In this document: positions 1-64,000 of the stretch, one piece after another
Position numbering within the stretch: the stretch's first letter is position 1
Layout of the letters: each line of letters begins with the position of its first letter
NCBI GenBank assembly: GCA_003024785.1
Contig: PUQB01000032.1
Location: forward strand, 248,001 to 312,000
DNA length: 64,000 nucleotides
Source: Selaginella tamariscina
Taxonomy: Eukaryota; Streptophyta; Lycopodiopsida; Selaginellales; Selaginellaceae
Direction: 5' to 3'
Notes under the pieces: generated by a model
Databases searched by the model: none
What the model saw: the letters and a program-made list of their open reading frames with translations, nothing else
Told to the model about the DNA's origin: nothing
Made by a program: the position numbers and the translations under genes

Positions 1-290
1 CCCCCCAAGAATGGCACTAACATGGTCACATGCTTAGGTTTCTTCAAATTTAGCCTTAAGCATTTGCTTAGCACAACACTCGTGTTTGCTCAAATGTACA
101 CTGGTGTTGCCAATAAGTACTAACCCTAGGTTTAAGATATAACCAGGCCTCACAAACTCTTAGGGGTAAGTCATGGGTCAGTGTACCCCTTGTTTCCCTA
201 AAGAGGTTGTACTCCCTAATGAGGGAACACATGCATCCATGGTGGGGTTAGGTTAGGATTCTAAAGTCTACTAAGAAGCAGAGAACATCC
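1..290 (+). repeat. LTR fragment, TGTCATAG family
   Basis: This stretch matches by eye the 3' part of the solo LTR at 14202-15945, around 15350-15640. Shared phrases include 'tagccttaag/agg', 'aacactcgtgt', 'aagtacta.ccctagg' and 'gaggttgtactcc'. Neither LTR end lies inside the window, so it is a truncated copy that continues leftward. No coding potential is seen. Confidence 0.7.
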
Positions 291-394
291 TATTGTGGAG
301 AGAATAAGGGTAAGAAGGTTCATATGTAACTTGGAAAGAAGAAAGATGAAAGAAATCCTTACCGAAAGTAAAAAAAAAAAAAAAAAAAAAAAGG
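291..394. other. No gene; short A-tract
   Basis: Short non-coding stretch between the LTR fragment and the gag-like repeat. It ends in an uninterrupted run of A (about 370-392). The run could mark a retroposed 3' end, but no source gene is visible to its left. Confidence 0.4.
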
Positions 395-1201
395 GATGAT
401 GTGGTGAGAAAGGAAGGATAGGAAGGTAGTTAGGGCAAATGAAAAGGGAGTCTTGTCTCTTGTATTTATGCTAGGAAAGAAGGTGCATATTATAAAATCT
501 TTTATTTATAATTTGTGTATTTTAATGGATGTGTCTAACAAGGTAATAGCCAAATTCGTTCTTGTCCTTGACTTTAGAAACTAGTTATTTTAACATTATA
601 AAGAAGTGATTTAATATATTGGAGAGTAAATGAATGAAAAACATTTAACTGTTGTGTGAAGGTTTTTTATTGAATATGAACAGATGGGTTTTCCATTTAA
701 CAATTGGCAACTATGGAGAGATTTTGCCATTACATTGTTAAACTTGAATGAAATGAGGTGTTGAAATGATTAATTGATTAGAATTTAAATGATATAAATG
801 GCTCAAAAAATGTAGAGTCGGTTGTGTATAAGTAAAGAATTAATGGAACCTTGGAGGAATCATTATTTTGATTTAGCATTAATCGATTAAAGGAATCAAA
901 GGTAAGCCTAAAGAGTGGCTGCCCAACAACAACTTGAATCTAATGAAAATAAATGTTAGAATATCTTTAGCAAAATAGTAAAGGATATCGCAAAAACAAT
1001 ACAAAAACTTGAGGCTAATATAGAAAATTTGAGGCAATATCAAACGGTTGGTTTAAAAAAGACTGTGAGAGGAAGGAAGGAGTGCCTATTCAGAACATAT
1101 TGAAAGACTCCTTAAGAGGAAGGGACAAAGATGGAAGAGGAAGTATACTAGAAGAAAGGGTTATTTTAAATATTATACTTTTTTCAAGAATAATTGGGAG
1201 T
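395..1201 (+). repeat. Tandem gag-like unit 1, left part (interrupted by chromovirus)
   Basis: Homologous along its length to about 7531-8370. Shared landmarks are 'gatgaygtrgtgaga', 'aggaaggtagttagggcaaa', 'ggtgcatattataaaatctttt' and 'gttattttaaatat'. It stops at the 5-bp sequence GGAGT (1197-1201), the target-site copy of the chromovirus insertion; the unit resumes at 6887. No open frame survives here. The family is probably a decayed LTR retrotransposon, because the continuation encodes CCHC knuckles. Confidence 0.7.
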
Positions 1202-1855
1202 TGTCAAGCCATAATCCAAGAACCAGGAAGAGAGCAGGATTCCAGGAACATGAAGGCTTGACTCATGAACAAGACCGAGAGTAGGACGGAACTAGGAACA
1301 GGAACAAGACAGATCCAGGAGCAAGACAGGATCAGGATAGGATCCGGGAGCAAACAATCCAGGAGTAAGACAGAAACAGGACAGGATCCGGGAACAAGAC
1401 AGGATCCAGGAACAAGACAGGAGCAGGACAGGATCCAGGAGCAGGGTAGGATCCAGGAGCAGGACAAGAAACAAGACAAGAATAAGATAAGACAAGATTG
1501 ATCGTAGTAAGACTGGTGTTGATAGTAACTGATTGTACAATAATTAGGTCGGAGCTTTTATGCTCACAACTCCAAGAGCTAATCTAGGCATGAGTGCTAA
1601 AAGTGGTTGCATGCATGCAAAGTGACTACATGCATGCAGAGGCTAAGATGAGTCCACATGTCCCTTATTCTCTAGGCATATCCTGTGGCATATCCTGTAG
1701 GAATATCCTGCAACCGTATCCTATGTCCGGAATTCTGGTAGGAATCTCCTGTAGGAAAGTCCTGCAACCCATATCCTGTATCCGGAATCCTGTAGGAAAG
1801 TCCTGCAACCCATATCCTGTATCCGGAATCCTGTATTCTGTATCGGGTCGTGACA
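1202..1855 (-). repeat. 3' LTR of the chromovirus
   Basis: 654 bp, starting TGTCAAGCCA and ending GTGACA on the plus strand; homologous to 6270-6886. It contains purine-rich imperfect short repeats around CAGGATCC/AGCAGGACAGG (about 1290-1480) and a tandem block of about 44 bp built on 'tcctgtaggaaagtcctgcaa' type units (about 1680-1840). The length difference from the other LTR (617 bp) comes mainly from gain or loss of these internal repeats. Confidence 0.92.
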
Positions 1856-1872
1856 GCACCTCCTCTCTAAAG
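1856..1872 (-). promoter_or_regulatory. Candidate polypurine tract
   Basis: Read on the minus strand, the bases just before the 3' LTR are purine-rich (AGAGAGGAGGTGC). This is the position where plus-strand DNA synthesis is primed in Ty3/gypsy elements. The assignment rests on position and composition only. Confidence 0.5.
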
Positions 1873-2304
1873 ACGAGTTCCACGAGTCTTGGGACCTGGT
1901 TTAGCAGGATAATGCCGATGGAAGGCAGCAACCTTGGAAGAAGCATGGAGTAAGTTGGATGCAGGTTCCCAAGTGCGATCGGTAGGCAAATACCCTTTCC
2001 AATCCACCAAGTATTGGAGTTGGTGGCGATGAAGACGAGAATCAAGGATGGCTGCAACTTCGTACTCAAGTTCAGTGTCAATGACCATAGGAGGGGGAGG
2101 AGAAGAAACACGACCGGGAAGAGAAGAAGGATGATACGGCTCCAACAAGGAGGTGTGGAACACAGGATGAAGTTTCACCGTGGATGGTAACTCGAGTCGG
2201 AAACTACAGGATTTACCTCTGCCATGATCCTGTAAGGCCCAATCGTTGAAAATCCAACTTAGAGAAGAGGCCTGTTGGTGCGAATGTGTCGACGAAGAAG
2301 CCAC
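1867..2304 (-). pseudogene. Integrase C-terminus with chromodomain (pol 3' end)
   Basis: The reading frame carries a GPF/Y-like stretch ending in the HPVFHTSLLEPY signature typical of gypsy integrase tails. A chromodomain follows at about 1912-2073. Its key features are a YEV start, the aromatic cage-like residues of YLVDWKGY, and the TWEP motif. Chromodomains of plant chromoviruses direct integration toward marked chromatin; that role is known for the family and not shown here. It is out of frame with the integrase core upstream on the minus strand, so the polyprotein is broken. Confidence 0.88.
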
Positions 2305-2411
2305 ACGAGATCACCAATCTTGTATGCAAGTGCTGGCTGACGGTGAGCATCAGCATGATGCTTGTATCGTTCCTGTGCCTGCTGAAGATGAACCTAGAGA
2401 TCATCCTGTAC

Positions 2412-3051
2412 CTACCGAAGATGCTGAAGACGATCCTGTACTGTAGGAGCGGAAGAAGGAGAAGCGGGAGGAGCAAAGTCAAAACGTGGATGTGGCCTGT
2501 AAGAGCAAAGAAAGGTGTCTGTCCTGTAAATGCATGAATGGAGTTGTTGTAGGCAAACTCCGCCATTGGAAGAAGGTCCAACCAGTTGTCCTGCTGGTAA
2601 CTGATGAAGCAACGAAGATACTGTTCCAAGGTCTGAATTGTGCGTTCGGACTGCCCATTGTTTGTGGGTGATATTCTGAAGAAAGATCCGCTTTAACCTG
2701 TAGACTCCGAAGAAGCTCTCGCCAAAACTTGGACATGAATTGTGGACCTCGATCGGAAACAATGCTCTCAGGAAGACCATGATGTCGGAACACCTCACGG
2801 ATCACCAACTCGGCAGTTGTCTGACCTGTAGCTGTCTTGTTGCAGGGTAGGAAATGAGCTTGCTTGGTGAAATGGTCAACCACCACAAGAACTGCACGCC
2901 CACCTAGCCTGTCGCCGACTGAGAACTCGAGCCGTTTGAAAGTACTCCAGGTTCTTGTGATCCGTAAGAACTTGTACAGGATGTGCAGCACCTTCCAGGA
3001 AATGCCGCCACTCCTCAAACGAATCCACAATGGCCTTGAGTTCCTTGTCAT
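2412..3051 (-). pseudogene. Integrase core of the chromovirus, frame-shifted
   Basis: The minus-strand frames contain the rve-type integrase core. The first catalytic Asp lies in VVVDHFTK and the second in SDRGPQF. A YHPQT motif precedes the region of the catalytic Glu, which lies beyond a frameshift; the continuing frame at 2213-2629 reads YLRCF...WLDLLPMAEFAYNNS. The N-terminal HHCC zinc finger that normally separates RNase H from this core is missing: RNase H runs almost directly into VVVDHF near 2900-2925. An internal deletion plus frameshifts make it inactive. Confidence 0.85.
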
Positions 3052-4150
3052 GAATCTCGTAATTAATCTCTGCCGATAGGAACTTATGAGAGTGAAAAGC
3101 TACAGGATGAAGCAACTTGTCTTCTCCAACTTGCGATAGAACGGATCCTACTACAAAATCCGAGGCATCTGCTTCAATGAAGAAAGGATGAGAAGGGTCA
3201 GGATATGCTAAAATCAGAGCTGTCGTGAAGACGTCCTTGAGTGTTTGAATGCGTGTTCCGCCTTGTCGAACCAAGAGAAAAGTCTTGTGCGCTTGGTGAG
3301 TTCTGTGAGTGGAAGTACACGCTTGGAGAAGTCCTGTATGAACCGCCTGTAGAAGATTGCAAAGCCAAGGAAACATTGTACATCTCATACCGACTTGGGC
3401 CCTCTCCCACTCCACGATGGTCTTCACCTTGTGCATGTCCATGGAAACGCCAGTAGGAGAGATGATGTAGCCCAAGAACTCCACCGAATCCCTATCAAAA
3501 AAACACTTCTCCAACTTCACGTACAGGCCATGCTCGCGAAGCGCTCTAGAACTAGTCGTACATGCTTGTCATGTGCCACCTGGTCCTTGGAGAAAATCAA
3601 GATGTCGTCGAGGTAGATCACCACAAACTGGTCCAAGAAGTCACGAAAGATGTCATTCACATGTGTTAGAACACGGCTAGGGCATTGGTAAGGCCGAAAG
3701 GCATTATCGTGTACTCAAAATGTCCATACCTTGTACGAAAGGCAGTCTTCCACTCATCGCCAGGACGAATCCGTACAAGGCTGTAGGCCCCTCGTAAGTC
3801 GATCTTCGTGAACACCTTTGCTCCTCGCAGCTGATCGAGAAGTTCTGGGATCAATGGCAACGGGTACCGATTCCGAATGGTGACTTGATTCAAACCCTGT
3901 AGTCCACAACCAAATGTAAACTCCATCCTTCTTCTTGACAAAGAAGATAGGCGCTCCTACAGGGGACTTTGAGTGACAAATGAAGCCGGATGCCAAGTTG
4001 TCCTCAATGTACTGACGAAGAACCTCCCACTCTATGGGTGACAATGCATAAATCGGTCCGAATGATGGAGTCTTTCCTTCCACAAGATCAATAGGACAGT
4101 CGTAGGACCTATGAACAGGAAGAACTGCAGCCTTGTGTTTGTCAAAAACA
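2876..4150 (-). pseudogene. Reverse transcriptase and RNase H of the chromovirus
   Basis: Several minus-strand frames together give a Ty3/gypsy reverse transcriptase. Visible motifs are the SPIEWEVLRQYIED and [11 protein letters not shown] region, [25 protein letters not shown], and the catalytic IYLDDI at about 3600-3620. RNase H follows at about 2940-3300, with FIEADASDFVVGSVLSQ, YEIHDKELKAIV and LTDHKNLEYF. At least two frame changes separate the finger, palm and RNase H parts. The RNase H C-terminal region is cut short where the integrase core begins. Confidence 0.88.
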
Positions 4151-4313
4151 TCTTTAAAGGCGTGATACTTGGATGGTAGGGAAGAAGGAGGAGAAGGAGA
4201 AGGAGTAGGAGAAGGAGATTGAAAAATAGGAGAGTTGGATACAGGAAAGGTAGAGAGGACGTAGGAGTTACTTGAAAGGCAAAGAGTGGAAAGGAGCAGG
4301 ATTAGTGGCGAGT

Positions 4314-4888
4314 TCATGCATGGTAGTGGTAAGAACTCGAAGAGGAGAAGGAGGGAGCTGTGACTGAAAAAGAGGAAGGATCTTGTGGGGTGGAACGGAA
4401 GCAGGGTAACAGAAAGAGGTAGGATTGAAAAAACCTGTGTGGGTGTTGCTGAGTGTACAGGATTGGAAGAATCCTGTACAGGAGTCCGTGGTTGCGCAGG
4501 AGTGGGAAAAGCCTGTGAATGTGCTGACGAATCAACATGAGGTAGATCCTATTGAGGAGAACCTTCGACACTGATACAGGATTGGAAGAACCCTGTACAG
4601 GACATTGCAACTTACAAGAGTGGAGAGAGCCTGCGGATGTGCTGAGAACTGACATGAGGTGAATCCTGTCGAGGAGGAGTCTTCAACACTGGTACAGGAA
4701 CAGGCACGGTCAATCCTATAGCTTGTACTGCCTCAGATATTAAGGATGTATCCTGCACACAGGAAGGTACAAGACTGATCCAACTGTCGGAGAGGAGAAC
4801 GTGAGTGTTCTAGACCTCCAGTCAATATGTGGATTTGCAACAACGAACCATGGCATGCCCAAAATGATGGGAGTCGACCGAGTCTTGA
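4314..4888 (-). other. Linker between protease and RT, no recognised domain
   Basis: This sits between the protease and reverse transcriptase of the chromovirus. Short Ser/Pro/His/Leu-rich frames are present, with repeated TACAGGATTGGAAGAA.CCTGTACAGGA-type segments (about 4450-4610). These are direct copies of each other and also imperfect inverted repeats (CCTGTACAGG). I recognise no domain. Confidence 0.5.
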
Positions 4889-5191
4889 TCAAGTTGAAGG
4901 AAATTGAACAGTTGAATGTGCCATACTGCAGGAGAGAGGTTCGGTAGCATGGGTAACTGCGCCAGAAGCAATTAGACGCCCATCGGCCACCTCTACAGGA
5001 ACTGCACGCTTCAACTTCACCACCGAAATGCCATGTTGAGTTGCAAACGTGTCATCCATGAAGCATGCATTTGCACCAGTGTCTAACAAGGCAAACTCCA
5101 TGAGCTCTCGATTATTAAGATGAATGTGTACAGGAAACTTAAGTGATGGGATGGTATGAGCAGCACCAATGGAGCCTGCACCTACGTCCAA
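4889..5191 (-). pseudogene. Retropepsin-like protease of the chromovirus
   Basis: The minus-strand frame has the aspartic protease active-site motif LLDTGANACFMDD followed by a hydrophobic segment, in the position expected between gag and RT. The catalytic Asp of DTGA is intact. The family cleaves the Gag-Pol polyprotein. The frame ends without reaching RT, so the polyprotein is interrupted here. Confidence 0.82.
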
Positions 5192-5202
5192 CTTCGCGGC
5201 TC

Positions 5203-6177
5203 CTAGACGAAGTGGACATTGGAGTTTTCCGACTGAACTTCAGCTTCAACTTCACGCGTCTTGAAGTTCCTGGCTTTAATAGGACAATCTGCCACCTTGT
5301 GTCCTGCTCCACCACAATACAAGCACAGGTTCTCACTGCGACGACGTTGCTTCTCAGCAGCGGAAAGAGAGCCACGCTTGGATTTCTCAACCTCCATAGG
5401 AACTACTCCAGAAGGTGGTGCAGGAACATGTACCACAGCTGCAGGATTGGTTTGCAGGAACTGCTGACGGGATCTTTCCTGACGACGCTCGAACAAACGG
5501 TTGTCGCAACGAACAGCTTGTTGCATGATCTCCGCTAATGTTTGGGCATCCGGTAACGTAAGGAGAAGGTCCTTCACGTCATCCCTCAACCCAAAACGGA
5601 AGTGTTCGATCAATGCAGTCTCGTCCCATGGAATGTTCGTGCAAAGTTGCTGAAATTCGGATGCATAGACGGAAGCTGGTCGGGATCCTTGAGTGAGCTT
5701 CCGTAACTTCGTGCATGCAGAACGGTACTTATCAGGATCTCCAAAACAGGCTTCAAAGGCAGCCACGAAACCTTCAAAGTCTTTCCATCAATGGTCGTCA
5801 CGCTCCAGCAAGGGGCAACCCAAGCCCGTGGAGATCCACTTAGTAAGGATGCCAAAAGACCCACCTTTTGAGCATCAGTCGAGTAGCGCCGTGGTTGCAT
5901 ACGGATCAAGAGCCGGATCTGATTCAGGAAACCTTGGAAATCGGCACGATTGCCACTGAACTTCTCTGGCATGCTAACCTTCGGCTCCGAAGAAAAGTTG
6001 ATGAAGAGGAACCACCGATGCCTGGGAGAGAGCCTGCGCAGCAGCCTTGGAGGATGCATCAGCAGCTGCATGTGCCGCATTGGTGGAACCTTGCAGGTCG
6101 GTGACCACTTGGCGCAAAGTGGCCAGCTCATGAAGTAACATTTGGTGCTCGCGTTGAAAGCGCTCAAAATCAGCCAT
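5203..6177 (-). pseudogene. Gag of the chromovirus with CCHC zinc knuckle
   Basis: The start is probably the ATG at 6177, where the frame begins with a heptad-rich, coiled-coil-like segment (MADFERFQREHQMLLHELATL). A frame change leads into the capsid-like part (PEKFSGNRADFQGFLNQIRL). Another leads to the segment ending in a CX2CX4HX4C knuckle, CLYCGGAGHKVADC, at about 5275-5320. Gag forms the particle and binds RNA. At least two frameshifts break the gene. Confidence 0.87.
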
Positions 6178-6253
6178 GATCTAGGAAAGAAAAAGGAGGA
6201 AAATGAAGGAAAAGAATCAAGAAAAAGGTAGCTGGAAAACGGAGAACTATGAA

Positions 6254-6269
6254 GCAGTTACTATCAAAC
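6254..6269 (-). promoter_or_regulatory. Primer-binding site, probably self-priming
   Basis: On the minus strand, directly after the 5' LTR, the sequence reads GTTTGATAGTAACTGC. Thirteen of these bases (plus-strand 6255-6267, CAGTTACTATCAA) are repeated exactly in sense orientation inside the LTR (reverse complement of 6556-6568, also 1519-1531). That copy lies about 28-40 bases after a TATA-like CATAAAAG, where the RNA should start. The RNA 5' end could therefore fold back onto the PBS, as in the Tf1/sushi group. I see no match to the usual initiator-Met tRNA site. Confidence 0.72.
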
Positions 6270-6886
6270 TGTCAAGCCACGATCCAGGAACCAGGAAGAG
6301 AGCAGGATTCCAAGGAACATGAAGGCTTGACTCAGGAACAGGACCGAGAGCAGGACAGGAACTAGGAACAGGAACAGGACGGATCTAGGAGCAAGACAGG
6401 ATCAGGATAGGATCCGGGAGCAAGACAAGACAGGAAAGACAGAAACAGGACAGGATCCAGGAACAAGACAGGAGCAGGACAGGATCCAGGAGCAGGCAGG
6501 ACAGGAGCAGGATAGGAAACAAGACAAAACAAGATTGATCGTAGTAAGACTGGTGTTGATAGTAACTGATTGTACAACAATTAGGTCGGAGCTTTTATGC
6601 TCACAACTCCAAGAGCTAATCTAGGCATGAGTGCTAAAAGTGGTTGCATGCATGCAAAGTGACTGCATGCATGCAGAGGCTAAGATGAGTCCACATGTCC
6701 CTTATCCTCTAGGCATATCCTATGGCATATCTGTAGGAATATCCTGCAACGTATCTGTGTCCGGAATCCTGGTAGGAATCCTGTAGGAAAGTCCTGCAAC
6801 CCATATCCTGTATCCGGAATCCTGTAGAAAGTCCTGCAACCCATATCCTATATCCGGAATCCTATATTCTGTATCGGGTCATGACA
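6270..6886 (-). repeat. 5' LTR of the chromovirus
   Basis: 617 bp, TGTCAAGCC...ATGACA on the plus strand, homologous to 1202-1855. As the minus-strand 5' LTR it holds U3 (6886 to about 6570), the predicted transcription start, and R/U5. It carries the same CAGGATCC-rich and TCCTGTAGGAAAG-type short repeats as the other LTR. Confidence 0.92.
6592..6599 (-). promoter_or_regulatory. TATA-like box in the LTR
   Basis: CATAAAAG on the minus strand. The segment complementary to the PBS begins about 28-32 bases downstream, the expected distance from a TATA box to the RNA start. The same box is present in the other LTR at about 1555-1562. Confidence 0.5.
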
Positions 6887-7530
6887 GGAGTATGATGATG
6901 TATCTCATATTCTTTGTAGAAAAGAAAGTTGAAAAGACATTTATAACAATTTGAAGAGGTGTTAAATTATATAAAGTGACTAATGAAAAAAAAAAAAAAA
7001 AAACTGCTTATATTTCCTCAGACATTGAAAGAAAATGCCTTTGATTTGTATTATGACCTTAAAAAGGAAATAAGAGAGGACTATTAGAAAATTACTAATG
7101 CTTTTAAGGAATTTTTATTTTTGAACTCCTTAATTGACATTCCCTTCAAAGTTTTCATCAATTGACCCAATGCTTTTTCGTTGATTGAATAGTTATGAAT
7201 CTTTACTATGTCAGTTTTCTTTTCCTCATCATTAGAAGATTCTTTTTTCTTTTATATAATTTCAATTTGCCTTCTACAATCTTTTCTATTTGTTTTTTAT
7301 TTTTCTCATAAATTTTTAACTCATTAAAAGATCATCTCTATCTATAGAGCACTAAGTGTAATAAGTCTAGCTATATAGTGGAAGAATGTAAGTTGCAATT
7401 GTTTACATGTCAAATATGTGAAAAAAAAGAACATGTGTTTCAGAATTGTAGACATTTTCTGAATCAAAATGTGGCTAAAAGAAAAGAAAATCAAAGTTTT
7501 GAAAAGAAAAGGAAAAGAAATTCTTGAAAA
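6887..7530 (+). pseudogene. Tandem gag-like unit 1, right part, with CCHC knuckle
   Basis: Continuation of the unit broken by the chromovirus; it aligns with about 8370-9120. A plus-strand frame at 7408-7449 encodes CQICEKKEHVFQNC, an exact CX2CX4HX4C knuckle. Just before it is a decayed first knuckle (K-C-N-K ... VEEC). This points to a gag-type nucleocapsid from another LTR retrotransposon. Stops and A-runs destroy the rest. No LTRs, RT or integrase of this family are visible. Confidence 0.6.
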
Positions 7531-9283
7531 AAAGGATGACATAGTGAGAGGGAGTATAGGAAGGTAGTTAGGGCAAAAGGAGGAATCTCCATACTTATTC
7601 TCTTGTATTCACGTTAGAAGAAAAGGTGCATATTATAAAATCTTTTGTATATAATTTATGTGTACTTCTAATGAATGTGTTTAACAAGGCAATATCTAAA
7701 CTTCATTCTTGCCATTGACTTTGGAGAATAGTCAGTGTGGCATTATAAAGAAGTTATTTAATATATTAAAGAGTAGACAAATGCTAACGTCTAGCCTTTC
7801 TTAACTATTATGTTAAGGTATTAGTTCAATAGGAAAAGGTGGGTTTTTTGTCCAACAATTAGCAAGCACATAGGGATTTCACCATTACATTGTTAAAATT
7901 CATTGGAATAAGGTGTTAAAATGATCAATTGATCATAACTTAAATGATATAAATGGCTCAAAAAGTGTAAAGTCAAATGTGTATATGGTAAAGAATGAAT
8001 AAAACCTTGGAGAAATCATTGTTTTAATCCTGCATTAGTTAATCAAAGGCAAGCCTAGAGAGTGGTTGCTCAATAACAATTAAAATTTAACAAAAATAAA
8101 CATAAAAATATCCTTGACAAGATAGTAAAAGATATTGCAGAAACAATATAAAAATTTGAGGTTAATTTAGGGAATTGGAAGCAATTCAAATGGCTAATCT
8201 AAAGGAAATTGTGAGAGGAAGGTAAGGAGTGCCTATATAACATATACCAAGAATACAAGGAGAAGGATCTTTTGAGAACTCTCTAAGAGTAAGGGAGGAA
8301 GGTGGAAGAGGAAGCATACTAGAAAAAAGAGTTATTTTAAATATGACACTTTTCCTAAAAATGTTTAAGGGTACGGTGATGTATCCTACATTTTTTGTAG
8401 AAAAGAAGAGAATTTAAAAAGACATTTACAACAATTTAAAGAGGTAATTAAATTGTATAAATTGCAGAAAAACTACTTATATTTCCTCATATATTGAAAG
8501 GAAATGTCTCTGATTTGTGCTATGACATTGAAAAGAAAGTAAAAGAGTATTATCAAAAGGTTATTGATGCTTTTAAAGAATATTTTAGGAATGAGGAATT
8601 ACCTAAAGAGCATTTAAAGAAGCTTAGAAACATCCTTCAAGGCAAATTAAGAAAAGATAGATGAATATACATATCAATTTAAGAAACATGCAAAACAACT
8701 GTAAGGCATATGTAAAAATGGATGCCTTGCTGCAATGGAAGCAAGGGTTGTTAAAACGATATCGAGATTTAGCACTAACTATTAATGAGATAAAGAGGAT
8801 CTTATTAATTAATTGAAAATATATGAGAAAAAGAGAAAGAAAAGGTAAAAGATTACAAAAGGGAAGCTAAAAGTATATGGGAGGAAAAGGACTTCTCCAA
8901 TGACGACGAGGAAAAAGATGACGTAGTAAAGGTTTATAAATATTTAATGGATAGAAAGCATTGGCTTAATTGATGAAAACCTTGAAGGAAATAATAATTA
9001 AAGGCAAGGGTATGATGTAATAAGTGTAATAATCATGGTTATACAGTGGAGGAATGTAAGTTGCAATTGTCTACATGTCATATATGTAGAAAGAAAAAAC
9101 AGGATTGTAAACAATTTTTGAATTAGCATGTGGCTTATATAGAGAAAGAGAGAAGGAATGTTGATGATCCACTTCTACCTTTTAATAGGCATTATGGAAT
9201 TATATGAGTGATAATGATGTTTCATATAATAATAGGAATAGTAGACCATATGGTAAAAGGAATGATGTTCCTTATTAAAATAT
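7531..9283 (+). pseudogene. Tandem gag-like unit 2
   Basis: Second copy of the 395-1201/6887-7530 unit in the same orientation. The double-knuckle region at about 9020-9115 reads KCNNHGYTVEEC...TCHICRKKKQDC; the second knuckle has lost its His. Upstream short frames (about 8520-8900) look like decayed gag helices rich in Lys and Glu. It ends where element P1 begins. The direct tandem arrangement could come from unequal exchange or from two adjacent insertions. Confidence 0.58.
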
Positions 9284-9308
9284 GCATGTTGTAACTAAAA
9301 TGGGCATG
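9284..9308 (+). repeat. Left terminal repeat of P1
   Basis: GCATG followed by TTGTAACTAAAATGGGCATG. It is nearly identical to the two ends of P2 (19874-19898 and, inverted, 32358-32382) and to the left end of P3 (54314-54336). Confidence 0.8.
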
Positions 9309-9839
9309 TCTATATTCCCATTTCTTAATAATTAATAATTTTAATTATTTAATTAGCATTTTTAATATTAAATGAATATTCTTTAAAATAATATATATTT
9401 AAAGAAGGAATATTCTTTAGAATATATGTTTGAAGACAAAATATTCTTTAGAACATTATATTTTTGTAATTGACCCTTTAATAAATTATAACATTTGCGG
9501 ACCAAAAAATAATAACATTATAAAAGTAGAAGGTATTAAGTTATATAATATATTATATTTAAGATTGTATGAGTCTAATATAAAAATTATTAAAGAGCAT
9601 AAAAGGTACATTATATAAATATTTATGTTGTTATTAAAGTATTAATATTTAAATATAACATTAATTAAAAAATTAGTACTAGTAATAATATATTAATATA
9701 TATACAAAATCCTATATAGTCAATCTTCCAAATCTTTTTATAAATTTATATAGTTAAGTAAACAATTTGGTACTATTATTAAAGAGTTTATTATAATTAT
9801 GAATATTAAATATATTATATTTATAATTTTGTAATTACT
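9309..9839. other. AT-rich subterminal region of P1
   Basis: AT-rich, with homologues at 31875-32357 (inverted) and 54337-54791. Recurrent elements are 'aagaatattcttta', 'ttaataattattagcaatttta' and 'gtacattatataaatatt.atgttgttatta'. No coding frame of note. Confidence 0.6.
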
Positions 9840-12829
9840 TTAAGCTTCATAAAATATACATTCTCTTGCAATTTTGTTAATCGTGATTTTATTAACGCTT
9901 CTTGACATCCATCTATATCGAATGGATTTAACATTTATAAATATGCTAGGTCTTTTTGATTAGGAGACCATGTTTTCTCTAGGCATCCATTATATCTTTT
10001 TTCTCCTTCTCATGTTGCTTTTTTATGGTTTGAACCATACAACCTTTACCATACTTTTTTTATAATAACTTCAGGTTTAACCCATCTAGTTATATGATCA
10101 TTAGTTTAAAGCCTTGCAGCAATCAAAGTATGGTTTAGGTTTTTAGTTCCTTTGTTCAACAAAGTGTGGGGTTTGCACTTCCACATCACTACTAGCTTTA
10201 ATGTTGTCTACCCTCATTGATGTCATTTCAATTTCCTATCGCCATCTTGTTTAAAGCCAAAAGGGTGTTGTAATTTTGTAATTGTGACAACATGCCCTTC
10301 TAACTCTTGAACAACAGTCTCCTAATAGTCGACTACATGCTTATATAATTCTAAATAACCAATTGCCTTATCAGAATTCTTTGATATTAATTTTTGAACC
10401 CATGCCACATATTTTTTTATGTTGTTAATAATAAGTTCTTGTTCCTTAAGCTGGACACTCAATGGAATAGGGTCTGGTTATTCTTTTGGGAAAGTGGCTT
10501 TCCATCCTCTTCACTTTTGAAGAGCATTAAGCCTTCTTTCAGTAACCACTCCTACTCTGATGGCCGTAGTTTGTATTGCATAATAGGTATACCATCTCTA
10601 TGAAAAAGAATTATAGTGGCACAAGGTGACTAGTTAAAGAATCGCTCCCTCTTTGATATATTCCTTGAAACTTTTTGAAGTTGGCACCTCAGTTATAAGC
10701 AAAGCACAACTTTTTTTGGAGATGCAATTTTCAAAAAGATCCATCATATGCGAAAGTAAGTGCACTTGTCCTTTTTGTAAGTTGAAGAGCTTGCTGAAGA
10801 ACACATTAATATCTTCATGAGTGTGACCAACCATAAGGAAACTGACATGATTGTCTCAAACACACCTTTGGCAAAAGCATTGACAAGTATGCTAGTACAT
10901 ATCTAGAAAATAAAGTAAGTATGAGCTTGAGAAACCCTTAACTAAAATGATTTACCTATTTTTGTTCTGCCTGCACAATTATCATTGTAAAAGCAAATGA
11001 CGAGGAAGCTTATTTGATGTTGAGGACACATGTACACTATTGAGCTAGATCCTTCCACTGAACTAGAACTTCAACAGGGCCATCTGTTTTTTGTGCAGGC
11101 TGCTGACAATGCTTCATATAGTCTCAAGTGCAGATGTGTTCATGAGAGCATTATGTAAAGGTTGAAGGTTGTTTCTTCACTTTGAGATCCATATGACTTT
11201 TGTGAGTGGGCTTCAAGGTTTTGAAACACATGGCCAACGACTCAATAGTGAAATTGGAGTCGCTAGACCAATGTGGAAGTGAAAAGTGTCCATATGATTC
11301 ACAACCGTGTCATGAGTTAATACACATGTCAATGAAATCGGAAGTTTCATAAAGGCACTTTGGTGTTGCAACGAGCTTTGGAATGCTGGTCTTTGAATGA
11401 TCATCTTGTCATGGATCAAGCACATGTATTCTGATGGGCGTGACACAGAAAGCATGGTGTGCATAGTATTGAACTGGCAAGTTTGTTGGCAATCATGTGG
11501 GCCTCCATCTTCTTTTGAATGGCAGTGATCTCCACCAAGGTTTTTGCACAAGCCTCTGCAGCCTTCAATGATGTACAAGTGTCACACTTGGAAAAGCTAG
11601 AGTGTTTTGCAATTAAAATGAGTATTCCATATGTTGTTGAAGGTACCAGTGCAGATTGTTTGGAGCCCCATCAAATTTAGGCACTTGTTCACATGTTCAC
11701 ATAGCTTCAATTGAGTGTAGATTGAAGGCAAAACCTTGAGATTTTTCCTGACCCTGCATTTGTGGTTCGCATTTGTGAGCATCTTATTTGCATTTGCTTC
11801 CACAAAAGCCTTGAGTATCTCTATGGCTGCCATAATGTGAGAGTGGGTTTTGACCAAGGAGTGTTCCCATGTACTGAGGTGCGCTCTCCATCTAGCCATT
11901 CATCCCTTCGTGGTAGAACGTGGTCTTTGGGATCCCGTATATAGTGTACCAAGCTTTGAAGCAAATGGCCACCTTATTAAAACCATGGATGTACTCTAAT
12001 AACCTGTGTCCAAGGCCATTCCATCAATACACCCAGTTAGTGCAGCATATACAAACTATGCCTTTGCTTTTGGGTGATATACAAAAGCATGTCTACATTG
12101 GGTAATTTCATTCCGGTTTGCCATCTGATAACACTTCTTCTTGCACCAGTCAATTGTGGAAATGTTAGTAACACTTGTCGAAGATGTGGGATCCATGTTG
12201 ACCCTCTTTTCGGAACTTGCAAGGGTAGATCTGTAGCACATGAATTGTCTTTTTCTTACTATAGGACCTATATAAGGAACCTCTTCAAATATGAGTTGTC
12301 CTTCCATGTTGTTATTATTGAAATCCAATCCTGAATATGTTGAACCATCTCCCCGTCTTAATTCAGATGTTCGCCACCTCACAAGGGATCTAGGATGCAA
12401 TGTGTCATTAGGTGAAACCTTTGTCACAACTACACCCACAAAGTAAGCCTTTTGATACAACTTCCATTGGATTTACAGCTATAATGATGACCCTCCAAAC
12501 CTCAATCGCATGAAGAAAGAGAATCACTTCATCCATCACAATAGGTAAGCCCTTATCTGATGAACTTGTACTAATATTTGTTTGTGAATCTGCAATTTTT
12601 GTGTTAGTCTTGACTTCTTCCACTTCCACAATATAGGAGAACCCTCTTCAACTTCCATTCAAGGAACTTCAACATGCTTGCAAATGATGTTCACCCATAC
12701 GTACACAGAAGATCCTTAGGCAATATTATGACATGATGTATTATCATTTCGAACTTCCACAGTTCCATTGCTAATTATCTTGTTGTTCTAAAAAAGATAT
12801 ACTTTATCTTTAATATTAAACATATTGTC
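9840..12829 (-). pseudogene. P1 transposase-like gene, degraded
   Basis: Collinear with the P3 gene at 54792-57915 but full of stops and indels. Recognisable blocks on the minus strand are VVVTKVSPNDTLHPRSLVRWRTSELR (about 12330-12450), NEITQCRH (about 12090-12130), LKVLPSIYTQLKLCEHVNKCLNLMG (about 11660-11740), the SVSRPSEYMCLIHDKMI region with the first acidic site (about 11395-11450), and MVGHTHEDINVFFSK (10790-10834). The third motif is GHTHEDIN here and GHTHEDID in P3. The boundaries are the positions equivalent to the P3 stop codon and the exon-2 acceptor. Confidence 0.8.
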
Positions 12830-12959
12830 CTGCACATAAATAATTATGTCATTTATGATATTTGTTTATGCAATATGCAAAAAAATCTAAATTGAGGGTG
12901 CTTAATATATATGCATATAATGATATATAATTATGTATAAGTATAGATTCTCATGCTTG

Positions 12960-13475
12960 AGAATCTATATAAGTGGTGGCGGGATTAATCTCGCTCACAA
13001 TTCTCTCCTACGGGGAAGAGGTGACGGGATTAAACTCGCCAATGCTTCCTCGCCTCCTACAATTGGGGGCACGATTAATCCCGTCCACCATTTAAGAGAT
13101 AGAGAAGCATTGGCGGGGTTAATTTACTTCCTAAAATGGTGGGCGGTATAAATCCCGCTCATAATTCTTTAAAATAAGGAAGGGTGGCGGGATTAATCCT
13201 GCCATCCCTTTTCTACCTCCTAGAATGGTGAGCAAGATTAATCTCACCTATAACTCTTTAAAATTAATTTCCTTAACTCTTCATTGTTTAGAGAGTTGTG
13301 AACAGGATTAATCCCAACATCCTTTCTAAAAGGCAGAAAAGCATTGGCCGAATTAATCTTGCCACCCTTCCATGTTTCAGAAAGTTATGGATGGGATTAA
13401 TCCCACCACCTTTTCTAGGAGGCGGGAAAGGAATGGCCGGATTAATTTGCCACCCATCGACAACTCTTTAAAATC
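12960..13475. repeat. P1 palindrome array alpha (decayed)
   Basis: Around ten variants of the GGCGGGATTAATCCCGCC palindrome at irregular 30-60 bp spacing, many with C-to-T or G-to-A changes (for example GCGGGATTAATCTCGCTC at about 12979). The array sits just upstream of the P1 transposase coding exon, as in P3, inside the predicted first intron (acceptor next to 12829, donor at 13613-13618). The transition pattern is what old, methylated CpG sites would be expected to show. Confidence 0.78.
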
Positions 13476-13618
13476 TCAACTAACCGAGGATTTTAAATAA
13501 AAAGGATATAAACGAGATAAATCCATAACGGATTATGATGTAATCCTAATGGATTCCTAAACCCCATGTAAGAGAGTGAATCTTTATAAGTATTTCTAAA
13601 TTTGTTTATAATACTTAC

Positions 13619-13860
13619 TTATAAACAGCATTAAGGGTGCCGTACTTTTCTATAAATGATAGCACCTAATTTAATGTCGCTTCTAAGGTGATCACTATCA
13701 AGAAAAGAGAAAATTATAAAATGAAGAAACCCTTACAAAAGAAAGAATTAAATTTAAATTTGAGTGAAAAATTAAAGCATTTTTAAATTTACATGTTAAA
13801 CTGATAATACTTATGTTAAAGTTTTAAATTTTCAAAAATAAAATAAATTTAAGATGAATT
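13619..13860 (-). other. Predicted transposase first exon, P1
   Basis: On the minus strand, 'ctgtttataa|GTAAGTATT' gives a good splice donor at 13618-13613. The flanking sequence is conserved in P2 (29570-29804) and P3 (58958-59215). No long conserved protein frame is shared by the three copies, so the exon is probably 5' untranslated. The 5' end is not defined. Confidence 0.45.
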
Positions 13861-14201
13861 GACCCAAATAACCAACTCTCTAACATATATACTTTCTAAT
13901 TCTAATGATTTTAATAAATTGCATTTAATGTATTTAACATTAGCAAGTGATTCAAGCTGTTTAATTTTACAAAATTTTAGTAATTATTCTACATTCTTAT
14001 TATTCTAGTATATATTATTAAGTATATATTATAAATATATATACTTATACAATAAATAAATGATATATTATTATGTATCATTTAAATATATTCATAGTGT
14101 GTATATTAATATTATTTCTTAATTATTTGAGTAATTATTTTACATTTGTTTATATTAATGGGCTATTCTTAATTATTTTCTTATTATTTCAAGAATATTC
14201 C
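13861..14201. other. AT-rich core of P1, left part
   Basis: AT-rich, homologous to P3 59216-59600 and to P2 (inverted). It stops at the solo LTR insertion site. No gene. Confidence 0.6.
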
Positions 14202-15945
14202 TGTCATAGTTTTTACTATGACTCCTCTTTACTTTGGACGTTGACTGTTGTTACCTACTGTACTATGTTGATAAGCCCTAGATGTAGTGAGAAATAGCCC
14301 CGCTTAGTGCACTTAGGTGTTTAGGGGTAATCCGGCCGGCTGTCCTTAGATATCTCGAGAAACTCTAAGTGAAGGTAGCACTTACCTTCTAAAAAACTCT
14401 TACCCTTGTTTTCCATGTCCCGGTTGGATTAATGGCTAGTTCCGGTGAGTTCGCATGTCGGATATGCTTAGAAATACCCCCAGGTTTGACAGGTTAGGGT
14501 TTAGGGGTCGATGGATAACTCACCAAGTATGTTCCCTTTGGGAATGAGATTTCAGTGCTAGCCCACTTATGTAAACAGGAAAACGGGGGGGGCCTCTGTC
14601 ACATAAATAAGGTAGTATATAGGAGTGAGGGTTCCTGGGTTCATGACTGAGCTCGTTACTCTTCTCCCGGTGCAAGCTCTAGCTTGTGTCGACAAGGCAC
14701 AACCCTCTGTTGTGCCGCCCTAACTTCCAGATGCCAGGGGTACGTCTCACCTTCGAGGTAACTTACCCTTAACGTTGGCGAATCCATGCCTGGGAGGTCT
14801 TGTTGGAATGCACGTTCCAAGAGGCAGAGGTTGAGGCTTGTCTCCAGCCTCCTCCTCCACGTCAAGCTAGGTGTAGCACTCACGGCCAAGCAAGGCAATC
14901 CGTGTCCTTGTCCAACTGTGAGCGTGGGATCTTGTTTGACATGTTCGTGTTACTTGGTTCCTGAGGGTTCATTGAGGGGTTCTAGAGTCGGCATTTAGGA
15001 GCCACGTTTGTGGCACTTGGTGCAACTCTTGAATCTAAGGGCTATGGCATGATAGCCCACATTGGGGAAGGCAGTGTCACATGGAGATGTGACACTAGGC
15101 TAAACGTCACATGGTACAAAGCCTGAGGCACGCCCTTTGGGGTTATGTCATGGGCTTGTCGCCAAGGGGTTGGATACTTTAGCAAACAGACATGCTTGTG
15201 CTTGCACTAGGGTGTTAAGCCTTGGGCATCCGCTCAAGGGAGGTTAGGTCTTAACTAGGTGTGCTTTGGCACACTTGGCTAGGGGAGTGTTCTCCTTAGA
15301 ATTCAAGGGTTGAACAACCTAAACATGCTAGCATGAGCCCTTTCGTGAGGCACTCGCAAGGTCATGTGCTTAGGGTTTTCCCAAACCTAGCCTTAGGGAG
15401 TTTGCTTAGTAAAACACTCGTGTCCTCACTAAGTACTAGCCCTAGGTCTAGGGTATAACTTGGCCACTCAAACCCTTAAGGGTTAGTCGTGGTTCAGGGT
15501 ACCCTTATTGCCCTAAAGGGGTTGTACTCCGGATGAGGGTGATTCCTCAAAGGGTAAGTGACGATGCCTTAGCTATGTCACGGGGGTATGTGTGGAACAC
15601 ACGTCTCCTTGATGGGGGTTAGGGCATGAGCTTGTCTAGGTCTTTTAGGGCAAGACCCTAAGTCAACTAGGGTTATCCCTCAAGGGTTTTGGGGGTAGAC
15701 ACTCTAGAGAGACTTAGGCTAAACCCTAAGTCAACTAGGGTTACCCCTCAAGGGTTCTGGGGGCAGACATTCTAGGGAGACTTAGGCTAAACCCTACCTG
15801 TCCACTTGGGCATTAGAGTCTAACCCTAGGGGTCGTTGGGGTTGTTCTAGGAAACTTAGCGTTGCTCACATAGGGTGATGACGCCAACTAGCCACCTAGC
15901 AGCCACGTGTTGCCACGTGTTGGCCCTTTGGGTTAAAACTCTGAC
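14202..15945 (+). mobile_element. Solo LTR, TGTCATAG family (1744 bp)
   Basis: Begins TGTCATAGTTTTTACTATGA and ends AAAACTCTGACA, so it has TG..CA ends with 5-bp terminal inverted repeats. It is flanked by an exact 5-bp duplication ATTCC (14197-14201 and 15946-15950). The sequence on either side rejoins as the AT core of element P (compare 59990-60010: aagaatattt/caatgttaaacc). No internal retrotransposon domain is present. The first 20 bases contain a hairpin-forming repeat, TCATAGT...ACTATGA. Confidence 0.9.
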
Positions 15946-17454
15946 AATTCCAATGTTAAACCTTATTATCAATATTAAATTAATATATATTAAAACTATA
16001 TATGACTATATATTAGATAAAATGTTAAATTATTATGTATAATTTAAAATATGTTTATAGTGTATATATTAATATTATTTTTACTTTAATTTAATGTTTC
16101 TTTGGCAAACATATATAACACAATAAAAAATTTACATATACATGTGCACACGCATTAAAGCACTTATAGAGACACATATGCACACACATATACATGCCGA
16201 TGAGTGGATCATAATATAAATAAATGTTCAAGGGTCTAGCATTTAACTTTGTATTTACGGTTTAGGGTTTAAATCCCAAACCAAACATTTATTGTTACAC
16301 ACACTCTACACTGGGGCTTACATATACATACAAGAAATATTTATATACTTCTACACGCACACAACACACCCCTTAAAAACATCCCACAATATGCATTAAA
16401 AGCACCTATAGAGACACATATGCACACATATACACACCGATGAGTGAATTACAATACAAATAATTAAATGTTTAGGGGTATAGGGTTTAGGGTTTAAACC
16501 CTAAACTAAGCATTTATCATTACACACACTTTACACTGGGACTTACATATACATACACAAAACATCTATATATTTACGTTTAATGTTTAGAGTAAATTTA
16601 TACTAAATAATTAGAAAAATCTGCATGGATTTAGTTTATATTAGTATAAAGATTTTATATTAATATATATATTATGTGCTACGATTACTTTCAAATGTGT
16701 TTTAATATCACTATGTCATTTTAAGTTAGAATAGAGTAAAATTCAAATATATACATACAATTTTCAAGTATGAGCAAATTATAATTTGCATTTTAAAAAA
16801 TAGAATTTTAAAAATAATTTAGAAATCACTAGAATGTTTGTGTATTTATGTTTAACTACTTGACTATCAACAATTCTTTATGCATGTTTTCTTATGTATT
16901 TTTTTATATGAATAATAGACTTTTTATACAGCTATTAAAATTTAATAATAAAATACTTGCATTGGTTTAAATCCTAAACCAAACTGGGAAATATGTTGCT
17001 TCTTTATCGAAAACTCATGTTAAATGCATGTATGATTTATATGTACTCAATCTATGTGTATGTAACACATTGAATTCACACAAGTAATATGTAACATATT
17101 CACACATGTAATATGTATGTATGTTTGTGTGTATACATGTGTGTATGTATATATGTGTACTAATGTATGTAATGTATGCAAAATTAATGTTTTAACACTC
17201 TCTCTCTGCATGATCCATAATATGTACTGACGTGACAATATTATGTACTATATATGTATGTCTATGTGTATATTATATGTGTGTATGTATGTATTGCTGT
17301 ATGTGAACATTTAACACTCTTATAGACACACATATGTTAAACCCTGGTACACCCACACACGCACACAAATTTAAGATTATGATAATATAATGAAAGAATA
17401 TTCATTTTGGGTTAATATATATTTTATTTCTTTTAGGGTTTAGGCATATTCTTA
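15946..17454. repeat. AT/CA-rich core of P1 with a tandem duplication and telomere-like motifs
   Basis: Homologous to P3 60000-61260. It also contains, only in this copy, a direct duplication of about 240 bp: 'cacttatagagacacatatgcacaca...gatgagtg' at about 16150-16385 and again at about 16390-16570, each with a GTTTAGGGTTTAAA telomere-like motif. Many TGTGTATG/CATACACA runs. No coding frame that looks real. Confidence 0.65.
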
Positions 17455-17614
17455 AGGTTTCAAGGCGGCAGAGAAAAAAGGCAGCGGAGGAGAAAGACGC
17501 AGCGACAGTGGAATGTGAGTGGCAGTGTAATAGATTAATAGATCCACTCTCACAAGGCATGGCGGTCCAAAAAGGTGCGGCAGTGCAGCAAGGTTTGAAG
17601 GCGCATTCACACAG
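17455..17614 (+). other. Predicted first exon of the ParB/MTase-like gene, P1 (long form)
   Basis: Preceded by TTTTAGGGTTTAGG, a telobox-like sequence, and ended by CACACAG|GTGAAATCT, a good splice donor conserved with P3 (61335|61336) and P2 (27518|27517). The P1 version is about 100 bases longer than in P2 and P3. Its extra GC-richer sequence (about 17475-17590) is absent from both. No ATG frame joins convincingly to exon 2, so it is likely 5' untranslated. Confidence 0.45.
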
Positions 17615-17634
17615 GTGAAATCTCTCTCTCATGT

Positions 17635-17890
17635 ATCACACGCACACTCTTGTATATACATACACATATACATATACATATACATATATATACATATATA
17701 TATGTGTGTGTATCTGTATAATTTAATTTTTTTATCTATCTCTCGCACACACACACACTCTTGTATATACATACACATATACATATACATATACATATAT
17801 ATATGTGTGTGTGTGTGTGTGTATCTGTATAACTTTATTTATTTATCTATCTCTGACACACACACGCACACATATAATTTAATTTATTTA
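17635..17890. repeat. CA/TA microsatellite cluster, P1
   Basis: Two tandem blocks of about 125 bp, each containing (CA)n, ACATATACATATACATATA and TATATGTGTGTG followed by 'atctgtataa.tttat'. The same composition fills the equivalent intron of P2 and P3. The apparent reading frames through it are low-complexity artefacts. Confidence 0.8.
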
Positions 17891-18044
17891 TCTCTTTTAG
17901 AAATTACTTTTAAATTATATCTCTCTCTTAGACACGCACTTTTGAATGTATATGTATTTGTCTTTTTTTTTATATATGTAATTTCTTTATCTCTCTATAG
18001 ACACAACTATATGTATATGTACATGTTTATTTCTATCCCATTCC

Positions 18045-18990
18045 CTGCCTAGGCGGCAGGATTAACCCTGCCACCCTTCCATGCCGGGTGGGTGGGATTA
18101 ATCCCGTCCACCACTCTTTAAAGAGAAAAGCGGATGGCGAGATTAATCCCGCCACCACATCCATGCCTAGTACGCAGGATTAACCCCGCCATCTCTTACA
18201 TGGCGGGTGGGCCTTGCCTAAAGGGTGGTGGGATAAAACCCGTCACCCATGCCCTACTTAAAGGGTGGCAAGATTAATCCTGCCACCCATACCATGCATG
18301 GCAGGAGGCCATCCCACACTCTTTAAGACATAAATGATGGTGGGATTAACGCCACCCCTTCCATGCTTGGTGGGTGGGATTAATCTCGCTCACAACTCTC
18401 TCAAATGGATAAGGGTGGTGGACGAGATTAATCACGCCACCAATGCCATGCATGGCGAGCGAGATTAATCCGCCCCATCTTTGTGACATAAAGGGTGGTG
18501 GGATTAAATCCGCTGACCCTTCCGTGCCTGGTGGGCGGGATTAATCCTGCCAATTGTTCGAGGAGGTGTGGAGGTGGTGGGAGGCATGGAAAGGGTGGTG
18601 CCACCAGACATGGAAAGGGATTAATCCCGCCACCCTTTATGTCTCAAAGAATGTGGGGCGGGATTAATCCCTCCCGCCATGCATGGCATCGTGGAAGGAT
18701 TAATCATGCCCACCACCCTTATCCATTTGAAAAAGTTATGAGCGGGATTAATCTCGCCCACAACTCCTTTACCTCTATCTCCAACACACACATGAATTTA
18801 TATGTGTATCTGTATATTATAATTTTTATATATATCTCTCTCACATACACAAATTATAGAGGCAAGGAAGTGGTGGAGGAATTAATCCCGCCACCCCTTC
18901 CCTACCTCCTAAAATGGTGGGCAAGATCAATCCCACCCACTTCTCTTTGAGACAGAGAAGGGTGGCAGGATTAATCCCGCCACCTTTTAT
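18045..18990. repeat. P1 palindrome array beta (decayed)
   Basis: About 20 decayed versions of the 18-bp palindrome, at roughly 35-60 bp spacing. Examples are GGCAGGATTAACCCTGCC at about 18055 and GGCGGGATTAATCCTGCC near 18535. It lies in the predicted first intron of the ParB/MTase-like gene, matching 25020-26475 (P2) and 62448-63895 (P3). Confidence 0.8.
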
Positions 18991-19084
18991 GTGAATGTAC
19001 ATGTGTATTAATATATATAAGTTCTTTATCTTCTTTTATTTACTTCTATAATTTTATCAAAATATTTTGAGTAAAAGCTAGTAA

Positions 19085-19175
19085 ATCATGTAAAATTGTC
19101 AAAAGCTCACATTTGTGGCGGTTCTATAAACAAATGATACTAGTTTTTTACACTATCACAAACTTGAGCTTTGGA
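19085..19175. repeat. Hairpin-forming inverted repeat upstream of exon 2, P1
   Basis: Arms GTCAAAAGCTCACATTTGTG and the imperfect complement CACAAACTTGAGCTTTGGAC, about 45 bp apart. The same structure is at 24833-24917 in P2 and its first bases end the window in P3. Both arms have changed in P1 but still largely pair. Confidence 0.6.
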
Positions 19176-19418
19176 CGCTTAATCCAGTCCATTTATCTCT
19201 AAGACAAAGAAGGGTATATGTGAATTTACTAGTGTATTAATATATATAAGCACATGTTTGTCTGTATATTATAATTCCTCGCCATTTAAATAGTCTGAGC
19301 ACTTCAGAGAAAAATATGTATAGACCTATAAAGTATTAATAGTATATTTGTATATTCGGGTTTATATAAGTGTGTGTGCGTTTTATATGAATTGTATTTA
19401 TAGTGTATTATTGTGTAG

Positions 19419-19873
19419 AAAGACAAATTGATCAAACAAAGAAATTCAGTCATTGGTATGGAGTCGTCATCAAATTCTGGGTAAGAATTAAAATAAAATT
19501 TGTTATACTCAGATATGTGTTTGAAGAACTAATTATTTTTATATTCAAATGTGGAATTGATGTAACATTGAAGATAAGAGGAGGCGACGAGATGAGCAAG
19601 GGGATTCTAGAATCAACTTGGCCATATTTCAAAATAACGAGAAGCACATTGGATTAACCATGGTTGCAGTCAAACTAACCTCTATCACATCGCTTGGACA
19701 AGCAAAATAATGGAAATAAATTCACTAGTCAAGCACCCGAGGGCAGGTTATGAATCGAGATTGGATAATGATCAAAATATATACCTTGTTCCATCCAATG
19801 TTATGTTCTCGGATCCGGAGGACGCCATATACGACAAGAATCTTGGGTGGTTCTATCGGCTTGTGAATTATAT
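19419..19873 (+). pseudogene. ParB/MTase-like gene, 5' coding part, P1
   Basis: Starts at an AG acceptor (19417-19418). A first short exon ends TTCTGG|GTAAGAATT, and a second begins ATGTGGAATTGATG. These match P2 exons at 24665-24726 and below 24603. Protein blocks include GIDVTLKIRGGDE and ILESTWPYFK, then the PSNVMFSDPE motif. The gene is cut at 19873 by the P2 insertion and resumes at 32383. Stops and indels are present. Confidence 0.78.
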
Positions 19874-19898
19874 GCACGTTGTAACTAAAGTGGGCATG
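19874..19898 (+). repeat. Terminal inverted repeat, P2 left end
   Basis: GCACG then TTGTAACTAAAGTGGGCATG. It pairs with the reverse complement of 32358-32382, differing at two positions. Confidence 0.82.
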
Positions 19899-20155
19899 AT
19901 ACGTGAAAATGGGAATATAAAATAAATTACTAATTAATACTTAAGTTTTAATTATTAATTAATCATTTAATTAATATGTAATTAAGCCTTAAATATTAAT
20001 TAATTAATTAATCCTTCAATAACCTTACTTAGTAAGGAATATTCCTAAAATATCTTAGAATATTCATATTATTCTAAAAATAGTTTACAATAATGAAGAA
20101 ATACTATCAAACATAATTACAAATGAAATCATTTTCTTATCAACATGTTAATTTT
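19899..20155. other. AT-rich subterminal region of P2 behind the HAD gene
   Basis: Rich in TTAATTAATTAA. Contains 'ttagaatattc' motifs like those in the other subterminal region. Probably holds the 3' end of the HAD transcript. No gene. Confidence 0.5.
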
Positions 20156-21316
20156 TTATAAATACTTTCTTCTATCATACAAAGAAATTTTCATTTTGTC
20201 TAAATCATCACTCTCCGGATTAATCAAATCATTTTGGTCAATATCTTGATGTTGTTGCCACCACTTAACACTCTCACGAATGCAATTGGGAGTTGCCATC
20301 CTTGTTAATACATAAGATGTGATAAGAGAAGGTCTGCATAAAGGCTCATCTAAAAACTGACGTTCCTTAAGAATAATATTATAAAGCGCCCGGTTGCTAT
20401 CCTTCATTTTATAAAATTCAATATCACGAGAAAGAAAAGCTTCAGGAAATGTATGATACGGTGGATACTGCTCACAAAAATTTTCGAGATTCTTCTTTCT
20501 GAGGCACGTATCCAAGTAGTTCACTAGCTCATCCATGATATCGGTATCAGAATATGGATCGAAAGTGATTGGATGAATACAAGCAATGTTTTGGTTGAGC
20601 ATAGCCTTCTGAGGAGAGTCGTCTACTACTAACATCTGTGCGTTCTTCATTATCCTTAAGCGACTGATCTCCCCATGAGTCCCAATTATTCTTTCATTCT
20701 TGAAGAAGTACGGCTTGCTTTCCTTTCTTATATTGTGAAATTCGAGAGGTTTATAACATATTCGCTGGTCAAAAATCCAATCTTTACGAATCACCTCTTC
20801 TGCAACACTACAATGTTTCTTAAGTAAATTCAACAGCGGTGTTAAGTTATGAATCTGCATGCATGACCAAATCCCCACAAGCGCACCCATCTCCTTAAGC
20901 TTTTGAAAGAGACGATCCAACCCTGGACGAAAAATAATATCATATCGAAATTTACCATGACAAGGAATGAAATCTCCTTGTTTGATTTCTTTTTCTATCC
21001 TGGGCCTTTGTCGATGAAGCAGAACACCATTGACATCCAACAACACAATATGGCCATGAGTAACATGAGATAGCGTTGCCTCTTGAATACTTTGCAAATC
21101 ACTTGTTTGCTCCCTTTCACATTTATCCGTTGCCACTATCTCGTTGCCTATCCCTTCATCATTTAATTGTACATCATCCTTACAAGATTCAGATATTGCA
21201 TGCGCTGAAGAAATTGATTTCGGAACTGAAGCCAATAAAAATGATGATGAAGTGGCCCCCATGGTAACGATGTTTTGAGCTGCATTATTATCCATTTCCT
21301 GCATGAACTCTGTCAT
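20156..21316 (-). CDS. FCP1/NIF-like HAD phosphatase domain protein (P2)
   Basis: An open frame of 386 codons from the ATG at 21316, which lies one base after a likely splice acceptor; an upstream exon is possible. The N-terminal 90 residues are Ser/Glu-rich and unstructured. The HAD fold follows: motif I DVNGVLLHR at about residue 93, then FRPGLDRLFQKLKEMGALVGIW, then the KSYFF-like region and motif IV LVVDDSPQKAMLN (20592-20638). This matches FCP1/NLI-interacting-factor phosphatases, which act on phosphoserine in proteins. The Asp two residues after the nucleophile is Asn (DVNG, not DxDG), as in several plant FCP1-like proteins from general knowledge, so catalysis is doubtful. It follows the ParB/MTase-like gene on the same strand about 280 bp away, and was probably captured from a host. 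Confidence 0.82.
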   Translation of the reverse strand: MTEFMQEMDNNAAQNIVTMGATSSSFLLASVPKSISSAHAISESCKDDVQLNDEGIGNEIVATDKCEREQTSDLQSIQEATLSHVTHGHIVLLDVNGVLLHRQRPRIEKEIKQGDFIPCHGKFRYDIIFRPGLDRLFQKLKEMGALVGIWSCMQIHNLTPLLNLLKKHCSVAEEVIRKDWIFDQRICYKPLEFHNIRKESKPYFFKNERIIGTHGEISRLRIMKNAQMLVVDDSPQKAMLNQNIACIHPITFDPYSDTDIMDELVNYLDTCLRKKNLENFCEQYPPYHTFPEAFLSRDIEFYKMKDSNRALYNIILKERQFLDEPLCRPSLITSYVLTRMATPNCIRESVKWWQQHQDIDQNDLINPESDDLDKMKISLYDRRKYL

Positions 21317-21596
21317 TCTGACATGTGGCACAAGAAATTGTCGCCAAACCCCTCTCTTACCTCATGCCAATGCTGAAAATCCATGTTCTCAATTATTTCA
21401 TTACATCTGCAAAATGATAATTAGCTGACCTTAAAATTATCAAGGTATATTATTTACCTTGTTAATGTGTGACCCATGTTTGAACTAAAAGCTTCATTAA
21501 TCCTTGAGAATTTATTTTCTGTACAAATATAAAAGAAATATACAAAAATGCCTTATGTTACACTCATTTACAACTATTCATCACTCTATCAATTCA

Positions 21597-24500
21597 TTAC
21601 AATTCTTCTTCGCTATTACCTTCTGAGTGAGGCGAAGAAGGTCTAAGCCGCTTGTGAGATGGTTCAAGATCTTCTGCATCTTCTATTGATGTTTCCATGG
21701 GTCCTGGAGTGTGCGAATGTTCTGTACTCCTCGAGATAACTTCCGGTCTAATATCTGATTGAAGTTCGTTCTCAGACTCCGAGATTGAACCAGATTCACC
21801 TTCAGAGCTATCGCACTTATCTGGAGGGAACTTTCTCAAATACGCCTTTATGGATTCGTTGGGGTACTCAGTTGAGACCCAATCTATCCACTTGTTCAGG
21901 TCCTCAACCATGGTCTTATCCTTTTCAACGGCAAACACACATGTATGCCGAAGGTAACACTCCTTCAAGACGGACCCCCTAGTGCAGTAGTCAAAAACCC
22001 ACGCATCACTGTGAGGACCCCTAATCAAGTTGACGATGCTCCGTGCCGCTTGACTTGTAATGTTTGGATAACGTACATTGCCGAATACGTCACTCACCTA
22101 TCGGTGTATCGGATGGAGGTTCAGGGCCGTTGGAGTGCAAACAGATGCCTGGCCAGTCATTTGGAAGCTTGAAATTGTTTGGCGCATTCCTAACAACCAA
22201 GTGAACAACGTATCAATGCACTTGGGATTAGCATCGTTCATATAAAATCCTGTCCAACGATGTCTATTCTTCTTGGCGAAGGCGAAGGCAAAAGTATCGG
22301 TGACATGAGCAAGAATCAAGAAATAAATACCTGAAAAAGTAGGTATCAGTGAAGAGCGCAAGCATGAATTCAATAATAAATACCTTCTATGTATATGCTT
22401 GCACGGCTAAGTTTCTCCACCAGATCCTCTAGTGCCCTATCTGTCGAAAGATTTTTTGACACCCGCCGATCCATCACGAACAATTGAAACGGTTTCCTAC
22501 AAGCAGTGATGTTACCCCATAAAGTCTCCGAATCTAACAACAAACATCTGTAGGGCTTGTCGTGATTCGTAGCATCCTCCTTTATAAGGTTCAATTCGGT
22601 TCTCCGCTGCTGAAGGACTGCCATAAGAGAAGGCGTCATCCCAATGTTCTCCTTTTTGGCGTTGGCGTGCAATAGATTCTTGCCTAGATCTTCCGATTGG
22701 TTCACCCATTCGACAAGCATATCATCGTTCGTCACATGCAAATATTTGCTGACCTCTTCATATGTTGAAGTCGAGGTCCAACCCAGTTTGTGGCAGTGTA
22801 TTCCCAACCACTCCTTGAAATGCCTGACCGTCTTCAACTCCATTGCCTTGAGATGAAAAGGAGAGGTTGGGCTGCTGTTATTAATTTGTAGTTTGCCATC
22901 GATCACCAAATCAGCCAAGACTTCCATCTCCTCCATCGTTGTTCCATTTAAAGGCTTCAACCATGTGAGCTTGAAATCGTTGTCTACATCCTTTGTAGAT
23001 TGAACAGACTTAGCCTTCGCGTCTTACTGGGTTTCTTTGCAGACTTTTCTGAGGGCTCCCCTTCACTTGTCTGCTTCTTCTTCAGTGTTCCTTTTGAAAA
23101 GGATTCCATAATCCCCAACCATTTGGCAAAGATCCTATCTTCGGGGCAAGAAATCAACATCATCAGAAAGGATGTTTCCTTCCCGCCCACCTGGGCAAAA
23201 TCAACTGCTGCAATTTCTTCAACTCTCTGAGGAAAAAAGACAGATTAATATACCGGCGAGATAAATCCCGCCCAAACAATTTGCTTACCCGGTATTCCGC
23301 AGATTGTGTATTCCCTGCGGTAGCTCTTTGTGGTCGCTGAAGAGATTCCCACACGGCTCGCGTGTGTTTAAACTTCTCCCATATTTTGCTGTTGTAGTGG
23401 TTGGTGTCGGCAGCGTCCCATTCCGCCGATAACTTATGGTACTGCTCGATTGTGAGATTCGGCTTAGCTAAAAACGCCGATCTTTTTGTCAGCTTCTCAC
23501 GGGTATGCTCGGAAAGTTTTGTTGCCATCGTTCCTTTGTTGTGTTCATCGAGAAGTCGTTGGGCTGCCGTTATTGTGTGCTGGCCACTAATGATGTAGTA
23601 CTTGATAGATTTTTATTCTCCGTCTGAATCTTCATGAGTTGTTCTGGTGTTGTGATCCAGACTTTGTCAGCGCCCTTCCTTCTTTCATAGTATGGACACA
23701 AAACAGCATTATGTGGAACGGTATAAGAATTGTCGTCCTTCATCTTCTCCATGAGCTCAGCTACACGTTCCTGGTTGAGTGGCCTGTAATTGAAGTTTGG
23801 GTTGACGCTGCAATATTTAACCCTACAAGGATAAATCTTATCATCCAACATCATTTCCTTGTGACTTATTGCAGCATGAGATGCCACAGGTGCAGCTGAC
23901 AAAACGATTGATGATTTTCTTTTGCGATCCGAATCAACATGTGTGATCCCCGACTGCAGCTGTTCTAGTGTTCTCGGCACACTCTTCCAGCTCCCGAAGC
24001 TTCCTAAGCAAATTGAACGTGATCTGTAGAGAACCTGAGACCGAGCCACCTCTCAATCTCCCTTATGATGTCGCTGTGTTCTTCTTCAATGTGAAGAGGG
24101 AAGATTGCTCCACTTGCTGATTTTCTGTATTGTGAAGCAATATCTCCTGACAATACACCTACTCGATGAGTCTGAAGATCTTCGAAGTAGACATCCAGAT
24201 GGATCCCCTCCATAGATGGGCTTTCGTTGAGTTGAAGAAGAACTCCAAGGTCAACATCATTAGTGAACACGTGAACGTCATTATCCACAAGTCGACAAAA
24301 CCACCCGAATTAATGTTGTAACTGACGACCTCTGGATCCGAGAACGTGACATTGGATGGAACAAGGCATATCTGTCGAGCATCGTCCAATCTGGGTTCGC
24401 AGCCTGCTTTCGGGTGCTTGACTAGCGAATCTACTTTCCATTGTTTTGCTTGTCCATGAGATGTGACAGAGGTTAATTTGACAGCAACCATGGTTGCTCC

Positions 24501-24726
24501 AATGCGCTTCCCATTTATCTTAAAATATGGCCAAGTTGATTCCAGAATCCCCCTGCCCATCTCTTCTCCTGCTCTTGTCTTTAATGTCACCTCAATTCCA
24601 CATCTGAATACAAAAATGATTAGTTCAAGTATCCGAGTATAACAGATTTTATTTTAATTCTTACCCAGAATTTGACGACGACTCCATACTAATGACTCGA
24701 TCTCCTTGTTTGATCAAATCGTCCTT
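21597..24726 (-). pseudogene. ParB-like domain / DNA methyltransferase-like protein (P2), multi-exon, frame-disrupted
   Basis: Exon 2 starts after an acceptor at 24727-24728 (K-D-D-L-I-K-Q-G-D-R-V). Introns are visible at 24604-24664, about 23227-23289 and about 22325-22375. Domain order: an N-terminal module with LESTWPYFKINGKRIG and PSNVTFSDPE; a ParB/sulfiredoxin-like domain with RPLNQERVAELMEKM (about 23727-23785) and YYIISGQHTITAAQ (23567-23606), the GQH-type ParB signature; a linker; LNLIKEDAT...CLLLDSETLWGN (about 22511-22600), where a class-beta methyltransferase would have its DPPW motif; and a C-terminal VFDYC..GSVLKECYL...VEKD block (about 21918-22001), resembling the SAM-binding motif I. 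Canonical DPPW and FxGxG are both absent. A 1-base deletion near 23020 is private to this copy; two other frame changes are shared with P1. Confidence 0.62.
23254..23273. repeat. Single palindrome inside a later intron of the ParB/MTase-like gene
   Basis: GGCGAGATAAATCCCGCC, a near-perfect copy of the array palindrome, sits in the short intron between the QSAEYR and VEEIAAV exons. The P1 copy keeps a decayed version (about 33300-33317), so it is ancestral to the family. Confidence 0.7.
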
Positions 24727-24832
24727 CTGCAAAATAATACACTATAATACAAATTATATAAAAACGCACACACACTTGTATAAACCCGAATATACAAAAA
24801 TAATACACAGAGAGAAGTAGACGTAATTAACT

Positions 24833-24917
24833 GTCCGAAGCTCACATTTGTGTTAGTGCAAAAGAAAGATAACATTTCGTTTTAGAACCACCACAAATGT
24901 GAGCTCTGGACAGTTTT
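24833..24917. repeat. Hairpin-forming inverted repeat upstream of exon 2, P2
   Basis: Read on the minus strand, CTGTCCAGAGCTCACATTTG and, about 40 bases on, CAAATGTGAGCTTCGGACAG: nearly perfect arms of about 22-24 bp. It lies in the intron about 110 bp before the exon-2 acceptor. It is conserved in P1 and begins at the last bases of the window in P3. Confidence 0.75.
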
Positions 24918-25019
24918 ACATAGATTCCTAGCTTTTACTCGAAATATTATGATAAGATGATAAAAGTAAATAAAATGAGATATGCAACTTATATATACTA
25001 ATACACATATATATTCACA

Positions 25020-26475
25020 TGGAAGGTGCGGCGGGATTAATCTCGCCACCCCTTCAATGCCTCCTGAAAGAGTGGGCGGGATTAATCTCGCCACCTTTCT
25101 GGAGGCCTTGAACGGGAGTGCGGAATTAATCTTGCCACCCTTCTCGGTCTCAGAGAGAACTGGGCAGGATTTATTTCTCACACCCCTTCAGTGACTCCAG
25201 AAAGGAGGCGGGATTAATCTCGCCCACCATGTAAGGGATGGTTAAATGAATTTTCCCCACCCTTCCCAATTCTCTCCATTGGTATGTTGAAAACCTTCTA
25301 CGTCTCAGACAGAAACGTTTGGGATTGGTCCGACTCACCAATGGAGAAAAAAGGAAGGGTGGCGGGATTCATTCCTCCAACAGGCATTGAAGACTCGGCG
25401 GGATTAATCCCGCCGCCCAGGGCCTTCACTCGGTCCCTATGCGGCGGGATTAATCCCGCCGGACGCCAATTCCCTGCGCGGAATCGGGCGGGATTAATCC
25501 CGCCGCCTAGGCACTTCAGGCAGGCCAATGGCGGCGGGATAAATCCCGCCCGATTCCGCGCAGGGATTGGCGTCCGGCGGGATTAATCCCGCCTCCCAGG
25601 CCCTTCACTCGGGCCTTAGTCGGCGGGATTAATCCCGCCGAACGCCAATGCCCTGTGCGAAATCTTGCGGGATTAATCCCGCCGCCTAGGCCCTTCAGGC
25701 AGGCCAATGGCGGCGGGATAAATCCCGCCCGATTCCGCGCAGGGCATGCGTACGCGGCGGGATTAATCCCGCCCACCATGTAAGGGATGGTGAAATTAAT
25801 CCCACCACCCTTCTCAGTTCCCTCCATTGGTATTTTGTAAACCTTCTCCGTCTCAGACAGAGTTAGTCGGGATTGATTCAACATACCAATGGAGGAAAAA
25901 AAGGGTGGCGGGATTAATCCGCCACCGGGTAATGAAGGTTCGGAGAGACTAATCCCGCCGCCCTCTCGTAAATCATGCGCTCACACATATATATTGGCTG
26001 CGGCATTTTGAACAGGGATGGGTGGGGGCGGGATTAATCCCGCCGCTTATATCCTGCGGAAGTGCCTGAGCGGCGGGATTAATCCCGCCGCCCTCCGCGA
26101 AGGGCATGAGCGTGGGGCGGATTAATCCCGCCGTTCATGTCCTGCGTGAATTCCCTGGGCGGCGGGATTAATCCCGCGCCTTACGCGCAGGACATTTAGC
26201 CTTCCATGCAGGATCTTTCATGCAGGCTCTTGTTAGCCTCATGAGCGGCGGGATTAATCCGCCGCCAGGCCTCACGCAGGCCATGCGGCGGATTAATCCC
26301 GTCGCTCTTCGCGGTCCTAGAGCGGCGGGATTAATCCCGCCCGCCCCATAGCCTGCGTGAGGGCCTGGCGGCGGGATTAATCCCGCCGCCATGGCCCCAA
26401 CCATATAGCGGCGGGATTAATCCCCCGCCGAGGCCATAAACCTATAGCGGCGGGATTAATCCCGCGCTCGAGGGC
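25020..26475. repeat. P2 palindrome array beta
   Basis: Roughly 30 exact or one-to-two-base variants of GGCGGGATTAATCCCGCC, spaced mostly 38-60 bp. A common variant is GGGATAAATCCC. Spacers are GC-rich and recurrent (CCTGCGCGGAAT, GGCCTTCACTCGG). A larger duplication is visible: the 'ccatgtaagggatgg...ctccattggta...accaatggag' block occurs at about 25225-25360 and 25780-25915, and each contains a CCATTGGTA/TACCAATGG hairpin. Read in frame, both strands give GGINPA/AGLIPP peptide repeats, a by-product of the palindrome. Confidence 0.92.
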
Positions 26476-26479
26476 TTAG

Positions 26480-26941
26480 CGTGTGTGCGAAAGAAAAAAT
26501 TAATAAATAAAAAAATTATACATATAAAACACACACATATATATATGTGTATATATATATATATGTATGTATGTATGTATAGGAGTGTACGTGTGTGTGC
26601 AATAGATAGATAAATAAATAAAATTATACAGTACTGGTACAATATATGTGTGTACATAGGTATATATGTGTGTATATGTATATCGTGTGTATGCGTGTGA
26701 GCGAAACAAATAAAATCATACAGATAAACAAACACACACACACACATATATATACACAGGAGTGTGCGTGTGTGTGCAAAAAATAAAACTAATAAATAAA
26801 TAAATTATACAGATAAACACATACATATATATGTGTGTATATAGATATATAACCCATAGAAAAGAGAGAGAGTCTGTGAATATATAAGCATATATATAAA
26901 CTAGTGTTGTATACTATTTGTTAATATGCATTGATTATATA

Positions 26942-26980
<39 letters not shown>

Positions 26981-27468
26981 GTGTGTGTGTGTGTGTGTAA
27001 AGCAGTGTGCGTGTGTGTGGGAGAGATAAATCAATAAAAAAATTATATAGATACTGGTACACATAATATATGTATGTATATATTATATAGGTATATATAT
27101 ATGTGTATATGTATATTGTGTGTATGCGTGTGTGAGCGAAACAAATAAAATCATACAGATAAACAAACACACACACACATATATATACACAGGAGTGTGC
27201 GTGTGTGTGCGAGAGATAAAACTAATAAATAAATAAAATTATACAGAAAACACACACATATATATATGTGTGTATATAGATATATAACCCATATGAATAT
27301 AAGCATATATATAAACTAGTGTTGTATACTATTTGTTAATATGCATTGATTTATATATATTATATATATATATATATGTAAAGCAGTGTGCGTGTGTTGT
27401 GGGAGAGATAGATCATAAAAACAAATTTATAGATACTGGTTATACGCACACTCCTATACATATATACA

Positions 27469-27509
<41 letters not shown>

Positions 27510-27512
27510 TCT
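26480..27512. repeat. CA/TG/TA microsatellite tract, P2
   Basis: Tandem blocks of several hundred bases made of GTGTGTG, TATATATA and 'aataaaattatacagata' segments, repeated about four times. It lies between the second palindrome array and the predicted first exon. Low-complexity frames here are not genes. Confidence 0.88.
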
Positions 27513-27517
27513 CACTT

Positions 27518-27600
27518 GTGTGCATAGCCGCCGCCGCCGATTTCACAGCCGCCGCCTCTTGAAACCCTAAGAATATACCTAAACCCTAAAGGAATTAAAT
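27518..27600 (-). other. Predicted first exon of the ParB/MTase-like gene, P2
   Basis: On the minus strand: telobox-like TTTAGGGTTTAGG, then a GGCGGCGGC-rich segment, ending at a donor |GTGAGATCT (27517-27512). The exon end is CACAA here and CACAG in P3. Likely 5' untranslated. Confidence 0.45.
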
Positions 27601-28620
27601 ATATATATTAACCCTAATAGAATATTCCTTCTGAGAATATACTTAAACCCTAAAAAGAATAAAATATAGATTCGCCCTAAACGAATATTCTTTCATTATA
27701 TTATTAGCGCGTGCGTGTGTGTGGTGTATCACATACACCCCAAAAATATAAATCATGCAGGGATTTAACATGTGTGTGTCCATGAGAGTGTTAAAGTTTC
27801 ATGTGATCAATACATACATACACATTGCATATATTAATACACATAATATATACATACACACGTGTATACACACAGACATACATACATATTACATGGGTTT
27901 AGGGTTTAGGGTTTAGGGTTTTTGGATTTAGGATGGATCATGCATGGTGTGTATGTATGAGAGAAGAGAGAGTGTTGAAAAATTATTTTGTACACATTGC
28001 ATATATTAGTACACATATATACTTACACATATTATACACAGATATACATACATAGTATATGAGAGAAGAGAGACAGTACTATTATGGATCATGCATGGTG
28101 TGTATTATACACACAGACATACATATATATTAGTACATAATATTAGAGAGACCGAGTACATATTATAGATCATGCATGGTGTGTATGTATAAGAGAAGAT
28201 AGAAAGTACACATATATACATACACATGTGTATACACACAGACATACATACATATTACATGAGTAAATTCATTGTGTTACATATTAGGGTTTAGGGTTTA
28301 GGATGGATCATGCATGGTGTGAAGAGAGAATGTTGAAAAATTATTTTTGTACACACATGTATACACAGGGTTTAGGGTTTAGGGTTTAGGGTTTGCTCCC
28401 AACAAGCTTAATATAAATATTACACATGTAAATTCAATGTGTTACATACACACAGATTGAGTACATATATCATACATGCTTTGAACATGATGTTTTCAAT
28501 AAAGAAGCAAACATATTCTTCAGTTTGGTTTAGGATTGTGCATGTGTGTGCATATGTGTTTTTGTAAGTTCTTGTAATGTGTGTGTAAATTTATGATTGT
28601 GTTTATATATGTGTGCAAAA
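27601..28620. repeat. Core region of P2 with telomere-like blocks and ATGCATGATCC repeats
   Basis: Interstitial plant-type telomere repeats: (TTTAGGG) about 3-4 units at 27897-27920, 2 at about 28286-28302, and about 4 at 28367-28396. Between them a module with GGATCATGCATGGTGTG recurs at about 27936, 28085, 28168 and 28304, each next to 'agagaagagagagt'. The mirror set is in P3 at 60370-60960. No gene. Confidence 0.8.
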
Positions 28621-29569
28621 CAAACATCGAATAATTAAGAAAATAATATTAATAAACACACTATGAACATATTTTAAATTATACATAATAATATATGATT
28701 TTATCTAATATATAGCCATATATAGTTTTAATAAATATATTAATTTAATATTGAAAAAGGTTTAACATTGAAATATTCTTGAAATAATAAGAAATTAATT
28801 GAGAAAATCCCATTAATATATACAAATGTAAATTAAGTACTCAAATAATTAACTAAATTAATTATCATAATCATGTTTAATATTGGAATATTCTTGGAAT
28901 AATAAGAAAATAATAAAGAATATCCCATTAATATAAAGAAGATTAATTACTCAAGTAATTAAGGAAATGATATTAATATACACACTATGAACATATTTTA
29001 AATTATACATAATAATACATCATTTTATCTAATATATAGTCATATAGTTTTAATAATATATATTAATTTAATATTGATAATAAGGTTTAACACATGAATA
29101 TTCTTGAAATAATAACAAATTAATTGAGAAAATCCCATTAATATATACAATGTAGAATAATTACTGCAATAATTAAGAACAAGACTAATTTAATTATGAT
29201 ATCAGGTTTTAATATTAGATATTCTTTAAATATTAATAAAATAATAAAGAATATTCCATTGATACTAGGAAATGAAACTAAATACTCGAGTAATTAAGAA
29301 AATAATAATAATAAACAGACTATGAATATATTTTAAATGATACATAATAATATATCAATTTATTTATTGTATAAGTATATATTTATATAATATATATATA
29401 CATATACTTGAATACTAAGAATGTAGAATATAGTCTAAAATTCGTAATATTAAACAGCTTGAATCACTTGAATAACATTAAATGCAATTTTAAAATACTC
29501 ATTGGAACTGGAGAGTATATATGTCAGAGTGTCGGATATTTGTGTCACTCATCTTAAATTTTATTTTCT
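28621..29569. repeat. AT-rich tandem repeats in the P2 core
   Basis: About 155-bp and 310-bp direct repeats with 'atattgataataaggtttaacat', 'gaaataataagaaattaattgagaaaatcccattaatata' and 'tatagccatatatagttttaat'. Homologous and inverted relative to 59500-60130. No gene. Confidence 0.7.
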
Positions 29570-29804
29570 GTTCTTTTTTAAAAAATTTGAATTTCTGACA
29601 TATGTATTGTCGGTCTGACATGTAAATTTGAAAAATGCATTTAATTTCCCACTCAAATTCAATCTGGTTCTTTCTCCGGGTTCTTATTTCTGTATTTTTT
29701 ACTCTTTAGATCTTCTTTTTCTTCATAGTGATTATCTCAGGAGCGAGATTAAATTGGGTGCTATTATTTATAAGAAAGCACGGCGCCTTCAGTGCTGTTT
29801 ACAA
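29570..29804 (+). other. Predicted first exon of the transposase, P2
   Basis: Ends '...gtgctgtttacaa|GTAAGTATT' at 29804|29805, a consensus donor conserved in all three copies. The downstream intron holds palindrome array alpha. A short frame (29628-29864) runs through the donor, but the predicted peptide is not preserved between copies. Confidence 0.45.
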
Positions 29805-29959
29805 GTAAGTATTATAAACAAATTTAAATACTATAAAGATTCACTCTCTTACATTCTCTCTTAAATTTACCAATTTAGGTTTAGGAATGCATTAGGATTA
29901 TAATTATTCCGTTAGGGATTTATCTCGTTTAAATATCCTTTTAACTTAATATTTTAGGT

Positions 29960-30452
29960 TTAACCGGGCGGCGGGATTAATCCGGCCATTTCTTTTTCGC
30001 CTCTCTTCGAAGATGGCGGGATTAATCCCGCCACCACTCTCGAGCAATGCTTCTCCGCCACTGAAAAAGAGTGGCGGGATTAATCCCGCCAATAACCTTC
30101 TCAACTGATGAAGAGTTACCAGAATTTATTAGAAAGAGTTGTCGGCGGGATTAATCCCACTAACCATTTTAGGAGGCAGGGAAGGGGTGGCGGATTAATC
30201 TCGCCACCACATCCCTGTTTTAAGGATTTGGGGACAGGATTTATCCCGAGACTCTTTGAAATCATAGTTTTGGAGAGAGTTATGTGCGGGTTTAATCCCG
30301 CCACCCATTTCCCCGTCGTAAGAATTGTGGGCGGGATTAATCCCGCCTTGGGACTCCCTCCGATAAGAAAGAGCCGGCGGGATTTAATCCCGCCGCCTCT
30401 TCCTCCTCGGGGGAGTCCGGCGGGATTAATCCCGCCGACTCTCTCCGACGAG
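29960..30452. repeat. P2 palindrome array alpha (truncated by a deletion)
   Basis: About ten exact or near copies of the 18-bp palindrome. It stops at GACGAGGAAG, where the sequence jumps into the middle of the transposase exon. In P3 the same spot continues GGAGTCC with more palindromes. Confidence 0.9.
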
Positions 30453-31872
30453 GAAGAAACAACACCTTCAATCTTTACATAATGCTCTCATGAACACGTC
30501 TGCACTTGAGGCTACTTGGGAATATGAGAGGCATTGTTCAACAGCTGCACAAAAAACAGATGGCCCTGTTGGAGAGTTCTGGTTCAGTGGAGGGATCTAG
30601 CTCAAATAGTGTACATGTGTCCTCAACATCAAATAAGCTTCCTCGTCATTTGTTTTTACAGATGGATAATTGTGCAGGCGAGAACAAAAATAGGTAAATC
30701 ATTTTACTTAAGGGTTTCTCAAGCTCATTACTTACTTTTATTTTCTAGATATGTGCCAGCATACTTGTCAATGCTTGTTGCCAAAGGTGTGTTTGAAACA
30801 ATCATGCTCAGTTTCCTTATGGTTGGTCACACTCATGAAGATATTGATGCGTTCTTCAGTAAGGTCTCCAACTCTACAAAAAGGACAAGTGCACTTACTT
30901 TACCGCATGTGATGAATCTTTTTTGAAAATTGCATCTCCAAAAAAAGTTGTGCTTTGCTTGTGACTGAGGTGCCAGACTTCAAAAAATTTCTCAAGGAGT
31001 ATATAAAAGAAGGGAGTGATTCTTTAGTTGGTCACCTTGTTGCCGCTACAATTCTTTTTCTCCATACAAGATGTATACCTATTATGCAGTACAAGTTACG
31101 GCCATCAGAGCAGGAGTGGTTACGAAAGAGGGCTTAATGCTCTTTCAAAAGTGGAGAGAGATGGAAAGCCACTTCTCCAGAAGGACAACCAGACCCTATT
31201 CCATTGAGTGCCCAGCTCAAGGAAACAAGAGGTTATTATTGATGGCATCAAAAAATATTGGCATGGGTTCAAAAATCGATGCCAAAGGAATTCTGATAAG
31301 GGCAACTGGTTATTCAGAACTATATAAGCATGTGGTCGACTATTGGGAGACTGTTGTTCGAGAGTTGGAAGGGCCTACTGTCACAAGTACAGAATTGCAA
31401 CACCCTTTCTGGCCTAAAACAAGGTGGCGAAGAGGAGATTGAAATGACATCACTGAGCACAGACGCGACATAAGCCAGTAGTGATGTGGAAGTGCAAACC
31501 CCACACTTTGTTGGATAAAGGAACCAAAAACCTAAAGCATACTTTGATTGTTGCCAAGATCTTCAAAAACTAATGATGGTTCTCATTACTCCAGATGCGT
31601 CATATAATCAGCCTATTTGGATGGGTCAAATTATCGACACACCTGAAGTAATCACAAAAAATAGTATTGTTAAGGTTGCATGGTTCAAACCACAAAAAAG
31701 GCGACACGAGAAGGAGAGCGAAAGATATAATGGATGCCTAGAGAAAAAATGGTCTCCCAATCAAAAAGACCCAGCATGTTTTATAAATGTTAAATCCATT
31801 CGATATGGGTGGATGTCAGAAGCATTGATAAAATCACGATTACAAAACTGCAAGGGAATGTATGTTTTCTGA
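30453..31872 (+). pseudogene. Transposase-like gene, 3' half only (P2)
   Basis: Collinear with P3 56205-54792. It carries the second acidic motif MDNCAGENKNR (30661-30693), an intron 30694-30748 (GTAAATC...TTCTAG), then the YVPAYLSMLVAKGVF and GHTHEDIDAFF motifs (third acidic site, about 30822-30855). It continues to the C-terminal stretch VKVAWFKPQKRRHEK. The first half, including the first acidic site, is deleted, and further indels break the rest. The join has the 4-base microhomology GAAG. Confidence 0.85.
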
Positions 31873-32357
31873 AGCTTAAAGCAATTACAAAATTATAAAA
31901 TATCATATATTTAATATTCATAATTATTATAAACTCTTTAATAATAGTACCAAATTGTATACTTAACTATATAAATTTAAAAAATGATATGGAAGATTGA
32001 CTATATTATTATAGGATTTTATATATATATTTTACTATTACAAATTTTTAATTAATAATGTTCTATTTAAATATTAATATTTTAATAACAACATCAATAT
32101 TTATATAATGTACCTCTTATGCTCTTCCTTAATTGTTATATTAGGCAATATATTATATAATTTAATACCTTCTACTTTTATAATGTTATTAATTTTTGTT
32201 CAATGAATGCTATAATTTATTAAAGGGTAGAATACAAATAGAATATTCTAAAGAATATTCTATTTTCAAACATATATTCTAAAGAATATTCCTTTAATAT
32301 TAGAAAATGCTAATTAAATAGCTAAAATTGCTAATTATTAGGAAATGGGACTATAGC
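31873..32357. other. AT-rich subterminal region of P2 behind the transposase
   Basis: AT-rich; inverted homologue of 54337-54791. Contains paired 'aaagaatattc' blocks before the terminal repeat. No gene. Confidence 0.6.
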
Positions 32358-32382
32358 CATGCCCATTTTAGTTACAACTTGC
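32358..32382 (-). repeat. Terminal inverted repeat, P2 right end
   Basis: Reverse complement reads GCAAG then TTGTAACTAAAATGGGCATG, matching 19874-19898. Confidence 0.82.
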
Positions 32383-35000
32383 ATTTATGATGTTCACGTG
32401 TTCACTAATGATGTCGACTGTGGAGTTCTTTTTTCAACTAGACAAAAGCCCATATATGGAGGGGATCCGATTAGATGTTTACTTCGAGGATCTCAATACT
32501 CATTGAGTAGGTGTATTCGCATTAGATATTGCTTCACAATATAGAACATCCACAAGTGAAGCAATCGTTCCTCTTCTTATTAAAGAAGAACACAACGACA
32601 TCATTAGGGAGATTGAGAAGGTGGCTGGATCCTAGGTTCTTTACAGATCATGTTGAAATTGCTTAGGAATATATATAAACTGAAAGAGTGTGCCAAAAAC
32701 ATTAGAATAATTACAGTCGAGGCTCACACATGTTGATTTTAACCGTAGAAGAAAATCATTTGTCATTTTGTCAGCTGCACTAGTGGCATCCCATGATGTA
32801 ATAAGTGATCGGATTTATGAGTGTAGTGTTAAGTATTTGCAGCATTAACCCTAACTTCAATTACATGCCACTCAATCGGGAACATGTATTTGAAGAAGAT
32901 GAAGGACAACAATTCTTACATTGTTCCACATAATGTTGTTTTGTGCCCATACTATGAAAGAAAGAAAAGCATTGAGATAGTATGGGTGATAACACCAAAA
33001 CAAATCACAAAGATCCAGACGGAGAATAAAAATCAATTAAGTATTACATTATTAGTAGCCAACACATGATAACGGCAGCCCAACGACTTCTTGATAAACA
33101 CAATAAGGGAAAGATGGCAACAAAGCTTTCTGAGAATTCTCGTGAGAAGCTAACAAAAATATCGGCGTTTTTAGCTAAGCCTAATATTACAACTGAGCAG
33201 TATCATAAGCTATTGGCTGAATGGGAAACTCTTGGGCGACCACAAAGAGCTATTGCAGGGAGAAAACAAAGTGCAGAATACTATGTAAGTAAATTGTTTT
33301 AGCGGGATTTATCTTTGCTAGATATTATCTGTCCCTTTTTTAATCTGCAAAGAGCCGAAGAAAATTGCAATAATTGATTTTGTCCAAGTGGGCAGGAAGG
33401 AAACATTTTTACCCCTAGGACAAGTCTTTGCCAAATGGGTGGGGATTATTGAATTATTCATAAAAGAAACACTGAAGAAGAAACAAACAAGTGAAGAGGC
33501 TCTCGAAAAAGTCTGCAAAGAAACCCAGTAAGACGCTAAAGCCTAAGTCTGTTCAAGTTGCAAAGAATGTAAACAACGACTTCAAGCTCACATGGTTGAA
33601 GTCTTTGAATGGAACAACGATGGAGGAGATGGATGTCCTAGCTGATTTGGTGGCTGATGACAAACTACTTAAATTAACAACAGTAGCCCCACCTCTCCTT
33701 TTCATCTCAAGGCATTGGAGCTGAAGACAATTAAGCACTTCAGTAATACACTATCATAAATTGGGTTGGACCTCAGCTTCAACATATGAAGAGGTCAGTA
33801 AATATCTACATGTGACAAAACGATGATATGCTTGTCCAATGGGTGAACCAATCGAAAGATTTAGGCAAATTCTATTGCATGCCAACACTAGAAATGAGAA
33901 TATTGCGATGATGCCTTCTCTTATGGCAGTCTTCAGTAGTGGAGAACAGAGTTGAACCTTATAAAAGGAGGATGTTACGAATCATGACAAGCCCTACAGA
34001 TGTTTATTGTTGGATTCGGAAACTTTATGGGGTAACATCACTGCCTGCAGAAAATCGTTTTAAATGTTTATGATGGATCAGTGGGTGTCAAAAAATCCTT
34101 CTTTAGATAAGGCACAAGAGGATTTGGAGAGAAGCTTAGCCGTGCAAACATGTACAAAGAAGGTATTTTTTGCACACTTAGCTAATACCTACGTTTTCAA
34201 GTATTTATTTCTTGATTTTTACTTATGTCACCGATACCTTCGCCTTTGTCTTTGCCAAGAAGAATAAACATCGTTGGACTAGATTTTATGAATGATGATG
34301 ATTCCAGGTGTATTGATACGGTTGTTCACTTGTTTGTTAAGAATGTGCCAAACAATTTTAAACTTCCAAATGATTGGCCAAGCATCTGTTTTCACTCTAA
34401 TGGGCCTAAACCTCCATCCAATACACTGATAACTGAGAGGAACGTATTTGATAATGTATGTTATCCAAACATTATAAGTCAGGCTGCACAAAGCATTATC
34501 AACTTGATCAAGGGTCCTCACAGTGATGCATGGGTTTTTTACTACTGCATTAGGGGATCCATCTTGAAGGAGTGTTACCTTTGAGATACATGTGTGTTTG
34601 TCGTTGAAAAGGATAAGACCATGGTCGAGGACTTGAATAAGTGGATAGAGAGGTTCTCAACTAACTACCCTAACAAACCCATACAGGAGTATTTGGGAAA
34701 GTTCTTTCTCGAGAAGTGCAATAACTTTGAGGAGAAATTTAGTTTAATGTCCTAGGTCTGAGAATGATCTTGAACTAAATATTACACTGAAAGTTATTTC
34801 AAGGAGTACAGAACATTCACTTACTCCATTGACTATGGAAACATCAACATAAGAAATAGAAGATTTTAAACAATCTTCCAAGCAATTAAAACCTTCTTCG
34901 CCTCACTCAGAAGGTAACAACAAAGAAGAATTGATAATGTGTTGATAAAATGACGAATAGTTGTAAATGAATGTAACATAAAGGCATTTTTGCATATTTT
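32383..35000 (+). pseudogene. ParB/MTase-like gene, remainder of the P1 copy
   Basis: Resumes exactly where 19873 breaks off (...GTTCACGTGTTCACTAATGATGT). It parallels P2 24290-21597: the ParB-like block with YYIISSQHMITAAQ at about 33037-33080; LTWLKSLNGTTMEEMDVLADLV; CLLLDSETLWGNIT (about 34000-34045); and VCYPNIISQAAQSIINLIKGPHSDAWVF..C..GSILKECYL (about 34455-34580). Many stops and shifts. It keeps the frame near 33530 where P2 has lost a base, and shares two other frame changes with P2. Confidence 0.72.
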
Positions 35001-35198
35001 GTTTATATTTGTACAGAAAAAATTCTCAAGGATTAAAGAAGCTTTTAGTTTAAACATGGGTCACACAGTAACAAGGTAAATAATACCTTGATAATTATAA
35101 GGCCAGTTAACTATCATTTTATAATGTAATGAAACAGTTGAGAACATGGATTTTTAACATTGCCATGAGGTAAGAGAGGGGTTTGGCAAAAATTTCTT

Positions 35199-36075
35199 GT
35201 GCCACATGTCAAAATGACAGAGTTCATGCAAGAAATGGATAATAATGCAACTCAAAACATTCTTACCATGGGGACCACTTCAATTTTTTCATCACCATTT
35301 CTATTACCTTCAGTTCGTAAATCACTTTTTTCAGCGCCTGCAATATTTGAATCTTGTAAGGATGATGTACAAGTAAATGATAAAGGGATAGGTAACAATA
35401 TAGTGTCAACAGATAAATGTGAAAGGGACCAAACAAGTGAGTTGTAAAGCATTTGGGAGGCAACGCTACCCCTTTACCCACGGTCATATTGTATTGTTGG
35501 ATATCAATGGTGTTCTGCTTCATTGACAAAGGCCTGAGGATAGAAAAAAAGAAATCAAACAAGGAGATTTCATTCCTTATCATGGTAAATTTCGATATGA
35601 TATCATTTTTCGTCCGGGGTTAGACCATCTCTTTCAAAAGCTTAAGGAGGTGGGTGCACTTGTAAGGATCTGGTTATATATATAGTTTCACAACTAAAAA
35701 TTATAGTGTTGCAAAAGAGGTGATTCGTAAAGATTGGATTTTTAACCAGCGAATATGTATAAACCTCTTGAATTTTAGGATGTAAAAAAGGAAAACAAGT
35801 CATACTTCTTCAAGAATGAAAGATTAATTAGAAAATCAATCAGTTAAGGATAATGAAGAACACACATAACTTAGTGGTAGACAACTCTCCTTAAAAGGCT
35901 ATGTTTAACCAAAAATACTTGTATCCATTCAATCACTTTCGACTCGTATTCTGATATTAATATCATATATAAGCTAGTGAATTATTTAGATACGTGTCTC
36001 AGAAATCTTGAAAACTTTTGTGAGCAACATTCATTATATAAAACATATCCTAACACTTTTCTTTCTAATGTACTT
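35199..36075 (+). pseudogene. FCP1/NIF-like HAD gene, P1 copy, truncated
   Basis: Aligns with the P2 HAD gene from its start (MTEFMQEMDNN) through LLDINGVLLH, where a CGA-to-TGA change makes a stop, FRPGLDHLFQKLKE, and the DDSP region (decayed, about 35875-35910). Homology fades near 36075, before the C-terminal quarter. Motif I is DING, so the Asn in place of the second Asp is ancestral to both copies. Confidence 0.78.
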
Positions 36076-36499
36076 AAAGCTACATTTCATGTTTAATTGA
36101 TGTCATTGCTTCTAAGAAATTTATAGGTTCTCTAGTAAGATTAGCAGCATTTGCATAATAATATAAAGTGTATGCTTATTTGAATGTTTAAGCATGATAC
36201 TCCAAAATGTGTTTATCAATTTTCACGCTCGACAAGGTACATGTAGCAATTGATTGAACTGCAACAAGTGCTTCTAGACACTACAACTAAGGATGATGTT
36301 ATGATGAAGAAACCTTCATTTATCAACGTGCTCAAGATCCAAGTGATTATCTTCAGAGGGTGGTTCATTGTAGTGACTCTAATGACAAAGTTTCTGGTGT
36401 GTCATTGGGTTGGACTTCAAACTCCTCAAGGGCCCAAGGTTCATAGGAGGAGCACCTTCGTTGAATTGTGTTGCCCTCCTTAGTTGAAGGTGTCGATAC
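36076..36499. other. No gene recognised
   Basis: Sequence after P1 homology ends. One short frame (36250-36483) has no recognisable motif. The expected right terminal repeat of P1 was looked for here and not found. Confidence 0.4.
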
Positions 36500-37440
36500 A
36501 AAGCAATTCGAATTTGATAATCATCATTGTATAAAATACCACGTGCATCTTAACATTTGCATAATAAGCATTATGTACCTTTCAATAAACATCAGCTTTT
36601 GCTTCTTTAGTCTTTTTCACCACACCTAAAGTTAAAGAACGCATTATTTCCTTAAAAACATTAAATGCTTGGCTATCGTATAGCTGGAAAAGTAAAGATG
36701 CTCCTAGCACTCCAATTTATTTGCTTGTCATTTTTCTTGATTAAACAAGTTGTAGGTTCTTCACGAGATAGTTCGTTGTCTTCTCAATGAGACGCTCACT
36801 GTCTACCTCTAAAATCCTTGGTATATGTCCCCAAGTCCGCAAGTGATTTGACAATGTCTATAGGCGGACATGCCTCCTATATTTTTAAAATGGTTATATG
36901 ACCTACTTTTTGATAATTTCATGATTTCACATTGAACAACATAGTCACCTATAACTGCTAGTAAACAAACACATTGAACGAATTGTTTGTAAAACACGAT
37001 CCTTTGTATTTAAGTCAATGCCATAATGGATTGAAACACCATACACATGGAGGTTATTGATCTCTTGTATCACGTATTGCAAAAACAAAATCTAGTGCAT
37101 CCTTTCCCTTTGGAATGTTGTCCCTTTATATGTAAGTGACTAGAAAGATGAAATCATGTACTTTGAGTAAGTCCTTTTACACCATTGTTGCATATGGTGA
37201 TTGTAAGCTTAAAGGTCAAGTTCTGGTGGTTGTGAAAGTAAAACCATCAGTGGGATAAAATTCCCAAGTATCTGGATCTCTAGCTTCAAACTTAGGTACA
37301 TAAACAAACTCGTGGGAGCATATACATGTTAGGACTTCCTCACCATTGGTTGCGTTTCTCTCCTCAAGACAACCATGTGCTAACTGGGAAAACAATGAAA
37401 AACCAATGCGACAAGCTAGGCACACCTAAGGCAACTCCCA
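36500..37440 (-). pseudogene. Possible CACTA/TNP2-type transposase remnant
   Basis: Minus-strand frames contain INNLHVYGVSIHYGIDL, VFYKQFVQCVCLLAVIGDYVVQCEIMKL and HCQITCGLGDIY. The pattern of an aromatic/hydrophobic strand, IGD, a short linker and a Cys-containing end resembles the TNP2-like transposase core region. Frames are broken every 50-70 codons. The call is weak: no CACTA ends were found, and it could be another transposase family. Confidence 0.3.
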
Positions 37441-38989
37441 TTGCTTCAAGGTATTAAAAAAGACATCAAACTTGATTCACTTGTCTTTGCAAGAAAATTA
37501 AAAGTCACAGCTAATCAAGTGTGTATATACATTGAAAAGTATACAACATGTGGTGGACAATGGCCCAGAACATCATGCCTCTATTTATCTCAATAGTGTT
37601 ATAAAAAAGACCAATAGATGGTAGGATATGATGCACACAACTTTAAACTTATATTGAGTGGACTATATAACCAATTGAGTTTGCAACTAGCAACTCCACA
37701 AGATAAAGAATTAGATCTTGTAATTTCCTCTCCATTGTCAGGAACTAGTCAATATAACCATGGGGCAAATTCCTTGTTGCTCATCATGGTAGCATATAGC
37801 GTGTTGTGTTCTAGTAGGCTGATAGTGTGCAAAACCTTTTTAGGATACAAGAACTTTTACCCATTTACCATGCCTAACCATTCTTTACAACCTATAGTAG
37901 TGAGTGTTTCCCTGAAGCATTAGATACAACAACTCATCTGGCACGCTTCTGGAACATGAATGCATCGGAAGGCAAAGAACAAATCCAAACACTTTAGAAA
38001 AATTGCATTGTTTTTTCTCTATTGTGGCCCAATGTTTACATCATCCATAATGCCTGAAGGAGGCATTTGCAGTTCATTGTTCACCATGTTCTCTCTTTCA
38101 TGTTCTTCAACATTTTCTATGGAATCTGTTCGTTTATTCTTATATCCATCTCAAAAGTTAAGATTCTTGGCTTCTCATCCATGTTCAATTGGAGCATTCA
38201 TTGGCTCATCTCTCGTTGATATCCAATGCACAAACACCCTAGTGTTCCAATAATCGAATTTTTGTATTGTAACACATCTGCCTCCAAAGATAGACACAAA
38301 GGACATTTACAAAATTGATCCCTTTGATTCGTTTTTGTGATCCCTTTGTGATTCATCTTCGTGTCTATTGCTGTTGGTGAGCCGCTGTAACCATGGTATT
38401 AACTACCTCTAGGTTTTATATCTCGACACTTTGAGCATTCATAGACTGTTCATTGTTTGGTTCCACATAACCTAGCCTTAAACAAAGGAGCCTAACCCTA
38501 CACATTGTACATAGCAATCTTATTACATTTTTCTTGCTTATTGGGTTACTAGTTTTTTTGTGTCCTAGCCCTAAACTAATCCACATGGATGGTGAACAAA
38601 AAATGCACATGAATCAAAATCAACAAACAAATAAAGTGTTTGTATAAATGAAGAATTTAAATTAATCTTTATTTATGTTTTACTTATAAATAAATCTCCA
38701 CTAAGTCTTAAAAAGGGGCCTTGTACATATAATCCGCTTGGAAACGAGCACGCACAAATGCTTTTGAATATTCCTTCAAAATGTTCCCATTTAAAAAATG
38801 TACCTCTTCAAGTTAGTTAGGGTTAGGGCTAGTAAATTAGTTAGGTTTGTTTTGGGAAGTCCCCCCAAAACACATCTATTCAAGCAAAACCCTAGCTATG
38901 GTTGCAACAAGGGTTCATTTGTTCTATCATAGAAAAGGGTGCGGCTTCACAAATAATACCTCCATCAATTTTTCACAAATGAGTACATA
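37441..38989. other. Unassigned repeat-like region
   Basis: Several short frames on both strands, none above about 100 codons and none with a recognised motif. It may be the rest of the decayed transposon to its left. Confidence 0.35.
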
Positions 38990-40600
38990 TCATAATTTAT
39001 TATGACCTATATTTTTACTTTGGAATTGACAGTTGTTAACTACTGAACTATGTTGATAAGCCTTAGTATAGAAGAAACATACTTGTTAGTGCATTTAAGT
39101 ATTTAGTTTGTTAGGTATTTATAAGAAATTCTAAGTAAAGCTGACATTTCTATTTAAAAACTTCTTACCCTTGTTTTTTATTCTGGGGGTTATTAGTTAC
39201 TTTTGATGAGTTTGGCATGTCGAATATGGGTAGAAACACCTCTAGGGTTGACCTAACCTTAAGGTTGCCTTAACCCCATAGCTTTAAACTCTTGAGGTAA
39301 AATTAAACTCACCAAGTATATTTCAATTGGAAATGATTCCATGTTAGTTCACTTTACAAAATAGAAAAACAAAAAGGAGGGCTTTGTCCACATATATTAA
39401 ATAAGATATGTAGTGAGATTTTTGGTTCATAACTAAGCTCGATATTCTTCTACTAGTAAACTTAGCTTATGTTATTAAGGCACAACCTTTGCCTCAACTT
39501 TTAAATAATAGAAGTACGTCCCATCTTTGGGGTAGCCTACCCTTGTTGGTGAATACATGTCTGGGAAGTCTTGTTGAACTGCACGTTCTAAGGTTCACAG
39601 GTTGAGGCATATTTCTAACCTCCTTCTCCATGTTAAGCTAGGTGTAACACTCATAAATAAGTAAAACACATGAGTATCTTTGTCCAACTATGGGCATGGG
39701 ATCTTAGTTAACATGTTTTCTTTACCAAGTTCTTAAGGGTTACAGAGGGGTTCTAAAGTTGGCATTTAAGAGTCATGTTTATGGCACCTAATGTAACTCT
39801 TGAATCTAAGGGGTTATGTCATGATAGTCCACATTTTGTGAAGCAATGTCACGTGAAGATGTGACACTAAGCTAGATGGCACATGGTACAATGCTTGAGG
39901 TGCACCCTTTGGGGTTGCCTTATGGGCTTAACATTGAGGGATTGAATACTCTAACAAGCAGGCATGCTTGTGCTCACATTAGAGAGCTAAGCCTTGGGCA
40001 TTCACTCAAGGAAGGTTAGGTCTCCTAACTAGATGTGCTATTGGTACACTTGGCTAAGGGGGTTTTCTCTTGGGATCCAAGGGTTGAACAACCTAAGCAT
40101 GTTAACAAGAGCCCAATTGTGAGACACTCGTAAGGTCGTGTACTTAGGGTTATTTAAACCTAATCTTAAAGAGTTTACTTAGCAGAACATTCATGACCAC
40201 ATATGGCACACACTTGTGTCTTTACTAATTATTAACCCTAGGTCTAAGCTATGACTCAGCCACTTAGGGGTTAATTGTGGATCAAGGTACCACATGTTGC
40301 CCAAAAAGGATTGTACTCTTAAATGAGGGTGATTCCTTAAGGGATAAGTGACAATGTCTTAACTATATCACGAAAGTATGTGTAGAACACATTTTCTTAG
40401 TAGGGTTAAGCATGAGCATGTTTAGGTCTCCTGAGGCAAATTTTAAAGTTAACTTGAGCTATTTTATGGGGTTCGAAGGGTAGTCATTTTAGGGGACTTA
40501 GTCTCACGCTTATTTAAACATATGAGTCAAACATTTAGGGTTGGCTTGAAAGACTTAGCAGACAGCTATGTGTTGTCACGTGTTAGCCCTTCGAGTTAAT
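38990..40600 (+). repeat. Degraded LTR, TGTCATAG family
   Basis: Follows 14202-15945 from near its start ('ctatatttttactttgg..ttgacagttgttaactactg.actatgttgataagcc') to near its end ('agctatgtgttgtcacgtgttagccctt'). Both terminal motifs are lost, so the edges are approximate and no target duplication is readable. Confidence 0.8.
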
Positions 40601-42683
40601 AGCAATACATATTATAGATACAGTGATTCTAGCAATGAATTGGTGAGTGTAAGGAGTGTCCATCATTATGATTTGGATGATATAGGCCATTTTGATGCTG
40701 GCCGTGGCAAGCACGATATTAAAAATGGAGGGATATATGTGGCGACAATGAGGGTTTCATGTCTAGCAAGTGAGAATCAACAAGATCATAGGGGTATGGA
40801 TATGCTCCAAGAATGCTAGATGACAATTGCACAAGTGAAGAACTAGGGCCAAAAGAAATTATTTAAGTATTTGGAGGGTGTATACACTCCCTCAAAGTCT
40901 TTGTAGGCAACTAGATAATGAGATCATGAACATTTCATTCTTGACTCTCTTGTTCAATCAACTAGCGCATGTGAGAATTCCAATCGACATCACATCCTTA
41001 CTCATGGAGGCGCATTCTCAAAAGTCAATCAGGGGTCACACAATAGATGTCACAAGCAACTAATGCTTTGAATGATACAGCATATGTAAAGACGTAGAAG
41101 GATACACTCAGGTGTTGATCTTGACCCTAATGATATATTCCTTATTGTGGGATAGTAGAACTAACTTTGTTGTAAGTCATGTAGCCTTGAAAGAGTGTGG
41201 GTCCAAAGTTGTAGTTCTAGCCAAGAACATCTAGGTGATTCATGATGTTGTGATCAAGAGGTTTTTTGTGTACTTGGACACCCATTTTACCATAGTTGTG
41301 AAAATAGTAAGTTCACACACACAAAAACAACAACATCTAGATGTGTACAAACACATAAAATATGTTGCATTATTTTGACATTGTTATCTTGCATGGGACA
41401 ATGCAAAGCATACTATACTATTCCGAGAATTGCTATCTAAGGATAGTAATGTCTCACTCCTATAAAGTGCATCTGATACTAGAGTATTGGGTTTTAGAAA
41501 ACATCCGTTACTATTTGCAATGGATATTTTGGGAAACGTAACCTCATGGAGAATGTTTGGAAATTTAGAGGTTGTTGTTATTGTTGTTGATGTGAGAGCA
41601 TTTCTAGGCACATAAGGAGTTTATTATGGGAACTTGCATAGTCCAGTCATCCTATGCAAGTTCTAGAATTACTTTACTAGTGTTGGAGTTTAAAGAGATC
41701 AATGGAGTAGGTGGACACTTACATGTTCCATTGACATTTAGGATAATGGAGTCATTATGAGTTGAGGTATCTATTGACAAGCACTTGCACAATATTAACC
41801 TTTACATTAATGTAGAAAATTGTACAATGGCTGAAGTGTTTGACAACTAATGAAGATGATTGGATGACTTTTAGTGATAGAGAGCGGAGGAAATGCTTAG
41901 CTTTGACTACATTCATACCAAACTAATAGAGGAAGGTTAACGATCCTTATGTGTGTGTGTAGGTGTGGAGTGGGTGTGCGTCTTAAGTGCACTAGTGCGT
42001 GTGAGATGATGTTTGTTGTCTATTAGATTTATCTTTTTGAATGATGTTAGAGGTCATCCACCAATGCACTGAATAAAGAGAAGCAACTAGTTGTCAGAAA
42101 TCAACCTGCCACATCCACACTTGTAGAACATAAGAAGGTTCAATATGTTACTAATATTAATAACTGGTTTTCATGAGTCATCCAAATTTCCACCTCACAA
42201 ATAGGAGCAATGTACATATGACACATGAACTTTTTCTCTAGTTCAAGACATACCTATAATGAATCAGCAAGAGAGTTTGAATGATAAAACTTGCAACACA
42301 TCTTCACAGAGGAGATGAGGCACAAAATGTTCTTAGCATAAATGTTTTCATACATACTAATTTCATCTTTATAATAAACATGACAATAGCATGTAGAAAA
42401 AACAAAAGGTGATACTACTTGACAAAAGTAGCAATCCTATTGGTGAGTTATTGTAGATGTTGCAGACCCCGTTGCTATGATTCACAATCAAGAGGTTGGA
42501 AATGATGACATTGGACTAGGAGTGAGGTCATTTTATACAATATTTAATTATCTTAGAATTCCATATATCACATATCCAAATTACAACACAATTAGAGATG
42601 CAATGAAGTTCTATGGCATAATGTTGTGTTGACCTCAAAACATGGTGACATTGTAAATACGGTTGTATCATAATGTAGATAAA
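40601..42683. other. Unassigned; possible retrotransposon debris
   Basis: Short plus-strand frames (for example 40568-40819 and 40878-41063) and broken frames at about 41080-41400 with a faint resemblance to the gag/protease region of a gypsy element. This is not strong enough to name. It lies between two LTRs of the same family and orientation (38990-40600 and 42684-44446), so it could be the remains of that family's interior. Confidence 0.35.
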
Positions 42684-44446
42684 TGTCATAGTTTTTACTA
42701 AGACTCTTTTTTAATTTGGATGTTAATTGTGGTTACTTACTGAACTATATTGACAAGCCCTAATGTAGTGAGAAACAGCCTCACTTAGTGCACTTATATG
42801 TTTAAAATGATTTGGTTGGTTGCCACTAAATACCTTGGGAAACTCTAGGTAAAGGTAGCACTTACCTTTTAAAAAAATTTTTACTCTCATTATTTGTGTC
42901 TTGGTTGGGTTGCTAACTAGATTTGATGAATTTGACATGCCAGATATGGATGGAAATATCCCTAGGGTTGACCCTAAATCCCTCGAGTTAGGGTTTAGGG
43001 ATCAATGGGTTGTTAAGGTAAACTCATTAAGTATATGCTTATTAGGAATGATATTCCGTGTTAACCCACCTTATAAAATATGAACACAAGGGGGGTTTGT
43101 CACATATATTAAGTAGGGTATGTATGAGAGTTCTTGTGTTCATAATTGAACTTGTTATTTTTTTACTGGTGTAAGCTATAGCTTGTATCGTCAAGGCATA
43201 ACCCTCTGTTGTGCCACATTAACTTTTAAATAATAGGGGTACATTCCACCTTTAGGTAGCTTACCCTTAACGTTGGTGAATCCGTGCTTGGAAGATCTTG
43301 TTGGATTGCACATTTCAATAGTCAAAGGTTGAGGCATGTTTCCAACCTCCTTCTTCATGTCAAGTTAGGAATGACACTCGCAACTAAGTAGGGCACATAC
43401 GTGTCCTTGTCCATTTGTAGACATGAGATTTTGGTTGACATGTTCTTTTTACTAGTTCCTACGAATTAACAAAGAGGCTCTAGAGTTGGCATCTACGAGC
43501 CACGTTTGTGGCACTATGTGTAGCTCTTGAGTTTGAGGGGCTATGGTGAGAGGGAAACAATGTCGTGTAAAGATGAAACACTAGGCTAGATGATAAATGG
43601 TACAACACCTTAAACATGCCCTTTGGAGTTGTCTCATGGGTTTAACGCCAAAGGGTTGAATACTTTAGCAAGGGGCATGCTTGCACTCGCATTAGGGTAT
43701 TAAAACCTTAAGCATTTGCTCAAAGGGATGTTAAGTCTCATAACTAGGCATGTCAATTGGCACACTTGGTTAGGGGGCATTCACCTTGGGGGTGGGAACA
43801 TGTCCAAGGGTTAAACAACCTAAGTTTGTTAGCATGAGCCCTTTAGTGAGGCACTTATGAGATCTTGTACTTAGGTTTATTTAAACCTAGCCTTAGGGAG
43901 TTTGTTTAACAAAACACTCATGTCTACCTACAGTGCACACTCGTGCCCTCATTAAGTACTAGCCCTAGGTGTAAGGTATGACTTAGTCACTTAAACCTTT
44001 AAGGATTAATTGTGGGTCAAGGTACCCTTTGTCACCTTAAAGGGGTTGTACTCCTAGATGAGGGTGATTTTTCAAAGGATAAGTCATGATGTCTAGATAT
44101 TATTGTTATTCTTTTTAAACCTTAATAAAAGCATATTTCATTCCAATATATCTTAGCTTATGCTATGTCATGAAGGTATATGCAAAGGATGCTTCCTTAA
44201 TGGAGTTAGGCCATTAACCTCCCTAGGTCTCTTAGGGAAGAATCCTAAAGTCTACTCAAATTATTCTCTAAGGTTCAAGGGATAGTTAGGGGACTTAGGG
44301 TAGAACCTTAAGTTTTGCGCCTATTTAGGCATTTTAGTCAGACTCGTAAGGTCATCTTAAAATTATTCACACAAGATGTTGACACCAAATGGCCACTTAG
44401 TAGCCATATGTTGCCACATGTTGGCCTTTGGGTAAAAACTTTGACA
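42684..44446 (+). mobile_element. LTR, TGTCATAG family
   Basis: Begins TGTCATAGTTTTTACTAAGA and ends AAAACTTTGACA, 1763 bp. Flanks ATAAA and ATAGA may be a 5-bp target duplication with one change. More diverged than 14202-15945. It could be a solo LTR or the downstream LTR of a pair with 38990-40600. Confidence 0.83.
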
Positions 44447-44610
44447 ATAGACATGTTTTATATATTTCTCTCAATATATGCATATGTATGTACTCATTAT
44501 TTACATATAAATTGTGGTTGTATAAGCAAAGTTGTACACACGTTTTCACATATGTTTTTTTTTAGGAATACACACTGGGAATGAGGAGAAAAGTGAATGA
44601 GTGAAAGAAC
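44447..44610. other. Short spacer between LTRs
   Basis: AT-rich. No feature recognised. Confidence 0.4.
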
Positions 44611-46824
44611 ATGCAAAGAAACCAGAACGCCTAAGAGTTAGGGTTATATCCTAAACTTAGGGTTAGTTCTTAGTGGCAACAATGCCACAACACGAGTGTG
44701 CACCTAAGGTAGACACAAGTGTTGTATTAAATAAATGCTTAAGACTAAGTTTGAAGAATCCTAAACATGTAACCATGTGAGGCCTCACGAAAGGGCTCTT
44801 GCTAATGAGTTTAAGTTGTTTAACTCTTGAACATGTTCACACACTCCTAGAAAGAAATCCCCTAATCAAACGTGCTTGCTAGAACACCCATTATGAGACC
44901 TAAAATCCCTTGAGTAAAAAGCCAAGGCTTAGAACCCTGATGTGAACAAGCAACGCCCACTTATTACAGTATCAAGACCCTTAGCATTAAACCCATGACA
45001 CAAGGGCATTGTCCATATGTCATATAGCCTAGTGCCATGTGTTCATGTGACATTGTTCCCAAAATGTAAGCTATCTCACCATAGCCCCTCAAACTTAAGA
45101 GCTACACTTGGTGCATGAATGTGGCTCATAAACGCTAACTCTAGCACCCCTATATGAACCCTCAAAAACTTAGTGAAGAGAACTCATTCGATTACGGGAA
45201 CATTGTCAGAGTTTTTACCTGGTGCCACAAAGGCGTCTTGCTAGAATCCCCTCTCTGGAAACCCCATGGAATCTGGTAAAGTAACCCGTATTAGGGACCC
45301 AACCCTTAGGAACTTAAGCCCCTAGCTGACCAAGTCACGAACGAGCTCACCTTGTAAATCAGGACACACGGACTAGGCGAGCTACAGGTATCGTTCCTAG
45401 CTTGGCGTGGTTGAGGCGGCCGGAACAAGGCCTCAACCACTAGTTCTGTAAAACAAGAATTCGGGCAATGCCTTTTGAGTGTGCGAGTAAGTTTTCGGGC
45501 CAAGGAATCTGACTAACTCCTTGGAAGTAACGTACCCATGTCACGAAGGCGTGATCCTGCCAACAATAAGGATAGTCTAACCCAAAGGTGGGTTGTACCC
45601 CTGTCTTGTGGAAGTTAGGGCGGCACAACAGAGGGTTGCACCTTGATGACACAAGCTTAGCTTGCACCAGTAGGAGGTTAACGAACTCTCTTTTGAACCT
45701 AGGAAGCCTCACTACATATACTCTACCTTATTTATGTGATGGACCCCCCCCCCCTTTTTCCTAAGTGAGTAAGTGGTCTGGCATGGAACCCTTAGAGAAA
45801 ATGGTTGTCTTGACCTAACCCCTTGGGAGGGGGGGGGGTTAGGGCGTGGGGTTGGGTCAACCCTAGGGTGTCTCTAACCCTTATTTTGACAAGTATACTT
45901 TGTGAAGAACCCTAACCTGGAACATCAAAACGGGGGAGAGTTTCTAGAAGGTAAGTTCTAGCTTCGCCTAGAATTTCCTGTAAATACCTAATGACACCTG
46001 GTCGGACCATCACTAAATACCCAAGTGCACTAAATGGGCCTGTTTCTTACTACATCTAGGGTTCGTCACACAACTCGGTAAGTAACAACAGTCAAACCCC
46101 AAAGTAAAGGGTTGAGTCATAGTAAAAACTATGACAAATATGTACTCTCACAAAATCTCCCATGTGAGCATATGGGTTACCGGATGAAAGAAGTTAGCTA
46201 ACCTCCCTGGATGTGATGCACCCAAACACAACAAGGGTCTACCCTCAAGGTATGACATACCCCACATGCTAAAAGTTAAGGCGACGCAAAGGGATGTGCA
46301 TTAACAACATAAGCTAGGCTCATGCCAACATGGAGGAAAGATCCAGACATTACTTAATTTCTAGATGCTTTCCCCACACCTATTGTACTTAATGTATGTG
46401 ACAGAGGCCACCCTTTGGTTTTCTATTCTCTCAAACGGGCTGGCACGTAATCTCATTCCCAGTGGAATGATGCTTAGTGAGTTTTAACCTAATGACCCAC
46501 CAACCCCTAAACCCTAACCCAAGGGTTTAGGTAGAGCAACCCTAAGATTAGGTCAACCTTAAGGGTGTTTCTAACACACCGAATTTATCGAAACCAACCA
46601 AGAATTTAACTAGGACACAAACAATGAGGAAAGTATTTTCTAGATGAAAGTGTTAGCTTGACCCAAAGTTTCTTACAAATATATAATGGCACCATCATTA
46701 GATACCCAAGTGTACTAAGTGAGCATGTTAAGTGTATTAAGTGAGCATGTTTCTTAAACACCTAGGGCTTATTAACATAGTTTAAGAAGTAATAACAATT
46801 AATCTTTAAATAAAACTTATGACA
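44611..46824 (-). mobile_element. LTR, TGTCATAG family, minus strand, interrupted
   Basis: On the minus strand it begins TGTCATAAGTTTTATTT at 46824 and follows the family sequence. It is interrupted between 46136 and 45204 by a second LTR, then continues to about 44611, where the 3' end is missing. The left edge is approximate. Confidence 0.75.
45204..46136 (-). mobile_element. Short-subfamily LTR nested in an older LTR
   Basis: 933 bp, with the same ends as the 1744-bp copy (minus strand TGTCATAGTTTTTACTATGA ... GGTAAAAACTCTGACA). The interior is about 800 bp shorter, and the distal half is different. Flanks AACAT and AATAT are a likely 5-bp duplication with one change. Contains C and G homopolymer runs (about 45743-45754, 45830-45838). 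Confidence 0.82.
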
Positions 46825-47702
46825 TGGGAGATGAAAACTTGGACTTATTTATGAAAACTCTATATCCATTAGAGCCATTAAAGATGCCTTTCTTAAAGCT
46901 TTTGCAAGCACATAAATAAGCCACATCATCCTTTCTTAAGTAATAAGATTAGAAATAGAGCTCTTAAGTTGAATATAGCATGATGTTTTTTAAAAAAACA
47001 TGGTATGTTAGTTAGAAAGACAATTTAGGATAATACCAAAATGTAACAATGCCAATAAATGAAAGTGGAGAGATTTGTTCCTAAACAATATATAAAATAC
47101 ATAGAAGAATTATAGTGATATACTATCTTGAACTACAGAAGTAACACATTCAAATTACATTAAGGTGGCAAATAAATGTTACATTTATAAATATATATAT
47201 CTTATTAAACATTTGTAAGCTATACTAACTAAATATAGTGTGGACTTACACATTTAATATACACTTTCAAAATACATATATGCTTACTATATAAAAGTAT
47301 GTGAATTGGACAAGTATATTAAAGTTGTATAAATTTTATGAAACACACATATTTAAGATACATGTATTCTAAGTTTTGGAACATACTCATGTACACTCAC
47401 AAGAAAGTGTAGTGGATACAAATACCTGACCCCACCAAAATAAAAAACAAATACCTCATTAATTTATTATGCATAAAGCAACTAAATAATGAAATGAGGA
47501 AACAAAACAAAATGTTATTCATATTGAAATAATAAAAACGTGAATGAATTATCTTATATGTACAATGTGCAATCATTCTAATAAGATCTAGTCTACCGTA
47601 TCTAATAAAGGTTTAGTCTACCGTATTTAATGCACAATGATGCATAAATATCAAGGTGTAATTGGGAAAAGGGAGATTAGAAATCAAGTGCTATGTGGAT
47701 TA
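46825..47702. other. AT-rich intergenic sequence
   Basis: No open frame above 60 codons and no recognisable repeat family. Ends at TTA, the possible target site of the Harbinger element. Confidence 0.45.
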
Positions 47703-47718
47703 GGGTCGTTTCGCACCA

Positions 47719-48000
47719 CACTTAACTTAACTTAAGTGGGCTTAAGTAAGGGAAAATGGATTCGTACTCGCCCTTAAGTTAAGTAACCACTTACTTAACT
47801 TTTTTAAGGGTTGACCACTAAGGGAATTGAATTCGCACTTGCCCTTAACTTAAGAAGCCACTTACTTAAGAATTTTTAAGGGTTTGACCAATAAGGGCAG
47901 TGCTTTCGCAACCTTCCCTTAACTTAACTTAATTTAAGGGAACAGTGAACATTGCAAAGAAAATTTAAGGGGTGGGGGGGTCCCTTAGCCACCCTTAACA
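47719..48000. repeat. Subterminal TTAACTTAAG repeats, left
   Basis: Many short direct and inverted copies of CTTAACTTAA and CCCTTAA with GACCA.TAAGGG spacers. The matching right-end set is at 51440-51725. Such motifs often serve as transposase binding sites in this superfamily; that role is inferred. Confidence 0.7.
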
Positions 48001-48344
48001 ATTCACGAGCTCGCCACCTTTTTCACCACCTTCTTTAAAATAAAATAAAAAATAAAATTTTACATGCGTAATGTGCATTTTTATATGTAAAATATATATT
48101 TATATTTAACATATATAATTTAAAATTAAAAAATAATAATATCAATTTCTCATTATTCTTAGTATATTCTTAGTATATTCTAAGTATATTCTCCTTCTGC
48201 CCTAATTTCTGTAGGTTTCTGTGCATTGGAGAGAGAAGAATTCAGGAGAAATCGAGAGAGAATGGTAAAGAGCAAGTAGATCAGGTAGTTTTCTTTCCTT
48301 TCTTCTTCTTTTCTTGCATTCATTTGCATCAGAGACGGCCATAG

Positions 48345-49030
48345 AGACTACTAGCTCTATTCGAGCTCAAGGGGCGGCCCAAAGCCCGACTGCAACTGCA
48401 GTCGAGCTTTCAGCCGCCCCTGGCTGGGATGGCACGAGCTCGGCCAGCATTGGCCGAGCTCATGGGTCAGCCAAAAGCTCGACAGCAACTGCTGCCGGCT
48501 TTTTGCCCACCATAGCTGTCGGCTCATGGGCCGGTCGAAAGCCTGGCAGCAACTACTGTCGGGCTTTCTGCCGATTATGGCTAGGCTGGCTTGAGCTCGG
48601 CCAACATTGGCCCAGCTCATGGGCCGGCCGAAAGCCCGGTAGCAACTGCTGCCGGGCTTTTTGCCCACCATAGCTGCCTGGCTCATGGCTAGCCAAAAAG
48701 CCTGGCAACAGTTGCTGCCGGGCCTTCTGGCAATTATGGTTGGGCTGGCTTGAGCTCGGCCAGCATTGGTCGAGCTCATGGGGCAACAGAAAGCCCAGCA
48801 GCAGTTGCTGTCGGGCTTTCTGCCGCCCTAGCTGGGCTGGCTTGAGCTCAGCCAACATTGGCCGAGCTCATGGGGTGGCCCAAAGCTCGACAGCTACTGT
48901 TGCCGGGCTTTCTACCGCCCTTGGCTGGGTTGGCTTGAGCTCGGCCAGCATTGGCTGAGCTCATGGGGCGGCCCAAAGCCCGGCAGCAACTACTGCCGGG
49001 CTTTCTACCTCCCCTGGCCATCCACGAAGC
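48345..49030. repeat. GC-rich minisatellite inside the Harbinger element
   Basis: Units of about 92 and 157 bp starting GAGCTCGGCCAGCATTGG and containing CAAAGCCCGGCAGCAACTGC...GCCGGGCTTT, itself an inverted repeat around GCAGCAACTGCTGC. About five units. It is far richer in GC than the surrounding element and lies upstream of the first gene. Frames on both strands are open only because of the periodic composition. Confidence 0.85.
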
Positions 49031-49224
49031 CTAGCAGCAAGTGAAAGAACTTGGGCTAGGTCAGCTAGGTATGTCCGGTCGAGGAAACAACAACAATCTT
49101 CAAGGGTGGCGGGCGAAACAATTGACATTGGTGATAATGAGGGCGAGGGCCAGGGTTTCAAAGAAACTTCACATGAGATTGAGGGTAAGCAAGAAGCAAA
49201 TGACCTCGGTCTCGGAATTGGACA

Positions 49225-49901
49225 ATGGACGAGACAAAGACGCTTGTCGAGTTGAAACGACAAGAATTCATGGCTAGGTTACAGATGTCAACTAGGCAAC
49301 TTGTTAGTGTAATAGCAAATGCACATTGGAGACAGATTGCAAAAGAAATGCAAGCACAAGGTTTCGACGATCGTGATGGAGAACAATGTCGTAAGAAGTG
49401 GGAGAATTTGATCAACGATTATAAAGTTATTCACGACCACAACAGGAAGTTGGAGAGCTGCTGCATATTCGAGCTTGTTGATCTAGAGAAACGACGCCTT
49501 GGATTGCCAAACATGGACTTGGACCTGTTTGATTATTGGATTCATTTCAAGGTGACCGAAGCTGCATGATGCCCCAACACGTAAATGACTCTGAAAATGA
49601 TCCATCGATGACTCCAGTTTCACAAACAACTTCCACAAGTGCACCTTTGACTGCTGATCACTCAGATGAAGATGGAGATGGTGTCACTGCGACAAGAAGG
49701 CAAGCGAAGAAGGGAAAGTCTAGTTTGGTTGAAGCGGTTAATGAAGGTACAAATGTACTTCGAGCCCAAGTTGAGATGAGGAACCGCCAATTTGAGAGGA
49801 CAGTAGAGTTGAGGAGGGAAAAGAACGCTTCTATTGAGAAGTTCGCATTGGTTATGACACGAATTGCTGATCACATTTGTGGACAGGGCAACAAAGACTA
49901 A
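49225..49901 (+). pseudogene. Harbinger Myb/SANT-like DNA-binding protein
   Basis: First part (49225-49569): a trihelix Myb/SANT-like domain with the spaced tryptophans of AHWRQIAKEM and CRKKWENLINDYK. This is the accessory protein that Harbinger elements encode to bring the nuclease to the ends and into the nucleus. A frame change near 49550 leads to the C-terminal part (to 49901): an acidic linker (DHSDEDGDG), a basic patch (RRQAKKGKS) and a coiled-coil-like tail (RAQVEMRNRQFERTVELRREK). The upstream start is uncertain. Confidence 0.8.
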
Positions 49902-50040
49902 ATTAGCATGGGTGCATGTAGGTTGCATATATTTATCATTTGTAAGATTTATTTGGATTATGTTAATGCATTTTTGTTTGTTATTTATAATATCGATTCT
50001 ATTATTTTTCAGGACCGTTTAATAGGATTAGCCTCGACCA

Positions 50041-51399
50041 TGGCTGGAGATTTTTTTGTTCAATTCATCATGAACGACTCGGATTCTGATTCGGATGCTA
50101 AAGATGAAGAACGTGACAATTCAGATGATGATGATGCAGTAGTTCAGTACATGCGGAGGTCAACACAAGCTGCAATTGATAGGTCTTCTCCTTCACAGTG
50201 GGTCGACTACGGAGTGAGGCATGGTGGGACACTTTATGATGTCACACTATGATGATAGAGGTGGATAAAACTTCTTTGAATGTCACAGAGAACCTTTGTT
50301 ATAATTTGTAATGTATTAGAGGGTGACATCTCAAGGCGGGATACCCACTAAGAGAAGCTGTACGAGTGGATATTAGAGTTGGAGCTACACTTTGGAAGAT
50401 GGTGAGAAACAGTGACTACATGGACATTGGTGAGAGGTTTGCTATTGGAACTTCGACTGTTATGGCTGTGTTTGTAGAGACAACAGCAGCTATTTGTCGA
50501 TGTTTCTGGTATAGGTGGCATTTCCATCGACGGAAAATGAGGTTCATGAGATGGCACATGAGTTCCAAGATGTGACACACACTCATTTACCAAATGTTGT
50601 GGGCCATAGATTGCACACATGTGGAGATATTTCAGCCTTCTACAAATGACCGACGGACTACTTTGATAGGAAGCAACGGAATAGCATCATTGTGCAAGGG
50701 GTTGTTAATGCACGTAAGAGGTTTTATAAATGTAAATGCTAGATGGCTAGGTGAGCAAGTTACATTCATTTTGATTATGTTTGTGTAATGTTTTTGGTAT
50801 TTGCAAGTAACGTGCATGATATGCGAGTTTGGAAAAATTGCTCACTTCATCAAAAGATCATTGATGGGGTTTATCTTCATGGACCTTTGGAGGCTGCTCA
50901 TGTTGATTTTGTGAAGCCTTATATTGTGGATAATAAAGGATACCAATTATAACCATTTTTAATGGTTCTATACACAGGCATGTAAAGTTAATATATTTAT
51001 AACATATTTAACTTGAGTTTTTATAGGTGTCCATCTTAATCTTGGTCAATAGACCTTCAACAAGGAGCTTACTAAAGCACGATTGGTGGTTGAGCAAGCA
51101 TTTGGCCTTTTAAAGTAAAATTTTGCCTTAATATAAGTTAAGAGTCCACCTTCCACACATTCCGAATACTATGAGTGCTTGTGTTATTCTCCATATCATC
51201 CTCATTGATAAGGGCAATGCCAATTATGAGACAACTTTACGAACAAGGGAGCGAAGAATTTGGCGACGTCAAGAAAGAGGAGATTGGGTGGAGTATGATG
51301 ATCCTTCACAAAGATCCTCAAGAACTTGGTGAGGTAACTACACATGCTCGCACTATTAGATTAGCTATTGAAGCTCATCTTATTTTTGGGATATGTTAG
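50041..51399 (+). pseudogene. Harbinger DDE nuclease (HARBI1-like), degraded
   Basis: N-terminal acidic segment (SDSDSDAKDEERDNSDDDD) followed by the nuclease in several frames. ALWKMVRNSDYMDIGERFAIGTSTV is the typical helix preceding the core. The catalytic triad is recognisable as D in AIDCTH (about 50600-50620), D in VHDMRVW (about 50810-50833) and E in VVEQAFGLLK (about 51086-51116). Stops and shifts between these blocks mean it is not expressed as one protein. Confidence 0.85.
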
Positions 51400-51439
51400 A
51401 TAGATATGTTAAGTTCATTAAAATAATTAAGTTAATAAT

Positions 51440-51725
51440 CTTAACTTAAATGTAAATATTAAGGGCAATATTCGAATTCATGACCTTAATATTTTATTAT
51501 AAGTATCTATGCGAATTCATTGTCCTTAACACAATCTCTTAATTTAAATAAAAAAGTTAAGGGTTGATGAGTGCGAATCAATTGCCCTTAACAAATTCTT
51601 TTAATTTAAGTTAAGGGTTGATTACGAATCCAAAACCCTTAACTTCTCTTTTTAAGAGAGGTTGGTGTGAATCAAATGCACCCTTAACCTTTACTTAACT
51701 TATGCATGCTAAGTTAAGTTAAGTA
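51440..51725. repeat. Subterminal TTAACTTAAG repeats, right
   Basis: Counterpart of 47719-48000: CCCTTAAC and TTAAGTTAAG motifs with GCGAAT spacers, just before the right terminal repeat. Confidence 0.7.
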
Positions 51726-51741
51726 TGGTGCGAAACGACCC

Positions 51742-52178
51742 TTGAAGCATACTTACTTTGTGTATTTAATGGGTTTGTTATACTACAAAAATAAAGACAT
51801 CCATATTCATTTACAATAACCGAACAGTAAATAACTCAAAATTTTCAAAATATGTTTGAGGTTCGAATTAAAAAGTAAGATCAGTTGCAAAAGTTAATCA
51901 CTAGTCTGACTCATAGTACCGGCCCCATTAGTTTCTATACAGAAACGCGTGACTTAATTTTAAATATGAAAATAAATATTAAGGGTTAAATTCCGAAATG
52001 AAACGAATAGTCTAATAATTGTGAGGGAAGGAAGAGTCAAAAGTTAAACATTAGTACTACATAAAAGGCTCCATGGCTCTGAATAGTTATATTATAGAGG
52101 AAATGACGATCGACGTCGACCAGGACTGCCTAGAAAAATCTTCCTCAAGATCCCACTTGTGCGTCTGCAGTATTTGAG
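51742..52178. other. No gene recognised
   Basis: Spacer between the Harbinger element and the ORFs at 52179. No repeat family or open frame of note. Confidence 0.4.
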
Positions 52179-53109
52179 GTGGAGTGGAGAGGACTGATCG
52201 AAGACAATAATTTAGTGTTTGATCATGCTGGATGCAGAGGTGGGGAGAAACAAACCCACAGCTTTGCATACTTGTCACAAAGAGAGAACACAGAATGGGG
52301 GAAGTTTATGATCTGCCCCCGGGTGAGACTCGTGTGTGGCTTCACAGAGAAAAAGGAGAACGGTACATACTCTTCTGTGTTCGTGATGAGTCTCATGAGT
52401 TTTCCTGCTGCTGCTCATGTGCCACTCCCTCCCATCGATTACCGTCGTACAAGTTGGGCACCAATGTGTTGGAGAGTATTCACTCCTCATGGGAACGATG
52501 GACTCGTGCATATGGACTTCAAGATTGCATGGTTTGATGAAATCAATCGTCAGTTTCATTTGTATGATTCAAGAACCCGGTGTGGTCGGCTGGCAGTTGC
52601 GCTCCTGAAGGTGCACTTTTATTATATATAGGTGTATTATGCATCCTGTACGTCGTTCGGGTCTCATTGCGTTATTATATTGCGCGGGTGATGATGCCGT
52701 GGGAATTGCATTTATAATGTTTGGAATGATACTTGGAATTTCAAGAAATGCCAGACCGAGTTATAGAAGTTTTATTCTTGTATCCAGTCCAGTTTGACGA
52801 GCGTGGCACTACATTCTCTATTACATTCTTGAAGATGAGGTGCGAGCTATGTTAATTAATGAGAATGGTGATGGCTGGAAGATTGTATCTTCTTATAAAA
52901 TTGAATTTATATCAAATTCTCTCCTATTCTGCTCAGATGCCATGATGGACAACATATGGATTTTGAGTTGTTCCCACACCATGTACAATTACACTGTGAT
53001 TCTCAATGCTGGACTCAACTTGGAGCACCCACCTTACAATCACCTTCGATTCGAGAATTTGTTTGGTGCACCAGGTACTAGAATGTTTCAAGTTAGTAGT
53101 GCTATATAG
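52179..53109 (+). pseudogene. Unidentified ORFs, possibly a host-gene remnant
   Basis: A 150-codon frame (52179-52631) with RVFTPHGNDGLVHMDFKIAWFDEINRQFHLYDSRT, and an 89-codon frame (52840-53109) with GDGWKIVSSYKIEFISNS and MDNIWILSCSHTM. The alternation of W/F/Y strands could suggest a beta-propeller or F-box-associated domain, but no diagnostic motif is seen. Composition is less AT-rich than its surroundings. I do not assign a function. Confidence 0.35.
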
Positions 53110-53429
53110 AGTCCAGTGATATATGCTGTAGTAAAAAAATTACGGATTAGTAATTAAATTAAATTAATAATTAATAAATTAATAATTAAATATTTCCGTA
53201 GCATGTTTTAACTACGGATTTAATCACTGATATAGACTGTATATAGATCTACATGGTTTTAATGTGTGTGAGAGAGTGTGTACACACTGCAGTAGTCTGT
53301 TTTATAACCTCATCACCAGTATATATTTAATAAATCCAATGTCTTCAAAATCTATGTTTAGACAGTAGTCTTTCTTTTAAGAGGTCTTCAAACCATTGAC
53401 CCTTACTATTTAAGAAATCTAACGTTCAG
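53110..53429. other. No gene recognised
   Basis: AT-rich spacer without a recognisable repeat. Confidence 0.35.
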
Positions 53430-54060
53430 GTCAAATGACTTGCACGAAAAAACCAGGACTTCCGCAAATGCTTCGTAGATGGTTTCTTATTCTTCCAAGC
53501 TTCAAATGGTGTTTTACTTTGCAAGGCTTTTGTTGTATTAAGATATGAATTGCTTCTATCCAAGCTTGTATCGAAAAACACATTTGGCTTCCTTTACCAA
53601 TGACTGTTTTCACCGTTCGTAGTTTTCTATCAGCCATACCATTCTAGCCATGCTTATAAAAGATGAACAACCGTTGCTGGATCCCCTTGTAGAAAGCCAA
53701 TTAACTCTTTGCTCAAAAATTCACCACATCCATTACTTGGAGAACTTCATTAACCATGTTTGAAAATAGTGCAGCACATTTGCATTTGTTTTCAACATGA
53801 GAAATGCAATCCAAAAGAGAAATTATGAATATTAATCATAAAGTTACCGGTTACCTTCCAAAGACAATTTCTTCATCGTCTTGAGAATATCAAGATGAAC
53901 CAACTCTATTGTCTGAGAGATCTCAGTAGAAGGTTGCTTGGGCAGAGGCCTCTTGGTCATCTTGTCAAGAGCACATTCATAACATAAAAGACGTGAATAA
54001 TAACTTTTAAAGCCAGAGTTTGAGCTTGATTTAAACCTTCGTTAACTCGGATGGATGGGT
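53430..54060 (-). pseudogene. Ty1/copia integrase remnant
   Basis: Minus-strand frames in order: CYECALDKMTKRPLPKQ (zinc-finger end/pre-integrase), ISQTIELVHLDILKTMKK (cf. LELIHSDVCGPM), then NGVADRKLRTV (cf. NGVAERKNRT, holding the catalytic Glu, here Asp) and AWIEAIHILIQQKPCKVKHHLK (cf. W.EAV.TA.YLLNR.PTK). Heavily decayed; the middle of the core, including the second Asp, is missing. No LTRs seen. Confidence 0.7.
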
Positions 54061-54313
54061 CTACGATGCCAAATTTTGGCAAGAAAGAAAAGAAGATTGT
54101 TCACGTTGTAGATAGTATAAATTAATCCAGGTTATAGACGTCTAATACAAAAACGTCTAAAATCTAGATGAGAAGCATCTTGTTTAAATAATGATTTTAC
54201 TTTAGTTGTTCTAATACATATACGACAATCACATAGTCAATAACATCAAACGTTAGAAACCTCAATTATAGCTAGTTTTTACCAAATTAACTAATTATAT
54301 TTTGTATTTAGAT
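54061..54313. other. Spacer before P3
   Basis: AT-rich; no feature recognised. The left target duplication of P3 cannot be checked because its right end is outside the window. Confidence 0.35.
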
Positions 54314-54336
54314 ACAAGTTTAACTAAATGGGCATG
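54314..54336 (+). repeat. Left terminal repeat of P3
   Basis: ACAAG then TTTAACTAAATGGGCATG: the family end with two small indels in the TTGTAACTAAAATGGG part. Confidence 0.7.
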
Positions 54337-54791
54337 GCTATAGTCCCATTTCCTAATAATTAGCAATTTTAGCTATTTAATTAGCATTTTAGAATATATG
54401 TTTGAAAAAGAATATTCTTTAGAATATTCTATTTTGTATTCTACCCTTTAATAAATTATAGCATTCATTGAACAAAAATTAATAACATTATAAAAGTAGA
54501 ATGTATTAAATTATATAATATATTGCCTAATATAACAATTAAGGAAGAGCATAAGAGGTACATTATATAAATATTGATGTTGTTATTAAAATATTAATAT
54601 TTAAATATAACATTATTAATTAAAAATTTGTAGTAGTAATAATATATATATAAATCCTATAATAATATAGTCAATCTTCCATATCATTTTTTAAATTTAT
54701 ATAGTTAAGTATACAATTTGGTACTATTATTAAAGAGTTTATAATAATTATGAATATTAAATATATGATATTTTATAATTTTGTAATTGCT
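54337..54791. other. AT-rich subterminal region of P3
   Basis: Homologous to 9309-9839 and (inverted) 31873-32357. Likely holds the transposase 3' untranslated region. No gene. Confidence 0.55.
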
Positions 54792-57700
54792 TTAAGCTTC
54801 AGAAAACATACATTCCCTTGCAGTTTTGTTAATCGTGACTTTATCAACGCTTCTTGACATCCACCCATATCGAATGGATTTAACATTTATAAAACATGCT
54901 GGGTCTTTTTGATTGGGAGACCATGTTTTCTCTAGGCATCCATTATATCTTTCGCTCTCCTTCTCGTGTCGCCTTTTTTGTGGTTTGAACCATGCAACCT
55001 TAACAATACTATTTTTTGTGATTACTTCAGGTGTGTCGATAATTTGACCCATCCAAATAGGCTGATTATATGACGCATCTGGAGTAATGAGAACCATCAT
55101 TAGTTTTTGAAGATCCTTGCAGCAATCAAAGTATGCTTTAGGTTTTTGGTTCCTTTGTCCAACAAAGTGTGGGGTTTGCACTTCCACATCACTACTGGCT
55201 TCTATGTCGTCTGTGCTCAGTGATGTCATTTCAATCTCCTCTCGCCACCTTGTTTTAGGCCAGAAAGGGTGTTGCAATTCTGTACTTGTGACAGTAGGCC
55301 CTTCCAACTCTCGAACAACAGTCTCCCAATAGTTGACCACATGCTTATATAGTTCTGAGTAACCAGTTGCCTTATCAGAATTCTTTGGCATCGATTTTTG
55401 AACCCATGCCACATATTTTTTGATGCCATCAATAATAACCTCTTGTTCCTTGAGCTGGGCACTCAATGGAATAGGGTCTGGTTGTCCTTCTGGGAGAAGT
55501 GGCTTTCCATCCTCTCCACTTTTGAAGAGCATTAAGCCCTCTTTCGGTAACCACTCCTGCTCTGATGGCCGTAACTTGTACTGCATAATAGGTATACCAT
55601 CTCGTATGGAGAAAAAGAATTGTAGCGGCACAAGGTGACCAACTAAAGAATCACTCCCTTCTTTTATATACTCCTTGAGAAATTTTTTGAAGTCTGGCAC
55701 CTCAGTCACAAGCAAAGCACAACTTTTTTTGGAGATGCAATTTTCAAAAAGATTCATCATATGCGGTAAGGTAAGTGCACTTGTCCTTTTTGTAGAGTTG
55801 GAGACCTTGCTGAAGAACGCATCAATATCTTCATGAGTGTGACCAACCATAAGGAAACTGAGCGTGATTGTTTCAAACACACCTTTGGCAACAAGCATTG
55901 ACAAGTATGCTAGCACATATCTAGAAAATAAAAGTAAGTATGAGCTTGAGAAACCCTTAAGTAAAATGATTTACCTATTTTTGTTCTCGCCTGCACAATT
56001 ATCCATCTGTAAAAGCAAATGACGAGGAAGCTTATTTGATGTTGAGGACACATGTACACTATTTGAGCTAGATCCCTCCACTGAACCTGAACTCTCAACA
56101 GGGCCATCTGTTTTTTGTGCAGGTTGCTGACAATGCCTCTCATATTCCCAAGTAGCCTCAAGTGCAGATGTTCATGAGAGCATTATGTAAAGGTTGAAGG
56201 TGTTGTTTCTTCACTTTGAGATCACTGATAGGACTTGTCTGTGAGTGGGCTTCAAGGTTTCTGAAACACATGGCTAACGACCCAATAGTGAAATTGGAGT
56301 CGCTAGACCAATGTGGAAGTGAAAAGTGTCCATATGACTCACAACCGTGTCCATGTGTTAGCACACCTGTCAATGAAATCGGAAGTTTCATGACATTTCC
56401 AAGGCACTTTGGTGTTGCAAAGAGCTTTGGAATGCTGGTCTTTGAATGATCCATCTTGTCATGGATCAAGCACAGGTACTCTGATGGGCGTGACACAGAA
56501 AGCATGCGGTGTGCATAGTACTGAGACCGGCAAGTTTGTTGTGCAATCATGTGGGCCTCCATCTTCCTTTGAATGGTAGTGATCTCCACCAAGGTTTTTG
56601 CACAAGCCTCTGCAGCCTTCAATGATGTACAAGTGTCACACTTAGAAAAGCTAGAGTGTTTTGCAATCTCCACATCCTTAAAATGAGTATTCCATATGTT
56701 GTTGAAGGTACCAGTGCAGATTGCTTGGAGCCCCATCAAACTGAGGCACTTGTTCACATGTTCACACAGTTTCAATTGAGTGTAGATTGAAGGTAAAACC
56801 TTGAGATTTTCCCTGACCCCTGCATTTGTGGTTCGGCATTTGTGAGGCATCCTGTCTGCATTTGCTTCCACAAAAGCCTTGAGTATCTCTATGGCTGCCA
56901 TGATGTGAGAGCGGGTTTTGACCAAGCGAGTGTTCCCATGAACTGAGGTTCGCGCTCCATCTAGCCACTCATCCCTCCGACGGTAGAACGTGGTCTTTGG
57001 GATCCCGTATATACTGTACCAAGCTTTGAAGCAGATGGCCACCTTATTAAATACCATGGATGTACTCTGATAACCTGTGTCCGAGGCCATTCCATCAATA
57101 CACCCAGTTAGTGCAGCATATACAAACTCATGCCTTTGCTTTTGGGTGAGCATACGAAAGACATGTCTACATTGGGTAATTTCATTCCGGTCTGCCATCT
57201 GACAACACTTCTTCTTGCAACAGTCAATCGTGGAAATGCTCGTAACACTTTCGGAAGATGTAGGATCCATCTTTACCCTCTTGCTGAAACTTGCAGGGGA
57301 AGATCTACAACCCATGAATCGCCTTTTTCTTACAATAGGACCAATGCAAGGAACCTCTTCAAATATGAGTTGTTCTTCCGGGTTGTTATTATTGAAATCC
57401 AACCCAGAATATGTTGAACCATCTTGCCGTCTTAATTCAGATGTTCGCCACCTCACGAGGGATCCAGGATACAATGTGCCATTAGGTGAAACCTCTGTCA
57501 CAACTACACCCACGAAGTCGGACCCTAGTTTCTCTTCTGACACTGCTTCCATTGGATTTATAGCTGTGATGATGCCTCTTCCGACTTCAATCTCACGAAG
57601 AAAGAGAATCACCTCATCCATCACAGCAGGCAAGCCATCATCTGGTAAACTCGTGCTACTATTTGTTTGTGACTCTGCATATTCTGTGTCAGCCTTGACT

Positions 57701-57915
57701 TCATCCAAATTCCACAATACAGGAGAACCCTCCTCAAATTCCATTCCCAGAACCTCAACATGCTTGTAAATGGTGTTCACCCATACGTACACACAAGATC
57801 CTTGGGCAATATTGTGACATGATGCATTATTATCTCGAACTTCCACAGTTCCAGTGCCAACTATCTCGTTGTTCCGAAGAAGACATACTTTATCTCCAGT
57901 ATTAAACATATTGTC
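54792..57915 (-). CDS. DDE-type transposase-like protein of element P (one frameshift)
   Basis: Two coding exons: 57915-55975 (after an acceptor CAG at 57916-57918; first ATG at 57909) and 55920-54792, separated by a 54-bp GTAAATC...TTCTAG intron. Length would be about 1020 residues. The N-terminal module starts D-N-M-F-N-T-G-D-K-V. A Cys-rich segment follows (CCKKKCCQMAD...QCRH), then FYRRRDEW and a zinc-like CDTC...C. The probable RNase H-fold core has acidic sites in LIHDKMDHSK (about 56438-56474), MDNCAGENKNR (55975-56008) and GHTHEDIDAFF (about 55821-55847). The GHTHEDID signature matches a plant/animal domain I recall as DUF7869; I recall no biochemically studied member. A 2-bp loss near 56170, seen against P2, is the only break noticed. 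Divergent from the ParB/MTase-like gene. Confidence 0.72.
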
Positions 57916-58957
57916 CTGCACATAAATAATTGTATTATTTATGATATCTGTTTATGCAATATTTTAAGAAATCTGAATTACGGTTACTTAATAATATGCA
58001 TATGCAATAATACATAATTATGTTTAGAGATAATATCTCATGTTTGATTAATACAACTGATGGGCGGGATTAATCCCGCCCACGAATCCCTCCGACGAGG
58101 AACGGTCGGCGGGATTAATCCCCGCCGACTCAACCCCTTCGGAGAGAGTCGGCGGGATTAATCCCGCCTTGGACTCCCTCCGACAAGGAAGAGCCGGCGG
58201 GATTAATCCCGCCGCCTCTTCCTCCTCGGGGGAGTCCGGCGGGATTAATCCCGCCGACTCTCTCCGACGAGGAAGGGAGTCCGGCGGGATTAATCCCGCC
58301 GACTCATCCTCCCGGAGAGAGTCGGCGGGATTAATCCCGCCGGACTCCCCCGAGGAGGAAGAGGCGGCGGGATTAATCCCGCCGGCTCTTCCTTGTCGGA
58401 GGGAGTCCAAGGCGGGATTAATCCCGCCCACAATTCTTACGACGGGGAATGGGTGGCGGGATTAAACCCGCACATAACTCTCTCCAAAACTATGATTTCA
58501 AAGAGATCTCGGGATAAATCCTGTCCCCAAATCTTTAAAACAGGGAAGTGGTGGCGAGATTAATCCCGCCACCCCTTCCCTGCCTCCTAAAATGGTTGGC
58601 GGGATTAATCCCGCCGACAACTCTTTCTAATAAATTCTGGTAACTCTTCATCAGTTGAGAAGGTTATCGACGGGATTAATCCCGCCACTCTTTTTCAGTG
58701 GCGGAGAAGCATTGCCCGAGATGGTGGCGGGATTAATCCCGCCACCTCTTCGAAGAGGCGAAAAAGAAATGGCCGGATTAATCCCGCCGCCCGGTTAACC
58801 TAGAATATTAAGTTAAAAGGATATTTAAACGGGATAAATCCCTAACGGAATATATTATAATCCTAATGCATTCCTAAACCCCTAAATTGTAATTTTAAGA
58901 GAGAATGTAAGAGAGTGAATCTTTATAAGTATTTTTAAATTTGTTTATAATACTTAC
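57916..58957 (-). other. Predicted first intron of the P3 transposase
   Basis: Runs from donor GTAAGTATT (58957 downward) to acceptor ATTTATGTGCAG (57916). Both sites are conserved in P1 (13618/12830), and the donor in P2 (29805). The intron holds palindrome array alpha. Unspliced, no frame links the array to the coding exon. Confidence 0.55.
58063..58800. repeat. P3 palindrome array alpha
   Basis: First exact palindrome at 58063-58080, then at least ten exact GGCGGGATTAATCCCGCC copies plus near copies, about 37-50 bp apart in the first 380 bp. Spacers are themselves repeated (ACTCCCTCCGACGAGGAAG, CTCTTCCTCCTCGGGGGAG). The block is a larger palindrome folded around about 58290: 58190-58290 reads as the reverse complement of about 58290-58400. 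Confidence 0.93.
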
Positions 58958-59215
58958 TTGTAAACAGCACTGAAGGCGCCGTGCTTTCCTATAAAGAATA
59001 GCACCCAATTTAATCTCGCTCCTGAGATGATCACTATGAAGAAAAAAGAAGATCTAAAGAGTGAAAAATACAGAAATGAAGAAACCCTTGCCGGAGAAAG
59101 AACCAGATCTGAATTTGAGTGGGAAATTAAATGCATTTTCAAATTTACATGTCAGACCGACAATACATATGTCAGAAATTCAAATTTTTTAAAAAGAACA
59201 GAAAATAAAATTTAA
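58958..59215 (-). other. Predicted first exon of the transposase, P3
   Basis: Ends '...cagtgctgtttacaa' before the donor at 58957. Conserved with P1 and P2. The 5' limit is not visible. Small frames occur on both strands (for example 59027-59215), but none is preserved across all three copies. Confidence 0.45.
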
Positions 59216-59370
59216 GATGAGTTGACACAAATATCCGACACTCTGACATATATACTCTCCAGTTCCAATGAGTATTTTAAAATTGCATTTAATGTTATTC
59301 AAGTGATTCAAGCTGTTTAATATTACGAAATTTTAGACTATATTCTACATTCTTAGTATTCAAGTATATT

Positions 59371-59403
<33 letters not shown>

Positions 59404-60180
59404 CTTATACAATAAATAAATTGATATATTATTATGTATCATTTAAAATATATTCATAGTCTGTTTATTATTATTATTTTCTTAATTACTCGAGTATTTA
59501 GTTTTCATTTCCTAGTATCAATGGGATATTCTTTAATATTTTATTAATATTTGAAGAATATTCTAATATTAAACCTGATTATCATAATTAAATTAGTCTT
59601 GTTCTTAATTATTGCAGTAATTATTCTACATTTGTATATATTAATGGGATTTTCTCAATTAATTTGTTATTATTTCAAGAATATTCATGTGTTAAACCTT
59701 ATTATCAATATTAAATTAATATATATATTAAATATATATACTATTATTAATAATATTTATTATTATGTATAATTTAATAATATATATTATATTAATATCA
59801 TTTCCTTAATTACTTGAGTAATTAATCTTCTTTATATTAATGGGATATTCTTTATTATTTTCTTATTATTCCAAGAATATTCCAATATTAAACATGATTA
59901 TGATAATTAATTTAGTTAATTATTTGAGTACTTAATTTACATTTGTATATATTAATGGGATTTTCTCAATTAATTTCTTATTATTTCAAGAATATTTCAA
60001 TGTTAAACCTTTTTATCAATATTAAATTAATATATATTATTAAAACTATATATGGCTATATATTAGATAAATATATTATTATGTATAATTTAAAATATGT
60101 TCCTAGTGTGTTTATTAATATTATTTTCTTAATTATTCGATGTTTGTTTTGCACACATATATAAACACAATCATAAATTT
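59216..60180. repeat. AT-rich tandem repeats in the P3 core
   Basis: Direct repeats of about 310 bp composed of two related halves: '..aatgggatattctttaatattt...gattatcataattaa' (about 59515, 59830) and '..aatgggattttctcaattaattt...ttatcaatattaaattaatatatat' (about 59643, 59953). A TATATATA run lies at about 59376-59402. No gene. Confidence 0.75.
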
Positions 60181-61255
60181 ACACACGCATTACAAGAACT
60201 TACAAAAACACATATGCACACACATGCACAACCCTAAACCAAACTGAAGAAATATGTTGCTTCTTTATTGAAAACATCATGTTCAACGCATGTATGATAT
60301 ATGTACTCAATCTGTGTGTATGTAACACATTGAATTTACATGTGTAATATTTATATTAAGCTTGTTGGGAGCAAACCCTAAACCCTAAACCCTAAACCCT
60401 GTGTATACATGTGTGTACAAAAATAATTTTTCAACACTCTCTCTTCACACCATGCATGATCCATCCTAAACCCTAAACCCTAAACCCTAATATGTAACAC
60501 AATGAATTTACTCATGTAATATGTATGTATGTCTGTGTGTATACACGTGTGTATGTATATATGTGTACTCTGTATGTATATATGTGTACTTTCTGTCTTC
60601 TCTCATACATACACACCATGCATGATCCATGTTAATATGTACTGTCTCTCTTCTCTCAAACATACACACCATGCATGATCTATAATATGTACTCGGTCTC
60701 TCTAATATTAATGTACTAATATGTATGTATGTCTGTGTGTATAATACACACCATGCATGATCCATAATATGTACTGTCTCTCTTCTCTCATATACTATGT
60801 ATGTATATCTGTGTATAATATGTGTAAGTATATATGTGTACTAATATATGCAATGTGTACAAAAATAATTTTTCAACACTCTCTCTCTCTCATACATACA
60901 CACCATGCATGATCCATCCTAAATCCAAAACCCTAAACCCTAAACCCTAAACCCATGTAATATGTATGTATGTCTGTGTGTATACACGTGTGTATGTATA
61001 TATTATGTGTATTAATATATGCAATGTGTATGTATGTATTGATACACATGAAACTTTAACACTCTCATGGACACACACATGTTAAATCCCTGCATGATTT
61101 ATATTTTTGGGGTGTATGTGATACACCCACGCACACGCACGCGCTAATAATATAATGAAAGAATATTCGTTTAGGGCGAATCTATATTTTATTCTTTTTA
61201 GGGTTTAAGTATATTCTCAGAAGGAATATTCTATTAGGGTTAATATATATATTTA
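60181..61255. repeat. Core region of P3 with telomere-like blocks and ATGCATGATCC repeats
   Basis: CCCTAAA blocks at 60373-60400, 60466-60490 and 60926-60954. The module CACACCATGCATGATCCAT occurs at about 60446, 60614, 60667, 60746 and 60899, each after CTCTCTTCTCTCAT-type sequence. ATTCTTTTTAGGGTTTAAG and TTTAGGGTTTAGG (about 61193-61276) lie just before the predicted exon. Mirror of 27601-28620. Confidence 0.82.
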
Positions 61256-61335
61256 ATTCCTTTAGGGTTTAGGTATATTCTTAGGGTTTCAAGAGGCGGC
61301 GGCTGTGAAATCGGCGGCGGCGGCTGTGCACACAG
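61256..61335 (+). other. Predicted first exon of the ParB/MTase-like gene, P3
   Basis: TTTAGGGTTTAGG telobox-like sequence, then GGCGGCGGCTGTGAAATCGG-type GC-rich sequence, ending CACACAG|GTGAGATCT at 61335|61336, a consensus donor. Probably 5' untranslated. Its coding exons should lie just beyond the window. Confidence 0.48.
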
Positions 61336-61631
61336 GTGAGATCTGTGTGTGTGTGTGTATGTATGTATATATGTATAGGAGTGTGCGTATAAATTTATTT
61401 ATTAGTTTTATCTCTCGCACACACACGCACACTCCTGTGTATGTATATGTGTGTGTGGGTGTGTGTTTGTTTATCTGTATGATTTTATTTGTTTCGCTCA
61501 CACACGCATACACACGATATACATATACACATATATATATACCTATATACATATACATACATATATTATGTGTACCAGTATCTGTAAATTTTTTTTTATT
61601 GATCTATCTCTCCCACACACACGCACACTGC

Positions 61632-61683
<52 letters not shown>

Positions 61684-62316
61684 ATCAATGCATATTAACA
61701 AATAGTATACAACACTAGTTTATATATATGCTTATATATTCATATGGGTTATATATCTATATACACACATATATATATGTGTGTGTTTATCTGTATAATT
61801 TTATTTATTTATTAGTTTTATCTCTCGCACACACACGCACACTCCTGTGTATGTATATGTGTTGTGTGTGTGTGTTTGTTTATCTGTATGATTTTATTTG
61901 TTTCGCTCACACACGCATACACACAATATACATATACACATATATATATACCTATATACATATATACATACATACAACACTAGTTTATATATATGCTTAT
62001 ATATTCACAGACTCTCTCTCTTTCTCTATGGATTATATATCTATATACACACATATATGTGTGTGTTTATCTGTATAATTTTATTTATTTATTAGTTTTA
62101 TCTTTCGCACACACACGCACACTCCTGTGTATATAATATGTGTGTGTGTGTTTGTTTATCTGTATGATTTTATTTGTTTCGCTCACACGCATACACACGA
62201 TATACATATACACACATATATATACCTATGTACACACATATATTATGTGTACCAGTACTGTATAATTTTATTTATTTATCTATCTCTTGCACACACACGT
62301 ACACTCCTATACATAC

Positions 62317-62369
<53 letters not shown>

Positions 62370-62440
62370 TATATATGTGTGTGTTTTTATCTGTATAATT
62401 TTTTTATTTATTAATTTTATCTCTCGCACACACGCTAAGC
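61336..62440. repeat. CA/TG/TA microsatellite tract, P3
   Basis: About four repeats of a 250-330 bp block: CTCGCACACACACGCACACTCC, TATATGTGTGTG, TTATCTGTATGATTTTATTTG, CACGCATACACAC, TATACATATACACATATA. Mirror of 26480-27512, differing in repeat number. Cys/Tyr/His-rich frames here are artefacts of composition. Confidence 0.88.
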
Positions 62441-62447
62441 CCTCGAG

Positions 62448-63895
62448 CGGCGGGATTAATCCCGCCGCATGGCTTGAGGGGCCTCGGCGGCGGATTAATC
62501 CCGCCGCTCACCCATGCCCTGCGCGGAATGCGGCGGGATTTATCTCGCCGGCAATGGCCTGTGTGAAGGCCCTAATGGGCGGGATTAATCCCGCCGGATT
62601 CCGCGCAGGGCATTTACAGGGGATGGGCGGCGGGATTAATCCCGCCGCTCATGAGGCTAACCGAAGAGCCTGCATGAAAGATCCTGCACGGAAGGCTAAC
62701 CGAAGAGCCTGCATGACATGTCCTGCGCGTAAGGCGGCGGGATTAATCCCGCCGCCCAGGGAATTCACGCAGGACATGAACGGCGGGATTAATCCGGCCC
62801 CACGCTCATGCCCTTCGCGGAGGGCGGCGGGATTAATCCCGCCGCTCAGGCACTTCCGCAGGATATAAGCGGCGGGATTAATCCCCCCCCACCCATCCCT
62901 GTTCAAAATGCCGCAGCCAATATATATGTGTGAGCGCATGATTTACGAGAGGGCGGCGGGATTAGTCTCTCCGAACCTTCATTACCCGGTGGCGGGATTA
63001 ATCCCGCCACCCTTCTTTTTTCCTCCATTGGTATGTTGAATCAATCCCGACTAACTCTGTCTGAGACGGAGAAGGTTTACAAAATACCAATGGAGGGAAC
63101 TGAGAAGGGTGGTGGGATTAATTTCACCATCCCTTACATGGTGGGCGGGATTAATCCCGCCGCGTACGCATGCCCTGCGCGGAATCGGGCGGGATTTATC
63201 CCGCCGCCATTGGCCTGCCTGAAGGGCCTAGGGCGGGATTAATCCCGCAAGATTTCGCACAGGGCATTGGCGTTCGGCGGGATTAATCCCGCCGACTAAG
63301 GCCGAGTGAAGGGCCTGGGAGGCGGGATTAATCCGCCGCACCATTCCCTGCGCAATCGGGCGGGATTTATCCCGCCGCCATTGGCCTGCCTGAAGTGCCT
63401 AGGCGGCGGGATTAATCCCGCCCGATTCCGCGCAGGGAATTGGCGTCCGGCGGGATTAATCCCGCCGCATAGGGACCGAGTGAAGGCCCTGGGCGGCGGG
63501 ATTAATCCCGCCGAGTCTTCAATGCCTGTTGGAGGAATGAATCCCGCCACCCTTCCTTTTTTCTCCATTGGTGAGTCGGACCAATCCCAAACGTTTCTGT
63601 CTGAGACGTAGAAGGTTTTCAACATACCAATGGAGAGAATTGGGAAGGGTGGGGAAATTCATTTAACCATCCTTACATGGTGGGCGAGATTAATCCCGCC
63701 CCTTTCTGGAGTCACTGAAGGGGTGTGAGAAATAAATCCTGCCCAGTTCTCTCTGAGACCGAGAAGGGTGGCAAGATTAATTCCGCACTCCCGTTCAAGG
63801 CCTCCAGAAAGGTGGCGAGATTAATCCCGCCCACTCTTTCAGGAGGCATTGAAGGGGTGGCGAGATTAATCCCGCCGCACCTTCCATGTGAATAT
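62448..63895. repeat. P3 palindrome array beta
   Basis: About 30 exact or near copies of GGCGGGATTAATCCCGCC, in reverse order to 25020-26475, with the same spacers and the CCATTGGTA/TACCAATGG hairpin blocks (about 63025-63095 and 63560-63640). It lies in the predicted first intron of the ParB/MTase-like gene. Confidence 0.93.
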
Positions 63896-64000
63896 ATATG
63901 TGTATTAGTATATATAAGTTGCATATCTCATTTTATTTACTTTTATCATCTTATCATAATATTTCGAGTAAAAGCTAGGAATCTATGTAAAACTGTCCAG

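Follow-up and report, generated by a model that had tools for sequence, protein, structure and literature searches.

The hallmarks of Sola transposons are a DDD transposase and the duplication of 4 bp at the target site, and elements with both properties were reportedly described by Bao and others in 2009. CACTA/EnSpm elements combine CACTA ends and a 3-bp duplication with repeat arrays and a high copy number, and hAT elements generate duplications of 8 bp (5-7 bp in some groups). Duplications of 8 bp are also described for Zisupton (PMC12730594), which belongs to the KDZ (Kyakuja-Dileera-Zisupton) elements, large transposons with accessory genes that in fungi include the DNA-modification gene TET/JBP (PMC12730594, PMC12477816), as stated in the accessible parts of these two sources. 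The same part of the latter, a paper on transposons of the brown alga Ectocarpus, reports giant KDZ, EnSpm and Sola-1 elements, among them the 21.5-kb Sola1-1_Ec32, where a 1,104-aa gene located opposite to the transposase contains ParB-like and DNA-methyltransferase domains. It also mentions similar ParB/methyltransferase proteins from transposons of green and red algae and counts 1,989 copies of Ectocarpus Sola-1, two of them intact, which account for 0.17% of the genome (PMC12477816).

The transposon investigated in this study is contained in a stretch of 64,000 nucleotides from Selaginella tamariscina (the window), where a whole-window comparison revealed three copies, A, B (older and inverted) and C (inverted). 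Very probably, this is a DNA transposon of the cut-and-paste type, about 14-15 kb long, that carries two genes beyond its presumed mobility enzyme. The original prediction, a large family of DNA transposons with defined ends, finds strong support in the termini, in 4-bp target-site duplications, in empty sites and in the presence of about 1,950 ends of each type in the genome. The element is bounded on both sides by a 27-bp terminal inverted repeat (ATGCAHGTTGTAACTAAARTGGGCATG). In the seven copies compared, the left and right repeats are identical in 25 of 27 bases (24 in one copy), followed by identity in 2 of the next 18. When up to three mismatches are allowed, a 20-base end motif is found at three sites of the window (19879 on the plus, 32358 on the minus and 9289 on the plus strand) compared to none in 100 shuffles. 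Together with the comparison of copies, this search confirms the inverted ends that had been predicted near 19.87 and 32.38 kb. The proposed 25-bp end does exist as an inverted end, but it is two bases longer, comprising 27 bp, and it begins with AT, which places copy A at 19872-32384 with the following boundaries:

19868-19871, no strand: left target site duplication TTAT, 4 bp, from the end-pair test and the empty-site comparison
19872-19898, plus strand: left terminal inverted repeat, 27 bp, 25/27 identity to the right end
32358-32384, minus strand: right terminal inverted repeat, 27 bp, matching the left end
32385-32388, no strand: right target site duplication TTAT, 4 bp, from the end-pair test and the empty-site comparison

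With the start of the repeat set at AT, an exact 4-bp duplication is found in 10 of 24 end pairs, compared to 1.3% of mismatched pairs. These 24 pairs consist of 22 convergent pairs with ends 9-17 kb apart, drawn as a non-random sample from the first 100 end sites listed, of one pair spanning 22.2 kb and of the window copy. Three additional end pairs contribute one exact case (ACCA in the copy C84), resulting in a total of 11 of 27. The remaining pairs may be of old age, have undergone recombination or have been mispaired, for example in the copy C80, where two left ends are found with 249 bp between them. At four loci, the flanks joined with a single copy of the target align to relatives lacking the insertion, with no gap where the flanks meet, the targets being ATTA, AAGA, GTAG and, for the window copy, TTAT, which reads TAAT in its relatives. 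Clean empty sites with a single target are thus present for four loci. In contrast, the 8-bp duplication AATTATAT/ATTTATGA originally assigned to copy A is overturned in favor of the 4-bp sequence TTAT/TTAT, as an exact 8-bp duplication was found in none of the 24 pairs at any of the four offsets tried. With the repeat starting at GCA, as in the earlier definition of the ends, exact duplications between 3 and 8 bp in length are absent from all 24 pairs. These results make it extremely improbable that the transposon belongs to KDZ/Zisupton or hAT, the groups commonly associated with 8-bp duplications. Such an assignment could draw on a loose fit of the 8-bp reading to the window copy, where five of eight bases agree, and on the large size and the accessory genes of KDZ elements, for which the accessible part of the Ectocarpus paper reports giant representatives (PMC12477816). 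However, Zisupton duplicates 8 bp rather than the 4 bp found here, a KDZ domain was not found in our element by Pfam, and we have rejected hAT for its different duplication and the absence of a hAT match in Pfam.

The abundance of the transposon was investigated in a genome of 300.7 Mb distributed over 1,391 contigs. The end motif with up to two mismatches is found at 4,937 sites (2,511 forward and 2,426 reverse; none for the reversed control), and a search with up to three mismatches in 35 bases identified 1,959 left-type and 1,939 right-type ends in the whole genome (none for the reversed patterns). Both ends are thus nearly equal in number, and the genome search proposed with the prediction has revealed many copies, with about 1,950 ends of either type. 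If all of these ends belonged to full copies, the transposon would make up roughly 9% of 300 Mb, a value that is an upper estimate. Among the first 100 end sites listed, we find 29 neighbouring convergent pairs, 22 of which are 9-17 kb apart, illustrating that long copies are common. From ten genome loci assembled from neighbouring stretches, six contain an exact end pair, and the remaining four (C225, C361, C79 and C14), where such a pair was not found, were left out of the copy comparison. These six longer copies extend over 13,848-15,064 bp and copy A over 12,513 bp; the complete element is about 14-15 kb long, and copy A is a shortened version. Three of the copies, C84, C113 and C80, which were selected for long open frames and are hence a non-random sample, share 99.8-99.97% identity over the left 4.9 kb and the right 3.8 kb with gaps not counted, and the other three measured copies are 95.6-99.7% identical to them. 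Judging by these near-identical copies, the transposon appears to have been recently active.

Copy A is a deletion derivative nested in the older copy B. It is inserted into the P1 gene of the latter, and the predicted splitting of a P1 gene by the insertion is therefore correct, with the split gene belonging to another copy of the element. Copy A does not contain positions 10729-12824 of C84, and as a consequence of this internal deletion 41% of the DUF7869 protein described below remains. The defined 12.5-kb copy of the original prediction is thus real and bounded but not full length. One end of copy B is intact, and its second end was not found near 36066 by window comparison or by the end-motif search. 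The other two copies are located as follows:

9282-19871, minus strand: first part of copy B, the insertion target, with one intact end at 9282
32389-36066, minus strand: second part of copy B, whose similarity ends near 36066
54312-64000, minus strand: copy C, with a damaged end at 54312, continuing beyond the window to about 68579
54792-57951, minus strand: two-exon DUF7869 gene in copy C, with a small frameshift in exon 1

The window also contains other repetitive features. A Ty3/Gypsy-type LTR retrotransposon is located on the minus strand at 1281-6836 (gag PF03732, RNase H PF17917), with repeats at 1.29-1.69 and 6.36-6.73 kb that are 95-97% identical, and elsewhere in the genome a copy of the giant transposon (L058) is inserted in a relative of this terminal repeat. 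A GC-rich tandem array with units of 159 and 93 bp lies between transposon copies at 48365-49013. It is followed by a gene-like stretch at 49204-53109 with a Myb/SANT trihelix DNA-binding domain (PF13837, E 3.3e-16), where two frames tested after this domain gave no match in Pfam, and which is perhaps another DNA transposon.

All seven copies have their features in the same order. The left end is followed by a NIF-like gene and P1, both on the minus strand, and by a palindrome array, and an AT-rich spacer then leads to a second palindrome array, the DUF7869 gene on the plus strand and the right end. DUF7869 and P1 are thus placed on opposite strands as divergent genes that are both directed away from the two arrays. 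In copy A, these features are found at the following positions:

20156-21361, minus strand: NIF/FCP1-like HAD phosphatase gene (PF03031), an open frame of 401 aa from stop to stop
21597-24720, minus strand: gene P1, presumably with several exons, whose frames are broken in copy A
25030-26465, no strand: array of palindromes located upstream of P1 (GGCGGGATTAATCCCGCC, spaced by about 45 bp)
26470-29960, no strand: AT-rich spacer of low complexity, including two short TTTAGGG runs
29968-30457, no strand: array of palindromes located upstream of DUF7869
30453-31872, plus strand: 3' remnant of the DUF7869 gene (PF25273, E 3.9e-19), with the internal deletion on its 5' side

The phosphatase gene, which had been recognized as FCP1-like HAD gene in the original prediction, matches PF03031 with an E-value of 4.2e-12 and is found in all seven copies. 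Telomere-like TTTAGGG runs in the spacer are located at 27895-28394 and 60373-60490 of the window and are present in six of the seven measured copies.

The gene first noted for its GHTHEDID motif has found its counterpart in the Pfam family DUF7869 (PF25273), with a profile score above the curated cut-off. The profile has at least 300 matches in this genome (150 of 4,249 candidates scored) and none in 14 control genomes. In C84, C113 and C80, two frames join over 54 bp to open frames of 1,035-1,074 codons, from which we infer a GT-AG intron, and the homologue P0001 is uninterrupted across the position of the joint. The uninterrupted spliced frame is found in three of seven copies, which are those chosen for long frames, and the remaining four have a broken frame or an unmatched intron. 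A first protein search yielded two homologues and a profile search 20 proteins, including P0001. For some homologues, the precomputed domains include PF26133, which we take to be DUF8039. Six acidic residues (D529, D532, D725, E764, D765 and D767 in P0001 numbering) are invariant in the ten homologues of alignment A4 and reside in the motifs IIHDKMD, LQLDN and GHTHEDID, which are nearly identical in the element itself (LIHDKMD, LQMDN and GHTHEDID). In a weak predicted model of the protein, the acidic motifs are adjacent to predicted strands, resembling the arrangement of an RNase H core, with two of the three motifs being of low confidence, since D529 and GHTHEDID are located in stretches with pLDDT below 50, and structure searches with this model gave no significant match. 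Given its size, its conservation in a mobile element and its invariant acidic motifs, the DUF7869 gene likely encodes a DDD/E transposase of roughly 1,020 aa. Since this enzymatic role was deduced from such features, the gene could alternatively be cargo, with a separate unlinked transposase moving the ends in trans, but the uninterrupted frame in three near-identical copies and the invariance of the acidic residues over ten homologues make this very unlikely.

By eye, stretches of the P1 protein appear to resemble a ParB domain (GQHTITAAQRLL) and the SAM motif of a methyltransferase (DYCTRGSVLKECYLRHTCVFAVEKD). The initial designation of P1 as ParB/methyltransferase-like gene is unsupported, as searches of Pfam, NCBIfam and PDB sequences and scans of the whole genome for ParB did not find either domain in P1. 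The frames of P1 have small breaks that differ between copies, for example in C113, C80 and C65, and that look as if they resulted from errors of a long-read assembly or from decay. The predicted palindrome arrays are pronounced: with up to four mismatches the palindrome occurs 35-48 times per copy, including 37 sites in copy A, compared to a mean of zero in shuffled sequences (three shuffles in the case of copy A). Most palindromes are about 45 bp apart and nearly all are contained in the two blocks directly upstream of the two divergent genes.

With respect to its classification, the transposon resembles CACTA/EnSpm in its repeat arrays, its high copy number and a sub-threshold match of the DUF7869 homologue P0009 to Transposase_23 (E 0.023), but we have rejected this superfamily since the element ends with ATGCA instead of CACTA and duplicates 4 instead of 3 bp. 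We regard Sola as the most likely superfamily because of the 4-bp duplications that characterize it, as observed here in end pairs and at four empty sites, and because of the ParB-methyltransferase gene published for Sola1, an assignment that we favor to some degree and that is based on these properties. It is rather unlikely, in our view, that DUF7869 elements constitute a superfamily of their own, which would have acquired the 4-bp duplication and a P1-type gene independently. Consistent with a separate origin, transposase families of Pfam apart from DUF7869 give no match above cut-off, the ends ATGCA...TGCAT appear to be unlike those of Sola, and the literature searched contains neither a mention of DUF7869 or DUF8039 nor an element that we would recognize as the present transposon. 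However, the occurrence of the 4-bp duplication together with the opposite-strand ParB-methyltransferase gene of a published Sola1 element (PMC12477816) makes an independent match less likely. As far as described in the accessible part of that paper, Sola1-1_Ec32 and the transposon studied here, assigned to Sola as the most likely superfamily, are both giant DNA transposons with an accessory gene opposite to the transposase and copy numbers of the same order (1,989 Sola-1 copies vs about 1,950 ends of each type). They differ in their length (21.5 vs 14-15 kb), in the NIF-like phosphatase gene and the 35-48 palindromes per copy that are added in our element, and in P1, for which ParB/methyltransferase domains are not confirmed; moreover, two Ectocarpus Sola-1 copies are intact, whereas 22 of the 29 convergent pairs among the first 100 listed ends are here 9-17 kb apart. 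The family, initially considered undescribed, is indeed absent from the literature searched, but its kind is probably known from the Sola1 giant with its ParB-methyltransferase gene, to the extent that the accessible text describes it (PMC12477816), and we are thus probably dealing with a new giant variant of an already known superfamily.

In the mechanism that we propose, the DUF7869 protein would act as DDD/E transposase that binds the ends of the element, excises it and integrates it at a staggered cut of 4 bp, and deleted versions such as copy A would be mobilised in trans by intact copies. The palindromes in front of the two genes would be bound by a protein, possibly P1, whose role may be to mark the DNA of the element or to protect it. 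That P1 would bind the 35-48 palindromes and modify the DNA of the element, thereby marking it for expression or against silencing, is a tentative and somewhat doubtful proposal.

Collectively, our study has described a very large and highly abundant DNA transposon that includes recent copies, and it has assigned a probable function as transposase to the unnamed domain DUF7869, together with exact ends and the length of the duplication. If the proposed self-marking were true, it would explain the presence of about 2,000 copies of a 15-kb transposon with three genes, and P1 and the palindrome arrays would constitute a natural system for transposon self-marking.
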